A stretch of 64,000 bases of DNA, taken from contig OX485808.1 of assembly GCA_950295325.1 (NCBI GenBank), positions 43,111,180 to 43,175,179 of the forward strand, in the 5' to 3' direction. Both the position numbers and the translations under genes were made by a program. Shown here in pieces: positions 1-64,000 of this stretch. Position 1 is the first letter of the stretch, and each line of letters opens with the position of its first letter. Source of the stretch: Polytrichum commune. Taxonomy: Eukaryota > Streptophyta > Polytrichopsida > Polytrichales > Polytrichaceae. The notes beneath the pieces were generated by a model. The model did not search any database, was not told the DNA's origin, and saw only the letters and a program-made list of their open reading frames with translations.

Positions 1-189
1 GTAGCTACCCGGGATCCAATCGAGGATGTCCATCTTCTTCGCCAGCGATTTCTGCACCCTATAAAATGGCAGATCGCCATCCTCTATGTAGGAGTATATA
101 TTCAGCCCCGACATCTACACAATCCAAGTTATAGGGAAATTAGAATTTGTCGAGGCAGTCACATAAACAAGACTAAGTGAAATGTGTAG

Positions 190-246
190 TTTGGGCCGGT
201 CGACCCAAACCTGCAAAGAGCCTAGTTTGGGTCGATCGACCCAAAC
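190..246. repeat. Two copies of the 22-bp dyad, in the last visible intron of the ParB-like gene
   Basis: Copies lie at about 189-210 (one arm has GGGCC for GGGTC) and at 225-246, the latter a perfect palindrome with central AT. Both sit within intron 274-115 of the ParB-like gene. Confidence 0.9.
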
Positions 247-1696
247 TGCTTACGAGCTATAGAAAGTCACTTACCATAGCAACATAGACAGGTTTTGAGC
301 CTCCGAAGACGTTGAAGATGCAGTCCCCTCTCCTCGTCAGCGTCCTCATCATTCTCATGTAAAATTCCATCCGCAACTCATCTGCAGGATAGTTCGCGTA
401 TTTAGCCTCGTCGTAGAGGCACTTGTTCGCACCCAACCCTTCTGGAACTTGGAAGAGTTTGTCCATCAGGAATATAGGGTGGTTTGGCACCTTCAGCAAC
501 TCCGCTTTGTACACGAAGTATAAACACAAGACGTTGACGAACTTGGTCTTCTTGTCCTTCAACGTCGTGTAAGCCCCCTCCGCCGGTGCGGCGATGTAGT
601 GAGACTTGGACACTGCATACTCCGGCTGCAGTTTCCGGACAAGCTCGTACACCTGCTCCGCCCTTTTATCCTCGACTATCCAAAGCCAGATATCTACCTC
701 CTTGAACTTAGGGCTTGCATAATCGACGAACTTAGTTAAGAAGGGGTCGTAGAAGAGGGTGCTCATTGTGCCCTCAAATGAGCTTCCAGGAATATTTCTA
801 AAATCAATCATCCCAAAAGGAAAGCGGTCCCTTGCTTTCGTCCTTATCGCCATTCTGGCGTCTTGACCTGGTCAGCCCTGAATTTTCAAAGGCTCGAAGG
901 TGACAAGGTTGAAGTAAGCGTCCCCTTCAAACTGGACAATCTTCTTCTCCTTGATGAAGTTCGAGAACGCACGCGCTGTGTGATCCGGAAGCGCCCGGTT
1001 TTTCCCACCCTTCACCATCTTGGCCCGCAAGAAGTCGTCCCCCGCTTCCCTTATTAGAGCCGCCATGGAGTCACTGGTGAACTTATATTCATCTTTGAAT
1101 GCTCTCCAGTTAGCCCCATGAACCTCGCCGTCCACGACAATATTCCTCTCTGGCACCAATTTATGCAGCTCCTGCACGATAGTCGTCTTCTTTTTCCTGT
1201 TCTCCGTCCATTCCTTCATGGTGTAGCATGAAGGAACGAAGGATTTGGGCTTTACGAAGACAATCTTCGGGTGCACCCAGCACCTCTTGGCCGTGGGTGC
1301 CACGTACAGGATGTGCGATGCCGCCTTCTCCACCTCCGTCTCTGACAGCCCTTGAAGAGTTCTAAAGAACTCTCTCACGAGAGGCTTCATCTGCTTGAAG
1401 CGCGAGGCCAGGCTGAAGAAAGCGCCAGTGTCAGGGTCGATCAAATCCCCCGTCTCGTGCTTTTCAAACACGGTTTTCCACTTCCTCCAAACTGAGTCCG
1501 ATGTTGTAATCAAGTAAATCTCCCCCTTCAGGTCGCTGTATTTCTTCTGCTTGTGGCTCGAATTATCAATGGAGGAGAATTTGTTGATCATTTGGTATTT
1601 GAAATCCTGCACGTGAACAAAACAGAACATTTGAATGCGTGTTAGTTAAGTACATGTGATTTCCAAACCATATCATGACCAACATCTACAACAAGA

Positions 1697-1866
1697 GTTT
1701 GGGTCGGTCGACCCAAACTGAAAAAAAACACAAGACTGCAACAGTTGTTTGGGTCGATCGACCCAAACTAAAAAAACACAAGACTGCAACAGTTGTTTGG
1801 GTCGATCGACCCAAACTAAAAAAAAACACAAGACTGCACCGGGAGTTTAGGTCGGTCGACCCAAAC
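1697..1866. repeat. Four tandem dyad units, in the ParB-like gene intron 1875-1607
   Basis: Dyads at 1697-1718, 1747-1768, 1795-1816 and 1845-1866 are joined by an A-rich spacer containing AACACAAGACTGCA, giving a 48-50 bp tandem unit. Central bases are GT, AT, AT and GT. The last copy has one arm mismatch. The array fills most of the 269-bp intron and begins 9 bases inside the splice donor. Confidence 0.9.
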
Positions 1867-3227
1867 AATACTCACCTCCCACTTGGGATTCTTGTCCTTC
1901 GCATTCTCCCTCTCCTTGGGAGGCCTACCATAGAACTCCCACACCTCCCGCGAGGCCATGATATTCCTTATCCAGGAAGCTTGGTAGGCCCTCTTCTTGT
2001 TTCCCATATTGAAGTACCGGGAGATGTCGCTGAGCTTGGTCTCGTCGTCAGACCACACCACCAGTGCCTTCCAAACCTTCAGTTTTTCCTTCTGATTGTT
2101 GGAATCGTCCCACTCATTCATGAGTTGGATTTTCTTGGATGCCTCCACGCTGTGTTGGCCGTCTATCAACCAAAAATCGCCCTTCTGAATTGTTGGCCAC
2201 ATTTCAGGTGTAGGCATTTTCTTGAGACCCTATGGCATCACTACAATCGTTTGCCTGTCGTCTTTAAACTGCTCGCAAACGATCTGCGCGATTATCCAGT
2301 CAACGTAGGCGTCCTCCTTTGTCCGGACACACTTCTCCGGTGGCGCTAGATGGCACTGGCTGATGTTCACGTCGAACTTGAAATCCCTGCCCATGAAAAA
2401 ACAGTGGGAGCATTTCGTCGTGAAATTGTTCACGATTTTCTGCAGCTCCCCTGCATCCACCTCTTCGCCGGGCTTCGGCATGCGCAACTCCGGTGAGACT
2501 GGCTCGTCAGTCATCACAGATGACTCTCTCGCCCTCTTGGATGGAGTTGTTTGACGGCTCCCAGAAGGTGTAGGGGTCTCACTATTCGTAGGTGTTTGGG
2601 AGGGAGTGGTCCTATGCGAGTCAGCCGGTACTGGTAGCGGCATCCTCACCGATTGAGGTCTTGACGACCCTGCTCCTTCCTCTGTGGGAGCTTTCCGCCT
2701 CACAGGTTGCTGTGATTTGGTTTTGCTTTGCAGGCCCCTGTTCAGCACGGTTATTGCATGTTTTAGTTTTGTGAACCGGCTTGAGACCTTGGTATTCGAT
2801 GTACTCCCATCGATAAATATTGTCTCCGGCTTGATAACTTCCGGTTCGACACAGGACTCTCTTGCATAGAGTGCGTCGAAAGGCTCGGAGAACTGGTGCA
2901 TGAACATATGCGCGTTCTGCACAGCCGAGTTCTCGAGGATGACGTCGGTATAGTCTCCAAGAGACTGTACCGATGCGACCTCCCATCCCGTAAGAGTCGC
3001 CCAGGTGTGTTTCTCCACGGTTCCCACCTTGACAATAAAAATCATTTTGTATGTTGAGGCTTTGACTACTTGAATAGACCAAGCGAGGACAAGCCCGTCC
3101 TTAGGGGAATAGGAGCCATCCTGCGGGGTTTCGTGCTCCTGCCACAACATGTCCGGCGCAGGCATGAACCACCTTTCGCCGGGTCTTTTCTTTGGAGCCA
3201 TCTGTAAGAAAATAATGCGCAAAGTTA

Positions 3228-3249
3228 GTTTCGGTCGTTCGACCCAAAC
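3228..3249. repeat. Single imperfect dyad upstream of the ParB-like ATG
   Basis: One arm carries TTTCGG instead of TTTGGG; the other arm is perfect. It lies 27 bases 5' (minus strand) of the exon-1 start, in what the adjacent splice acceptor suggests is another intron. Confidence 0.8.
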
Positions 3250-3487
3250 ATCTACGACATGAATAGGTTTAGGTGGATTGTGTATTTATATATTTCAGCA
3301 TCATTTGTAATGATAATAAGAATGTTGTGATTATTGGGTGGATTTGCATTTTATATTGTTTGTGACATGCAGGATTCCTTTATACTTTTCCTTGATACAT
3401 TCCTTGATTATTATTTTGGGTTGATGTGAATTTTATATTGATGCAAAAATCATGGATTTCTTTATGAGTTTATAATTAGAAGACTTA

Positions 3488-3662
3488 GTTTGGGTCGTTC
3501 GACCCAAACATGATGCTTTGTGTTATATTTTGGTCGTTCGGCCCAAACATGATGCTTTGTTTTGTGTTTGGGTCGAGCGACCCAAACAAGGGGCTGTGTT
3601 TGGGGCTGTGTTTGGGTCGGTCGACCCAAACAAGAGGCTGTGTTTGGGTCGTCTCCCCAAAC
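3488..3662. repeat. Cluster of five dyads upstream of the ParB-like gene
   Basis: Copies at about 3488-3509, 3527-3548, 3566-3587, 3610-3631 and 3642-3662 have centres TT, TT, AG, GT and a degenerate TC. Spacers contain ATGATGCTTTG or GGGGCTGTG. Flanking 3250-3487 and 3663-3900 are AT-rich and show no gene. Confidence 0.85.
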
Positions 3663-3899
3663 AGTATTATTTTAATGTATTTTTTAAACTTGGCATCTAG
3701 CATATACAATGCTTATGCATTGTGTATGCTACAAAACCGTGAATATACAAACACATATTGGTTAAAATAAAACACAATACCTTTCAAAGATGTTGTGCAG
3801 ACAATTTGGAGTAGAGCATGTTGTTCTTCCAATAATTCTCAATATGAAACAAACTGTGAGAAAGTTCAATGAGAAACTTTCAAACAAGTATCAACTCTC

Positions 3900-4190
3900 T
3901 CAAATAGCTCTTGGATCTCTCAACCAACTCCTGAATCTTACACAGAACTACTGAATCTCTCAAAAGACTTCGAAATGTCTAAACCAACTCCTGAATCTCA
4001 CACACAACTACTAAACCTCTCAAAAGCCTTCGAAATGTCCAAACCAACTCCTGAATCTCACACACAACTACTAAACCTCTCAAAAGACTTCGAAATGTCT
4101 AAACCCACTCCTGAATCCCTCACAAAACTACTGAATCTCTCAAACGACTTCGAAAACTCTCAAACAACTCTTGATACTCTTAAAGAACTC
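3900..4190. repeat. 60-bp tandem repeat, about four to five units
   Basis: A 60-bp unit (CTCCTGAATCTCACACACAA ... CTCTCAAAAGACTTCGAAATG) repeats and decays at both edges. Because 60 is a multiple of three it stays open on the plus strand and would encode a 20-residue repeat; I see no start context or homology that argues for a gene. Confidence 0.8.
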
Positions 4191-5500
4191 TTGAATTTCA
4201 CAAGCACTCCTAAAACTTCCAGTACAAACACCTGGACCTCCCAAACCGAAGCTTTATCTACTACACAATGTTCTACTAACTTCCTTCAGCACTTTCCAAT
4301 ACTCTTCAACACTCTTTTGCTAACTTCCTTCACTCTCACGCTCTAAAACCTTCCTCCGTATGTTTCTGTTTCTTTCAAAACTCTTCCTAACTTCTAAGAT
4401 TGCACAAGGGCTATTCTATTGAAGAGCAAAAGAAAGGAGGGAAAAGAAGATGCAGAAGAAAGCAATGAACGCGGGAGAATGAAGGGTTAACCTACACCAA
4501 GCCTGATTCGCCGCGGCGCTTTGCGAAAGCGGCGCTTTAGGAGAGGCGGCGCTTCCAAGCGAGGCGCGGAGAGAGAGAGAGAGAAAGAAATGAGAAATGC
4601 GACGGTTGGGGTTTTGTTTACCTCGGGCATTGGCCCCCAACCGCATGAATAGGGTGCCCACAGGATTAGGGCACCCACGGAAACAGGGTTACAGGGAACC
4701 CTAAAACCTAAATCATAACGCTTGACTCTAAACCCTTAGCGGGCCTACCTCTTTAAGAGTACATAGGCTATTTGCCTCATAGCATAGGTTGCATTCTACA
4801 ATATCAACTTTTTGTAAGTTGAAAACCTTTTGAGTTTGTAAGTTCCTCGCCAATTGCCTCAAAACTAATTTTTAGTAGGTTAAAATCCTTCATATCTTTT
4901 AATGTTGTAGGTTTTAAAATCAAAATTTGAGTACTAAGTGGGATCCTTGGCAGGAATTGAACCTGGCTAAGCCTTTCACCACGTTTGAAGGCCAAGGATT
5001 AACCAAGTCTTTTTTAAAGAGTTGATTATAAGTTATGAAAGGTTGCTAAAATTCAAATGAGTTTAAGGGTGAAAGTTCTCACCATGTTCTCATTCAACCT
5101 CTACTCTTCCTGCAAGATATAGCCTAAAGATATGTACTTAGGCCAACTAATTTCCCAATTTGAAGAAGGATGAATGGCTAAAATCCTTTCTTTTAAAAAA
5201 AATTTAGGCAAAATTTCCTAAATGTTTTTATCACATAGGTTGATATCCTATGTTTTTAAATTGTCCATAGGCTCTTTGTCCTACACTTTCAAAATTTTAT
5301 AGGCTAAGTCACTAATTTTGTAGGCTGCATTTGTTTTAATCGGTATATTCGTTAATTTGGGATTTTTTCGGCATTTTGAGAAAGTTACAAATATAAGAAC
5401 ATGGATAAAATCGCACGTACATTGGAGAATGTTGTAAGATGCAAATACTTTGAAGCGGGTGTTCATATCAAGAACGCAATTAAGATCTCATATGAAGATG
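4191..5500. other. Intergenic, no gene seen
   Basis: AT-rich DNA with a short GC-rich patch at 4505-4580 (GGCGGCGCTT repeated three times) next to a GA dinucleotide run. No coding signal recognised apart from the tRNA-like fragment listed separately. Confidence 0.6.
4925..4990 (-). other. tRNA-derived fragment (SINE remnant?) with box-B-like sequence
   Basis: On the minus strand GTGGTGAAAGGCTTAG is followed by CAGGTTCAATTCCTG, which resembles an RNA polymerase III A box and T-arm/B box. TCCTTGG and CCAAGGA could pair as an acceptor-like stem. The span between the stems is only about 55 bases, too short for a tRNA and lacking an anticodon arm. Confidence 0.25.
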
Positions 5501-5522
5501 GTTTAGGTAGGACGACCCAAAC
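5501..5522. repeat. Degenerate copy of the 22-bp dyad
   Basis: GTTTAGGTAG then GACGACCCAAAC: the right arm is intact and the left arm has three differences. It lies just before the hairpin block at 5527-5594. Confidence 0.6.
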
Positions 5523-5526
5523 ATTA

Positions 5527-5594
5527 CACTATGTTGTTGTGGTCCATATATTAATTTGAGAGAAGAGAAAATCTCAAATTAGCGAATTTTAGGG
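5527..5594. repeat. Hairpin-containing block, copy 1
   Basis: AATTTGAGA (5553-5561) and TCTCAAATT (5572-5580) form a 9-bp stem with a short purine loop. The surrounding sequence (CCATATATT before, TTAGCGAAT after) recurs at 12421-12479 in the same orientation. Confidence 0.75.
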
Positions 5595-6104
5595 TTTAGG
5601 TTCTTTTGGACCCTGCTCTAAACCCTTATTAGTTTTTTCAAAAGAACTATGGAGTACCCTAAGGTGCTACATAAAATGTGTTATTCTACAAAACTAACCA
5701 TTTATATAGCCAGCGCATTCTTACAACAAAACTTTATGCTAAACTAATACTTATCCCCTACTTACATGACACCATACCCTAAATTTTCCAAAATCATTGA
5801 AGGCATTGGTTTCTCTTTTGTTTGAGCATGTTAGAAAATTTAAACCATATAATTGCGTTATATTTAACGATGTAACCATTCACATTTAGTCCTTACCAAT
5901 GATGCCAACAATTCACACGATATTGAATGAAAAAAAAAAGATTACCCACACCCCCCAACATGTGGAACAATTTAGAATAATTGAGTGTGGAGCCTAATAA
6001 ATGAATACCTTCCCCAACTGCATTTTGCAAGGGTTTTGAAATGCACGATCCTTATTTGAAAATGCGAACATGCTCAAGTTTTAAGTACATCCCTTAGATC
6101 GTGA

Positions 6105-6935
6105 CTTTTACGAATCACATAGTCGCCAATAAATCATGGTTCATGATTTATTTAATATATAGATTGTGATATAAGAGTAAATGGGATAAGCACAACATCA
6201 AATGAAGCCATTCAAGCAATCATGTTGTTATTCCCTGTTCCTTCCATGTATATTAGATGATGGCGCAAGATAAAATAGATGTTGTTTGTATATGGGGGCA
6301 TCAGTGAACCACAACTACATTTGGTGTTTAGGGTTTAGGGTTTAGGGTTTAGGAGATAGGAGATAGGGTTATAACATATTAATCTATCCAATGTCAATGT
6401 ATAACATTGTCTTACTCGTGAGAAGAGTCTTATAGGAAGGTTATAGTGAAGACGATGTTGATTATGTTAATTTGTTATTCGAGACGTTTAAACGCGATAT
6501 ATTGATTGGTCGTGTGTTTATTCAAATAACATGAAATATTGTGGATGTTAATAGGGGCTAGGGGTCCAACTTTGGATGTTTCGCTCACTTTAGGGAATCA
6601 CATATTAGTCGCTAATAAACCATCGTTCATGATGTATTTAATATATGGAATGTCATGTAAAAGTAAATCAGAGAAGCACAACATCATGTTGTTATTCATT
6701 GTTCTCTCCACGTGTATTAGATAATGGAGGAAGATATAACAGATATTGTTTGCATAATATGAAGAAGAGTCTAATCGGAAGGTCATAGTAAATACAATCT
6801 TGATCATGTTAATATGTTATATGGGACGTTTAAACATGATATCCTAATTGGTTTTGTATTTAGTCAATGCATATTTCATGTTGTGGATGTTATAAGGGTT
6901 TAGGGTCCAATCTTGGATGTTTTGCTCTCACACAT
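6105..6935. repeat. Imperfect tandem duplication of about 0.4-0.5 kb
   Basis: Copy A (about 6105-6590) and copy B (about 6594-6935) share AGCACAACATCA, CATGTTGTTATTC, GGACGTTTAAAC-type and TTGGATGTTT(T/C)GCTC blocks in the same order. Copy A also contains a telomere-like run. No coding potential recognised. Flanking 5595-6104 shows nothing else. Confidence 0.75.
6327..6353 (+). repeat. Interstitial TTTAGGG run
   Basis: Nearly four consecutive units of the plant-type telomere heptamer; a shorter run (about 2.5 units) is at 7083-7102. Too short to mark a telomere. Confidence 0.85.
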
Positions 6936-7529
6936 TAGTAAACTTGAAGTGAACTTGAGGATGGATTCAAGTAACATTAAAAGATTGAACTAGAAAGGGA
7001 CATTGGTAGTTAGTATCCCCTTAACAACGTCCACATACGTTCATCATTGCCACTCTTGCATGCGAGATAATAGAGCAAGGTTCTAGGGTTTAGGGTTTAG
7101 GGGGGACAAATAAATAATTCTATTCATCATGACAATGGCCTCAAGCCTTGGAAACTCTCTCATAATTGCAGCCTCCAAATGGCCCAAACCCCACCTAAAT
7201 AGGTTTACACTTGAAAGCATTGAATGGAGTTGTGTTTGGGTCTACATATTGGTTAAAATATACCTTGATGATACTTGAAAAAATTAATGTGGCCGCCACC
7301 CTTCCTCCCAATGGCGTATGTCATATCCACACAAAACAAAACAAATAGATTAAATAACATAGACTAAGTCATATGACGGCTGGGGTATCAGAGGGGCATT
7401 GATAGATGCGCATTTTTCTACTATAAACAGAAAACGGGGAATTCTGTCAGGAGGTTTGAAATAACCTCTGCAAGAGAAGAAGGCGGGGAAGGCATCCAAT
7501 GACTAAGTCTGGGAAGCGGAGGTGGATAG

Positions 7530-7537
7530 TATAAAGG
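7530..7537 (+). promoter_or_regulatory. Possible TATA box upstream of the dyad array and DUF7869-type gene
   Basis: TATAAAGG followed by a GC-rich patch and a pyrimidine-rich stretch (TTTTTTTCTCTTCTCCCGC at 7562-7580) looks like a plant core promoter. If used, the transcript would run through the dyad array before reaching the ATG at 8886, probably with a 5'-UTR intron ending at 8880. This is an inference from sequence context only. Confidence 0.3.
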
Positions 7538-7840
7538 GGCGCACCCCCCAAAAGTCGGTCATTTTTTTCTCTTCTCCCGCTGTCGAATTCGTAGAGAGAA
7601 CTCTTAGTAGGAGCTGTACTTCAAGGTTCGTGCATGCTGCCGTTCATGAGCACTTATCCATAGCATGCAAGTTCATGAGCACCTATCCACACCATGCAAG
7701 CCCACCGTGAACTTTGCAATGAGCTCAAATTCAACACACCACGCAATATCCGCCGCATTATACGCCGGATTTTGTGGTGTACTTGGGCGAACCTTCACCT
7801 TTACACTAGTGTTGGCGGGTTTTGAGTCTGACCCTATGAG

Positions 7841-8709
7841 GTTTGGGTCGACCGACCCAAACCTGTCCACTAGTGTGTTAGGGTTTATGTCTGACCCTTA
7901 ACAGGTTGGGTCGGTCGACCCAAACCCCAACCCCAGTGTGTTAGGGTTTTTTCCTGACCCTTATCAGGTTTGGGTCGACCGACCCAAACCCCTACGTGGT
8001 GTGGGTGGATGTACCCTTGTGAGGTTTGGGTCGGTTGACCCAAACCCCTACCCTAGTGTGTTAGGGTTTTTTTCTGACCCTTGTCAGGTTTGGGTCGACC
8101 GACCCAAACCACTACCTGGTGTGGGTGGATGCACCCTTGTGAGGTTTGGGTCGGTCGACCCAAACCCCTACCCCAGTGTGTTAGGGTTTTTTCCTGACCC
8201 TTATCAAGTTTGGGTCGACCAACCCAAACCCCTACATGGTGTGGGTGGATGTACCCTTGTGAGGTTTGGATCGGTCGACCCAAACCCCTACCCCAGTGTG
8301 TTAGGGTTTTTTCCTGACCCTTATCAAGTTTGGGTCGACCAACCCAAACCCCTACATGGTGTGGGTGGATGTACCCTTGTGAGGTTTGGGTCGGTCGACC
8401 CAAACCCCTACCCCAGTGTGTTAGGGTTTTTTCCTGACCCTTATCAAGTTTGGGTCGACCAACCCAAACCCCTACATGGTGTGGGTGGATGTACCCTTGT
8501 GAGGTTTGGGTCGGTCGACCCAAACCCCTACCCCAGTGTGTTAGGGTTTTTTCCTGACCCTTATCAAGTTTGGGTCGACCAACCCAAACCCCTACATGGT
8601 GTGGGTGGATGTACCCTTGTGAGGTTTGGGTCGGTCGACCCAAACCCCTACCCCAGTGTGTTAGGGGTTCAGTCCGATCCTTATGAGGTTTGGGCCGGTC
8701 GACCCAAAC
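7841..8709. repeat. 120-bp-period array holding 15 dyads
   Basis: Each 120-bp unit contains two dyads whose start-to-start spacing alternates 56 and 64 bp (for example 7968, 8024, 8088, 8144). One spacer carries GTGTGTTAGGGTTTTTTCC and the other GGTGTGGGTGGATG. Most units after 8160 are near identical, so amplification is recent. Reading frames stay open on both strands because 120 is a multiple of three, so they are not evidence of genes. Confidence 0.95.
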
Positions 8710-8885
8710 CCGCATCAAAATAATTTCTGGAACTTGTTTTGGACTTGCACACAGTGTTGGGAGTTCACATTGTAGTTGTGTTGGAAATGTCTTCATCCTC
8801 GGTGTCCCCATTGATCATGGTGTCTTGCATTTTCCGATATTTGATTCTTTTGGACCCTTACATTCTTTCCATGTGTGTAGGCGTA

Positions 8886-11800
8886 ATGGAGGGAGTTGGT
8901 GGAAGAGGGGATTCCTTCTCTGACGACATGGGCAACACCCAATCTACGTTTGGGGATGAGCTAGACATTGTTGGGGAGGATAGTTTTGATGACAGTGCAG
9001 ATGAAGGTGACTTGGGGAGTCCTTCGCCATCTGCCCCTTCTTGCCCCACTGTGGAATGTGCTGGGCTTTCACGAGCTTCATGGGTGAATTTGGATGTAGT
9101 ACTTGTTAATGACAGTGGAGTTGCTGTGGCGGAGGGTATTTGTTCTAACACACATCCACAAGATTGCATTGATGAAAACCCCCTTGGCACCGAGGACGTT
9201 GGAGTTGTTATATTGGAATCACTCGTACATTCCGAAGTGAATCCAACTCATAGGTTCTCGTTGCGAAGGTGGCCGTTGAGGAATGTGACAATTGATGGGG
9301 TTAATTTGTATGAGCATGAGCGACGACACATCCAAATCCAAGAAGAGCTCCAAGCAAACATTCGGCCACGCAAAGGCCTACGGAAGTACGATACATTGGC
9401 ACGTCCTACTCCGTCTGCAAATGAGTGTAAACGTCAAAGGTTGCTTTGTGAGGAGTCCATTAGAGAAGTTGCCACAAAGGATTGTTGTGTACATCGTTGT
9501 TGCCAATTGTTCCCAAGGGATAAATTGAAGGCCATCCGCGAGGAAATGTGGCTTGGAGATTTCCGTCTAAGATCCACCAAAAAGCTTGATGTCCATAGGG
9601 CGATACATGTGAACGGAGCGGGTCGCAAGGTCATCACCCTTGAGAGCATAGACGTGTGTTGTACCGCATGGTACATCATTCACGGTGTGTCGAAAGCGGA
9701 ATTTTATAGACAAGCTGCGTATGCCAAGGAAGGCCGCCGGTCCCGTCACCATGGGAATACGGGCTTAAAGAAACCAAGGGAAGCAATGAGACAAGCAACC
9801 GCCACTCTGGCAACCATCATTGTCCCCCTTGCCGATGCAATGCCGCACAAAACACGCACACTCGCAACCGGTGAAAAGGTTGTGGAGAAGGTTCTTCCTA
9901 CAGGCACGAAATGGAAAGACATATTGTTGGACGTAAACGCAGTTGGCGAGAAGGCTGGGTTGGACCCTATTTCGTTGTCGAAACTGAGTGCAATAAAAAA
10001 ATCTCACTTTAGCGAATACATCACAAAAAGACGAGGTGACAAATTTGCCCGTTGTTCCAAATGCGAGAAGTTGAAACGCCTTCGAGATGCACACACGATG
10101 GGGACAGAGTCCTATGCCGCACATCAAATGAACTATTTCAAGCATGTGAACATGCAAGAGGCACACCGTAATGATTACTACACAAATAGAGCTTTGTCCA
10201 TCTCTAGGCCTTTGGAGGTCCTTACAATCATCCATGACAAAATGGACCATGCCAAAACAGCCTCACCATGTTTTGCAAATCGAATCAAAGCCACGGACGG
10301 CCTTTTTAAGCTTCCTGTATCGGTTACAGGTGATTTCGATAACAATTGCATTGCATTACTTAAACACAAATTTGTGCTTTAGGTTTGTACTTGGGGCCAT
10401 AGATGTACACCATGTGAATTTTTTGGTGTTATAGTTGAATATTAAACCATTGGGTTGGCTTTACAGGGATGATTGCACATGGACATGGTGATGTCAAGTA
10501 TGCTCATTATGCTCTTGATTTGTATCCGGCGGATTCAAACCACACGATAGGGTCATTTGCAAAGCTTTTACGTGATTTGGAGAAACCGCCGTCCTATTCA
10601 TCAAGATTGTTATTTGAAAATTCGGGATCAACACCTCTATATGAAGCGGTCTTGGATGGAAGAGATGTATGTATGCACTCCTTGCCGGAGCCACCAAGTG
10701 AAGATGTGATTGCCAAGAATTTGCCCCCAACTCTGCGTGTCCAATTGGACAATTGTGCGAAGGACAATAAAAGTAGATATGTTTTTGCATATTGGTCGTT
10801 GTTGGTTGCGAAAGGCATTTTCAAGGAGGTTTTTGTGTCCTTTCTATTGGTAGACCACACGCACGACGATATCGATGCATCTTTTGGGCGGTGGAGCATG
10901 AAGTTGCGCGAGGAGGATTTTCCGACAATCCCATTGTTGATGAAGTCGTACATGGATTTGGAGAACATTCCCGTCATCCCCCATATGATCGAGGAGGTTC
11001 CAGACTTCAAGGCATTTATAGAACCGTATATTCGAAGCGGAGCTCACCGATTGATCGGACATACGAAGGCACAACAATTTCGGTTCTACGTGCGTGACGA
11101 TGGTGTCCCCGCCATGCAATACAAGTTGTTGTGCACGTCACAAGACTGGAGCCCGCCGGAGGGTCTCCTTGTATGGCGTGTTGATGGGGAGGGAAGGACG
11201 ATGTTGCCTGACGGAGAGCCTAAGCCTTGCAAACCAATACCCATGAAGAATTTGGAGGACATTTGTAAAGGCATATCAGGCTTCATACAATATTGGGAGA
11301 GTTTGAGGGTAGCGGATGTTGGTGGATCGTGTTGGCTTCGTTACGGAAGTTGGATACAATATTGGACACGTGTTCGTGGTGCTTTGGCAAACCTTCATCA
11401 AGATACACCCCTTACTTTAAGGCATGGGTTTTGGCCACAAACACGTGTCAATGTACAAGCTTCGGAAGCTAGTCTTTTGGGAAATGGAGAGGTTCGAGAG
11501 GAGTTTGATGTGGACGACCATTACGTGGGGCCTGCTAGTAGTCGTCCGCCACCATCTTTCCGCATTGCAGTGGATTGTCATGAAGGTTATATGCTCATTT
11601 TGCGTCCTGGAGATGAGACATATGCAAAGCCAGTTTGGGTGGCAAAAGCTTTGTCCAAACCAAATTTTGTAACTTCCAGCCCTCATTTTCGACAAATACA
11701 AGTAGAGTACTACCGACCGACAGCACGGAATGAAGATGTTGTTCGGCATTATACAGGCTGGGATACAAACCCTAACTTTCGGTGGAAGGTGGATTCTGAG

Positions 11801-11953
11801 CACGGTCCATCTTGGGTAGATACAGATTCCATATTCATAGCATGGAAACCACGGAAAAATCATAGTGGATCAGTGTCCATCCCTCAAAAGTACATAACTT
11901 TTACAAAAGACAACCTTGCTCGGATCGCAGAAGAAGCAACCCACGTTAAATGA
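8886..11953 (+). CDS. DUF7869-type transposase-like protein, two exons, intact
   Basis: Exons are 8886-10329 and 10467-11953 (intron 137 bp, ACAG|GTGATT to TTTACAG|GG), giving about 976 residues. The ATG at 8886 follows a pyrimidine-rich acceptor ending at 8880, which suggests a 5'-UTR intron; longer in-frame starts add only a hydrophobic, unlikely leader. The acidic N-terminus is followed by a CCVHRCC cluster and a CSKC pair. The core shows IIHDKMDHAK, then VSVTG|MIAHGHG across the intron, VQLDNCAKDNKSRY, and HTHDDIDASFG. These are the conserved acidic and His motifs of DUF7869 proteins, which look like an RNase H-fold transposase. A C-terminal Trp/Tyr-rich region resembles chromatin-reader folds, but I cannot assign it. 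The frame has no stop, unlike its mobile neighbours. Catalytic activity is inferred, not shown. Confidence 0.7.
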
Positions 11954-12420
11954 GAAGTTGGTAGGATTGTGTTAGCATGATTATAGTGTAATATGTAATT
12001 CGACGAATATATATTACTCATATGTGTGCTCCTCAAACTTGGGGCAAAGTTTGGGTAGAATTTGCGAATGCTATATTGTTTGGGGTTGGATGAATATCCA
12101 TTTACTATATTTCAATACAGTTGTGAAGTTCATTTTTTTATTAAGTTTGGGACTAAATTTTCCATTGAAGAAAAATGCATTTATTGCATGTACTTTGTAT
12201 GTTGCAATGTCTATATTTTATTGACCATGCTAATAATAGAAATCATTTTATATGTTTTTTGGGTGAAACTAGTTTGGAGTGCTCTACCCAAAGTGTTTTT
12301 GTTGATGAAGTTGGTGTTGAGTGCTCTACCATATGTGCTTATGTCCACACCCCATAGATTTGGGATATTAGAACATATAATATATTTGAGATTGTTCGCA
12401 ATATAGTTTCGGAACACGGA

Positions 12421-12479
12421 ATGTTGTTTGATCCATATATTAATTTGAGACTAGAGAAAGTCTCAATTTAACGAATATA
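12421..12479. repeat. Hairpin-containing block, copy 2
   Basis: Matches 5527-5594 over about 60 bases, in the same orientation, including CCATATATTAATTTGAGA and a TCTCAA(A/T)TT arm. Together the two copies bracket the dyad array and the DUF7869-type gene. Between the gene end and this block (11954-12420) I see AT-rich DNA and two copies of GAGTGCTCTACC, no gene. Confidence 0.7.
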
Positions 12480-12590
12480 GTGTTTTAACTACAGTTGTTG
12501 TTCACTGTGTCAAGTAATGCTAATTACTACATCAAGTAACGCTGTCCGTTTTAAGTAACAAGATTTTATTTGCTGAAATACAGATTCAAA

Positions 12591-13472
12591 ATGGACGGAT
12601 CTGCAAGGCGCGCAATGTTGGACCTGGAGCTATGGAACTTGGAGGAAAAGAAGCAGACAGACAAAGATTGGTTAAGTATCGATGCCCCTGTAGTATGTGT
12701 GCAGGGGGAAAGGTACTGTCTAGAGCAACCATACAGAAACATCTCCGTTGATACAAACGAGATCCCGCATTCACGAAATCCATATTGGTAAGTGTTATAT
12801 TTGTGTTCATTCAATTCTATTGTTTTGTAATTGAGGCACTTTAATTTTGATGTAATAACGATTCCATTCGTGTAGGCACAAAGAAGACCTTTTGTTGAAG
12901 AAGCAGCTAAGACGGCTATGGAAGAGTTTTTTAAAGAGATGACAACCCCCACACTTGTCCCTCAAAAGAAAACTTACACTAACGAGGAGCTGAAATTGAT
13001 GAATTGGAGGGTTGACAAATTCGATGGGCAGTGGTGTGGTGGACCCATACCAAAGTTTAGTACTTTCAACTTTCATGATAGAAAGTGGGAAGTTCAAATT
13101 TCTAAGTTTTCATTCATGGGCTGGGGTTTATTTGCAATGGATCCCGCAAAAGCAGGCGATATCCTTTTGCCATTTGTGGGGCCTCAATACACTAGGACAG
13201 AATACCGGAAGATGAAAAGTCTTGTACCCCGCTTCAAAAGCTATGTCCTTAAAGTTGAGGATGACATTTACATCGACGGAAGAGTGGAGAGGGGCAATGT
13301 TGCAGGATTTATTAATAGCTCCATAGGGCGAGAGGAAATCGGCAATGTAGTGTGGGAGTATAGTTTGCTTCCAAAGCCTTGGAACAAGAACGAATGGGGT
13401 TTTGTTATGACCATTGCATCAAGGGATATAGAAGTAGGAGAAGAGTTGTATGCATATTACTCCGTGAATTAA
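12591..13472 (+). CDS. SET-domain protein (putative lysine methyltransferase)
   Basis: The main exon (12876-13472) encodes a compact SET domain. Counted from Met 12918 (184 residues), FMGWGLFA lies at 66-73, GNVAGFINSS at 126-135 (the catalytic RFINHS-type segment) and GEELYAYY at 174-181. SET enzymes transfer methyl groups from S-adenosylmethionine to lysine, usually on histones. No pre-SET or post-SET cysteines are visible. A first exon at 12591-12787 (start ATGGACGG, donor GTAAGT) joins acceptor 12875/12876 out of frame by my reading. So either translation starts at Met 12918, the splice differs, or one base has been lost. It sits between two transposon genes but is open throughout its SET domain. 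It could be cargo of one of them or an independent small gene. Confidence 0.6.
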
Positions 13473-14137
13473 AATTGTGTTATTTTTTCTAAGATATGTC
13501 GCGTACGCACTTCATTGCATATTTGAATATCAACTTGCATTACTTGACCTAGTGAACCCCAACTGAATGCAGTTAAAAACAAGTTAACCATCTGCATTCC
13601 TTATAACTATAAAAGGTTACTTTGAAGTTTCATGCAATGCAATCTTATTGTAGACACATATACCTGATGAAAGTAATAAGGCATGTTGTGTTGGATAGCT
13701 TTACTTGATGCAGTAATTTGCAATACTCGACACAGTGAACTAGTACTGGATGAAGTTGAAAGTGCCAGAAGAGATCATGTGAAAGTAATGGTTCCTCCTG
13801 GATTTGTCGTAAACATACAAGGTTACTGGATCACAAAATGTAATGATTTCTTATTCCTGATGCAAACACATGTTCAACACAAGGAGGTTTCTTGTGCTGG
13901 ATAGTAAGATGTCGCCTTTTGCATTACTTGTCGTAGTGAGTATCAACTTAATGCAGGTGAAAGGACTAGAAGAGAACATGTGCCAAAAATTTAACCCACT
14001 AGATTCAACATGTTGAGACATTGGATTAATAAGAGTAAATGTATTGTTTCTTGTTGTTGATGCACATACAGGAGGTCAACAACGACATCTACACTGCTAA
14101 TCGTGACATATAGAATGCGACACAAGAAGGGAGGTAC
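13473..14137. repeat. Degenerate repeats between the SET gene and the CACTA transposase
   Basis: About three diverged units of roughly 200 bp share TTACTTG(A/T), AGTGAAC and GTAATGC-like words and GATCATGTG/GAACATGTG blocks. Similar AGTAATGC words recur from 12.5 to 17.4 kb. They may be subterminal repeats or introns of the element. No coding region recognised. Confidence 0.5.
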
Positions 14138-15637
14138 ATGACGGTAGAGGCAAACAATGATACGGGACAAGATGTAGATGGAGACATATTACTAGAATCA
14201 AATACGGAAACAGTGGAAGATAGCAGGGAGGGAGTGGAAGTAGTTCGGATGGTGAACGAGTGTTTCAAGAGGTATGATGGATTGCCCGCACGCGCAAACA
14301 CCACATCACACAATGAGGGTATGGAGGAAGAAGACGAAGGTTCACAAGAAGACGAGGACGGGATGGCCAACATGGAAGTACCTTTACTTGAAGATAGCAA
14401 TGAAGAAAATGACTCAAGTATGGAGGATTTATTGAAAGAAGCGAGAACTCCGCTCTTCAAGGATAGCCCCACCAACTGCTTGCAAGCAATCCTAATGCTC
14501 CTCAATGTATGCAACATTTTTGGAGTTCCAAACGCATGTGTGGACGAGTTGCTAAAGTTGCTTAAACATGATCTACTCCCCAAAGAGAACACTTGCCCTC
14601 CTTCACATTACGAGGCCAAGAAATTAGTGAGGAAGTTGGGTTTAAGCTACAACACTATTCATGCGTGCAAGAATGGGCATTGCTTGTTCAGGAATGAACT
14701 GAAGGACGCGAAAAAGTATCCTCAATGCAAAGAATCGCGGTATATTCCCAGTAGTGACCGCATTCCAGTGAAAGTGTTGCGACATTTTCCTCTTATACCT
14801 CGGTTGCTCCGAATGTACCGTTGCAAACGGTTGGCAGAGCTTATGACGTGGCATGTGGAGGGAAAAAACAATGACAACAAAGTAAGATCGGTAGTAGATT
14901 CAAAGGCATGGAAACACGTGGACGCAAGGTGGCCGGACTTTGCGAAGGAGCCAAGAAACCTACGTTTGGCACTAGCCTTGGATGGTATCAATGCATTTTC
15001 CAACTAGTCTTTAAGTCATTCAACATGGCCAGTGATTTTGTTAAACTACAATTTACCACCATGGCTAGTTACGAAACGGTTTTTTGTGATGTTAACCCTA
15101 ATCATTCCCGGAAAAGAAAGTGTGAAAGAGGAGAATATCCATGTGTATTTAGCACCGCTTATAGAGGAGTTTCAAAGGTTGTGGAAAGGCGTGATGGCAA
15201 TAGATGGATCCGTTTTGGAGAAGGCGAGTTCAAGTGAGGGGAGTATTTATTCCACAAACCCAAATTTCAACTTTCGTGCGATTCTTATGTGGAGCATACA
15301 TGACTTTCCGGCGTATGGGTTGCTTGCCGGACAAGTAACAAAGGGGTATAGGGGTTGTCCCCCATGTGGGCCACATGTGTCAACGAGGAGGTCCAAGTCG
15401 TTGGGGAAGAACGTTTACCTCGGTCATTGTCGTTACTTGGTAATGCACCATCTGTATAGACGCCTAAAAAATAGCTTTGATGGAGAAGAGGACCACCGAG
15501 GTTCCCCGCGGGTAATGTTTGCACATGATTAATTGCGGTTTGCAAAATAAAGAGAAGACTGGTTGGCAAGCTCGACTGAAAACAAAGAAGGAGACAAACT
15601 GGATCCAATCCACGAGCATGGAGTGAAGAGAAATAAT

Positions 15638-17395
15638 GCACTCTTTGCATTACCATATTGGAAGGTATACACAGCGACTATTGTAATACTTTGTGAAGTA
15701 ATGCATGTCTATTAAACGTAAACACATTTTACTGTGTGAGGTAATGCATAATGACTAGAGAAAGTAAGTGTTCACTTATAAATGCATTTTTCCTAATACT
15801 CTAATACTTATAGAAGTAATGGTATAGTCATATCGGACAACCATTGTTTCAACACTTTGCAACAGTTTAATATATGGGAGTAACTTAGGTCTTGCAATAG
15901 TTTAATATATGCAGCAACTTAGGTCTTGCACTCTTTGCATTACCATATTGGCAGGTACACACTAGCGACAATTGTTTTACTTTGTGAAGTAATGCATGTT
16001 TATTAGAAGTAAACACACTTTACTGTGTGACGTAACGCATAATGACTGGAGAAAGTAAATGTTCACTTATAAATGCATATTCCCTAATACTCCAATACTT
16101 ATAGAAGTAATTGTCGCAACCCTTGCTAGGTCCCTTAATAATCTTGCCAATTTTCGTTTCTAGCAAAGGTTACGAGCGCTAACCCTTCGCATTCCGCCAT
16201 GCTAATGGATAGCTCCTCTTACCCCGGACCAATAGTTCATAGGAGGGAACCAACCCTCCTACTTTGCTTTCGGGACTCATCCCTTAATCAGTAACCCATT
16301 TCCCCAATGTGGACTTCCATCCATGGAAGTCCAATCCTATGTTGATCATCGCGTTGCCGGAGCAACACTACAACAACCCGAAGCATACTAGGCAACTATG
16401 GCCTCACAATAGGCCAAAGCCCATGGAGGCCTTGCCGTTCGGCCTCGGGTGGGTGAGGCCACACCACCTCACCCATATAAGCCTCTAGGACTTCACGCGG
16501 GGCCCCTACCCCACCGTCAACCAACCTCTTGTCTCCCTACCAAGAGTTGGGGCCAAGTGGACATTTTCCTTTAGCTGCTGGGCCTAGAACCCCCCAGCAG
16601 CTTCAGACCATCATAACTTCCTTGTATGATGTCTGATCATAACAACCAACCACTCCATCCTCATCTACGCTTCACGTAGATGCCGATGGACTCCTCACTT
16701 GCTCCATTCGAGCAAGTCTTGAGGAAGTTATGCCTGTTTGAACCTTGGCAGTCCCGGGAATCCCTCCCAGGCACTGCTGTACCAGGGCGCTGTCCCGGGA
16801 CAGCGCCCCACTCAAATGGCCATAACTCCTAGCTCACACCTCCGATTGAGGTGATCTTGAGCATTCTAGAATCACCACGCCATGAGCTACGCATAGCTCA
16901 TGGCCTTACCCTCATGCCTCCTAGTCTCCGTGGGTGGGAGGCGTTCCCAACGCCCGGGGCCCTCACCCACACTAGGATCACTTGGGCCCTCTCACCAATG
17001 GCGCCACAAGTCCCGGGTGTCACTCCGGGGTCCCCCTTGTGCCCACGGTGTTTCGGGCACTCCTCATGGAGAGGTGTGCGACAGTAATGGTATAGTAATA
17101 TCGGACAATCATTGTTTCAACGCTTTGCAACAGTTTAATATATGGCAGTAACTTAGGTCTTGCAACAGTTTAATATATGCAGTAACTTAGGTCTTGCACT
17201 CTTTGCATTACCATATTGGAAGGTACACACTAGCGACTATTGTTTTACTGTGTGAGGTAATGCATAATGACTGGAGAAAGTAAGTGTTCACTTATAAATG
17301 CATTTTTCCTAATACTCCAATACTTATAGAAATAATGGTATAGTTATATCGGACAACCATTGTTTCAACACTTTGCAACAGTTTAATATATGGCA
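15638..17395 (+). repeat. Triplicated exon-end/intron segment, about 290-bp period
   Basis: The segment beginning CTCTTTGCATTACCATATTGG starts at 15641, 15931 and 17199. After removing the 977-bp insertion (solo LTR plus one target duplication) the period is about 290 bp each time. Each copy carries the end of the ALFALPYWK exon, a GTAYAC donor-like sequence, and the words GTAATGCATAATGACT and TTTAATATATG. Confidence 0.9.
16112..17083. mobile_element. Solo LTR, 972 bp, flanked by GTAAT duplications
   Basis: The insertion starts TGTCGCA and ends TGCGACA (TG...CA with a 7-bp terminal inverted repeat). GTAAT is duplicated at 16107-16111 and 17084-17088. The neighbouring paralogous copy at about 15805-15830 preserves the empty site (AGAAGTAATGGTATAG). 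The sequence is GC-rich relative to its surroundings. No internal retrotransposon genes are present, so it is best read as the product of LTR-LTR recombination. Confidence 0.85.
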
Positions 17396-18619
17396 TTTGA
17401 CAGACAATGTACTTAACCAAATTTTGTGTGCACCAACAGGGCCTTCTTATACGCAATACGTTGGATGTAATGCACTGCGAGAAGAACATCACAGAAAGTC
17501 TTATGAAAACCATATTTGGGGAGAATGATACACTCAAGGTTCGCATGGATTTACAAGAAGCCAACATACGGCCGCATTTGTGGCCCATACCGGGGAGAAA
17601 ACCATGAAGCCTCACTTTGCCACAAGCCCCATATGTGCTCACAAAGAACGAGAAGGAGGTATTTGTGGATGTTGTGCGGCAATTGAAAACTCCAACCCAC
17701 TACGTGGGCCAATTGCGGAAAAGAATTAACGTGGATGTGACATTGAAAGGATTGAAATCCCACGATTACCATGTTCTTATGCAACAAATTTTTCCCCTTT
17801 GTGCACGCACAATCATGAGAAAAAATGTGCGTATATGCATAATAAGATTAAACGCATATTCAAACGGATATGCGCTAAAACCATCAATCCGTTGGAAATG
17901 AGTTCCTTGAGAGAGGACACGGCCATCACCTTGTGCATGCTTGAAAAAGAGTTTCTACCGGCATTTTTTGATGTCATGACGCACCTTGTGGTGCACTTGA
18001 TTGAGGAATTAGATATTTGTGGGCCTATACATGTCCGTTGGATGTATCCTATGGAAAGGTATTTAAAGACATTGAAGGGCTATGTTCGAAATCGCAATAG
18101 GCCCGAAGCTAGTATGGCCGAAGGATATGCCATAGATGAGGCGTTTGGTTTTTGCACGGAGTACATGACGTCATATTCCATTACAAGTCGCAGGATATGG
18201 GACGACAAAGAGGATCCTACAATAAACGACGAAATATTGGAAAGTGTTGGGCGACCAAGGATACTAACCCCCAAGATACGCGAGTGGATCCATGAATTTG
18301 TGGTGAATAATGTGGTCCCCTTGGAGTCGTGGAGAGAATAAGTTACTTTATGACTTATGTTCCTGGCCGTGACATTATATTCCAGGCACAATGATATGTT
18401 AATGGCATGCACATTATAATTTCATTAGTCTTACTAGGCAATAACTATACGTAGTAAGCATCTGTAACTGTCAAGAGTGAATAAATATGGAAATGACATA
18501 TATTTATTACTTGACATAGTGATATCTACGTTACTATGTAAAGTAATATTAACAAAACATGAGTGGAATTTGAAAGACAACACAATATTGTATTTTTCTG
18601 CAAGCGCCAAACCGCAAGC

Positions 18620-19492
18620 ATGACACAGCGTAAATTGGATCGTGAGGAATATCGAAGGAAGAAACGAAATGGCATGATTGTCTATCCCGAAAATCTCCAA
18701 GATGAGTCCTTTCACAATTGGTTCAAGTTAGAGGTTTCACGTGCCAAAGCGGCGGGAGAGGAGATTGATGAAGATGTATTGATCTTGTCTCTTCCACCCT
18801 CTAGCCAAGCAACATCTTACCGCTCCATGTATGCTTTTGGAAACCATATCCGTGTGCGAAGTGCAGAGGGGACATTGACAACATGCGACTCTGGCGTGGC
18901 CGCCACCTTCTCACAGAATTGTCGATCAAGTGCACGTGCCAAGAACATGAAGGCGGCGAACTTGGAGTATGTGGGATGGGTGGAGGAAATATTGGCCGTA
19001 GATTGTGGTCGATATGAATTGGTTGTGTTGTATTGTAATTGGGTGATGGCAAATATGGTTGGGTACAATGCCACCATGAAACGAGATGACTATGTGTTTA
19101 GCCTAGTGAATTTTGATAGGTTGGTACCATTATCTGCCGAATCTTTCGCATTTCCACTCCATGTTGAACAAGTTTTCTTTGCAGATGAATTGAACAATCA
19201 TGGGTGGAAGGTGGTTCTACGGAAAGAGCCAAGGGGAGCAAGAGTTGTTTCCAACAAAGACTATATGCCGGACATAGGTTGCCTATCTCTAGGCAACGTT
19301 GAAGAGCATTGTAGTTTGGTGCCCGCATCTTTAGAGAATGATGCAACACCAACTGACCCAATATTGGATGAGGTTGTGGTTTTAAGCAGCAACGAAGTGG
19401 TCGTAGCTTTGAACGCAATTGAGCACGCATCTCCTTTTGAAGATGAGGATGACTTTAGAATTGAAGAAGATGGAAATGTTCAAATAGATTAA
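18620..19492 (+). CDS. CACTA DUF4216 region
   Basis: About 290 residues open from ATG 18620 (MTQRKLDREEY). The part from ESFHNWFKLEV through TTCDSGVAATF, YVGWVEEILAVDCGRY, VLYCNWVMANMVGYN and PFPLHVEQVFFAD-like text to WKVVLRKEPRG matches the layout of DUF4216, found at the C-terminus of CACTA transposases. The tail is acidic. It is probably a downstream exon of the TNP2 gene rather than a separate protein. A TGA-free frame extends upstream to about 18563, and the 18342-18619 gap may be intron. Its function in transposition is unknown. Confidence 0.7.
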   Translation: MTQRKLDREEYRRKKRNGMIVYPENLQDESFHNWFKLEVSRAKAAGEEIDEDVLILSLPPSSQATSYRSMYAFGNHIRVRSAEGTLTTCDSGVAATFSQNCRSSARAKNMKAANLEYVGWVEEILAVDCGRYELVVLYCNWVMANMVGYNATMKRDDYVFSLVNFDRLVPLSAESFAFPLHVEQVFFADELNNHGWKVVLRKEPRGARVVSNKDYMPDIGCLSLGNVEEHCSLVPASLENDATPTDPILDEVVVLSSNEVVVALNAIEHASPFEDEDDFRIEEDGNVQID

Positions 19493-19858
19493 ATTAGATT
19501 ATGTTAGTTGTGTAGAAATGCCTCACTATATATAAATGTGTATATTCCATTATGAATTGTAAAACGAGACGCCCCTTTTTGGTGAGTACTCAGTCTAAAC
19601 CCTTGAAACACATGACAATCTGACATGAAAATCTTTCCAAATCGACCACTTCACTACCCACAGTAATGCACGTTCCATTGGGTGTTTCCAAACACGTTCA
19701 CACGTGCGTTCTCAACTGAATTGTTGTCCTACTTCACTACCATGACTCCTCAAAGTAAATTCGGACATTGAATGAACAACATTGAATTTCGTGCATTCTC
19801 CCAATCACTCTTCATAGTAGTAAAAGACATGTAGTGAAGTGGGTGTTGGAATAAAAGA

Positions 19859-19875
19859 CGTGTTTTGTAGTAGTG
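19859..19875 (+). repeat. CACTA 3' terminal sequence
   Basis: Ends ...TTTTGTAGTAGTG; the next three bases CAA would be the target duplication. Weak subterminal copies (CATAGTAGTAAAAGACATGTAGTGAAG) lie just upstream at 19814-19842. Confidence 0.7.
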
Positions 19876-21627
19876 CAATGTAGCAGCCAAAGCCTCAAGG
19901 CTAAGAGTTATGGATGTGCGTACATAACTCTACATGTCAATCTCCCCCTCCCTTATCTTGGGTCCATCTCTATAGTTCTTCCTCCATAAGATGACTCTAC
20001 CAATTTCACCATTGTCAAGGGGTGTAGATAGTCGGCCATGACATTGTGAGGCACATTGAACGTGTGGAGGAATTGTAGAAGAGCTCGACACCTACCATAG
20101 AAGTTGACGAGGAGATGGAAGAAACACAAGAGGGGCCAGACAATCAACTTACATATGTGTGGGAACCAATAAGAGGAAGAGGATCATGATGGACAAGTGT
20201 ACATCAACACCCAAGCATCTTAGGCGCCCTCTATGGGGATCCAAATGGATACAGAGATATTGGTTGAGTATATGGATGTGCATCCCCGAGTTGCCGTGGA
20301 CATCGACAAAGGGGGCATTGGTAGCGCATTGCCTCCACATGCTAAGGTAACCAACCTTGCTTGAGGCATGCATGTATGCCTACCTAGTACCTCCCTTCTT
20401 CCCTACATGCAAACGCGTGTCCATATATTTTCATGGGTCATGTATTATTATATCAAGTTCATGTGCGGCCTTCGCAAACAATAAACCCACAACCAAGGTG
20501 CACACTTCCTCGTCCTTCTATTTTCTAGAACACTAGTTCTTGGAATTGCGTCCAAAATATAAAAATTTCCTAACTTTCATTGTGCTTTCATTTTCTCAAA
20601 ACTTGTTGGCCTTGATCCAAGGTTATAGACTCACATCCCAAACAAGCAACTATTGGTAATATGTTCTTTACTCGCAAGTGACGATGTTAAAGATTTGCAT
20701 TCTAAATGTCGTAATGTGTGGTGTTGTGTGAATCTTATAGGTATATCCTCCAAGAATAGGTGGCCCAACAAAATTTGAGCATTTTCTTGTTCTTTGCCAA
20801 AGTGTTAGAAAATCCTATGCATATGTTACACCAAGTTGTGGATCCTCCCATAGTGTGGACTCCAATGAAAATATTTGAACGCCCTCGAATCAATGGGTCT
20901 AGTCCGCACCAAAAGTTATAGCCATAAAAAAAAGATTTTTAGGGTTGTCGAGGCACAACGAGCAAAAGAAAAAGGGGCGGCCTCAAAGGCTTCTAAAACT
21001 AATAAGTGAATTATTAAGCTCCCTAGTACTTATATAGATAATGTGGATTCAAATGCAAATTTGGGATCCAAATCATTCGTTAAAGACTCTCTCTCTCTCT
21101 CTCTAAGCGAGAGAGAGAGAATACATCTATGTTCCATTTTGGCTCTCCATATATTGTTTTTTTTTGCATTGTACATATACATTTGGATGCATGAAGACAG
21201 TGTCTAGGCTTAGGTTCTATGAATTATCTCATTCATTTGGATTTATGTGTTTTAATCTTTCTTTTATTCTCATTGTATTGATATGTGCTTTCATCTCCAC
21301 CAATGGAATGAACACGCCCCTAAGGACATAGAAGCATTGTTTGAATTCGCAGATGGTTTTTGACGGATAATGCTTCATTCGCGCACACACACATAAAAAT
21401 ATAAATAAATAATTGAAAAAAAAAACATGCGCTACATCATATGGTTTTCGTTGACAAAGGATTGATGGGCAATTAATGAGTTGCCTTTATCCTCCCCTAT
21501 TGTTACAACACTAATGGTACGCAATGTTTCTAAAATATTCAATTGTTGTTTTGATCGTTTAATGTGTTTTTTTTGTTGCTTTATACTAAAAGAATTGTAT
21601 CACTTGCAAACACAACGTTTTCAAATC
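19876..21627. other. Intergenic, no gene seen
   Basis: AT-rich sequence with a CT/GA dinucleotide tract at 21090-21120 (CTCTCTCT ... GAGAGAGAGA, able to pair with itself). I recognise no coding region; short open frames here have no family resemblance or splice context. Confidence 0.6.
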
Positions 21628-22864
21628 ATGTTGTTCTTCCATGATGAGCCATGTCCTGAATTCATTTCCAACAAAGCGGGTGGTCTTTTTGCAGCCAAGG
21701 TGGAGTTACTAGCTATCTCCTTCAATCACACTACAACAAAGACGCAACTAATGCAAGGTAATGTCACATGGAGAGGTCCATGTGAGAAAGACCCCAACTC
21801 TCTTCAATTCCTAATCAAAGCATTGAATAAGCCGAGAGATGTTGTCCTTCATGCTCACAGTACAAATAAGAGTAATTTTTGGGCCTAATATTTATTGTAT
21901 TGAGTTTGAATTCCAAAATCAATCCCAATTGTTCATGCCATCAATGTCCATGTGTGTTGCAGGCACATCATTCCATATTTGGCAACATAGTGGTCCACAC
22001 CTTGTTGCATTTGAAGAAAGACATTGTCATTTTCAATACTATATTGGCCCCTTTGCGTGATCCAACACCATCTCTTGTATTTGATAACTCGCAATCCTCA
22101 AACATAACCACAAAAAGATGATGAAGAGCATGTCTAAAAAGTTCAAAGGGAATCCTGATTGAGTGTGTAAGTTTGTTGGTTTATAAGGTTCAAAATTTTT
22201 GATTAATGTTGTGAATCATTTTGTCCTTCCTACTTATGTCTAATTTTCTTGGATGTTTTGTGCAGGATGATGAAGGAAGCAACCCTCCTTACAAGTTTGT
22301 TCTCCATGTTTATGCCGAGTATGAGGCGGCACGAGATGGCGATTGTCATTACACCTTCAAGGCAAATTTGATTTGCACGTTATGATTTTATCATACTGGC
22401 AAATTGACAAACATGACATATGATATCTAGGCATCTACATTTTTTGGTCTAATTAATATGAGTTACCGTTCGGAGTTACCCATTGCTATAACATTTTACT
22501 GAGAGTATCATGTTTTAGCCAAATAACATAAGTACTTAGTATGCACACTGAAGAAATGATTCTGATTAGATTATTCTCACGTCCTTCCTAGAAATATTGT
22601 ATCTCCCACGCATCGCAAATCATCTGATCTGCAGGATTGTCCTGGCGACTGCTTTTTCTTAAATATATTATGCAGTCTTTGCTATCACATCGTGAAGTCT
22701 TCCAGTGGCAAGAATGGCATCTCGGGCCGCAGGTTATCCCAGAGGATGCCATGCCTGGAACTGAAAGATTCATGTGGGAGGATCTTCCATGTGAAGTGTA
22801 CATAGACATACAGAAGAATTTGAAGAAATCATTGGCAAAGAAAAGCCCGAGATTCTTCCAATGA
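21628..22864 (+). pseudogene. Degenerate methyltransferase-like gene fragment, related in pattern to the gene at 1-3.2 kb
   Basis: The first block (21628-21865) reads HDEPCPEFISNKAGGLFAAK ... NSLQFLIKALNKPRDVVLHAH. It is followed by a plausible intron (A|GTAATT to TGTTGCAG|GC). The next block is TSFHIWQHSGPHLVAFEER then HCHFQ. This resembles the end of a DNA methyltransferase: a 'GD-V-L-D' motif I strand, then 'SG--L-AFEE'. A frameshift after HCHFQ moves to the frame reading ILAPLRDPTPSLVFDN, which then meets two TGA codons. Possible later exons are DDEGSNPPYKFVLHVYAEYE (about 22266) and a last block with REVFQWQEWHLGPQVIPED (to 22864). The glycines of a working motif I are missing. Assignment is by pattern only. 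Confidence 0.4.
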
Positions 22865-23386
22865 AGTCATCTTCGACGATCTTTGACAAATCGGAGCAGA
22901 CTCGATCGACTGCTGGCATGCTGACAGAATGGATGATTACAGAATAGGTGTTCCCCAGCCGTATAGCAGCTATGACAACATGATGAGGAGTCTCGATATC
23001 ACAAGAAGATCCGACACTTGCACAAATTAAACCTCTAAACATGACTATTTCATTATGCACAATAGCTCCAGAAAGCAACTAGGCTGGAGCATTCACAAAC
23101 AACCATGGTGATACAGTAATCCATTCGATGCACAAGGTGATGTGGCCATCGCTGTGGTTATGCGTTTGAGGTCGTCTGCTGCCTCACGACGCAGATAACT
23201 GCTGCTACAATTCTATCACTTCAATCTCTTCCCAGTTACATTTCTTGACGACACAATGCCAATGTAGCACATGATGATCGAGATTGCACGTGTGCCTTAG
23301 TCTGAACCTACCTCAGAAAATTGCACTTCTATGCCTGCAAAGCACCTCATCACCTCGTCGTAATCCAGTGAGCCTTCTGTGTGCAG
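22865..23386. other. Intergenic, no gene seen
   Basis: Mixed-composition DNA with no recognised feature. It should include the 3' UTR of the phytocyanin-like gene that ends at 23387 on the minus strand. Confidence 0.5.
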
Positions 23387-24742
23387 TCATACCCATGCGC
23401 TCCTACCGAATTCATTGCCAACCTCATTTAGAACTTCATGCTCAGCTTCATTGCCAACCTCATTTTGAACTTCATAATCAGCTCCATTGCTTGCTCCATT
23501 GCCAACGCCATTTCGAACCCCATAGCCAGCTCCCTTGCGGACTCCATTGCCTGCTCCATTGCCAACGCCATTTCGAACCCCATAGCCAGCTCCCTTGCGG
23601 ACTCCATTGCCTGCTCCACTGCCAACGCCATTTCGAACCCCATAGCCAGCTCCCTTGCGGACTCCATTGCCTGCTCCATTGCCAGCTCCATTGCCTCCTT
23701 CATTGCCTGCTCCATCGTGGTTAGAGACACAACAACAAAACCTATTATGATATTTATAAGTCAACCCCGCGCCACCAGCAGTGAGAGCTGCAACAACACC
23801 AGCTACAATGCCAGCAATTGATTTGGTGCTCAAGCGGGCCGATGAGGGTGGTGATGGTACCACAGTACCAAATGGTGTTTTGGACCCCGGATTTGTTACT
23901 GGTGATGTACCTGATGGTGTCCTCGGTGATGTACCTGATGGTGTACTCGGTGAGGTACCTGATGGTGTACTCGGTGATGTACCTGATGGTGTACTCGGTG
24001 ATGTTCCTGATGGTGTACTCGGTGATGTACCAGTACTACCAGGTGGTGGTGGTGGAGTGCTGGAAGGATCACTCACAGTCGCCGCAAATTTCATACCCTC
24101 TGTGCAATGAATGGTTGTCATTGCTGAGAAGTAAAACGTCACCGGGTATGAAGATTGAGGGGGAAAGGGACTCACTATCTGCGTCTGGGCAGCGGCACCT
24201 AACCACATGTTCAGCGGGTTCGAAAGGGTACAAGCTTGATAGTCGGACGCCGAAAGTTGGTAAACGTCGCCGGCTGGAACTCTGTTAAACTCTGTCGCAA
24301 CAAAAATGAATCATCAAGAACGTCATGTTATTAGTCTTGTTTGACAGTAGGGAGAAATAATGGCACGAGGAGATGTTGATGATAATGTAAAGGAGAAAGT
24401 GACATCAGTTTGTGTTTAGACATCATTTAAAAGTAGATAGGTTCTGCAACAACAAAAATAATTGCCAACAATGTCGAGTTAGTAGGTAGTGCTGGTTGAA
24501 ATCAGGAAGAAGGAATTGCACGAAGAGAGGAGGATGTGATAGTTTGTGTTTCTGTGTAACTTACGGAGGCAGTCCCCCGGGTAGAATGTGATGGCAGCTG
24601 CCCAGGTGATGTAAAAATTTGGATCGGTATTTGGTATCCATAAATTACCAGGACCGCCCACTTCATATGTATTTAAGCAAGTTGCTGATGCTCCTATAAT
24701 CAGTGCCAGTAGAATCGAGACTCTAAGAAGCAGATGGACCAT
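23387..24742 (-). CDS. Early-nodulin-like phytocyanin with transmembrane segment and repeat tail
   Basis: Exons 24742-24565 and 24291-23387 (donor GTAAGT at 24564, acceptor GCGACAG ending 24292) give about 360 residues. An in-frame ATG at 24808 is also possible, but Met 24742 starts a clean signal peptide (VHLLLRVSILLALIIGASA). The mature part follows the phytocyanin pattern: TYEVGGPGNLW, YITWAAAITFYPGDCLQF, ASDYQAC, VTFYFSAMTTIHCTEGMKF. The copper-ligand Cys (the usual FxC before HC) is replaced by FSAM, and the first ligand His is absent after GDCLQF. It is therefore probably a non-copper early-nodulin-like protein. A GTSPSTPS-repeat linker, a helix (SIAGIVAGVVAALTAGGAGL) and a basic CCC stretch follow. 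The tail is Gly/Asn-rich with three 20-residue repeats. Family members usually end in a GPI signal, so this tail is unusual. Likely cell-surface. Confidence 0.8.
23500..23690. repeat. 60-bp tandem repeat encoding the phytocyanin-like tail
   Basis: Three near-identical 60-bp units (minus strand: GVRKGAGYGVRNGVG plus a variable GAGN) with degenerate units at each side. Period is in frame with the coding exon. Confidence 0.9.
23909..24034. repeat. 24-bp tandem repeat encoding GTSPSTPS
   Basis: About five units of GGTGATGTACCTGATGGTGT plus four bases, encoding the Ser/Thr/Pro linker (likely O-glycosylated) on the minus strand. Confidence 0.9.
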
Positions 24743-24808
24743 GTCCGTGTGCTCCATTGGACTCATACGATTCCAAGTGCTCTTGCTCATAGTGGTATGA
24801 AACAACAC

Positions 24809-25352
24809 TCTGTGCTGTGCCTTACTCCCACTGCACCGCTAGCGCCTGCGCAACCTGGAGATTCGCAACCTGATCGGTTTAAAAGGATGACTTGACTCGA
24901 AGCTGGACGCACTCCACTGTCCGAGCATAACAATCCAGCATCTCCTACAACGTAATAACTCGGAGCATAGGATGAGAATAAGACATCTGCAAGGAAAGTA
25001 ATTCATGAGCATTCGCTACCACAGTCTGAGTGCAACCGCATGCCACAATGCGCATTAAATGTGCTCTGTAAGAGCTGTCCGAGTCAAATGGCATTCGCGA
25101 TGACCATGCAAGGAATACTGCAAACTTGTTGTCAAATCTCTCCGTCTCTTGTGTTCGTAGCGGATACTCTCAACACATCATGACACTTCTCTCACTAAGG
25201 CTGCTTGCAAGCCCCTTGCAAGCCAATGTCAGCCTTCAAAGCTCACAGTGCGGCAATAGATTCTGAAGAAAGACCCCCTTATAGGGCTCCTGCAATTCCA
25301 TGGCAATGGCGGCAATCTCTGTACCAGCTCATTACCGACTTTGCATAGTTAT
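24809..25352. other. Intergenic, upstream of the phytocyanin-like gene
   Basis: Expected to contain that gene's promoter (minus strand); I see no clear TATA box or other feature. Confidence 0.4.
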
Positions 25353-25355
25353 TTA

Positions 25356-25749
25356 GAGCATCCTCAGTCGGTCTAGGTAAAGCTCACTGCAAACCAAAAC
25401 CTATCTTTTGACTGACCTAAAATTAGAAACTGAAATTACCATCATTAGAAGCACACCTAAATAAACGTGAGATATTTCTCAAGAAAAAAGAATTGTAAAA
25501 ATTTCACGTAGGTGAAATCCCTCATTGAAAACACCACATTTTCAAAATTTAGAGGGAGTGCACCAAATCTTGCTTTAAAATGGAAAGATCCTCCCACACT
25601 CCCTCCAAATTTTTGACATTTAGAGGGAGTGTGGGAGGATCTGTCCATTTTAAGCAAGATTTGGTGCACTCCCTCTAAATTTTGAGCAATTTTAAGCAAG
25701 ATAGGTCTTGGTTTGCAGTGAGCTTTACCTAGACCGACTGAGGATGCTC
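25356..25749. mobile_element. Tourist-type (PIF/Harbinger) MITE, 394 bp
   Basis: Terminal inverted repeats start GAGCATCCTCAGTCGG and extend about 45 bases on each side. TTA is duplicated at 25353-25355 and 25750-25752. GAGCATC...-type ends with TTA target sites are typical of plant Tourist/Harbinger MITEs. Inside lies a second long inverted repeat (about 25540-25610 with 25620-25682, sharing TTTAGAGGGAGTG), so almost the whole element can fold. Confidence 0.85.
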
Positions 25750-25782
25750 TTAGGGGGGAAGTTAAACCTCCCCCTACGAGCG

Positions 25783-27626
25783 TGTCGGGGGAGGTAGTCA
25801 CGGGCAGGGGCAGCCCCCAGAAAGAAATCGAGGTTTTCTGGCCCCGACCGAAAACTTCTGCCCGTCCCGCCCGACTTCGAAAAGACCATCGCCCTTGTAT
25901 TTTTGAAGGCCATTTGTCCACAAATCCCACATTAAGTGCACTTCATTTTCAAGGTCTAAAATCTAATACATATGTTCACTTCCATTGATTAAATAAGAAA
26001 TGGATTAGGATTTCGTTTTCGAAGTGAAACCGGCAATAAAACATGTCAATAACTTGGAAGTCTAAATGATTACCAAATTCTTGTTAGCATTAAGGTGATG
26101 ATTTCTATGACTTGCCATTGAAATGGGTCTTTGTCATTTTAAAATGGAACTAAAACTAATTTTTATTGTTAGTATGTTTATTTTATAATAGTTTAGTGAA
26201 TAAGTTCTATTTTCACAATTATTTATACACATTCAAACGAATAAAGTGTGATTGATTGTAAATAATTTTGATTAATCCTAATTAAGCCTGGTTAAATTAG
26301 TAAATACAGTAATCTCCCCCGTAAGTACGCATCCCAGTTAAGTGCGCAAATTTGTTGACAAAAATTAGTGTTCATGTTTTATTGTTTGAACATGTCATGC
26401 GGAGTCATTTGCCGCGAACGCATGAATTCATTGATTGAAATTCAATGTAAGTTTGTTAACGTTTCGATGAAACATCTCAAACAATCATCGCAGTTCATCA
26501 TACGTTTATTCAACTATTGTTTGAACATCGGAGCAAAGCAATTGATCGTCGATGTCGAGGACAATGTTGTGTAGAACTTCAAAGCCTTTGAAGTCAATAA
26601 CACTTTCAAATTCAGCAAATGTTTCAACATGTTGGATTTCATTGCAGTATGTTCTCCTGATTGTCCTAGACTTTCCGGATGGCGCCTTCATTGACTTCAT
26701 ACTCTCACCCTAGTGCTTGCTTGCTTGGCGCATTCGGTTTTCTCAACTTTGCAACGATTTCACATCGTTGGGCTTCGGTCAAGTGGGTTGGCTCAAGTTT
26801 CATCTGTTTCCCGTTGCGATTCATCGAATCAGAAGGTCTAGAAAGTGATATGAGTAAAGTGCGCACCTACCATCTAAGTGTACACGAACAACTCCGGTTC
26901 AAAGTGTGTACTTAAGCGGGAGATTACTGTATGCTTACCAAATTAATTAAGTCTAATCAATTATTAAGTGCACTTGCTCTAATTCAGATATGAGGAATGA
27001 TATGCTTAATTACACTTGTTTAGGCTTCATTACACCTTACTAGGCTAAATGCACTTACTTACACTTGATCAGGCTTATTTAGTTGATTGTGTATGAATAC
27101 TTGTAGAAACTTAGGCCTTGTGCTCAATTACCTTCTAATACGGTTATTTACACTTAATTATTTTGAATGTGTATGAATACTTTGTGAAAGTAGAAGGCAT
27201 TCACTCGACTATTAGAAAATAAACATACTAAAAACAAAACACTAATTTCAGTTCCATTTTATAATGACAAAGAGCCCTTTCCATGGTAAGTCACAAAAAC
27301 TATAACCTCAACGCTAATGAGGATTTGGTAATAGTTTTGACTTCTAAGGTAATCACATGCTTTATTGACGGTATCACTTCGAAGATGAAATCCCAGTCGA
27401 TTGCTTATTTACTCAACGGGAAGCGAACACATACATTGGGATTTTGGACCTCGAAGACGAAGCGCACTCAATGTGGGATTCGTGGAGTTAGAAGTGACCT
27501 TCAAAAATACGAGGGCGATTTGTTTTTTCGAAGTCGGGCGGGGCGGGCAGAAGTTTTCAGTCGGGTCCAGAAAAACCTCGATTTCTTTCTGGGAGCTGCC
27601 CCTGCCCACATCCACCTCCCCCGACA
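25783..27626. mobile_element. Long-inverted-repeat element, 1.84 kb, arms about 480 bp
   Basis: Left arm (about 25783-26270) and right arm (about 27150-27626) are diverged reverse complements over their length. Shared blocks include TGTCGGGGGAGGT at the outer ends, CAGAAAGAAATCGAGG, AAAACTTCTGCCCG, CCCACATT and TACACATTCAAA. No transposase is visible. Long terminal repeats would suit a non-autonomous MULE, but I found no convincing target duplication. Confidence 0.75.
26307..26929. mobile_element. TA-flanked nested element, 623 bp (pogo/Tc1-mariner-like, non-autonomous)
   Basis: Ends CAGTAATCTCCC...GGGAGATTACTG form inverted repeats of about 24 bases with mismatches (CAGTAATCTCCCCCGTAAGT against CAGTAATCTCCCGCTTAAGT). 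The dinucleotide TA flanks both sides (26305-26306, 26930-26931). CAG...CTG ends with TA targets suit pogo/Tigger-type elements. It sits in the loop of the 1.84-kb element. Short open frames inside (for example 26506-26700 minus) may be transposase remnants but are not recognisable. Confidence 0.65.
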
Positions 27627-27639
27627 ACTAGGTTAGTGG

Positions 27640-28213
27640 CAGCAGTTCCCTAAGCTCTTAAAATGGATGATAATCCCTCTTGTTCGATCGTGGACAAATG
27701 ACCACAACCTTCAGCAAGGTCCTTCTCTTGCCAAGATGCAGATCACAAGCACTTTCTGAGAACGAAACCCAGACGGGGAAAGAAAACACGGGCAGGCAAG
27801 CTGCTAAGTTTACAGTATGGCTTTGCCTTGCCAGGCCCCAACCCTGGACCAAATGTCAATCTGCACCAAGGGTGGCACCATGCGGTTTTTGGCATTTAGG
27901 TTATTCATAGTTAAAATTTATTATTAAAAAAAACAAAAAAAAACCAGTCATACGAGGTCCAGCAAAATCCGGTTTTATTCGGTGGTATTGCAGATAAGTT
28001 GAGGTTATAGGGTAGAGGGTTCAGTGTCCACCAATGGCGGTGCCAAGTGCTAGGAAAAAACTGTGGTTTTGTTCGTAGAAATTGGGGTTTTTTTTTGTTC
28101 TGCATTCAAACCGAAAACCCAATGCGTCGGCCTGAAGTAGAAGAAGAATAAGAAGTTGGGTTTTTTTTTCCCACCCTTGGTCTGCGTTGCACGGCTAGGA
28201 GGAGTGCGGCTCC
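27640..28213. other. Intergenic, no gene seen
   Basis: Mixed sequence with A- and T-runs at 27928-27950 and 28090-28100. No supported feature. Confidence 0.5.
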
Positions 28214-29104
28214 TACACTAAATACGGTGTTTGGTGTCACCGATTGTGATTGCGTTGCACAATTACTAATTGTACATCGTGGTATAGTGTCACCAACACG
28301 AAGGGCCGCTTCACACTACGGCTGAAGGAGGTCGAGAGGCCATCGATTCCCACCAATCGTGTTGCAAGAAACCAAGAATTCGGCCTCTCCACCCATTCAC
28401 ATTACAGGCCAAAGTCCAATGACATGTCGCTCTCCAAAATGCATGCATGGCAGTACTTGTTGACCAAGGCGACGGACTCTTTTGAAGGAAGTTTGGGTTG
28501 GACAGGAATGGGAACCCAAATTGTGGTCGAGAGGCCGTCGGTCTTTTTTTTCATTTAAAAAAATTAAAAATCGACAAGATCTTGGCCGTTAGATTGGAGG
28601 GGTTGGTTTGGGCAGGGGATAAAGTGGGTTGCTCCTTCTTCCTTTGGGCTTTGGGCTTGGCCTTTTGGAGGCTTCACACTATGCCTAGCCGAAGGCTCCA
28701 ATTCCATTAACTTATTGACTATGTTCAACCCATTTCTTTGGACTCTCAACAAGAGTTTGGCCATTCAACCCCATGGCCTCTCGACTTGTACAACCATAGT
28801 GTGGAGCAGCCCTAAATGTTAACCCAGCATTATTTGTCATTCCTCATAACAAATTTGGGGGATTATAGATTTATAGTGTTGCAATTACTGTCAATTACCC
28901 AGTGATTTTCCATCCAAATTTCAATCATCCATGACAATATTTCATCACAAGGTGTTGACAAGAGAAGGTAGGGTTTTGGCCAATGGATGAACTGATCCAT
29001 CATCCATGACAATATTTGTTCACTTATGCATAAGAAGTGTCATTCGAAAAGTTACCATAGTGACATAAAATATCATATGACACTAAGTATCATATTTGGT
29101 GTAC
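28214..29104. mobile_element. MITE family 'TTTAGTGTCA', about 890-bp copy
   Basis: TACACTAAATACGGTGTTTG at the left (28214) and its diverged reverse complement at the right (to 29104) form about 26-bp terminal inverted repeats. The right third (TTGGGGGATTATAGATTTA, CATCCATGACAATATTTCATCAC, AAGTGTCATTCGAAAAG) is shared with copies at 59.4-59.6 kb and 62.8-63.7 kb. No coding content recognised. Confidence 0.6.
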
Positions 29105-29207
29105 CACACACTTGCATTTGACATAGTGGTCCTTTGTGTCGAAGTAGCCATTTGCTAAATGGTCACTTTCACACCAAAGGACCATTGTGTCAATTGCAAG
29201 TGTGTGT
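29105..29207. repeat. 103-bp near-perfect hairpin
   Basis: ACACACTTGCATTTGACATA...GTGGTCCTTTG pairs with CAAAGGACCATTGTGTCAATTGCAAGTGTGTG. The inner part (AGCCATTTG / AAATGGTCAC) pairs too. It is either a small foldback MITE or a miRNA-precursor-like hairpin, and it abuts the element ending at 29104. Confidence 0.8.
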
Positions 29208-29794
29208 TTGAATCCACCATCCTAGTTATAAAAAGAATAAACCCACTCATGCATATATATGGTCACTTTATAAGCTCCTTGTCATTTGGCCCTGCGACCA
29301 TGGCATATTCACAAAGCCTAAGATAGTAATGAGAACTAAAAACCTAAGACAAAATTTCAAGCATGTCAATTACCTTGGAAATTTTCCATATATATATATA
29401 TATTCAGTAAAAGATGAAGCATCTACAATTTTATTCAAAAAATAAAAAATTCATATGTGACCTACAAGAATTTGCAAAGTAGTTTAAGAATTACATGTTT
29501 AGACAAGTTAAATAGCTCAAATGGATTCAAAAACCTTCCATAGATCTGAAAACCTACATAGAGTCTACATAATTATTTTCAAAAATCAAATAAATTCATA
29601 TGCAACCAAATTTATATGCAAACCTATACAAATTTGCAAAGTATACAATAACTCTTTGTAGTAACTACCTAGTAACTATGTGTAGTATCTATGTGCAAAA
29701 ATTATGTGCAAAAATTATATGCAAAAATTATGTGCAGTAACTTCTTTACCAAATAACTACATTACCTACTATTGAAGTGCACATTTGATGTGAG
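29208..29794. other. AT-rich intergenic, no gene seen
   Basis: Contains a TA dinucleotide run (29391-29402) and short repeats of ATTATGTGCAAAA (29695-29735). Confidence 0.5.
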
Positions 29795-29950
29795 TGGAGT
29801 TGCTCACTTGCACATTTGCTAAGAGATTGGTGTGGGATTTACAAGGTCTTAGATTCAAGCCCCCTTGCAATATATTCCTCCTAGGAGCACCCGAGGTGGA
29901 AATGCCATGTTGGGCCCTTACATGTAAGCACCTTTGGTTAATTACTATGT
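29795..29950 (+). mobile_element. Possible tRNA-derived SINE
   Basis: A pol III-like A box region (GTTGCTCACTTGCACATTTG) is followed by GTCTTAGATTCAAGCCCC, a B-box/T-arm-like sequence, and a short unrelated tail. The fit is imperfect and no target duplication is evident. Confidence 0.3.
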
Positions 29951-32610
29951 TCCTACGTTTTTAAATATTAAAAAATTTACACTAAAACTCACCTTACTAA
30001 AAATCATAACCAAAATAATGGATGCAAATGCCACAACACATGCTATAAGAATATGTGTAATGTAATTAAAATCAATAATATAAAGGCAATGGGTCTTGCA
30101 ACACATGGTGTCAAAATATGTGCAGTATAATATACTTACCACATAACAAGTGTGAAAATGACCATGGTCATTGCAACATCACCCAAACAACATCTATAGT
30201 AGGTCACTATACTGACTATAGCCAAATTAGCCATTTTGAGTAAAATTGGAATGAGAATGATGTCGCCTTGGCCCTATTATCCTAGTACTAAGTGCAAGCA
30301 TTGTAAAGTGGATCGAAAAGTTCTCCGGTATACTAGAACCATTTTTTTTTGGGTCAAAAGCTTAAAAGTAGTACCAAAGTGTTACTTATATTGGAAAAAA
30401 ATTCATGATGACCTCTATTGTTGTATTAAATACTCAAGTGTATAATATCAAGTTGAGATCTTCGAAACTCATCATTAAAAGTGATGCTCAAAATCAAATG
30501 ATTGAATCTAGTTTTGAAACGTAGATTTCATAACCATAAATCTTTTGAAGTTGGATTTTTTTTTCATATTCCTTGAATTCGTTATCTACTTGAGGGCATC
30601 ATCACAAAAATTTGTAGAAAAACCCATCAATATTATGTTATTTTATCTTATTTTAAACAAACTTTAGAGAGTTATGTGTTCAATATCACCTACTTGCATA
30701 CTACTTGCACCATCTTCTAGAATATGTAAACTTTTCTTGGAATTATTTTTGTCATCATAAATTGCTTGGCTTTGTAAATCAATATGTTTTGTAAATGTTT
30801 ATGATTTTTTCTTCACAAAATTCAAAGTTAGTGTATAGTTTTGAATCACTTTCACTTGACACTAGGCAAGGATCAAGAGATGTCCACTTTACCGTGCTTG
30901 CACCCTACTGCTAGTACAAAACGTGGCCATTCTGAACGCTTGTTTCAACACAAGAAGAGCCAAAAAGGGTTCACTTGACACATGTTTGTGGTCAAGGGCA
31001 TGGTGCAAATAGGCCGTCGATCCACCAAGGACCATCCAAGGGCCTCATTGGTCTTATGTGGTGTGGGGCAAGGGAGGCGCTTGCCACCAAGGCCCATCCA
31101 AAGGCCTCATTGGTCCTATGTGGCGTGGGGTAAAGGAGGTGCTTGCCACCAAGGCAAGGTGGGGCTCACCAGGGTATGATGGACCAAAAGAGTGCATTGC
31201 TAGCATCTAAAGCCAAACATGCTAATTGCAAGGCTAGCTAATGTAGGTAGGCCCTAGTGAGCTGGATAAGCTAGGTAGTGTACAAACCCCACCACGTGAG
31301 TAAGCTTTGCCCTACTCGTACTTAATTAGCTGCTTGGACTTAATGTTTGGAAAATTAGCAATCATTGAAGAGAAATTTATAGACATTTTAATAAAGAAAA
31401 ATCAAAAGATGTGAACATGCAACTAGTTGGACTTGGAAACACTAGAATATGGACCAATTATGCCCAGAAATCTCCCCGAACACTGAGTTGAGTTTCCTAG
31501 GGTTCAAGTGAATGATTTTAAGGTAGGAGCACCTTAAACCAAGAAATTAAGGTGTTTGACATGCATGTGGTAGCCATATGAACCGAAAATAAATATTCCT
31601 AAGTCGAAAAAAGATACCATGTGTACTACAAGTTTTTTTTTTGGTCTTTTGTTACATCCAATTGGCAACATTTTGAAGTGAAAAATGTGTTGGTGTTAAA
31701 AACCGATACAGGGGCATCATATTCACGTGGTAAATATTCTCAAAATCAACATGTACTTATTATGCAAGATTTCAAGGGTGTTGGTTTTGGCTGATGTCTT
31801 GGTACAAAGCATGTCTCATTAAATTAGGCGTTCTACAAATAGACACCTAAAACGCATACAATAATTAGAGTGGCATGCATAAACTAAAGAAAAAAAAATT
31901 CAAAAAACATCCAGCATGTGTCTCAACATCGAGTATGCGTAGTTCAACGTGCAATTCGCGCTCCTGACGGTCGTCTTCGCTGATGAGAGCCTTCTCACTA
32001 TCAACACAATAAAACATGCCACACACAACGTCATACAAAACACACTCCAGCTGTCCAATTCCGAGCGCTTTCCTACCATTTCTTGAAAAATACCTATTTT
32101 AGACGCCCCGGGGGCGTGGCGTGCACAAATTAAGCTCATATATTTAATTTATGCAAACGCCTAATTTTATGAGGCCTGGTATAACGTGCTTCTGCCTTTC
32201 ATACCTTCACCTGGCCATAACGTACAAACATACAACCGAGGACCAAGTCAGAAACCATAAGGAGCCAAGCTTCACATGCATCAAGTAGAGCTTCTGAGCT
32301 GTTCCCTGGAATTCAGGCAGTTCACATCTGTTGAAGCAACAGTAAGTTACTCAGTTTTGATGCTCAAGAATGATGTGAGAAGTGCAACGATCGACACTCA
32401 CTTTGGCTCGTTTCGCTTCCTTTATGTGTGCATGACTGCTGGCAAATACCAGCAAAACATTCAATCCACACTACTGCCTTAATGGCCCCACTCCATTGCA
32501 ACCCAAATTGAAATGAATCACCACCCTCATTGCACTCTCGACATGAGGATGGACAAATCATCGCTCCGCATGAGCTGCAGCAATCCATTGTAGTCGTTGA
32601 GCCAAGCGAT
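29951..32610. other. Gene-poor AT-rich DNA
   Basis: No convincing coding region. The only structure I can support is the 62-bp repeat at 31022-31155. Confidence 0.5.
31022..31155. repeat. 62-bp direct repeat, about two units
   Basis: CCACCAAGG starts units at 31022, 31084 and (partial) 31146; each contains GGCCTCATTGGTC and a GTGGGGYAAGGGAGG-like block. Confidence 0.8.
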
Positions 32611-33050
32611 CGATGTCTGTCTCTGTTCCTGTCTCAATACGATGACACATGTTATCATCGTCCATGATCGATGAGCCTACCAAGGAATTGAGAAAGGTAA
32701 TATGAATTCAAACCAACAAGCAATGTATGTCTCTGTTCCCATCTTAATACGATGAGGCATGTTATCATCGTCCATGATCGATGAGCCTACCAAGGAATTG
32801 AGAAAGGTAATGTGAATTCAAACCAACAAGCAATGTATGTCTCTGTTCCCATCTTAATACGATGAGGCATGTTATCATTGTCCATGATCGATGAGCCTAC
32901 CAAGGAATTGAGAAAGGTAATGTGAATTCAAACCAACAAGCAATGTATGTCTCTGTTCCCATCTTAATACGATGACGCATGTTATCATCGTCCATGATCG
33001 ATGAGCCTACCAAGGAATTGAGAAAGGTAATGTGAATTCAAACCAACAAC
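32611..33050. repeat. 110-bp tandem repeat, four units
   Basis: GATGAGGCATGTTATCATCG-type starts occur at 32641, 32751, 32861 and 32971, exactly 110 bp apart and nearly identical. Each unit includes CATGATCGATGAGCCTACC and GAGAAAGGTAATGTGAATTC. No open frame suggests coding. Confidence 0.95.
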
Positions 33051-36017
33051 ATCACCACACGAAACCTTCCTGGCACAAACATGACATCGGCTTGTACTTC
33101 CCTGAAATATATAGTGTCTCAAAATGTAGATTTATTTCCATTTGTCTCGCACCTTGTACATGAGTCTCATTGTAGATTGAGAGTGTGGTATCAAAATTGA
33201 TCATGTGCGATGTTAGTTATGAGTATGGCCTCCATGACTTGTCCTAAAGCAACCAGTGTCCCATGCCACATTCTTTGGTTGCCATCCAATGATTGTAAGG
33301 CCATGGAGCACCACCCCCCTCTCTTGCCTTACCAAATGTAGAGTGCAATATGTGGTGATTAATTTAGAGCATGCCCAGCAACGACACCAAGTTGTTGGGC
33401 AACGCTATGTCACAATGCTTAGTGGCAGAAAGACTATATATGAACCCCACCATCACCATAAGAGAGGGTGGGAGGGTGACACATGTGGAATGGAGAGCCT
33501 TCCCCACTAGGGTAGAAATACCATAAACCATGAAAATAAAGTGATTCGCATTGAAGCTCTGATCTTAAAATCATGAGATAACTTTCCAAGATAGAAGAGA
33601 AGGACTCGTGATGAAGAGCGCAAGTTGCTTCATATTTTTATTCCATGTAAAAAAATTCTACAATTCTTTTAAAAGTGGAAAGTTTGTCAAACCCCCTACT
33701 CGTTCAATAGATTCTCCATAAACCGAACACGGTAATGCTCGTTTCCACACAGAACATTACCTAAACCGGTTAACTCATGAGTACTTTAAACTATGATTGA
33801 TAGTAGTCAACCATGACTAAATTTGGCTAAACTCATTATACACGCATATCAAGCTGCCAGCCTCGCAATTATCAGTTTCAAAATTGGCACTTCACTATTC
33901 TGACGGAAGTCTACTGCACAGGTAGTGCATAGTTCACGGTTTCTGGTATTTCTACCTTACATTGCATCCCTTGGTGTAGGAGCATCGACAACACCACAAC
34001 CCCGCCTTGTTTTTATTGGTGATGGCAAGACCTTTCTCAACAATGGCAAGAGCCACCCTCTCTTTTCTTGGAGATGGCAAGGCCTCACAAAAGGCTTTCC
34101 TAGCTGGTGGGAGGGCTCATCTCATCTGCATGCCCAACTTTGTAAACAACATCTATTGAGCTAGAAATCACAAGTGTACTCCATGCATTGTTGCCAAATT
34201 TAGTTTCTCCCCCAGTATGTTGACTATTGCACCTAGAATAGTTATAATTTTCTGAGCATGTAGTCCAATATCTTTTAAACACAAATCTTTTTGGTATTTA
34301 TTTTTGAACCCACACCTAACCACACACCACTCAATTGTAGATGTCCAATTAAGATAAAGAACCAAATAAGTGTTGTCTCCCTTATGCTGAGTGTTTCTGG
34401 TGGTACCTACTTCACATGAATAAGCTCACAATCGCCAAAACCCACAAACACCCTTTGAACATCATCAAAATAGTCTACAGTGAGCAAATGGAAACATTGG
34501 GCCTTGTGAATTAGAGCGATGCAGAGCAAATGCGTCATTATTTAGTAGTACATGTGCATTTCAATATGACTACAACCTTGACCAAGAAAGCTACAAACTC
34601 TCTTCAGGATTAAAATCTGTTCATTGGCCTATGTCATTGGAAAAAAGACATAGCAGTAACATATTCATCAGTCAAGAGAAGGCTTGCGGGGATTACAGTA
34701 AGATTCCCTGTTAACTTCCATCATTTCTAACTATCCCGGTAAGTTTCTCTAAGACTTTCATTGACTATCCTTATGCTGACCCCATAAATATGACTTAACT
34801 GTGGAGACTGCTAGGAAATGAACATCCTGTATGAGTCTTTTTGTGAATTCCATACTACATATGTTTATTTTGAATTACCTGTCACTCATGGGCTGCCAAA
34901 AAATGAAGGATACCCATACTCTTCATCTCCCACCCAACAAGTTTGCCCACCCATCACTGCATTTAATTGTAGGAAGTCATAGAATTCTAGTTTTCTAGTA
35001 CTATTTAAACTCTATTTTTCCTCTATTTCACCTGATAAGATCAGTTATCAAACAGTGCAAACATGTCAACCAAGCAAACATGAGTAGATTGCAAGACAGA
35101 ATTAGGAACAAAATTTGCTTGTACATCTTGTTATACTGGCATGACTGAACAAGATACAACTGCAGGAAGAAGTGATGAAGACTACAAAAGCCACTGCAAA
35201 AATGAACTACAACGCATCTGACTATTCAGAACTTTGGAGATTGGACTGCATAGAATTAGACTTTTGGCAACAAGAAGTGATGAAGACTACAACTAGAGTG
35301 TTGATTGTGCAGTAGTCGAGGATCTATGTTTACGGAAAAAGACAAAGAAAAAACATTGGCCTTCTTCTGTCCCAAAGAAACCAAAAACCTAATAGAAACT
35401 CTAGAGTAAATGACATTGTCTGCAATTGAGTATGTATTCAGTTGTCAAGATGTCACTCCAAGCTTTCAAGAAGCCAACTATTCTCAGTCTGCAGGCTCTT
35501 AATCCTGATACAAAATCACTAAATAGAGACACATACACACAACAGACACCGCTCTCTAGTACTTGACAAATTGAAGTAGAATCACAAGTTGGCAATCAAA
35601 AGTAATAACATGGTTAATGAAGTTTCAGGATTTCTAGAAAAGATAAGTATGTCTGAGAAAGGAATAGGCATTGCTGGCAATCCCAAGCTTTAAGGAGCAA
35701 TCCAGCCAGTTGATTTTGCAACTAAAAGAGCATAAGGTGATGGAACAGAAACAGTCATGCATTATTGCATTATTCGACCTAATTGGTACAGAATTGCAAA
35801 TTGAAGTACAGTGAAACGACTCTTGCATTAAACTTCACTGTATACACGCAAATCGTGTACATGTTGACCAACAAGATATGGACATTGCTAATCAGGCAGA
35901 TTGTTAACAAGACAGATTGCAACTCTGCACAAAAGGGGCACCTCAATGTTTCAGGCTCTTCAAATGCTAAAATAGTATAGAAAGAAAATTGGAAATAGTT
36001 GAAGGGTAAAGAACTCA
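33051..36017. other. Intergenic, no gene seen
   Basis: No supported coding region. The right part (35.6-36.0 kb) should contain the 3' UTR of the YIP4-like gene on the minus strand. Confidence 0.5.
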
Positions 36018-37686
36018 CTAGTCATTAGCTAACACAAGGAACCCGATAGTGATATAGAGGAGCAGAACTGGGTACACAGCCAGGGCCTTCCGGCTGGGGG
36101 CCACAGCTGTGCTCACGAATGGATATGCAGCCCAAGAACTCCAAGCTAAGGAGAAAAGTACCACTAAGCTCCGAAATAGTTTGGACTTGTTGGCCATGCA
36201 TACGAGAGCACTGACATCCAGGGGAAAGAGACAGTACCCCAACACACTCAGGCTCTGGAAGAAGATAATACTTCCACCAAGAAGTTGCACATTCAATGTG
36301 AGGACTATAGCTCCAGCAGATAGTGTTGCAAAGACAACAGCAAAAACCTTCGACCTATTTTCGGAGGCAGTCCCTGAAAGAGTGAGGGCAAGCACAATGA
36401 TGAAGAAGAAAGGGCCCCATAAATCCCAGTCTCTAAGTGCTTTGCCAGGATCTTCCCGATAAGGGTTTGGAAGGATGACATCCTTCAGATTGGTGGCCAC
36501 ACGCAACAAATCTCTTTTCAATGTTACCCATACTGGTTCGGTCAGTGTGTTGTATTGTGGACCTCCACCAAAACCTGCAAACCTCACCTCATTGTAAGTA
36601 TAAGATTTCTAGGCATACCCTCACTAGGAACCAGATTTGCCAAATGCTTACACAAATTTAGGCGAACAAAATGCCAGCCCACTATTTGATAACAATTGCA
36701 GAAGCCAAAGAGCTGCTTGTTTTAAGTTGAACCAAGAGCTCAAGATGGAGGGTAAAGAGAGCATAAAATTCACATCACACACATCATGGATAAAAATAAC
36801 CACTTCTCAGTGATCCAAAGACCATCAATAACACTATAATCATGTAAAGTCACATATTCTATCCACTGAAGAGAGAAACCTGAAGTAAGAGATTTCTAGG
36901 TCTGCCCTCACCAGGAGCCAAACTTACCAAATGGTCACATAAATTGATCAAACAAAATACCAGACGCCATTGCGATAAACATTACTGAAGCCAAAGAGCT
37001 GCTTGTTTTAGATTGAACCAAGAGCTCAAGATGGAGGGTAAAGAAAGTAGCAAATTAAGAAGACACACATCATGGATGAAATAGACACTTCTTATTAATC
37101 CACAGAGCATCAACTACGAGCCAAACTTACCATATGCTTACATAAAAATATTAAGCAAACAAAATGCTAAGGCAACGTTGCAATAACTTGAACCAAGAGC
37201 TCAAGAAGGAGGGTAAAGAGAGCAGCAAATTCACAACACATGCACCATGGATGAAATAACCACTGCTCATTGATCCAAGACCATTAACAAACACAACAAT
37301 CGAGTAAAATCACAGATCCTGTCAATTGTAGAGAGAAACTGGACAAAAGAAAAGTACTGTCCAGATGACGAAGAGCAGAGACCTAGTAAAAAAGTAACAC
37401 AAATTCAGACACATGGACATGTGAAATGGGGCCACAAACCTGAAGTATGAGCAGGAGGTGGCTGGGGCGTGGAGAAAGCTTGGCTACTGCTCGAAACAGA
37501 TGAAGGGGGCAGCAGAGGCACAGAAACTGGAATTGTAGCAGGCGGGCTGGACGGTTTCCGCGCAGGAGCAACCGATGGAGGCACCTCTAAAGTGGCCGGT
37601 TGCACACTGATGTTAAACAAGCTCTCAATCTCATCAATGTCAGATTGCGACGAAGTATTCAGCGTTATTTGATCCATTCTTGCCAT
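36018..37686 (-). CDS. YIP4: YIP4/YIPF6-type Golgi membrane protein
   Basis: Exons 37686-37440 and 36574-36018 (phase-1 splice, TCAG|GTTTGT to TTTGCAG|GTTTTGG) give 267 residues. YIP4 proteins work with Rab GTPases and YIP5-type partners at the trans-Golgi network in secretion. The N-terminus is acidic then Pro/Ser-rich. The core reads [31 protein letters not shown], then five hydrophobic segments including [39 protein letters not shown] and a last helix ending FLVLAND. These are family hallmarks, and length and order fit intact plant homologues. The start could also be the second Met (37677). No defect seen. The 865-bp intron contains repeated segments. Confidence 0.92.
36600..37400. repeat. 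Repeated segments in the YIP4-like intron
   Basis: Two to three diverged units of about 290 bp share AGAGATTTCTAGG-like starts, GAACCAAGAGCTCAAGA, GGAGGGTAAAGA and CATCATGGAT. They fill almost the whole intron. Confidence 0.8.
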
Positions 37687-37699
37687 CCTTCAATGCCCA

Positions 37700-40128
37700 C
37701 AGGGTTGCCAGATCCAGCGATCCAGCTCTTTACGCTAGGGTAGGGTTTTCACCTCCCAGGGTAGAACTTGCTCGAATTTGCACCAAATCGGAAGCCGTAA
37801 CTTGCTACGGACGCATCGCGACGTTGGAATCCGATAAGAGACAATGGTCGGGGATGCGGAGCGAAATCGTGCGTGCATGCGATAAAGATTGGTCAGAGGA
37901 GAGCTCCGAACCTCCTTCTTCCTTCCTCCCTGTTCTTCGACAATCATGCTAGGGCTTTCCCTCTTCGGACAGAACTCTTTCCTGGATGTATATCATCCAA
38001 ATTTGTAATGGATGATTGTCGTTCCATTCACGTGCGCTTGTGAAGTGAAGCCATGCACGTTACATGAAGGTTCAGTAGCTCAACGAACTTCATCCATCGC
38101 CGTGGTTGCATTTGTTATACTGTTGAGTACATCCCACCCGCACTTGTATATGGCTCTCCACACAGTATATTGGATGACAATCATCTAGAACTGTTCTCTT
38201 CTCATCCTCATCCACGCGCGCGGAAGGAGGGTTCATTCGATTCCCCAACTTATTCATCCACAATCAATTGTGCCATACTATATCCTCGGGTACATGCACA
38301 GATGGATTTGATAAATTACTCTATGCTCTACATTGGATGATAATCATCTAATTTCTATGTGAGTATTTCATCCACGTGCAAAAAGACATGAATGATCCCC
38401 ATTATTGATTTTGGATCCATGACTTTGGCGAGGGGGCACATGCGTATTTTGAGTACAAATAGTGGTTCCAATGGTAGCAAGAAACTAAAAATAAGGGGAA
38501 TTTTGCAAAACAGCTATGAGGAACCTCTTCATTAGTTCAATACCAATGCATCTATAAAAGTCATTCAATATTTCACTTGAATGTGATTTCTATTATGATG
38601 TTTGCAATGTTGAAACCTGTGAATATTGCCTCCAATGTGTTCATAACTTCAACTAAATAAATGGAATACTTTAACACAACTTTGAAAATCTCCACATGTG
38701 GATGTTCTTCAATTGCCAATCAATACCTATAACCTAAAAAAATTAAAACCAATTGGTCAAGTTCAACTATGGGAAATTATGTGTTAACATGTGAAACCTC
38801 CAAAGAAAAAAGTTTGGTCCATATTGTCATTGATTCGATGAGGTGTTGTTGCTAGATTCATTGACCTACAAATTGGTGCCAGTCCAAGCACATGGCCTAA
38901 CCAAACAATGCTACCCCCTTCCCACATTAACAAATTCCCTAGGCCACTCATCGACTTGTTAGAAAAGGGAATTGGTAGAAAATGCTTAATCACCGTATCT
39001 AACTTTCACCTAAAATTCAAATCATGTTAAATGATTTAACTAAACAAAATAGAAGTTTATATGCAACTTGGGGTTCTATGTGACCCCAAATGCATGCAGG
39101 GGCTAGGCTAAAGAATCAAACTACAAACAACTCAACATAAACCACTGTGATTCACACATTGTCATACTTTCAACCTCGAATTGAAGACAACATTGTTTCT
39201 TTTCTTCCTCCCTTATTGAGTGCAAGGGTTGACAAAGAATGGGAAACGAGTAGGCATTGGATTACTTAGATTATCAAGGAATGTTATTGAGTTAGTGCCA
39301 ACTATGTATCAAATGTAACATATGCAACCTATGTTGTTGCCAACAAACCCACCATTATAGGTCCTCCCTTGTGACCTAAATCCAATTTTTAGGAGAAAAA
39401 AAATCATATCCTATTGCTAGCTTTAAATCCATAGGTGAGTATGACTACCATCCATTGGTCCAAATAAGTAGTGTGTCTCCATATGCATTGGTTGGGAGGA
39501 CACTATGTTCATGGGTCAAATTCATTCATTGGCCAATGGGGGTATAAACATTTACCATATTATTCCAGAGTGGCTTGAGTGACACTTGGTGGGGGAAGTC
39601 AGGATAGCCACGGTAGCAGAGATAAAAATGTTGACTTTGTTTACACTCTTGGGTTGGGCACATGGCTCATCTTTGTTGCTCCGCATCTATTTTTAGCTGC
39701 TATACAACACACCAAAAGAATGGCTACCGCCAAGGCAAGCCACTGTGCAGGCTACAAAAAACAATAAAAATATACACTACGTTTTACCCCAACGCAACAA
39801 ACACACTGCATGTGTTTTGCCTGAAGGTAATTAACATTTTTTACCCAAAAAATTACAATTGCGTTCAATTTTTTTACTTTTTATTGTTTCAACCTAGGTC
39901 CTTCTAAGGTTGCATAGGATGTGGAAGCCAAGGCCATGTGCCCGACCCTCCTTAGTTTGGAAGGCGGCACTGTAGCGGTGCAAAAGACTGGGAGGCACTG
40001 CTCGAGTTTGTTAGTGTTAGTTAGTTTGTCGTCATTTTGGAGGGTGTCTCATATTTCGGTAGGGTTTATCTCATTGATAGCATCATGTTTGTGAGATTGT
40101 AGGGTTTGCCCCAGGCAAAATCACATAT
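37700..40128. other. Intergenic, no gene seen
   Basis: The first 300 bases should hold the YIP4-like promoter and 5' UTR (minus strand). The rest is AT-rich without a supported feature. Confidence 0.5.
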
Positions 40129-40452
40129 GTGTTCGGCTGCACCTTGCCCCTCCCACGCCTCCTTCACTGCCCGGTCCTCATGTCTGCACATGCGTGGGAA
40201 CTCTTTTCCCCGTTGGGAACCAATGTGACAATACCCAATCACTTAAGCCATTAAGCTCCTTTGGCATGTGAAGGAACTTCATCAATTAACTTGGAAATGA
40301 TATACGTGATGTCAACTTGCATATGTGTGATTTTAACCAAGTATTATCACATTGGTTCCCAACAAGGAAGGGTTCCCACACAGGTCTAGGCAGGAAGATT
40401 GGGCAGTGAAGGAGGCGTGGGAGGGGCTGGGGGCCAGCCGAACACATGTATT
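40129..40452. mobile_element. Foldback element, arms about 130 bp
   Basis: The left arm (GTGTTCGGCTGCACC ... CCTCCCACGCCTCCTTCACTGCCC ... TTGGGAACCAATGTGACAATA) is repeated as its reverse complement at 40330-40452, leaving about 80 bases of loop. No TSD identified. Confidence 0.75.
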
Positions 40453-40572
40453 GGGGGTCAGAGTTTATTTGTTGTTGCTATGCATAGAACATTTACGCAC
40501 TTCTACTAGGCTATACAATTTTAGGGTTTACTCTACTTGTTGTTGATTGAACTCTAGCAGTCTATTGACCCC

Positions 40573-40695
40573 CTTCAAAGTGTTGTGAGTGTTCCTATCT
40601 TCAAAGTGTTGTTTGTGTTGCTTTCTTCAAAGTGTTGTTTGTGTTTCTTTCTTCAAAGTGTTGTGAGTGTTGATGTCTTTGATGTGTTGTAAGTG
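40573..40695. repeat. 26-bp tandem repeat, four units plus decayed end
   Basis: CTTCAAAGTGTTGT starts units at 40573, 40599, 40625 and 40651. Confidence 0.9.
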
Positions 40696-41420
40696 CAATA
40701 TAGTATGGCTCACAAACCACATAAGTTGTGATAATTGGGGAGGCTCCAATTTTGTGTCAATGTTTGCATGACATCAAAGTACTTGGTGTTAGTGACGTGT
40801 CTCTCTATAGGTTTTTCTTTCCTAAAATAGTTGGTCGCTATATTATTGAAACTGCCAACTGAGAATCGGTTTAATAGAGGAGGATAATCCCATGGTTGAT
40901 ATGGAATTTTGGTCCTTCATCAATTTCCTCACGATTGGAACGTGGTTTCTTGAGATTCTAGTTTGTCCTCTCAAAAATCTCACGAGCTTCTCATACCTAA
41001 ATTGGAAGTTGCATTGTTTTACAAAAATGTACAACTCTACAAGCTTCATGGATAAGGTAAATATAGAACAATTTTGGGACAAAAATTCATAGAAACGTTG
41101 ACACTCGACAATTCCACGTGTTGTGAGCAATGAGGAATTCTACTGTAAGGGATTTTTCCTTGATGTGAAATTTTCATTTGTGTCTACAAGATGTATGTGT
41201 TTGCATACTACTTTAAATGCAAATTAGTTTGTAAGCAAGTTGAATTTATGTTTCAAATTCCTATATAAGTTGCACACTAATCAAGTTGAGTAACTACGTA
41301 GTGCCATTCTCTTGTAAGTGATTCTACGTAGATCCAAACCTCAATCTCATGTCGTCTCGACACTTCCAATATTTCTCGTTTTGCACCTCTATCAAAAGCC
41401 CAAATGTAATAAAATAAAAT

Positions 41421-41469
41421 AAAGAAGAAGAAGAAGAAGAAGAAGAAGAAGAAGAAGAAGAAGAAGAAG
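41421..41469. repeat. (AAG)n microsatellite, about 16 units
   Basis: Uninterrupted trinucleotide run. Confidence 0.98.
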
Positions 41470-42845
41470 CTTTGTCTACATATCCCTAGGGGCCAAATTC
41501 GTTTGGCGAGGCTTGTATGTGTTCCAACCATAATATGTGTATTTTGGCCATGTTTTTTTAATTACAATGCATATGTTTTTGGCAAGGCCTTCGTGTGTCT
41601 TTTGGCCAGGCTCCTATATATATATGACTCTTCTTTCATTATGGTTCATATTTTGATTCAATGTTGGTTGGAATCTAATTCAAACTCGTTAATTCTTTTA
41701 ACTAATTCAAACAATACATCATTTCAAATCAAAACTTTTCATATTCTAAACGAGCTTCGTTGACCTAGCTTGTGAGTAAGAATGGAAAGAAGAAGAAAAA
41801 GCTTGTAGGAAGAAAGGAGGAGGGGGGCTCATATGAATTTCTGATTCATTATCAAAGTGACGAATTTCTTTCTTCTTAAATCATCACACAAAAATCTTCT
41901 CAAATATGGTGATTATTGAACCTTGCAATAGTTAACACAATTTGAGGGTCATGTAGTCCAATAAATCTAAACACATGACTTTGGTACGTCCGTTCTTACA
42001 TCCACACATAAACACATACCACTCAAACATAGGTGTATGATGTACACAAGTAACCGACTTATGCCCCCCCCCCCCACCTGACTTTAGCTAAGCCTAAAAG
42101 TTGATTCTAAAAACACGGCCTTCACACCATCGACATTATTTAGTGCTGAGCCTAGTTGGCAAATGACGTGGCATGATTTTAAAGTGGAGGTTTTAAGCCT
42201 CAAGCACCGACCCTCCCATCGGTACCTAGACATGAGGCAAGAATGTAGGACCTTTAAAAGTGTCGCCACCCGCCGTTGTGGTTGGTTGTTTTTAGTCTTA
42301 GCTATGAGAGCACGAGAAGCTCCATTGACAAAAACCGATGGTAAGATAGATGAGTAGTAATAAGACATTTGGGGATGGGACAAAAACTATCCAACATGTC
42401 ATTGCTTGGTAGATAAAACAATGAGCATGTGTGAAAGCTACTTTATTAAAACCTACTTGAAAATCTCCGAAACAAGTTCTTGTAGGTGCATTGGGATAAC
42501 TGGATGCCTCCGCTATAACCGAGAGAGCTTTACCCAGGTTCTAAAAAACACTTTGGTTATTTGGTAAAGTCAAGTGAGGAGGGGGCATTGTCTACCTATC
42601 TACCTATCTACCTATCCATCCATCTCTCTAGAACGAGACCTCTTTACGACCTTGGAAAAATCTACCCATGGAGTTCCCTTCCTTGAGTGCCAAGGCAAAG
42701 CCCACACACTCGTGTCCACCCCTCCCTTGGGCATGTAACTTCCCGGTAGGCAATCAACTCCACGGCCATCGAGCCAATCCCGTGACATGTCCATTTTAGG
42801 TCAGGCCCCGGCCACGTGGCATCCAATGAATGGGGAGAACTAATC

Positions 42846-43169
42846 ACTACACTAAACACGATATTTAGTGTTTGATTATATTTAGTGTTGTTACCACCCT
42901 ACCCTGCTCAACACTAATTTTCAATTCCTTGACAATTAGTGTTAGACATAAATGTGCCGCTACCTTCCCTACTGCCACGTCCCTTGTTATATCCTTTTTC
43001 ATATTTTTACTAACACTAAATTCAAACATATAGCTTCCACATATTGTCATAGTCGATATTTAGTGTTTGAGTTTATATTTAATGTTATTTATTTTCACAG
43101 GGTTATTGATTTTTAGTGCATGTGCTCGTATTTAGTGTATCAAACACTAAATATCCTATTTAGTGTAGT
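42846..43169. mobile_element. Short MITE of the 'TTTAGTGT' type, 324 bp
   Basis: ACTACACTAAACACGATATT at the left is matched by its diverged reverse complement at 43143-43169. Internal words TATTTAGTGTTTG and AACACTAA recur. Termini resemble the larger copies at 28.2 and 62.8 kb. Confidence 0.65.
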
Positions 43170-43985
43170 TACACATCAACCCGTTGAGTTTGAGAAAGAA
43201 CCGGTTATTTGAGACTTCAGGATAATTACCAATTGTTTTAGAGGAATCCGAAGAATATACCTCGAATTCGTAAAGAAAAACCGAAAGATGTCAATGTATA
43301 ACCGGCGGGACTTAGAAACCACTAGGATCTCGACCGATTATGCCCAAAATTCTCCCCATAAATTGCGCAACATTCACAAATAGCACCAAAATGGTCACCG
43401 GCCAGATCTATGATCAACGATGTCCAAATCTTTGGAAAGAGGGAATTATCATACATAAGTGTACCTCTCATTCATCCAACGTAAAAAGCCTTGAATAAGT
43501 ATGCGGCCCGGAGGTTGGTTTTTAAAAGTTGATTTGACACTGGAGTCGGTTCTAAAAGCTCCAAAGTACTTTAGTTGAGGTGATTTGAGATGAACTGGCA
43601 ACAAACCTATGTGCATGGGGTTCAAGTTTTTATGTTGGGTGGATGAGATGTGTGCTCGTTGTCGGGTAGAGAGGGTTCCGCCTTGGGAAAGCGTTGGGCT
43701 TCTGGCTGCAACTAGATTTTATCGGACCCGTCGAATCTTCTGATCTTCAATCGAATCTTCCGGTCTTCTAGTCTTCAATTTCTTCTAATCTTCAACCTCT
43801 TTCCCATCGACCTATCCTGTTGCGGCTCTATATGGATAAAGGGTAAGGGTAGTGTGATAAGAAACCACGGGCTTCGGACGGGTAAAACGGGACGTCATAA
43901 CACGAGATGACGTCCGAAAGATTGGCTCCTAAACTTTCAAACCCACGGTGACCAGCAATCGCGCCTCACCAGTGGGAACGACAGA

Positions 43986-44063
43986 AAACAACCTTGTGGG
44001 TGATTAATCCCACTTCGTTGTCACAAACAACCTTGTGGGTCATTAATCCCACTTCGTTGTCAC
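43986..44063. repeat. 38-bp direct repeat, two units
   Basis: ACAACCTTGTGGGTGATTAA then TCCCACTTCGTTGTCAC, repeated with a single base change. Confidence 0.9.
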
Positions 44064-46859
44064 ACAGGAAACAAATTACGATGCAGAAATGAAATGCAAC
44101 TAGCCTCCAAAACCGGCTTGGAATCACACACACAAGAAAAAGACAACGTGCCACAAGCAACCACACATTCGAGTCTTGAAGCCTTCAATTCTTTAATCTG
44201 TCCGTCTTCTATGGTCGGTCGAAGTCTCAGCTCTTCTTGTAAGAACCAACAGACTTCCCTCCACTCAAACAAGCACAAATCTTGATTGCTAACTTCCAAA
44301 ACAACAAGTGAGATCTCTCATGAATCACAAATCCCTCGTATTTTATTTCATATTCTTCTCAAAAACAACTCACACCGTGAGCTTCGAATCCACTTCTCTC
44401 TCTCTACAACTTCTCTCCCACAATAATCACATCACATCTTTCCTTCACCACCTCTCCCTATCCATGCGAGAGACAAAGTTCTCTCTTATCCTCATCACAT
44501 GGCTTCTAATCACCCATTGGTCCAAAGTAACTCAAGATAACTAAAAGACAAAAATAAACTATGAGTAAATAAAAAGGTAATCTATTTCTATCATTTGGTA
44601 AAGGTAACTAAGAGTAACTATGAGTAAACATAAAGGTAAGCAACTTCTATCCACTTCTATCCTTAGGTAATGATAACTAAAATAAACTATGAGTAAATAA
44701 AAAAAGTAATCTACTACTATTCTTTATTATTTTTCTCCAAGACCAAGACTCACAATGCAATATTAAATACGTACACATCTATATAGTGTACATATTTACA
44801 TCACGACATCGTATGCAGACAAACCCCTCTCTCCCAAATTCCCAGCCAACATTCATGTGTAGGCAAGCATTCATGAAGAACTTGAATCTCTAGGTAGGAG
44901 GAATTGTTGTGCAGTGGTTGGGAAGTGACTACCCAGAATTACGATTTGAAATAGGGAAGGAAACCTATAGTGGAGTGTAGAGGGGGACACTCCAACACAA
45001 AGTGTGTCTCACTTCCAACTGCATTTTTGTCATAGAATTGAAATGATCTTTTATCCCTAGAAATTAGTTTGTTTTCTCCCATTAAACCATTAAGAGGGCC
45101 ATCATACGAAATTTAATACATAGGTAGACTCTCCAAATTTGTGGGAGAATCGGAATTCACTACAGTAGTTTAAAGTCGTCTTCACTTGGGGATAATTCGG
45201 TTGGTTGTCGGAATGCTCCAAGAGCCAAGTCATGTATTCAGGGGAATCATAATTTGTTACACATAGTAAACTGTGCCAACAATTTGGCAGAAAAGGAATT
45301 AGGGCCACTTCACACATGAGCCAAGAGCCGTGACCATGAAGTTGTGGGAGCCCAAAAGAAAGTGTCCATAGGCCATCCCAAGACACCTCCAACATCGTGT
45401 AGTGTGGTCACGGACCCTCAAGTGTAGTGTGAAGTTATATGTGACTGGGCCCTCAACCATATGCTATTTCAATGAATTTCTATTCATGTGGGTCCTCACG
45501 CATGATAAAATAGAATAAATCAACGGTTGTGAGTGTTCGGAGTGCTATGGTCTGCTGGTTTTGCGTTAGGCCTACCTCCAAGAGGTGGTTTTTGAAAATA
45601 GTCCAAGTGACCATGAAACATGATTCATTCGATGCCATGTAGGAATGCATGTAGACTTTACATCCATCTTGCATTCATGTACTCCGTTGGTCCCTCAAGC
45701 GTAATGTGAAGCGAACTTGGACCGGCTCTGCCTTTTCCACCAATGAGAATGCTTGAAGTGTAATGGTCGCAAGCTCTTAGTCCCATGTGTGAAGTGACCC
45801 TTAGTATCAACCCTCTAAAGCTCATATATTGAGGCATGAGATGACCTTAAATTACTAGATGATAATGGAGAAGTACCCAAAACCAAATGGAGTGGTTGGT
45901 GATTCAATTCCCAACAATTAAATTTTCTCTTCATTTAATAAAAAGATGTCAAGTTATAGGAGGAAACCAACCTTATGAATGTGATCTCTTAACCAATCTC
46001 AACAACTTTGCCTCACAAATGTTATATCTTCTAGTTTCGCAACCCTCGTTTCATAGCCAACGAGCAAAGTGTGCTGCTATGAGAAATAGCCTTAAGCCTT
46101 TCAGAGATTTTAATGGATGGATGAGAAATATACTCATCTACAATAATTTTCCTTTGGCCAAGGATTCGTGTTGTCTGCAAAAACTCATCCATCACGAATG
46201 TGAAAAAGTTACTCACCATATTATAACATGAATAAATGGCTTATTTCTAAATATATTAACCCTAAGAATGGCCCCGAGTTAAGCTACTGGGGTCCTATTG
46301 AAATGCATCACCCCTTTTTTAAGTATCCCCTTCATCCATGATGAATGAGTTTACATAGTCGTCACAAATCCCAAGCCATTCCCTTTCACTGCATTTTGGG
46401 GCATAAATAACAAGAAGACAATAGTGGTTTGTTCCATTGAGGTTCTGATTCCTAATTTGACAAAGAGGAATGTAAATATGAATGCATGGTATTATTGAAT
46501 TCGTCACCATTCACATTGAGTAAAATTGAGTTCACATATGTATGCGGGTGTCCATCAACTACTTTACTTAATTGGATGCCTATACAAGATTGGTGTATAA
46601 TGAGGTGAGGATCAAAGAACAAGCAGATAGATAGATAGAAACTCCGGTCCCTTTTAGGGGCCGGCGTGAATAGAGTGTCTGTTCGTAATGCCAACAACCC
46701 GATGCCCACAGGACATGGGGAAGCTGGGACAAAACTACTCTCCTCTTTCGAGGATGGACACTATAGTAACCAAGAAACAAATAACGTGGGCCGATTATGG
46801 CCCACGGCGGTGCATGCCTTTTAGGTATAATTAGTGTTTTTGTTATGTGAGTGAACGCC
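44064..46859. other. Intergenic, no gene seen
   Basis: AT-rich. Short open frames are not conserved-looking and lack splice context. A GATA tetranucleotide run lies near 46625. Confidence 0.5.
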
Positions 46860-47040
46860 AAGTCATGATTCCTCGGTTGGTTGTGGGAGGATGTTTGAGT
46901 TAAGACGTTTCGGGTTCGATTTCAGTCGAGTCCGTATGATCGTCTAAAATGTAACGCGTGACTTGGTGCTGCAAGTGAGTAAAAGGCAGGAAATTTGTAC
47001 CAACCAACCGGCACCAATCCCTCATTCTGAGCTGTAAATA
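46860..47040 (+). mobile_element. Probable tRNA-derived SINE next to the LINE 3' end
   Basis: CCTCGGTTGGTTGTGGGAGG resembles a tRNA D-arm/A box and TTTCGGGTTCGATTTCAG a T-arm/B box about 35 bases later. The unit runs head-on into the 3' end of the minus-strand LINE. Confidence 0.4.
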
Positions 47041-47071
47041 GATACTAAATTTTATATAAGTTTTTTGGGTT

Positions 47072-50000
47072 TTATGGAGGGTCTAAGTTTTGGGGGAGCG
47101 GTTGGTGGTTTTCAATTCTCCTCTTATGGAGGAGGATGGACATGGCATATTGTATTGCAATGGTATTAATGTTTTTAAAGGTATTTTTGATGGTAACCAA
47201 GGGTATTTTGAGATTTTCTTCTAGTATTTTCATAGATGGGATGTGGGCCGTAGCTCGGGCCCCAGCTGTGATGACAATAAGTGGTTCGATTTTCCATCCT
47301 CTGGAAGCGATACTATCAATCAAAGGTTTGTATTTGTTGTTTTTTGCTTCTATTGTTTCTGGGGAAAATCTGTCGTTACAATATGTGAATTCAATAAATT
47401 GTATGGTGAGGTTAGGGTCAATGTCAATGGGAGGGTCATTTTGATATGGTAATCCTTTAACGCAGAGTATATCAGGTCGAAATCTTGCGTTGCAATGACA
47501 TCTTTGTGTGTTACATGTGCAGGGGAGTAGCCAATTGGGGACTGTATTTTCTCGGGGGTTATTATTGAAGGTACCGGCATTCATGAGAGTAAAACATCGG
47601 GATTTTTCGGACGAGATTAGAAGCTTCCTAATTTCTTCGACTGCTTTATTATGTCTTTTAATTCGTAGTGAGTGTATATGTTGTTGGTTGCATTTCAGTA
47701 GAACATGTAGCCAAGTGTTTGGATCGTTTGAATTGCATATAGGGCATGTGATAGAGGGGTACCTCTGGTGACCGAAGAACATTTGTTTTCTAGCATTACC
47801 CATGTATGTTCCTGTGCGGAATTTAATAAGGCAGGATTTTTGTTTGTCTGTGATTAAGGGATTTGTCCAGAATTCGTTGGACAGTTCTTTGTCAATGTCT
47901 ATATTTTCTGTCCATTTACACGTGTTGGGGGTTTGTGTGGCCATGATTGCTATATTGGTTTCCCTATCATATTTTTTTATTTGTTTTTCTAAGAATCTTA
48001 CTGGGCCTTTGTTTGGGACGTCTGCCATCGAGGCCCAGACGTCCTTTTGGTAATAATACGGGATGGCGTGGGCATGTTCGTATGGGTGGATGGCAATTCT
48101 GTGTTCTAATTCTAACCCGTCTTTTGCTAGTTTATCCGCTTTTTTATTACCGTCAATGTTAACGTGTGCTCTGACTTTGTATAGTGTGATTGGTTGTGTA
48201 CGGTCTTGGAGGATTTTTACCATGGAATTGAGTGTGGTTTGGTCGGGGTGACTATTATGGAGAGTGGGGTGTTTAATTTGTGTGTTGAGTAGGTATAATA
48301 CGTTTAGACTGTCTGTGAATATGAATGCGGGTTCATTAGGGAATTTTGTATTGATGATTCTTAGTGTTTTGTGTATAGCCATCATTTCTGCACGTAGTAT
48401 GTTTTGATGCCCATGGAGTCTTTTGGCGATATTTAAGCCTTTGGGGCTATAGATACCGTATCCAGCTCTTTCTCTTCTCCATACCCCAGGGGCAATTTCT
48501 TTGGGTTTTATAAAGGATCCGTCTGTGTAGTAGCTAAATTGGGGGTGGAATTTTAACAGTAAGTTAGTTTGGTAGTTTGGAAGTTGTGGGGTGGGGATAT
48601 TATTGTGTAGGGGTGTGTTTGGGTAGTTTGATTTAGCCCATTTTTTACTAGGGTTAACGGTGATGTTTGGAGGGGTGGGTGGTGCAGTTTGTGTGTGGCT
48701 TTGTAGTATTTGGAGGTTATTTGTTGTGTCGTTTATTAATTTCATTTGTTCGTATGTTCGTATGTTATTGTTTTGGTGATGGATACAAAATATTTGCATG
48801 GTAGATGGTTCTTTTCTTGTGATATTGAGTTCGGAGGGTATTGTGGGATCCTCATATGTGATCGTATCAGCGGCGAAATGGGCAATGACGTGTGTGTCTG
48901 GGAATGGGCCTGTGTGTGGGTTGGAGTTTTAGTACCAATTAGTATCCGGAAATATAACTATAGTGATTGTATATGGATCATTTTGGGCCGCTATGCGCGC
49001 CCAGCGAATAGCTTGTTGTAGGTCTGTTGTATTATGAGGGTGTGCGTAACCGATTCCTTGCCATTTATGGTCAAACGCTTTACCTAGGGATCCAAATATT
49101 ATGTCTCGCGAGAATGGTGAGTAGAATTGGGTGAATTGTGTGGGGCATGTAACTGGGGATGAAAAATATGAGTGGTTAATATTGAATGTTGTAATCATGA
49201 GATCTAATATTTGGGTTGGTATTGTATATTGGGCTTGTTTGAGTGGGTCATTTTTTGGGATACGGTATTTGTACCTTTGGTATAACCAAACAATTTCAGT
49301 TTCGAACGATTGGGTACATGGTTCTAGGCCGTGTGTGGTATTTTTTGGTAATTGGTATTGTTTCCATAGTCATGTTAGTCTAGCTTTCGGGATGGTAATG
49401 AGGTGTCGGCCATTGTCTTCGTATATGTGAGCAACATCAAATTGTGTTTGGATGGTATCAGAGTTTGTTTCGATGTCGTTTTCTGGGTTGCATTCATTAA
49501 TAGAGATATGTGCTAGTGGAATTATTGTGGTTGGTGTGACGTATCTTGTGTCTCTATGTTGTTCTGTGGTGAAGTAGGTATTAATTATGTTTGAAAAATG
49601 TTTGTGTTGTCTTTCTTTGTAGTAATAGATAAGTAGGTCTGTGTTATGATTACATGTGTTGGCTTCACAGTAGGGGTATAGGTCCCTTTGAGTTCGCCAT
49701 TTGTTATATGTGTTGTTATTTGTTGTAGTCAATTGACATAAGTACGACGTGACTGTTCTTTTTATTCCGTTATGGTCTTTGGATTGTTTTTGTTTGTGAT
49801 CGATTATTTTGTGTATGGGAAATTGTCGGGGGTCTTTAAGCATGTTGTTGGGAGGGGGGTAGAGGGGGGATGAGGAGGTTAAGGGGGTGTACGGGGGCGG
49901 TTGGTGGGTGTGGTAGAATGTTGTGGTGTCTTATTATATATTTATTTTTGAAGGATCTTGGTGGATGGTGTTGTTGGCATGGTAGGGGGCATTGATTACA

Positions 50001-53000
50001 AGGGGGGTGGCAAAATAATTGATTTGCTATGTTAAGTGCGTTTTTGATAAGTTTAGAAGGAGTAGAGTGGTAGATTTTGAATTCGTCCGGGTTCATTAGA
50101 GTGGTACCATTGGGCATGGTAATTTGGTCTAGTGTGATTATATTATGTACAAGTAGTTTGTGTAGTAATTTAAGTGAGGTGTTGGGATTTAGGCCATGAA
50201 TCATTTGTGCTTCCTGCATCCATGCAGTTTCAAGTGGGGATGGGGTTAGTAGGAAATTGTTTATTGTACTTTTTAGGTGGACTCCGGCTTTATGTTTGAG
50301 CAAGAATAATGTTCTGGTGATGGGTGATCTAACACAGTGGTGATATTTAATGCGGGTGATTTCCTTAGAGCCCCCATATTTGGCGAGTATGAATTGTAGT
50401 AGACCAACATATATTTTCCCAATTCTACCTTTATCATTGAGGGCGTTTTGTAGTTGTTCTCCAATGCATCTTAAATAGGCATTTTGTAGTGAGAATGCTT
50501 CGATTCCGAATAGGTTGTGTGAAAGTTGTGTAGCGATGTTAGATGTGCATTTGGGTATTCCGCATATCGTTTTGTGAAGTGCTATGATTTTTTTATCGAG
50601 TTTTTTGATAGCTGGTATGGAGTATGGCACTGCGTAGAAGTTGTATGCTATTCCAGCACGTATGACTGTATCTGCCATGTTTATTTTTTGTTTCATAGTA
50701 GCTGGGCATGTTACAAGGGCTTGACACTGTTTTATTACTTTAGATGTAGTGGTATTTATTTGTGTTTTCCATTTAAGTGATGGTGCAAGATTTATTCCTA
50801 GATACGTGTATGGTTCATGTTGGTTTAAGACTGGTATAGGTTGGTTTCTGTAGTTGATACTGGTAGATTGGATTAGGGCTTTAAAGGTTGTGGGGTGAAG
50901 TTTGGATTTGTTTGGGCATCCAGTTATTGCGCACTTGGGTATTCCAAGATCCATTCATGCCCATTCGCAGAATTTGTCTAGTTTATTGAGTTGTGTTTGT
51001 AGTGTCTCTAGTTTATTGGCGATTGCTGCTAGGTCATCTGCATATGCTGCTGATGAGATTTTAATTTTAGATGTACCAAAAGTGTATCCATTATTCTCTT
51101 GTTGTAGCCATCTGAGGAGGGGTTCTAGGAATATGATAAATAAATATGGGCTAAGGGTATCACCTTGTATTGTATCTCTTTGAATGGGGATTGGTAAGGT
51201 TTTACCGAAGTGTTCACCAATGAATATTGTTGAGGATTGTGAATATATGTTTCCTATGAGATTTATGGAGTCAGTGGGATATCCCAGATCTTTCATTATG
51301 GCTAAAAGTCTGGCGTGATCGATGGAGCCAAAGGCATTTTTGAAGTCAATTTAAAGGATATATATATCTTGGTTCGTGAGTCTTGCGTCTTCAAGCGCTG
51401 CGATTAATAATTGGATTTGTCTAGAAGTGCTTATCTCTGCTCTAAACCCTTCTTGACTATCGTGTAATATTTGGTATTTTTCTCCATACGCTGATAGGAT
51501 AGAAGTTAATGTACTCGTGTAGAATTTATATATGGTGTTAGCTAGTGCAATAGGTCTATGGTTTGTTAGTTGTGATGGGTTACCTTTTTTGTATAGTAGA
51601 ACTGTTAGACTGGTTTTCCATGATGCAGGGATTTGTTTTTGTTTATAACAATGTTTAAAAAATAAGAAGAGTACTTTATGGAAGCGTGAAGGCATGTTTT
51701 TTAGAATTGAATTGGGTATTTTATCTGGGCCTGGGGCTTTGTTATTACTTAGGTTTTTAAGATAAAAGTCGTATATTTCTTGGTCAAAATACGTGTGTAG
51801 GGGGGTTTGGGGTTCTCCTCGTTTGTCAATGATATATCCGTCTAAGTCATGCCATGGATATTGCCGGACTCCACATGGGCAGTGTATTGGGTGTGTATTT
51901 TGATATTGGCATGTGGGAACTGTAGGACGGTTACTGATGGATTGTTGCGTGTATATTTCTGCTGCGATGTCATCTGGGTTAGTTAATATATTGTTTTGTC
52001 TATCAATGATGGAGTCCAAGGGTGAGGTTTCAGTGTTCTTGAAGACTTTTCGATTTATTTTTTTGGGGGTTTTTTCATACATTTGACGGTATTTTGATAC
52101 GGCCTTTAGAATGCAGTCTTTGGTGTATTTTGTGGTGATTTTTCTGGCTTCTTTATTTGCATTTTTTACGATGGTTGCTATGGCATTAATCCATTCAGTA
52201 GGAGGTGCCGTTGTAACAGGTGGGTGTGGAATGTTTGTATGTTGGTGGTTTCGTATATCGTTTAGGATGGGGTGTGCTTGCCAGAGTGGATCGTGTTGTG
52301 CAATGTATATGGTTTTCCTGATGAGGTGATATGTGTTGAGGTGTCTTTTCCATTTTCTCGCAAGTTTGTGTGGCAAAAATCCACATTGTTGTGATGTTCT
52401 GTTCGTAAGGTTGGGTAGTGGATCTGCTTTACATGTTTCTTCAATTGTTTCTGAAATTTTGTATACAATGTGGTCGAATGTTGTACAGGCTTCCACCCAT
52501 TGATCCGGGCTTAAGTGTTGGTGGTTTTCGAGTAGGGTGGTAAGGGCTTTTATTTGTGCAGAGTTTTCTTCGAAGAATGTTATGTTGAATTTTTCGATGT
52601 TTTCTGGTGGTATTGGGTTTAGTATTCTAGTTGGTGACGTGTTTGTGGGGGGTGGGGATCTGGCTATAAGGGTGTTGTGGGGGATATGTAGTACAACTGG
52701 ATAATGGTCTGAGTTTAGATTCATGTTTGTGTTTGTGGTAGAAATGAATTTGCTGTTGTCTGGTGAGTGAATGTAGAATCCATCTATTAGACTTGTTGAT
52801 GTGTAATTATAGCCTCCTTGCCTAGAGATGCTAGTGTTAGTTGGGATATATTTTAGGTTGAGTGATGCGGTGAAAATTTTCCATTGGTAATCTTCTTCTT
52901 GTGGAGGGGTGTTAATGTTGTTATTTTGTCTGCCTCTAAGTGCGATATCTCGGTTAAAGTCCCCACATAATGTATACATGTGATTGGGGTGTATAGTGAT

Positions 53001-54392
53001 TTCGTTAGTGATTTCGTTCTTAAGGTGTGAAATGAGGCATGTGTCTTCTAAGTGTGTAGGCATGTACATGTGTATGATTAGCCAAGGTATTAGTGGATGG
53101 TTATTTATTTTAATTATTTGTAGGTATGGGGATATATTTATTGGCGTGGGAATTTTGGTGATATTCCCAGGGAATGCATATTTCTTGTGAATAAGTATGA
53201 GTAAGCCTCCTCTTCCGGGGGTATAAGGCATTTTTGTTGTATGCATCTTGTGAGTGCATGTGTGTTGTTGAAAATGAGTTTAAATTCCGGAAATAGGTTT
53301 TGTATGTATTTTGTAGATTTATTTGCAGTTAGTTTGGTTTCTTGGATATGTATGATTGCTGTGTTGTTTACCGAGGTGTTTATTAGACTTTGTAGGTTTG
53401 GTAATGATGTGTTGAGTGATGACGCATTCTATGTTATTATGTTTGTTTCGTGCTCGGTGTCGGTGTTAATTCTTGGGGTTGGTGTGGGAGTGGCTGGGGG
53501 TGGGGGTGGGTGTGAATATTTGTTGATACTTTCTAGGCATCGGAGTACTTCGATGATGAATTGATTGGGGAGGAAGGGAAATTTATTTTGAAGGGTGATT
53601 GGTGTTGGTGTAGTATCTTGGTTGTGGATAAATTCATATATCTCTGTGTGTATTGAATTTTTTGGGTGTATTATATCTTGATTGTTTTCTACAAAAGTTG
53701 TGTAGGGGTGAGTTGTTGATATATGCCTTTCGGGGGGGTTGGTGAGGTTGGCCAGTTTGATGATCAATGTGTTCGTCCATATGTTATTAAAGTGGTAATT
53801 TTGGGGTTGGGCTAGTATGTTATTGCATGTGTCTATTGAGGGGTGAATGGTGATGATTAGAGCGTATAGCATATGGGTTAGTGGTGATTGCCTTTGTGTT
53901 TGGATATATTGATGTAGATGCGGGTAGGTGATTATTGCTTGAGGGTGTAGTGGGTGTGTGCTTTTTAGTATGGAGGCAAATGTGTTTGCTATGTGTTGGT
54001 ATTCAGGTTGTAGTTTTATAGTGTTTGGAATGAAGTAGATGTTGGCTTTTTTTTTGTGTAGTAGGGTGTGTATGTAGGATGTTAGGCATTGGTCCGGGTT
54101 TGGGTTCTATGTCCCCGTATTTTAGCAATTTTGGTTTGTTAATAAAGTAGTATCCGTGGGAATGGAGTGTTTTGGGATTTTTCATGTTTGTTTTTAGATA
54201 TATTATGAATGTGAACTTGGTTGTAGTAAAGAGGTTAGGTATAGCGGGTGTGATGTTTTCTATTTGTTTGGGTAAAAAGTGTGAGTTTATATTTTTTATA
54301 GATTTTTGGCTTGTTATTGAGTTAGGTCTCCAGTTATTTATGAAGTGGTATGTGTTATTATTTGTGTGGCGAGGCCGGTAGGCCGAGGCCAT
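47072..54392 (-). pseudogene. LINE ORF2: endonuclease + reverse transcriptase + RNase H + restriction-like endonuclease, broken
   Basis: The N-terminus has the KYGDIEPKPGP motif of many LINE proteins. Endonuclease motifs are IIHIQETKL, GGLLILI, LCGDFN, SLIDGFYI and NSDHYPVVLHI. Reverse transcriptase motifs are NKAPGPDKIPNSIL, IDFKNAFGSIDH (A), QRDTIQGDTLSP (B) and SAAYADDLA (C). RNase H carries YYTDGS, RAEMMAI, FTDSLNVL and NIDGNKKADKLAK. Then come CPIC-X9-H-X4-C, RPDILC, FIEFTY and EAKNNKYKPLIDS, the order and spacing of the restriction-like endonuclease in R2-type elements. In-frame stops lie at 53429-53431, 51351-53, 50955-57, 49370-72 and 48929-31. Frameshifts lie near 54003, 53250 and 49840. 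The protein would nick target DNA and prime reverse transcription. This copy cannot make it. Confidence 0.85.
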
Positions 54393-54690
54393 TGTATCTT
54401 TTGGGTGAGGTTGGTATTTTGAATGAGGGTTTAATAGGTGTTTGAGATAGGGTTTGTGATGGTGTTTGATGTTGAGGTGAGGTTTATTTAAGGTAAGTAG
54501 TTTATATTTACTTTTTGTAAATAGATTAGGTGAGGCAATTATTGTTTTTTGTGTAGTTTTTGGGAGGTAGTGTATAGGTTTAGTATGTTGGTGGGTAGGC
54601 TTTGTGATTGTGTTAATGATGGGGTTGAGGGAGTGGTAGTGTATATATCTTGTTAGTTTTATTTTGTGGCGAGGCCGGTAGGCCGAGGCC
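54366..54690. repeat. 25-bp GC-rich box repeated 300 bp apart at the ORF2 5' end
   Basis: GTGGCGAGGCCGGTAGGCCG plus AGGCC occurs at 54366-54390 and 54666-54690, identical in both, in DNA that is otherwise T/G-rich. It is partly palindromic. The downstream copy encodes MASAYRPRH at the start of ORF2. Flanks of the two copies are unrelated. Confidence 0.9.
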
Positions 54691-54925
54691 GTATTGTGTA
54701 CTTTGTTGTATTGGATAGGGTATTATTGTATTATGAGTAAATAGATTTGTTTTTGTGAGGTGGGGGGGTTTTCTTTGTGAATTTTTGATGTTATAGTATT
54801 CATGAATACTATAGGTAGGGTTTTATTTTTAATATATATTAATAATTTAATTATGTTTTTGTTTTTAGTATATAAATATACTATAAGTAATTTATAATTG
54901 TACGCCGCCGGGATGTTTGTTGAAA

Positions 54926-56545
54926 TTAGTTTGTCAAGTCCATATTGTTTTCAATTTCCGATATGTCCGGATGAGCCGCTTCGATAGCATCCAAGGTAAT
55001 CTTCATTTGCCTTTGAAGGAGTTGAATTTGGAGCTTGGAATTCTTGTTTGACTCCGTTTGCATATGGTCGGCATAAACTTTTGCCTCTTGCACAATCTCA
55101 TCTTTAAGGTTCACCATTTCCTTTCGTATTTCATCCGTCCCTTTTTTTACCGCTGCTTCTACCATCTTGTTGAGATCTTTGTTGGTGATGTTTTGGTGCG
55201 GTCCATTCTCCAGAGCTTGGATGGTGTTTGCAAGTGCGGTGTTCACGTCTGAAAATCCAAGTCTAACTAGCTCTTCTTTACTAGGTGCATTAATCCCGTC
55301 TAGACTTTTTGGATGGGGGGTAAATTCAACCTATTTACCAAATATTTTTTCATTTTTCTTAACAAATTTCTTGTAGACAAACGAGTTGAGGCATTGGATA
55401 TTGCATGAGCCCGTATGCTTCCCATTATCAAGTCTAAAGTAAAAACCGAGAACATTTAGTTTTCCCATGCATTTTCGGATTTCTTCTTCGATTTGCATGG
55501 TTGTTTTTACCTTATTGAGGTTACGGGCAATTAGAATGAGTGCATTCTTTCGGGCTTTATCATCTTCTGAGAGTTTTTCGTTACTTACAAAGTTTACATC
55601 TACTATTTCATTGAAAAACGAAAGTTTGAGTGCTTTAATTCTTTTGGCTTCCTCTGGAGAGGGTGCTTTAATCCAAGCAAACTCTGCATCCGCCGATTTT
55701 TGCACATTCGTTATTTCAAAGTCAAGGCCTCTTCGAAATCCATCCCCAACTATTTCTACAAACAAATCATACCATTCTTTACCCTTGATTGACGGGGTTG
55801 TGACTTTGACGGAGAGCATGGATGCAATTGCAATGGTATCAAAGGATTTACACACTTTGCCTATAGCATGTGTAAATTGGCCAAGCTTGAGGATGAAAGG
55901 TCTTAATCCACAGAGAAGGCCATATCCATCCATTTCAGGGTTTTTAAGGTGGAGTTTAATAATTCCACTCCATCTTTTTGTCCCATGAAAACAAAGGATA
56001 GCTATGGGCTCTCCTAGGACTTCCCCGACCTCTATCCTCATTGTTTTTAGTCTATCCTTTGTTAAGTTGAGTATCACATCTCTATCCAATTCTATTCTTT
56101 CAATTTCAAAATGGATAGATATGTGATAGTCCAAAGCAAATCCATGGTCACCCACTTCCACATCTGAAGGAATCTGGATGAGATTGTAGTGCATTCCCTC
56201 CTTACCATCCGTTCGTATGGAAGGCCACTCTTCTTGGGCAACGAACGGAAAGGAGGGAGATGACTCCACCATTTCATGTGCTTCAGACTCACACATACCT
56301 TTTTTGACTAACTCAGTGAAAGAAGGTGTTTGAATGAGAGGCATGTTGGCAAATTTTGCAATTGTGTTCATAGCTTGAAAACCAAGCCAATAGGGGGGGC
56401 GTATTCTCTCAGTAGGTGCTATTCCTTTAACCTTTTTTTGACTTGACAATACCACAGCAAGCACTGGACGTTTTCCATTTGTAGAATCTATATTTTCATT
56501 TTCAAACAACTTACGGGATGACGAGGTTGGAGTGATGGTTGCCAT
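54926..56545 (-). pseudogene. LINE ORF1 (gag-like), one in-frame stop
   Basis: From Met 56545 (MATITPTSSSRKLFENE) the frame runs 404 residues to TAG at 55331-55333, then continues in the same frame (VEFTPHPKSLDG ... DVNTALANTIQALE) to 54926. The total is about 540 codons including the stop. The middle region (EVGEVLGEPIAILCFHGTKR, GLLCGLRPFILKLG) and the KNALILIARNLNKV ... NVLGFYFR section look like an RNA-binding fold of ORF1 type. The C-terminal 100 residues form a likely coiled coil (KKGTDEIRKEMVNLKDEIVQ). LINE ORF1 proteins package element RNA. The stop may have been CAG (Gln) before decay. Confidence 0.6.
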
Positions 56546-57409
56546 TCTGATATAAGCAAAGCAAACAAACGTTTTGTATTTTAGTTTTGAATGAGGTATA
56601 CTTTTTTTTTTCTTTCCTCTAATTCCTTTCCACAAATTAAGTTGTGGGCCTCTTAGGAATTGAGAGTGAAAGAAGAAGTGATTTGCATGTTCTAACAGCA
56701 TATGAGTACTAGTATGAGTACAACTTGCATTCATCCTATGATAACTCCTTTTCCTATTCATATGAATCTTCATATTAGTGTTTACAAATTGGTTGTAAGT
56801 GCTCTTATGATTTGTCACAACTCTAACATTCCATACATCTCCTAAGCATTTGGGGCAAGTATAACTAAAAGCACAAGCATATACATGCATTCTATCGAAA
56901 ACATGCATCCTAAGCAGTGTATTACATTTTATTAGTTGTTTAGCTATCATTCTCAATCTTTTGTGAGTGCAACATTTAGCTTTTAAGGTATATATAAGGT
57001 TTAGAAAGTGTGTAAGTTTTTTGTGTTTACCGGTATACTCCTCTAAAGCATCTTTTTGCAGATAAGTTTGTGTTGGGTGGTTTACACTAGGCTGACATAG
57101 ATTTATTAAGAGCAGACAATTGGTATATTTCTTTTTTATAAAGATGCATACATAATATTGTTTCAACCTATGTGTTTTAATGGTATACAAGAGGTTCCAA
57201 TAAGGAGATGCATGAAAACATGGTTGAGTTATTTTAGTTTTTAGTTTATGCTCATATGAGTTTTCATAACAATAATATGAATACCCTTTCCCAAGGGTGT
57301 GAGAGAGGACACGGTGAGATGTTTTCCAATATGGGGTGGCTGCAGTGAGCCAGAATACAAAAATAAAAAAGGTTGCATATGCAACCTTCATTCTACCTTC
57401 TATCTTCAA
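56546..57409 (-). other. 288-codon open extension in frame with LINE ORF1
   Basis: No stop interrupts the 288 codons upstream of Met 56545. It starts with KVAYATFFIFVFWLTAATP, which looks like a signal peptide. The rest is His/Lys/Tyr/Cys-rich and unlike any family I know. It could be 5' UTR kept open by base bias, or a real N-terminal extension. Confidence 0.35.
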
Positions 57410-57410
57410 A

Positions 57411-58660
57411 CAGTTTGCAATGTGCCTACTTATTACTATGTGTGTGCAACTAAGCCTATGTGCAATGGGTGAGTGAGAATCTTACCTGGGAGCTCTCCTT
57501 GGTAGCGAACAACGAGTCTTCTGGGCAGCAGTATTTCGAAGTGGCAGCAACCTCCTTCGTGGATGTTCGAAGTTGACTAGTTGATGGGGGGTGGATTTCC
57601 GTAGTGCAGTGATCCTCAAATTTGTCTTGGCCTCAGGTTCCAGCAGCACGCCGCTCCAGCTCCCCAGGACTCCAGCAACTCGCAGCTCTAGCTTCTCGCA
57701 GCTCTAGCTCCTCGCAGCTCTCGCTCCTCGCAGCTCCAGTGCTTACCCTCTGCACTAGTTGGGTTCGTTTCCCAGTACTTTGGATTTTTGCTTCAATTCA
57801 CAAGGCCTCGGGGTCTGATGTGACCGCTTCGGCTTCTTGATTGCTGGTTGGAGACTACTTCCTAATTGCTACCGTGATTTCTACAGTCGGCTCTTTAGCA
57901 GAAAATCCCCTGGCTTAAGTCTCCGACTAAAATCTTTCTTCCAGCAGATCTCAATACTAGTGGGGTTTCTCGATAAATTCCGCCGGGCGGGACCTCTGTT
58001 TTGGGTGGAAGATTGTTTTGGTCTACGGCTACGCCTTACTGTATATAATCTACAGAGTGGTTTGGGTAAGAGTATAGATCTGCTACTCAGATCTGTCTAC
58101 TTGCTTCTATCTATATTTTGCACCTGCGGTTGTATTCGGTCTTGATCTCTTCCGGCTCTGTCTGTATTCAGTGGCTTGTTGTTGACCGGCAGGGGCGGGT
58201 GAGTCGCTGGTTTCCGAAAGTGGTCTTTCTTGGCTTGTTGTTTCGGCAGGGGCAGTGGTGATTGTCACAGCAGGCTCCTGTGTCTTTCCTTGGGAAGTAG
58301 ATCGCAGCAGGCTCCGGCGTCTCCGATGTCTCCGGCGATGGCAGTCATCGCTCTCCGCTTCTCAGGCTTCGGCGGCAGCAATCTCTGGTGTTGATCGTTC
58401 TTCGGCGTACTTCAGATTCCGGTGCCAGTCAGTCTCATTATCTCCGGAGGTTGTTTCTGGTGTGCTCTCCCGCTTCGGAGTTGGGTCTCAAAGAGGGTTC
58501 TAAGAAAGAGGGTGGTGGTACTGAAGGATTTATGAAGAACTAGCCGGTGGATCTGTATCTCTGTGGATCTTGTGAGATCTGTAGTGAGAATGACGAATGA
58601 GTGAGTGTGTAGGTTGCTGGGTGGAGAGTGAGGTGAATGTAAAAGAACAAGCACCATAAG
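57411..58660. other. GC-rich block, possible LINE 5' UTR or unrelated promoter
   Basis: Composition shifts to GC-rich. At 57670-57740 there is an 18-bp-type repeat (CTCGCAGCTCTAGCTTCT and variants). CAGCAGGCTCC occurs twice at 58268-58315. Its position upstream of the minus-strand LINE would suit a 5' UTR, but no boundary is visible and no protein is recognised. Confidence 0.35.
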
Positions 58661-61600
58661 GACACTTGTTTAAAAGAGATTGGACGACGTCTTCAAGTTA
58701 ACTACTCCACACTCAAAATTGAACACAATTGGAAGAACCTATGTGTTCGATTTGACAATCAACAAACATGCACTTCCAATAACCATAACTAAAGTAGGGC
58801 AACTCCAAATTTATATCCTTCTTATAATTACTAGTGCTTCATCACAAATCTACTAATACAACAAGTTTTGTTGTGTATATCTAATTGAGAGAAGTGGAAG
58901 AATGGGAAAAACGAACCAAATAACACCCCCCCCCAATACCTTATTAGACGCCACAAAGCCCGAGCCATTTCTTTTTGCCATGTTGGGGGCATAAACAACA
59001 AAAAGACAATCATGGATTCATTTTTAATAGATTGAGTCGTGATGATGTCACTCAAAACTCGAGAATTGATAACAAAGTTGATTATTCATTGAATTGGCAG
59101 TTGGGAACGTGGATTTGCCTCCCCAAAATACTCATATCTTTTGAAAAATGATGGGGGGAAAACACGGCCTACCATTATGGGAGCCTATAAGAACTCATCA
59201 TTTTTGGTCTTAAATGTTTCAAATTAATATTTTGGTCTTTATGTAAAGTAGTCAACTTTGAGATGGGGTGTCAATAAACTAACGAAAACAATGGCTGATA
59301 TGTACTCCGTTCACTGCCACTAGTAAGTGCAAACAAAATTTATTTTGTTAGGTGCAAACTTTTCCCCTACATGAAATAATTCTCTATTGTTATCCTCAGA
59401 AACAATTAAAAGGCGTTGTTGTATTTAGGTTCATCATTTTAAATTGTGTTCCTCAATACTAATTGTAAACTGACTAAGTAGTATCACCAACACTAAATGA
59501 GAACCTCACATTACATATCATTCCTTGTAGATAAATTTGGGTATTGTAGATTCACAATGTTGCAGTTACTATCACTTATTGAGTGGTTTTCCGCCCAACT
59601 TTAAATCATCCATGGCAATATTTCACTGCATATACAAGGAATAACCGAAGCATCTCAATTAATAGCATATCAATAATTAAAAAATAAGGATAGTGGGCGA
59701 GTTGGCTCAAAACTCTCCCGATAATTAGACTAGTATTTTACAGTAAATTTGATTCAACAAACATTCATAGCACACAATCAAACACATTTTATATTTGAAA
59801 ATCCATAATCATAATAGTTATTATATCATCAAATTGTTTCATAAATGAAGTCATGGTGGTAAAATAGTAGATAATATGAAAAAAATGGATATAACAACAT
59901 ATATCTATCTATATTTTTTTTAAATGCTACATCTAATTGATCATCATATGTTACTGAACATTTAGTCTTGGAGTATGTATATAAAGTGTTTCAAGAAGAG
60001 GATCCTTCTTGTCCACTTTTAAAAGGTGCCTTTAACTTTTGAGTTTCAAGTTGAAAATAAATGATTTGGGTCTCTCTCTCTCTCTTGTTTAGCACTCCAT
60101 TCTTCCGTTTCCAACTTATCTTTTGCGATCCATTCTTCAAATTTGCGTATTTATTTCGTCATCCTTACTTGCATCTCCAACTTCAATTTCATCATTACTA
60201 ACTCCTTGGTGGCCTAATCAAATGTACATACAATACACACATACAATACTTATTTGATCATTTAAATCCACATTTTATCAATTTCCTCATGTACCTATAC
60301 AATCTCTATCTAAATGCAATCGACAATCGACATGGATAATAACTCGGATATACAAAGATTCTCTCACCTTGACATACCCATTAAATAATCAATAATTGAT
60401 TGACATCAGAAGGTTGACACCCACATGTAGGTTCTTGCATACCATTATTGATGTTCACTCTTGATACCATGCATTCACCTCTATACCAATCCAACATTGA
60501 TGTATACATAGGGCGAAACCCTTAAACACACCCTAAATTCCTATACTTATCATGTTGTTAATACTATATGAACAACGTTCATAATAATATTGATTTTTAT
60601 TAGCTCGTTCATTCCCTAACAACAACAAAATATTGTGTAAAGTGGGGACGGTATTTTATGTTGTTGCAATGACTTTTTTAGTGAGATGTTTTATGCATAA
60701 CTTTACAAATATTGTCATCACGACTTCCTTACAATTTATCCAAATGCCATATATTGAAACAAAATCTGGTATATTCTGCATCTTGACATTTAAATGATGT
60801 AACATTTTCATGAACGATTGAAATTATCATGAAAATCACTTAGTAAGTGACAATAATTGCAACATTGTAAACCCACCTTTCTTAAAAAAAATTACAATGA
60901 ATAATATCATAATGCAAGGTCCACATTTAGCATGGGTGACACTACACAGGGTGGTTTACAATTAGTATTTGAGCAAGACGATTAGAATTGGTGACATTAA
61001 AAACAATACGTAGTGCAGCTTCAAACACTTACATATTGTACTAAAACAATAATAAAAAATAACACATTTGGAAAGAAAAAAACGTCATTGTCTTTCTTGC
61101 CCAATTCGCCTGGTCATGAGGTTGGGGCCAATGAATGAGTATAAAACTGCTTCATTACATTGAGTCTTTGGTATAGCTAAAAAATGCACATAAAGTGACT
61201 CACGTTGGTGGGAGGTAGTCACTACCCCCCCCCCCTCCCCCACCAACATGCGTGTGGTTGTTGTCATTTGCACATGTAGTGTGGTCCGCGAGTTTCAAAA
61301 CACATGGTTTCGCTTCTCCAGTCCAAGATGACTTTTTGTGAAAATCTCTAGTTTTGGGTGTGTGAGGCAGCACCTGAAAAGTGTTTGGGCATATATAGTC
61401 AGTCAAGATCCTAGTGATTCTAAATCCAGCCGGTTACATGTTGACATCTTCCAGTTCCGCTTGATTCATTAGAGGTATATTCTTCCATAGATTCCTCTAA
61501 AATGATGGGTAATCCTCCGGAAGTCTCCGACTTTCAACCAATTTTTTCTCAAACTCGACCGGTTCATTTGTAACCAACCGCCGGTTCTCCCCGGACATGA

Positions 61601-62836
61601 TAGGTGTGGGCAATGGTGATTTTTCACAAGGTCCCTAACATGTCCAGGGACATGTTCATAAAAAAAACATTTCTAGTGGACGGTTTCTTAGAAAATGAAA
61701 CCAGTTTTTGGACGTGTCAAATTCACTTTGGACATGTTCTAAAAGTAACATTTTTTTGTTTTTTTTTTTCAAAAAAAGAAATGGTACAAATATTAGTTAC
61801 ATTATGACATGTGAATATAAGCATAATGCAATCAAACCACTAGTATCCAATCAAAATATCAATCTTGAAGTGCTTGATTCACCTGCATACATTAATTCAT
61901 CAAACACAAAATTTAGAATGGGGTGGACTGGAAAGATGAGAATCGACAGCAAAAGACAGATCACTGACGAACATTGAAGGCATAATTTGTCAAGATCCTA
62001 TTGTTTCCAAGTGCAACCAGTCACATGTCAACATCTTTCGGTTTTTTGTTTTTTTTCCCCTAATTTTTTACCAACATTGTAAGAGACTTATTTATACCTC
62101 TTGCGGGACGGGTATTTTCATTTTCAGGCCGGTTTTGAGTCGGGTTGTTTTTTCTTTAACCTTTCCATGGACGGGTTGGTTTAGAAATTACCGGTTTTGG
62201 GACGGGTTGCAATTTTTTTTGCCTTTCAATTCAAGGTTTTTGGACGTGGACAGGCAAAAACTTTGTGAAAAATGAGCCCTGGGTGTGGGGCATCCACTTA
62301 ATAAGTTTAAAAAAAAACTTTCCCCATTATTTGGTAGTACTGTAATAGTAGGAGGAGGAGGAGGAGAGGGCTAGCTATAAAGGGAAAAGAGAGTGACGGT
62401 GCCCATGTGGATAAGGCATCAAACTGGTGTAAAGCACTCCTCCTCACCTTCTCCAGGGGTGGGATTGGATGCCACGTCGCATTGAACAGGGGACAGCAGA
62501 CCCCTCTCCTCGTCCACGTCACCAAACATTTTTCCTCCCGGGCAGCAGGGGGGCAGCCCCAGCCCTTGGTTGAGAAAATCCCAGGGTTTCCATCCTTCTC
62601 CACACTCCTATCAAGAGTTATTAATATAGGTCCGACCGTTGCTAATGTTGATGCTAGGGCAGCTCGATGAATAGGTATCAAGGTTCTTGCATGGCATATA
62701 GGCTCGAATGGTATTGAACACAAAAAATATCTTCAAACTCTCATGCTACACGACTATTCTAAAATAATGAGCTTTTTGTTATGGATAGGGGTCCGATTGG
62801 TTTAAAACAAAGGAAAAATTACACTCGTGATTGCGT
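58661..62836. other. Intergenic, repeat remnants only
   Basis: AT-rich. Contains a MITE-family fragment at 59440-59645 and an inverted one at about 60840-61000. Poly-C tracts occur near 58928 and 61227. No gene recognised. Confidence 0.5.
59440..59645 (+). repeat. Fragment of the 'TTTAGTGTCA' MITE family
   Basis: Shares AATTGTAAAC, CACCAACACTAAATG, TTGTAGATTCACAATGTTGCA-like and CATCCATGGCAATATTTCA blocks, in order, with 28.2-29.1 and 62.8-63.7 kb. Confidence 0.7.
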
Positions 62837-63692
62837 ATGGTATTTAGTGTCACATGGGTAATAGTGTTATTTACCCTGTTTTGGGGCGTCTACTAGGTTA
62901 CACTAATGACCAACAACTTCATCATTAGTGCCAGCTTGTGAGACTTGGCATGCAAGTGCACTTTTTGATATCTTGGCATGAGTGCGTTCAATAGTGTTGT
63001 GAGGTGTATGCATACGTTACACGATGGTCTACAAGTTGACTGAAGTTTACACAAACGACAATTGGTTTTAAGCATGCTCAAGAATATATTTCCTCTTTGC
63101 GTACTAGAATGTAAACACACGACACTTACCGTTGGTATGCTTCAGTAATATCTTCCTCTTGCATACTGCAATGCAAAACTATCGTCTCAAGTTTCCCAAT
63201 GTGCTACGCTAAATGTCTAAGTTACGCAAACAATTTTTAACTTCAAAAAGCTACTTATGTTGATGAATAGTAGCATATTGGCAATTAGTGGATGTGACAC
63301 TTTGAGACCTCCACGCATCTAGTTTAGGCCCTTCTTCAATAGCGCATGTGACACTAAATTCTCATCGTCTTGCTCAATATTAATTGTAAACCCCGATGTA
63401 GTGTCACCGACACTAAATGTCAACCTCACATTATCTGTCATTTCTTGTAAACTTTTTTGGGGGATTATAGATTTACAATGTTGTAATTATTGTCACTTAC
63501 TTTGTTTCATCCATGGCAATATTTCATCACATATTTGTTAGGATGCAAATTATACCAAACTGTTTCAATAATCGACATTTGGATGAATTGAAAGTAAGCT
63601 CAGATGACAATATTTGTGAACTTATTCATAAAAAGTGTCACTAAAAAAGTCACCGCAGCCTGACGTTAAATACCATATGACACTAAATACAT
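62837..63692. mobile_element. MITE family 'TTTAGTGTCA', about 855-bp copy
   Basis: TATTTAGTGTCACATGGGTA (62841) and the reverse complement TACCATATGACACTAAATA (63671-63689) form the terminal repeats. The right half matches the 28.2-29.1 kb copy block by block. No coding content. Confidence 0.65.
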
Positions 63693-64000
63693 TAATTAGT
63701 GTGGTCCCCAGTATCTACCCATGGGCAGAGCCACACCCCCATAAAAAAAAGAAAAAAGGGAAAGAAAAAGAAAAAAAGCTTGTGAGTTCAATCCTCCCCC
63801 CTCAGAACAAAAGTTTTGGTGGTCGCTGCCCGTAACCCTAAGCAGACCCCGTCTATGACCGTAGCTATCTATGGCTATGACGGATAGCTATGGCGATGGC
63901 GAGCCTCCACGAGGTCGGGCAAGGAAGACTTTACCTTGACCTCGGGGACCGGGGCCATTGTTTACGCAACAAGGAGCAGGCAGATCGCATCCGGGCACAA
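63693..64000. other. Right edge, no assigned feature
   Basis: An A-rich stretch (63744-63778) precedes a GC-richer segment from 63840 (GACCGTAGCTATCTATGGC, GCGATGGCGAGCCTCCACG). The latter may be the start of a gene or repeat outside the window; I cannot assign it. Confidence 0.3.

Follow-up and report, generated by a model that had tools for sequence, protein, structure and literature searches.

VANDAL transposons carry a transposase of the MULE type. In the En/Spm (CACTA) elements TNPA-type subterminal sites, short and repeated near both ends, are sites of an element protein. The VANDAL elements of Arabidopsis encode VANC, a group of sequence-specific anti-silencing proteins (PMC5735166; PMC10398659). 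The motifs of VANC are short, arranged in tandem, located in introns and upstream regions, and subject to turnover between copies and families, and a VANC motif is also known in an unrelated transposon (PMC5735166). A third point of reference is provided by bacteria, where ParB domains are found fused to adenine methylases; the nuclease activity described for ParB domains so far is largely sequence-nonspecific (PMC5512222).

The palindrome considered here comprises 22 bases in a 10-2-10 layout, that is, two 10-bp arms around a 2-bp centre, and was noticed in a 64,000-nucleotide stretch of the genome of the moss Polytrichum commune, the whole of which is referred to as the window. With up to 3 mismatches allowed in the 20 arm bases, 27 palindromes were recovered at window positions 189-8709 (shuffled sequences averaged 0.01), and none between 8710 and 64000. 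An earlier, sequence-only reading had counted 28, the remaining one probably being a degenerate 21-base copy at 3642-3662, and had described the motif as confined to the left 8.7 kb. The rest of the window is indeed empty of it, but the confinement is a window-edge effect, because the transposon that carries the palindromes begins 4.1 kb before the window and extends as far as position 12484. Three further exact palindromes lie left of the window in the same transposon copy, two of them within a coding exon. Nor is the motif a local feature, as the exact form GTTTGGGTCG-NN-CGACCCAAAC occurs 9,231 times in the 408-Mb genome (reversed control, 0). Outside the introns discussed below, the palindromes of the window are placed as follows (no strand assigned):

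3228..3249: single palindrome GTTTCGGTCGTTCGACCCAAAC, close upstream of ParB-like exon 1
3488..3662: upstream array, with palindromes at 3488, 3527, 3566 and 3610 and the degenerate one at 3642
5501..5522: degenerate palindrome with 2 mismatches, also present in a second transposon copy
7841..8709: array of 15 palindromes with a period of about 120 bp, between the ParB-like and DUF7869 genes; AC and GT centres alternate, the last palindrome excepted

The sequence-only reading had missed that gene and motif both belong to one multicopy DNA transposon of 16.6 kb, here called type I, whose genes are the ParB-like one and those for a DUF7869 and a NIF/HAD-like protein. The hallmarks of a DNA transposon are present in the form of terminal inverted repeats, a putative target-site duplication (seen in both of the copies that were read from end to end, the second having ATAA on both sides) and many dispersed copies. 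Genome-wide, the end repeats number 595 in forward and 601 in reverse orientation (about 1,196, at no more than 2 mismatches; reversed control, 0). The DUF7869 protein is a candidate transposase; a literature search on DUF7869 found no paper.

C6:43107040-43123663: whole type I copy, about 16.6 kb, with its left end at L001:5861, outside the window
1..12484, no strand assigned: right 12.5 kb of this copy, delimited by homology break-points against the second copy (L002+L003) and by matching terminal inverted repeats
8865..11953, plus strand: DUF7869 gene in two exons (to 10382; from 10469), Pfam PF25273, E 2.3e-39; similarity to the second copy over this gene begins at 8865
12460..12484, minus strand: right terminal inverted repeat, with the sequence AACACTATATTCGTTAAATTGAGAC on that strand
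12485..12488, no strand assigned: putative 4-bp target-site duplication TTAA

The ParB-like gene lies on the minus strand, with splice limits inferred from the sequence:

1876..3201, minus strand: exon 1, with the motif FWLIDGQH and, in this copy, an in-frame TAG at 2230-2232
1607..1875, minus strand: intron 1 (GT...AG), with palindromes at 1697, 1747, 1795 and 1845 in a 50-bp period
275..1606, minus strand: exon 2, interrupted in this copy by an in-frame stop codon at 872-874
115..274, minus strand: intron 2 (GT...AG), with palindromes at 189-210 and 225-246
1..114, minus strand: start of exon 3, whose open reading frame extends beyond the left edge of the window (L001 8615-9958)

The exon 2 reading frame is open in several other type I copies, and the two in-frame palindromes of exon 3, left of the window, encode FGSxDPN. 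The earlier observation that the non-coding parts of this gene carry palindromes was borne out for both introns in the window and for the upstream region. The name ParB itself was not confirmed, as only the short [DN]G[QN]H motif speaks for it and its open reading frames gave no significant match in Pfam, NCBIfam or PDB; the predicted structures are of low confidence (pLDDT 36.9 for exon 2 and 35.2 for the ParB-like domain). Exon 2 has a motif resemblance to methyltransferases without a significant profile match, and no homology was found between it and the methyltransferase-like exon of the type II elements described below. At 1.9-fold, the CpG transition excess in the exons is too weak to argue for or against methylation.

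The first 100 listed of the 9,231 sites fell within transposons without exception: type I accounts for 77 and type II for 23, and elements of these two kinds together make up about 4% of the stretch holding these sites. An even spread through the genome, which the sequence-only reading had regarded as evidence against itself, is thus not what this sample shows. Spacing is nearly absolute: against the 9,231 exact copies with a spacing of 2 there are 2 with a spacing of 0-1 and 2 with a spacing of 3-8. Contrary to the sequence-only reading, the centre is not free, since purine-pyrimidine steps account for 5,475 sites and pyrimidine-purine steps for only 38 of the 9,231, the other 3,718 being obtained by subtraction. 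Transitions alone never turn the other centre classes into pyrimidine-purine. At least 9 of the 38 pyrimidine-purine sites lie 2.4-2.9 kb from a DUF7869 match in the part of the match list compared; together with the transition rule, this means that founder history can explain their deficit as well as selection does.

The arms are a different matter. In comparisons at two sites in 23 copies, arm changes numbered 11 within groups and 0 between groups, as opposed to 49 and 36 in the flanks (Fisher p 0.006), the count of between-subfamily arm changes rising to one when the copy with the greatest divergence is included. Between subfamilies the arms thus change more slowly than the sequence around them; arms keeping pace with the centre were what the sequence-only reading had named as speaking against its proposal. 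The single site at 3228-3249 is near-invariant across 24 aligned copies despite diverging flanks. The in-frame palindromes allow a direct test of DNA-level selection in a transposon exon: synonymous changes affect 0/12 positions inside the two coding palindromes and 25/75 outside (p 0.016), and the only two amino-acid differences within them both fall on the residue encoded by the centre. The palindromes are thus constrained as DNA, both in their arms and in the 2-bp spacing.

The identical palindrome also occurs in type II, a MULE-like transposon apparently unrelated to type I; its assignment rests on motif reading, with a SWIM match at E 0.03, below its cut-off, and no DUF7869 match was found in type II elements. 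For one type II exon there is a match at 5e-5 to the profile of a phage DNA methyltransferase but none to a Pfam family, and a comparison of the type II ParB-like exon with phage records gave nothing convincing. Homology between the ParB-like exons of type I and those of types II and III was not significant, and between those of type IV and types II/III it was marginal (E 0.022, probability 2%). Among the MULE-like relatives two other palindromes are found, GTTTGGG arrays being present in one subclade only, which appears, from this distribution, to have gained the GTTTGGG palindrome. A second DUF7869 family bears a different 10-2-10 palindrome, CCCACGGGTG-NN-CACCCGTGGG (644 exact copies; control, 0). 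In one copy of this family a gene shows homology to exons 1 (3e-7) and 2 (1e-19) of the type I ParB-like gene, and the palindromes are found upstream of it, in what are inferred to be its first two introns, and in a third open reading frame. The view that the 692-aa DUF7869 family has no ParB-like gene was rejected as an effect of limited reach, as a homologous gene was located 15-20 kb away at another copy, where palindrome spacing, not terminal repeats, suggests that the two ends belong to one element.

Fixed spacing, the conservation of each arm and the retention of an unpaired mismatch in 24/24 copies lend good support to the earlier prediction of a dimeric DNA-binding site. That the ParB-like protein may be the binder, which the same reading had offered as speculation, gains support from palindromes at the place of intron 1 in 20/20 sampled gene copies, with varying array lengths, and by an open reading frame with the [DN]G[QN]H motif in 4/4 palindrome-bearing families examined. 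We put at about even the chances that the palindromes are sites of a dimeric factor that the element itself encodes, in all likelihood the ParB-like protein, and that acts in anti-silencing or activation. Each palindrome would be bound by a transposon-encoded homodimer, one half-site per subunit, the multi-exon ParB-like protein being the likeliest binder. With many sites per copy, the factor could coat the element and keep transcription possible, counteracting host silencing or activating the element's genes as VANC does on the Arabidopsis VANDALs. Since the nuclease of known ParB domains is largely sequence-nonspecific, specificity would sit elsewhere in the protein. A shift in that specificity might be followed by replacement of the old sites with a new palindrome through tandem-repeat turnover, and the MULE-like type II, having gained type I palindrome arrays, may exploit the type I factor.

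The most serious competitor, although an unlikely one, is that the DUF7869 candidate transposase binds the palindromes and needs them for transposition, in the manner of the subterminal transposase sites of plant DNA transposons. Both palindrome-bearing DUF7869 families share the 10-bp arms and the 2-bp centre, so that DUF7869 could be the binder, and the second family has one palindrome between its two DUF7869 open reading frames and several upstream of that gene. However, the palindromes fill the introns of another gene and the middle spacer instead of gathering at the ends, and type II bears the same palindrome without a DUF7869 match.

A host transcription factor exploited by the transposons would account for an identical palindrome in two apparently unrelated elements; yet it seems improbable, as the first 100 listed sites are all inside these elements and a wholly different palindrome at corresponding places of a related family is not readily explained by it. 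Equally improbable is an absence of function, with the palindromes as by-products of tandem duplication and the spread of young copies. Many of them do form tandem arrays, a large number of the element copies are young (identity of about 98-99% inside one group) and founders partly account for the diversity of centres, but single-copy sites are kept while flanks diverge, synonymous positions in the coding palindromes are frozen, spacing is fixed genome-wide and the sister family has its different palindrome at corresponding places of the gene. A maintained hairpin or cruciform, in RNA or DNA, as the sequence-only reading also suggested from dyads that are near-perfect, is rejected as very improbable, given that the unpaired arm position at site 3228 is retained in 24/24 copies, that mirrored double changes show no clear excess (16 observed, 7 of them compensatory, vs 11.5 expected; P 0.08) and that a hairpin loop needs more than the 2 bases of the centre.

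An element-encoded dimeric factor continues as the preferred reading, and it can be set beside the known systems. Among the publications listed on ParB-like, anti-silencing, palindrome or moss transposon systems, none was found to describe such palindrome-bearing elements. With ParB/parS they share a palindromic site and possibly a ParB-like domain in the neighbouring gene, and the type II gene, with its methyltransferase-like exon, may resemble the ParB-methylase fusions. The differences are thousands of transposon copies, no ParB profile match and no partition context; the palindrome is not known to resemble parS, and the exact motif was absent from the viral and the bacterial/archaeal collections scanned (0 in each), which leaves a parS-type role unsupported. 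The En/Spm TNPA sites are similar in being short, repeated sites for an element-encoded protein (predicted here), but the palindromes occur throughout the element, including introns and an exon. The closest likeness is to VANDAL/VANC: a large DNA transposon with a short tandem motif in its introns and upstream regions, repeat gain and loss between copies, a motif that differs among related families, and one shared with an unrelated transposon. What differs is a 22-bp dyad with a fixed 2-bp centre, as opposed to a 9-base motif arrayed in one orientation, and a type I element with terminal inverted repeats and a DUF7869 gene, which places it outside the MULE transposase type; the VANC-type domain DUF1985 was absent from the Pfam matches of the open reading frames scanned. 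Tentatively, and with the weight of probability leaning against it, the system could be a new class, in which a transposon-encoded, sequence-specific factor based on a ParB-like domain, joined in at least one family by a methyltransferase-like part, serves in anti-silencing or self-marking. Such a factor would recognize 2-bp-centred palindromes and switch specificity in concert across the element, introns and coding exon included, and an unrelated transposon would have adopted its motif. If these are sites of a VANC-analogous factor, the genome would hold a series of four palindromes (GTTTGGG, CCCACGGG, TGTGCG and GGTTTCGG) with four protein families, which would let one ask how specificity shifts jointly in a protein and in sites scattered by the hundreds, and the anti-silencing strategy would have arisen again, with a different protein and in different transposon types.

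Palindromes made of two 10-base arms around a two-base centre, GTTTGGGTCG-NN-CGACCCAAAC, occur 27 times at 189-8709 when the whole window is scanned with up to three mismatches (shuffled expectation, mean 0.01), and the same scan finds none to the right of 8709. The sequence-only reading, which had described 28 dyads in the left 8.7 kb, is confirmed for the window (C6:43111180-43175179), but confinement to 8.7 kb is an effect of the window's edge: in the 408 Mb and 64 contigs searched, the genome-wide count which that reading called for is 9,231 exact palindromes, versus 0 for the reversed pattern. When the genome sites are taken in listing order, the first 100 divide into 77 in type I elements and 23 in type II. 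The palindromes are real and larger in extent than described, being a motif system of transposons and not a feature of one gene.

Type I is a DUF7869 DNA transposon bounded by terminal inverted repeats (AACACTATATTCGTTAAATTGAGAC); its limits come from a comparison of three other clusters with the window and the DNA adjoining it on the left. The window copy spans about 16.6 kb, and the window begins inside it. Duplications of 4 bp are found at the window copy (TTAA) and a second copy (ATAA), and the terminal repeat occurs 595 and 601 times genome-wide in its two orientations (two or fewer mismatches). ParB-like exon 1 matches comprise 114 scored places among 1,091 candidates, and DUF7869 matches 150 scored among 1,491. 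The left-to-right order is NIF/HAD-like gene, ParB-like gene, palindrome array and DUF7869 gene.

Features of the type I element and of the window to its right
L001 (DNA left of the window) 7326-8090 and L007 (another locus) 2038-2880: NIF/HAD-like gene; PF03031, E 1.3e-13, second copy scanned
Type I, minus strand: ParB-like gene, three exons, limits read from sequence
Type I, plus strand: DUF7869 gene; PF25273, E 2.3e-39
Window 12918-13472: SET-domain ORF about 430 bp past the type I right end; PF00856, E 2.4e-10; also a sub-threshold Ntox17 match
Window 14138-18341: Transposase_21 and DUF4218 matches, which we take to be CACTA-type
Window 47072-53246: ORFs that we read as LINE-like; sub-threshold endonuclease match, E 0.00047

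The phosphatase-like NIF/HAD gene carries a DLNG motif. A further type I copy, partial and inverted, lies at L001 69-2792, some 3 kb to the left of the one in the window. The ends of window 5338-5594 resemble type I terminal repeats, and the single degenerate palindrome inside recurs in the second type I copy; the stretch resembles what a small, non-autonomous relative would leave behind inside the element. The window also holds TTTAGGG-type repeats, four repeats of a 110-bp unit at 96% identity (32613-33049), and strong GC skew across 47072-53246.

Both ParB-like introns in the window start with GT and end with AG; in this copy, in-frame stop codons (2230-2232 and 872-874) interrupt the gene, and exon 1 or exon 2 is open in several other copies. 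Palindromes are present both upstream and in intron 1 in all 20 copies sampled from the 114 places to cover 90-99% protein identity (up to five mismatches), with arrays of varying length. Two further palindromes lie in frame in the exon 3 ORF of the window copy and read FGSxDPN, the variable residue being encoded by the variable centre. A 20/60-bp tandem repeat (3896-4211) follows the upstream palindromes.

The arms are separated by exactly two bases in 126 of 126 pairs at four loci; genome-wide, exact arm pairs number 9,231 at spacing 2, two at 0-1 and two at 3-8. At two orthologous sites in 23 element copies, with author-defined groups (one mixed), arms show 11 within-group and 0 between-group changes and flanks 49 and 36 (p 0.006). 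This comparison leaves out the most diverged copy, in which the flank is shifted; with that copy kept and flanks ungapped, the values are 11/1 and 43/71. Coding palindromes show 0/12 synonymous differences inside versus 25/75 outside (p 0.016), in three comparisons that share one diverged copy and are not independent. Mismatch counts over 343 distinct sites at the fetched loci, which enter inherited changes more than once, indicate that, within the half-site, TTT and the sixth base are the most constrained. The centre, earlier thought free, is restricted: purine-pyrimidine steps number 5,475 versus 38 pyrimidine-purine steps, all CA/TG, which may reflect selection or ancestry.

Type II (about 12.3 kb, 61-bp inverted repeats), which we read as MULE-like (SWIM match only E 0.03), carries arrays in which GTTTGGG palindromes recur every 32 bp. 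It also has a second palindrome (CCNTGTGCGTTAACGCACANGG), an ORF bearing a DGNH motif, and one exon that matches the profile of a phage DNA methyltransferase at 5e-5. Six relatives bear both palindromes, five at 85-90% protein identity and L069, a locus at 77% protein identity that nevertheless matches the GTTTGGG-bearing type at 92% in its upstream DNA. In other relatives (four at 80-81%, with 1.4 kb of upstream DNA each, and four at 52-75%, with 7 kb each) the second palindrome stands alone, so acquisition of the GTTTGGG palindrome by type II seems to have been late. In type I it is old, since even the copy whose exons are just 76-78% identical to those of the rest contains it. In type III (about 40% identity), GGTTTCGG-NN-CCGAAACC-like sites are the sole kind, at 4 of 4 loci; at the type III loci L054 and L055, several kilobases of 52/85/213-bp tandem repeats flank the ParB-like ORF on both sides. 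Type IV, a 692-aa DUF7869 family, has CCCACGGGTG-NN-CACCCGTGGG (644 exact genome-wide). In one copy, L073, a gene shows homology to the type I ParB-like gene across its first two exons; it has sites upstream, within both inferred introns (1 and 2), in frame inside an acidic third ORF, and past that ORF. This gene and a DUF7869 gene 15-20 kb away presumably form one element. At another, more distant DUF7869 locus (L033, 10 kb), neither a GTTTGGG palindrome nor any exact palindrome having 9-bp arms was seen. The other two motifs occur 747 (TGTGCGTNNACGCACA) and 267 (GGTTTCGGNNCCGAAACC) times exactly in the genome, counts only partly mapped to elements, against 1 each for the reversed pattern.

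A binder that is dimeric and encoded by the element is suggested by three things: the fixed spacing, the independent conservation of the arms, and the replacement of one motif by another in corresponding parts of the gene. The ParB-like gene is alone among the gene types in having one short motif common to all four families that bear palindromes, and the DUF7869 protein is a serious alternative in types I and IV. That shared motif favours the link to the ParB-like gene proposed from sequence alone, but homology of the ParB-like genes across the DUF7869 and MULE-like groups does not reach statistical significance, and the name "ParB" is unproven. A maintained hairpin, also suggested earlier, is contradicted by the 3228 site, where 24 of 24 copies have a position in one arm that cannot pair, and mirrored arm changes show no clear enrichment.

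PMC5512222 describes bacterial ParB-methylase fusions, and ParB-domain nuclease activity that is largely sequence-nonspecific. By analogy with VANC, an element-encoded binder would have an anti-silencing role. According to PMC5735166 and PMC10398659, VANC motifs stand in tandem, both within introns and upstream, and show turnover from one copy to another; an unrelated transposon has them too. It is in these respects that the palindromes resemble them.
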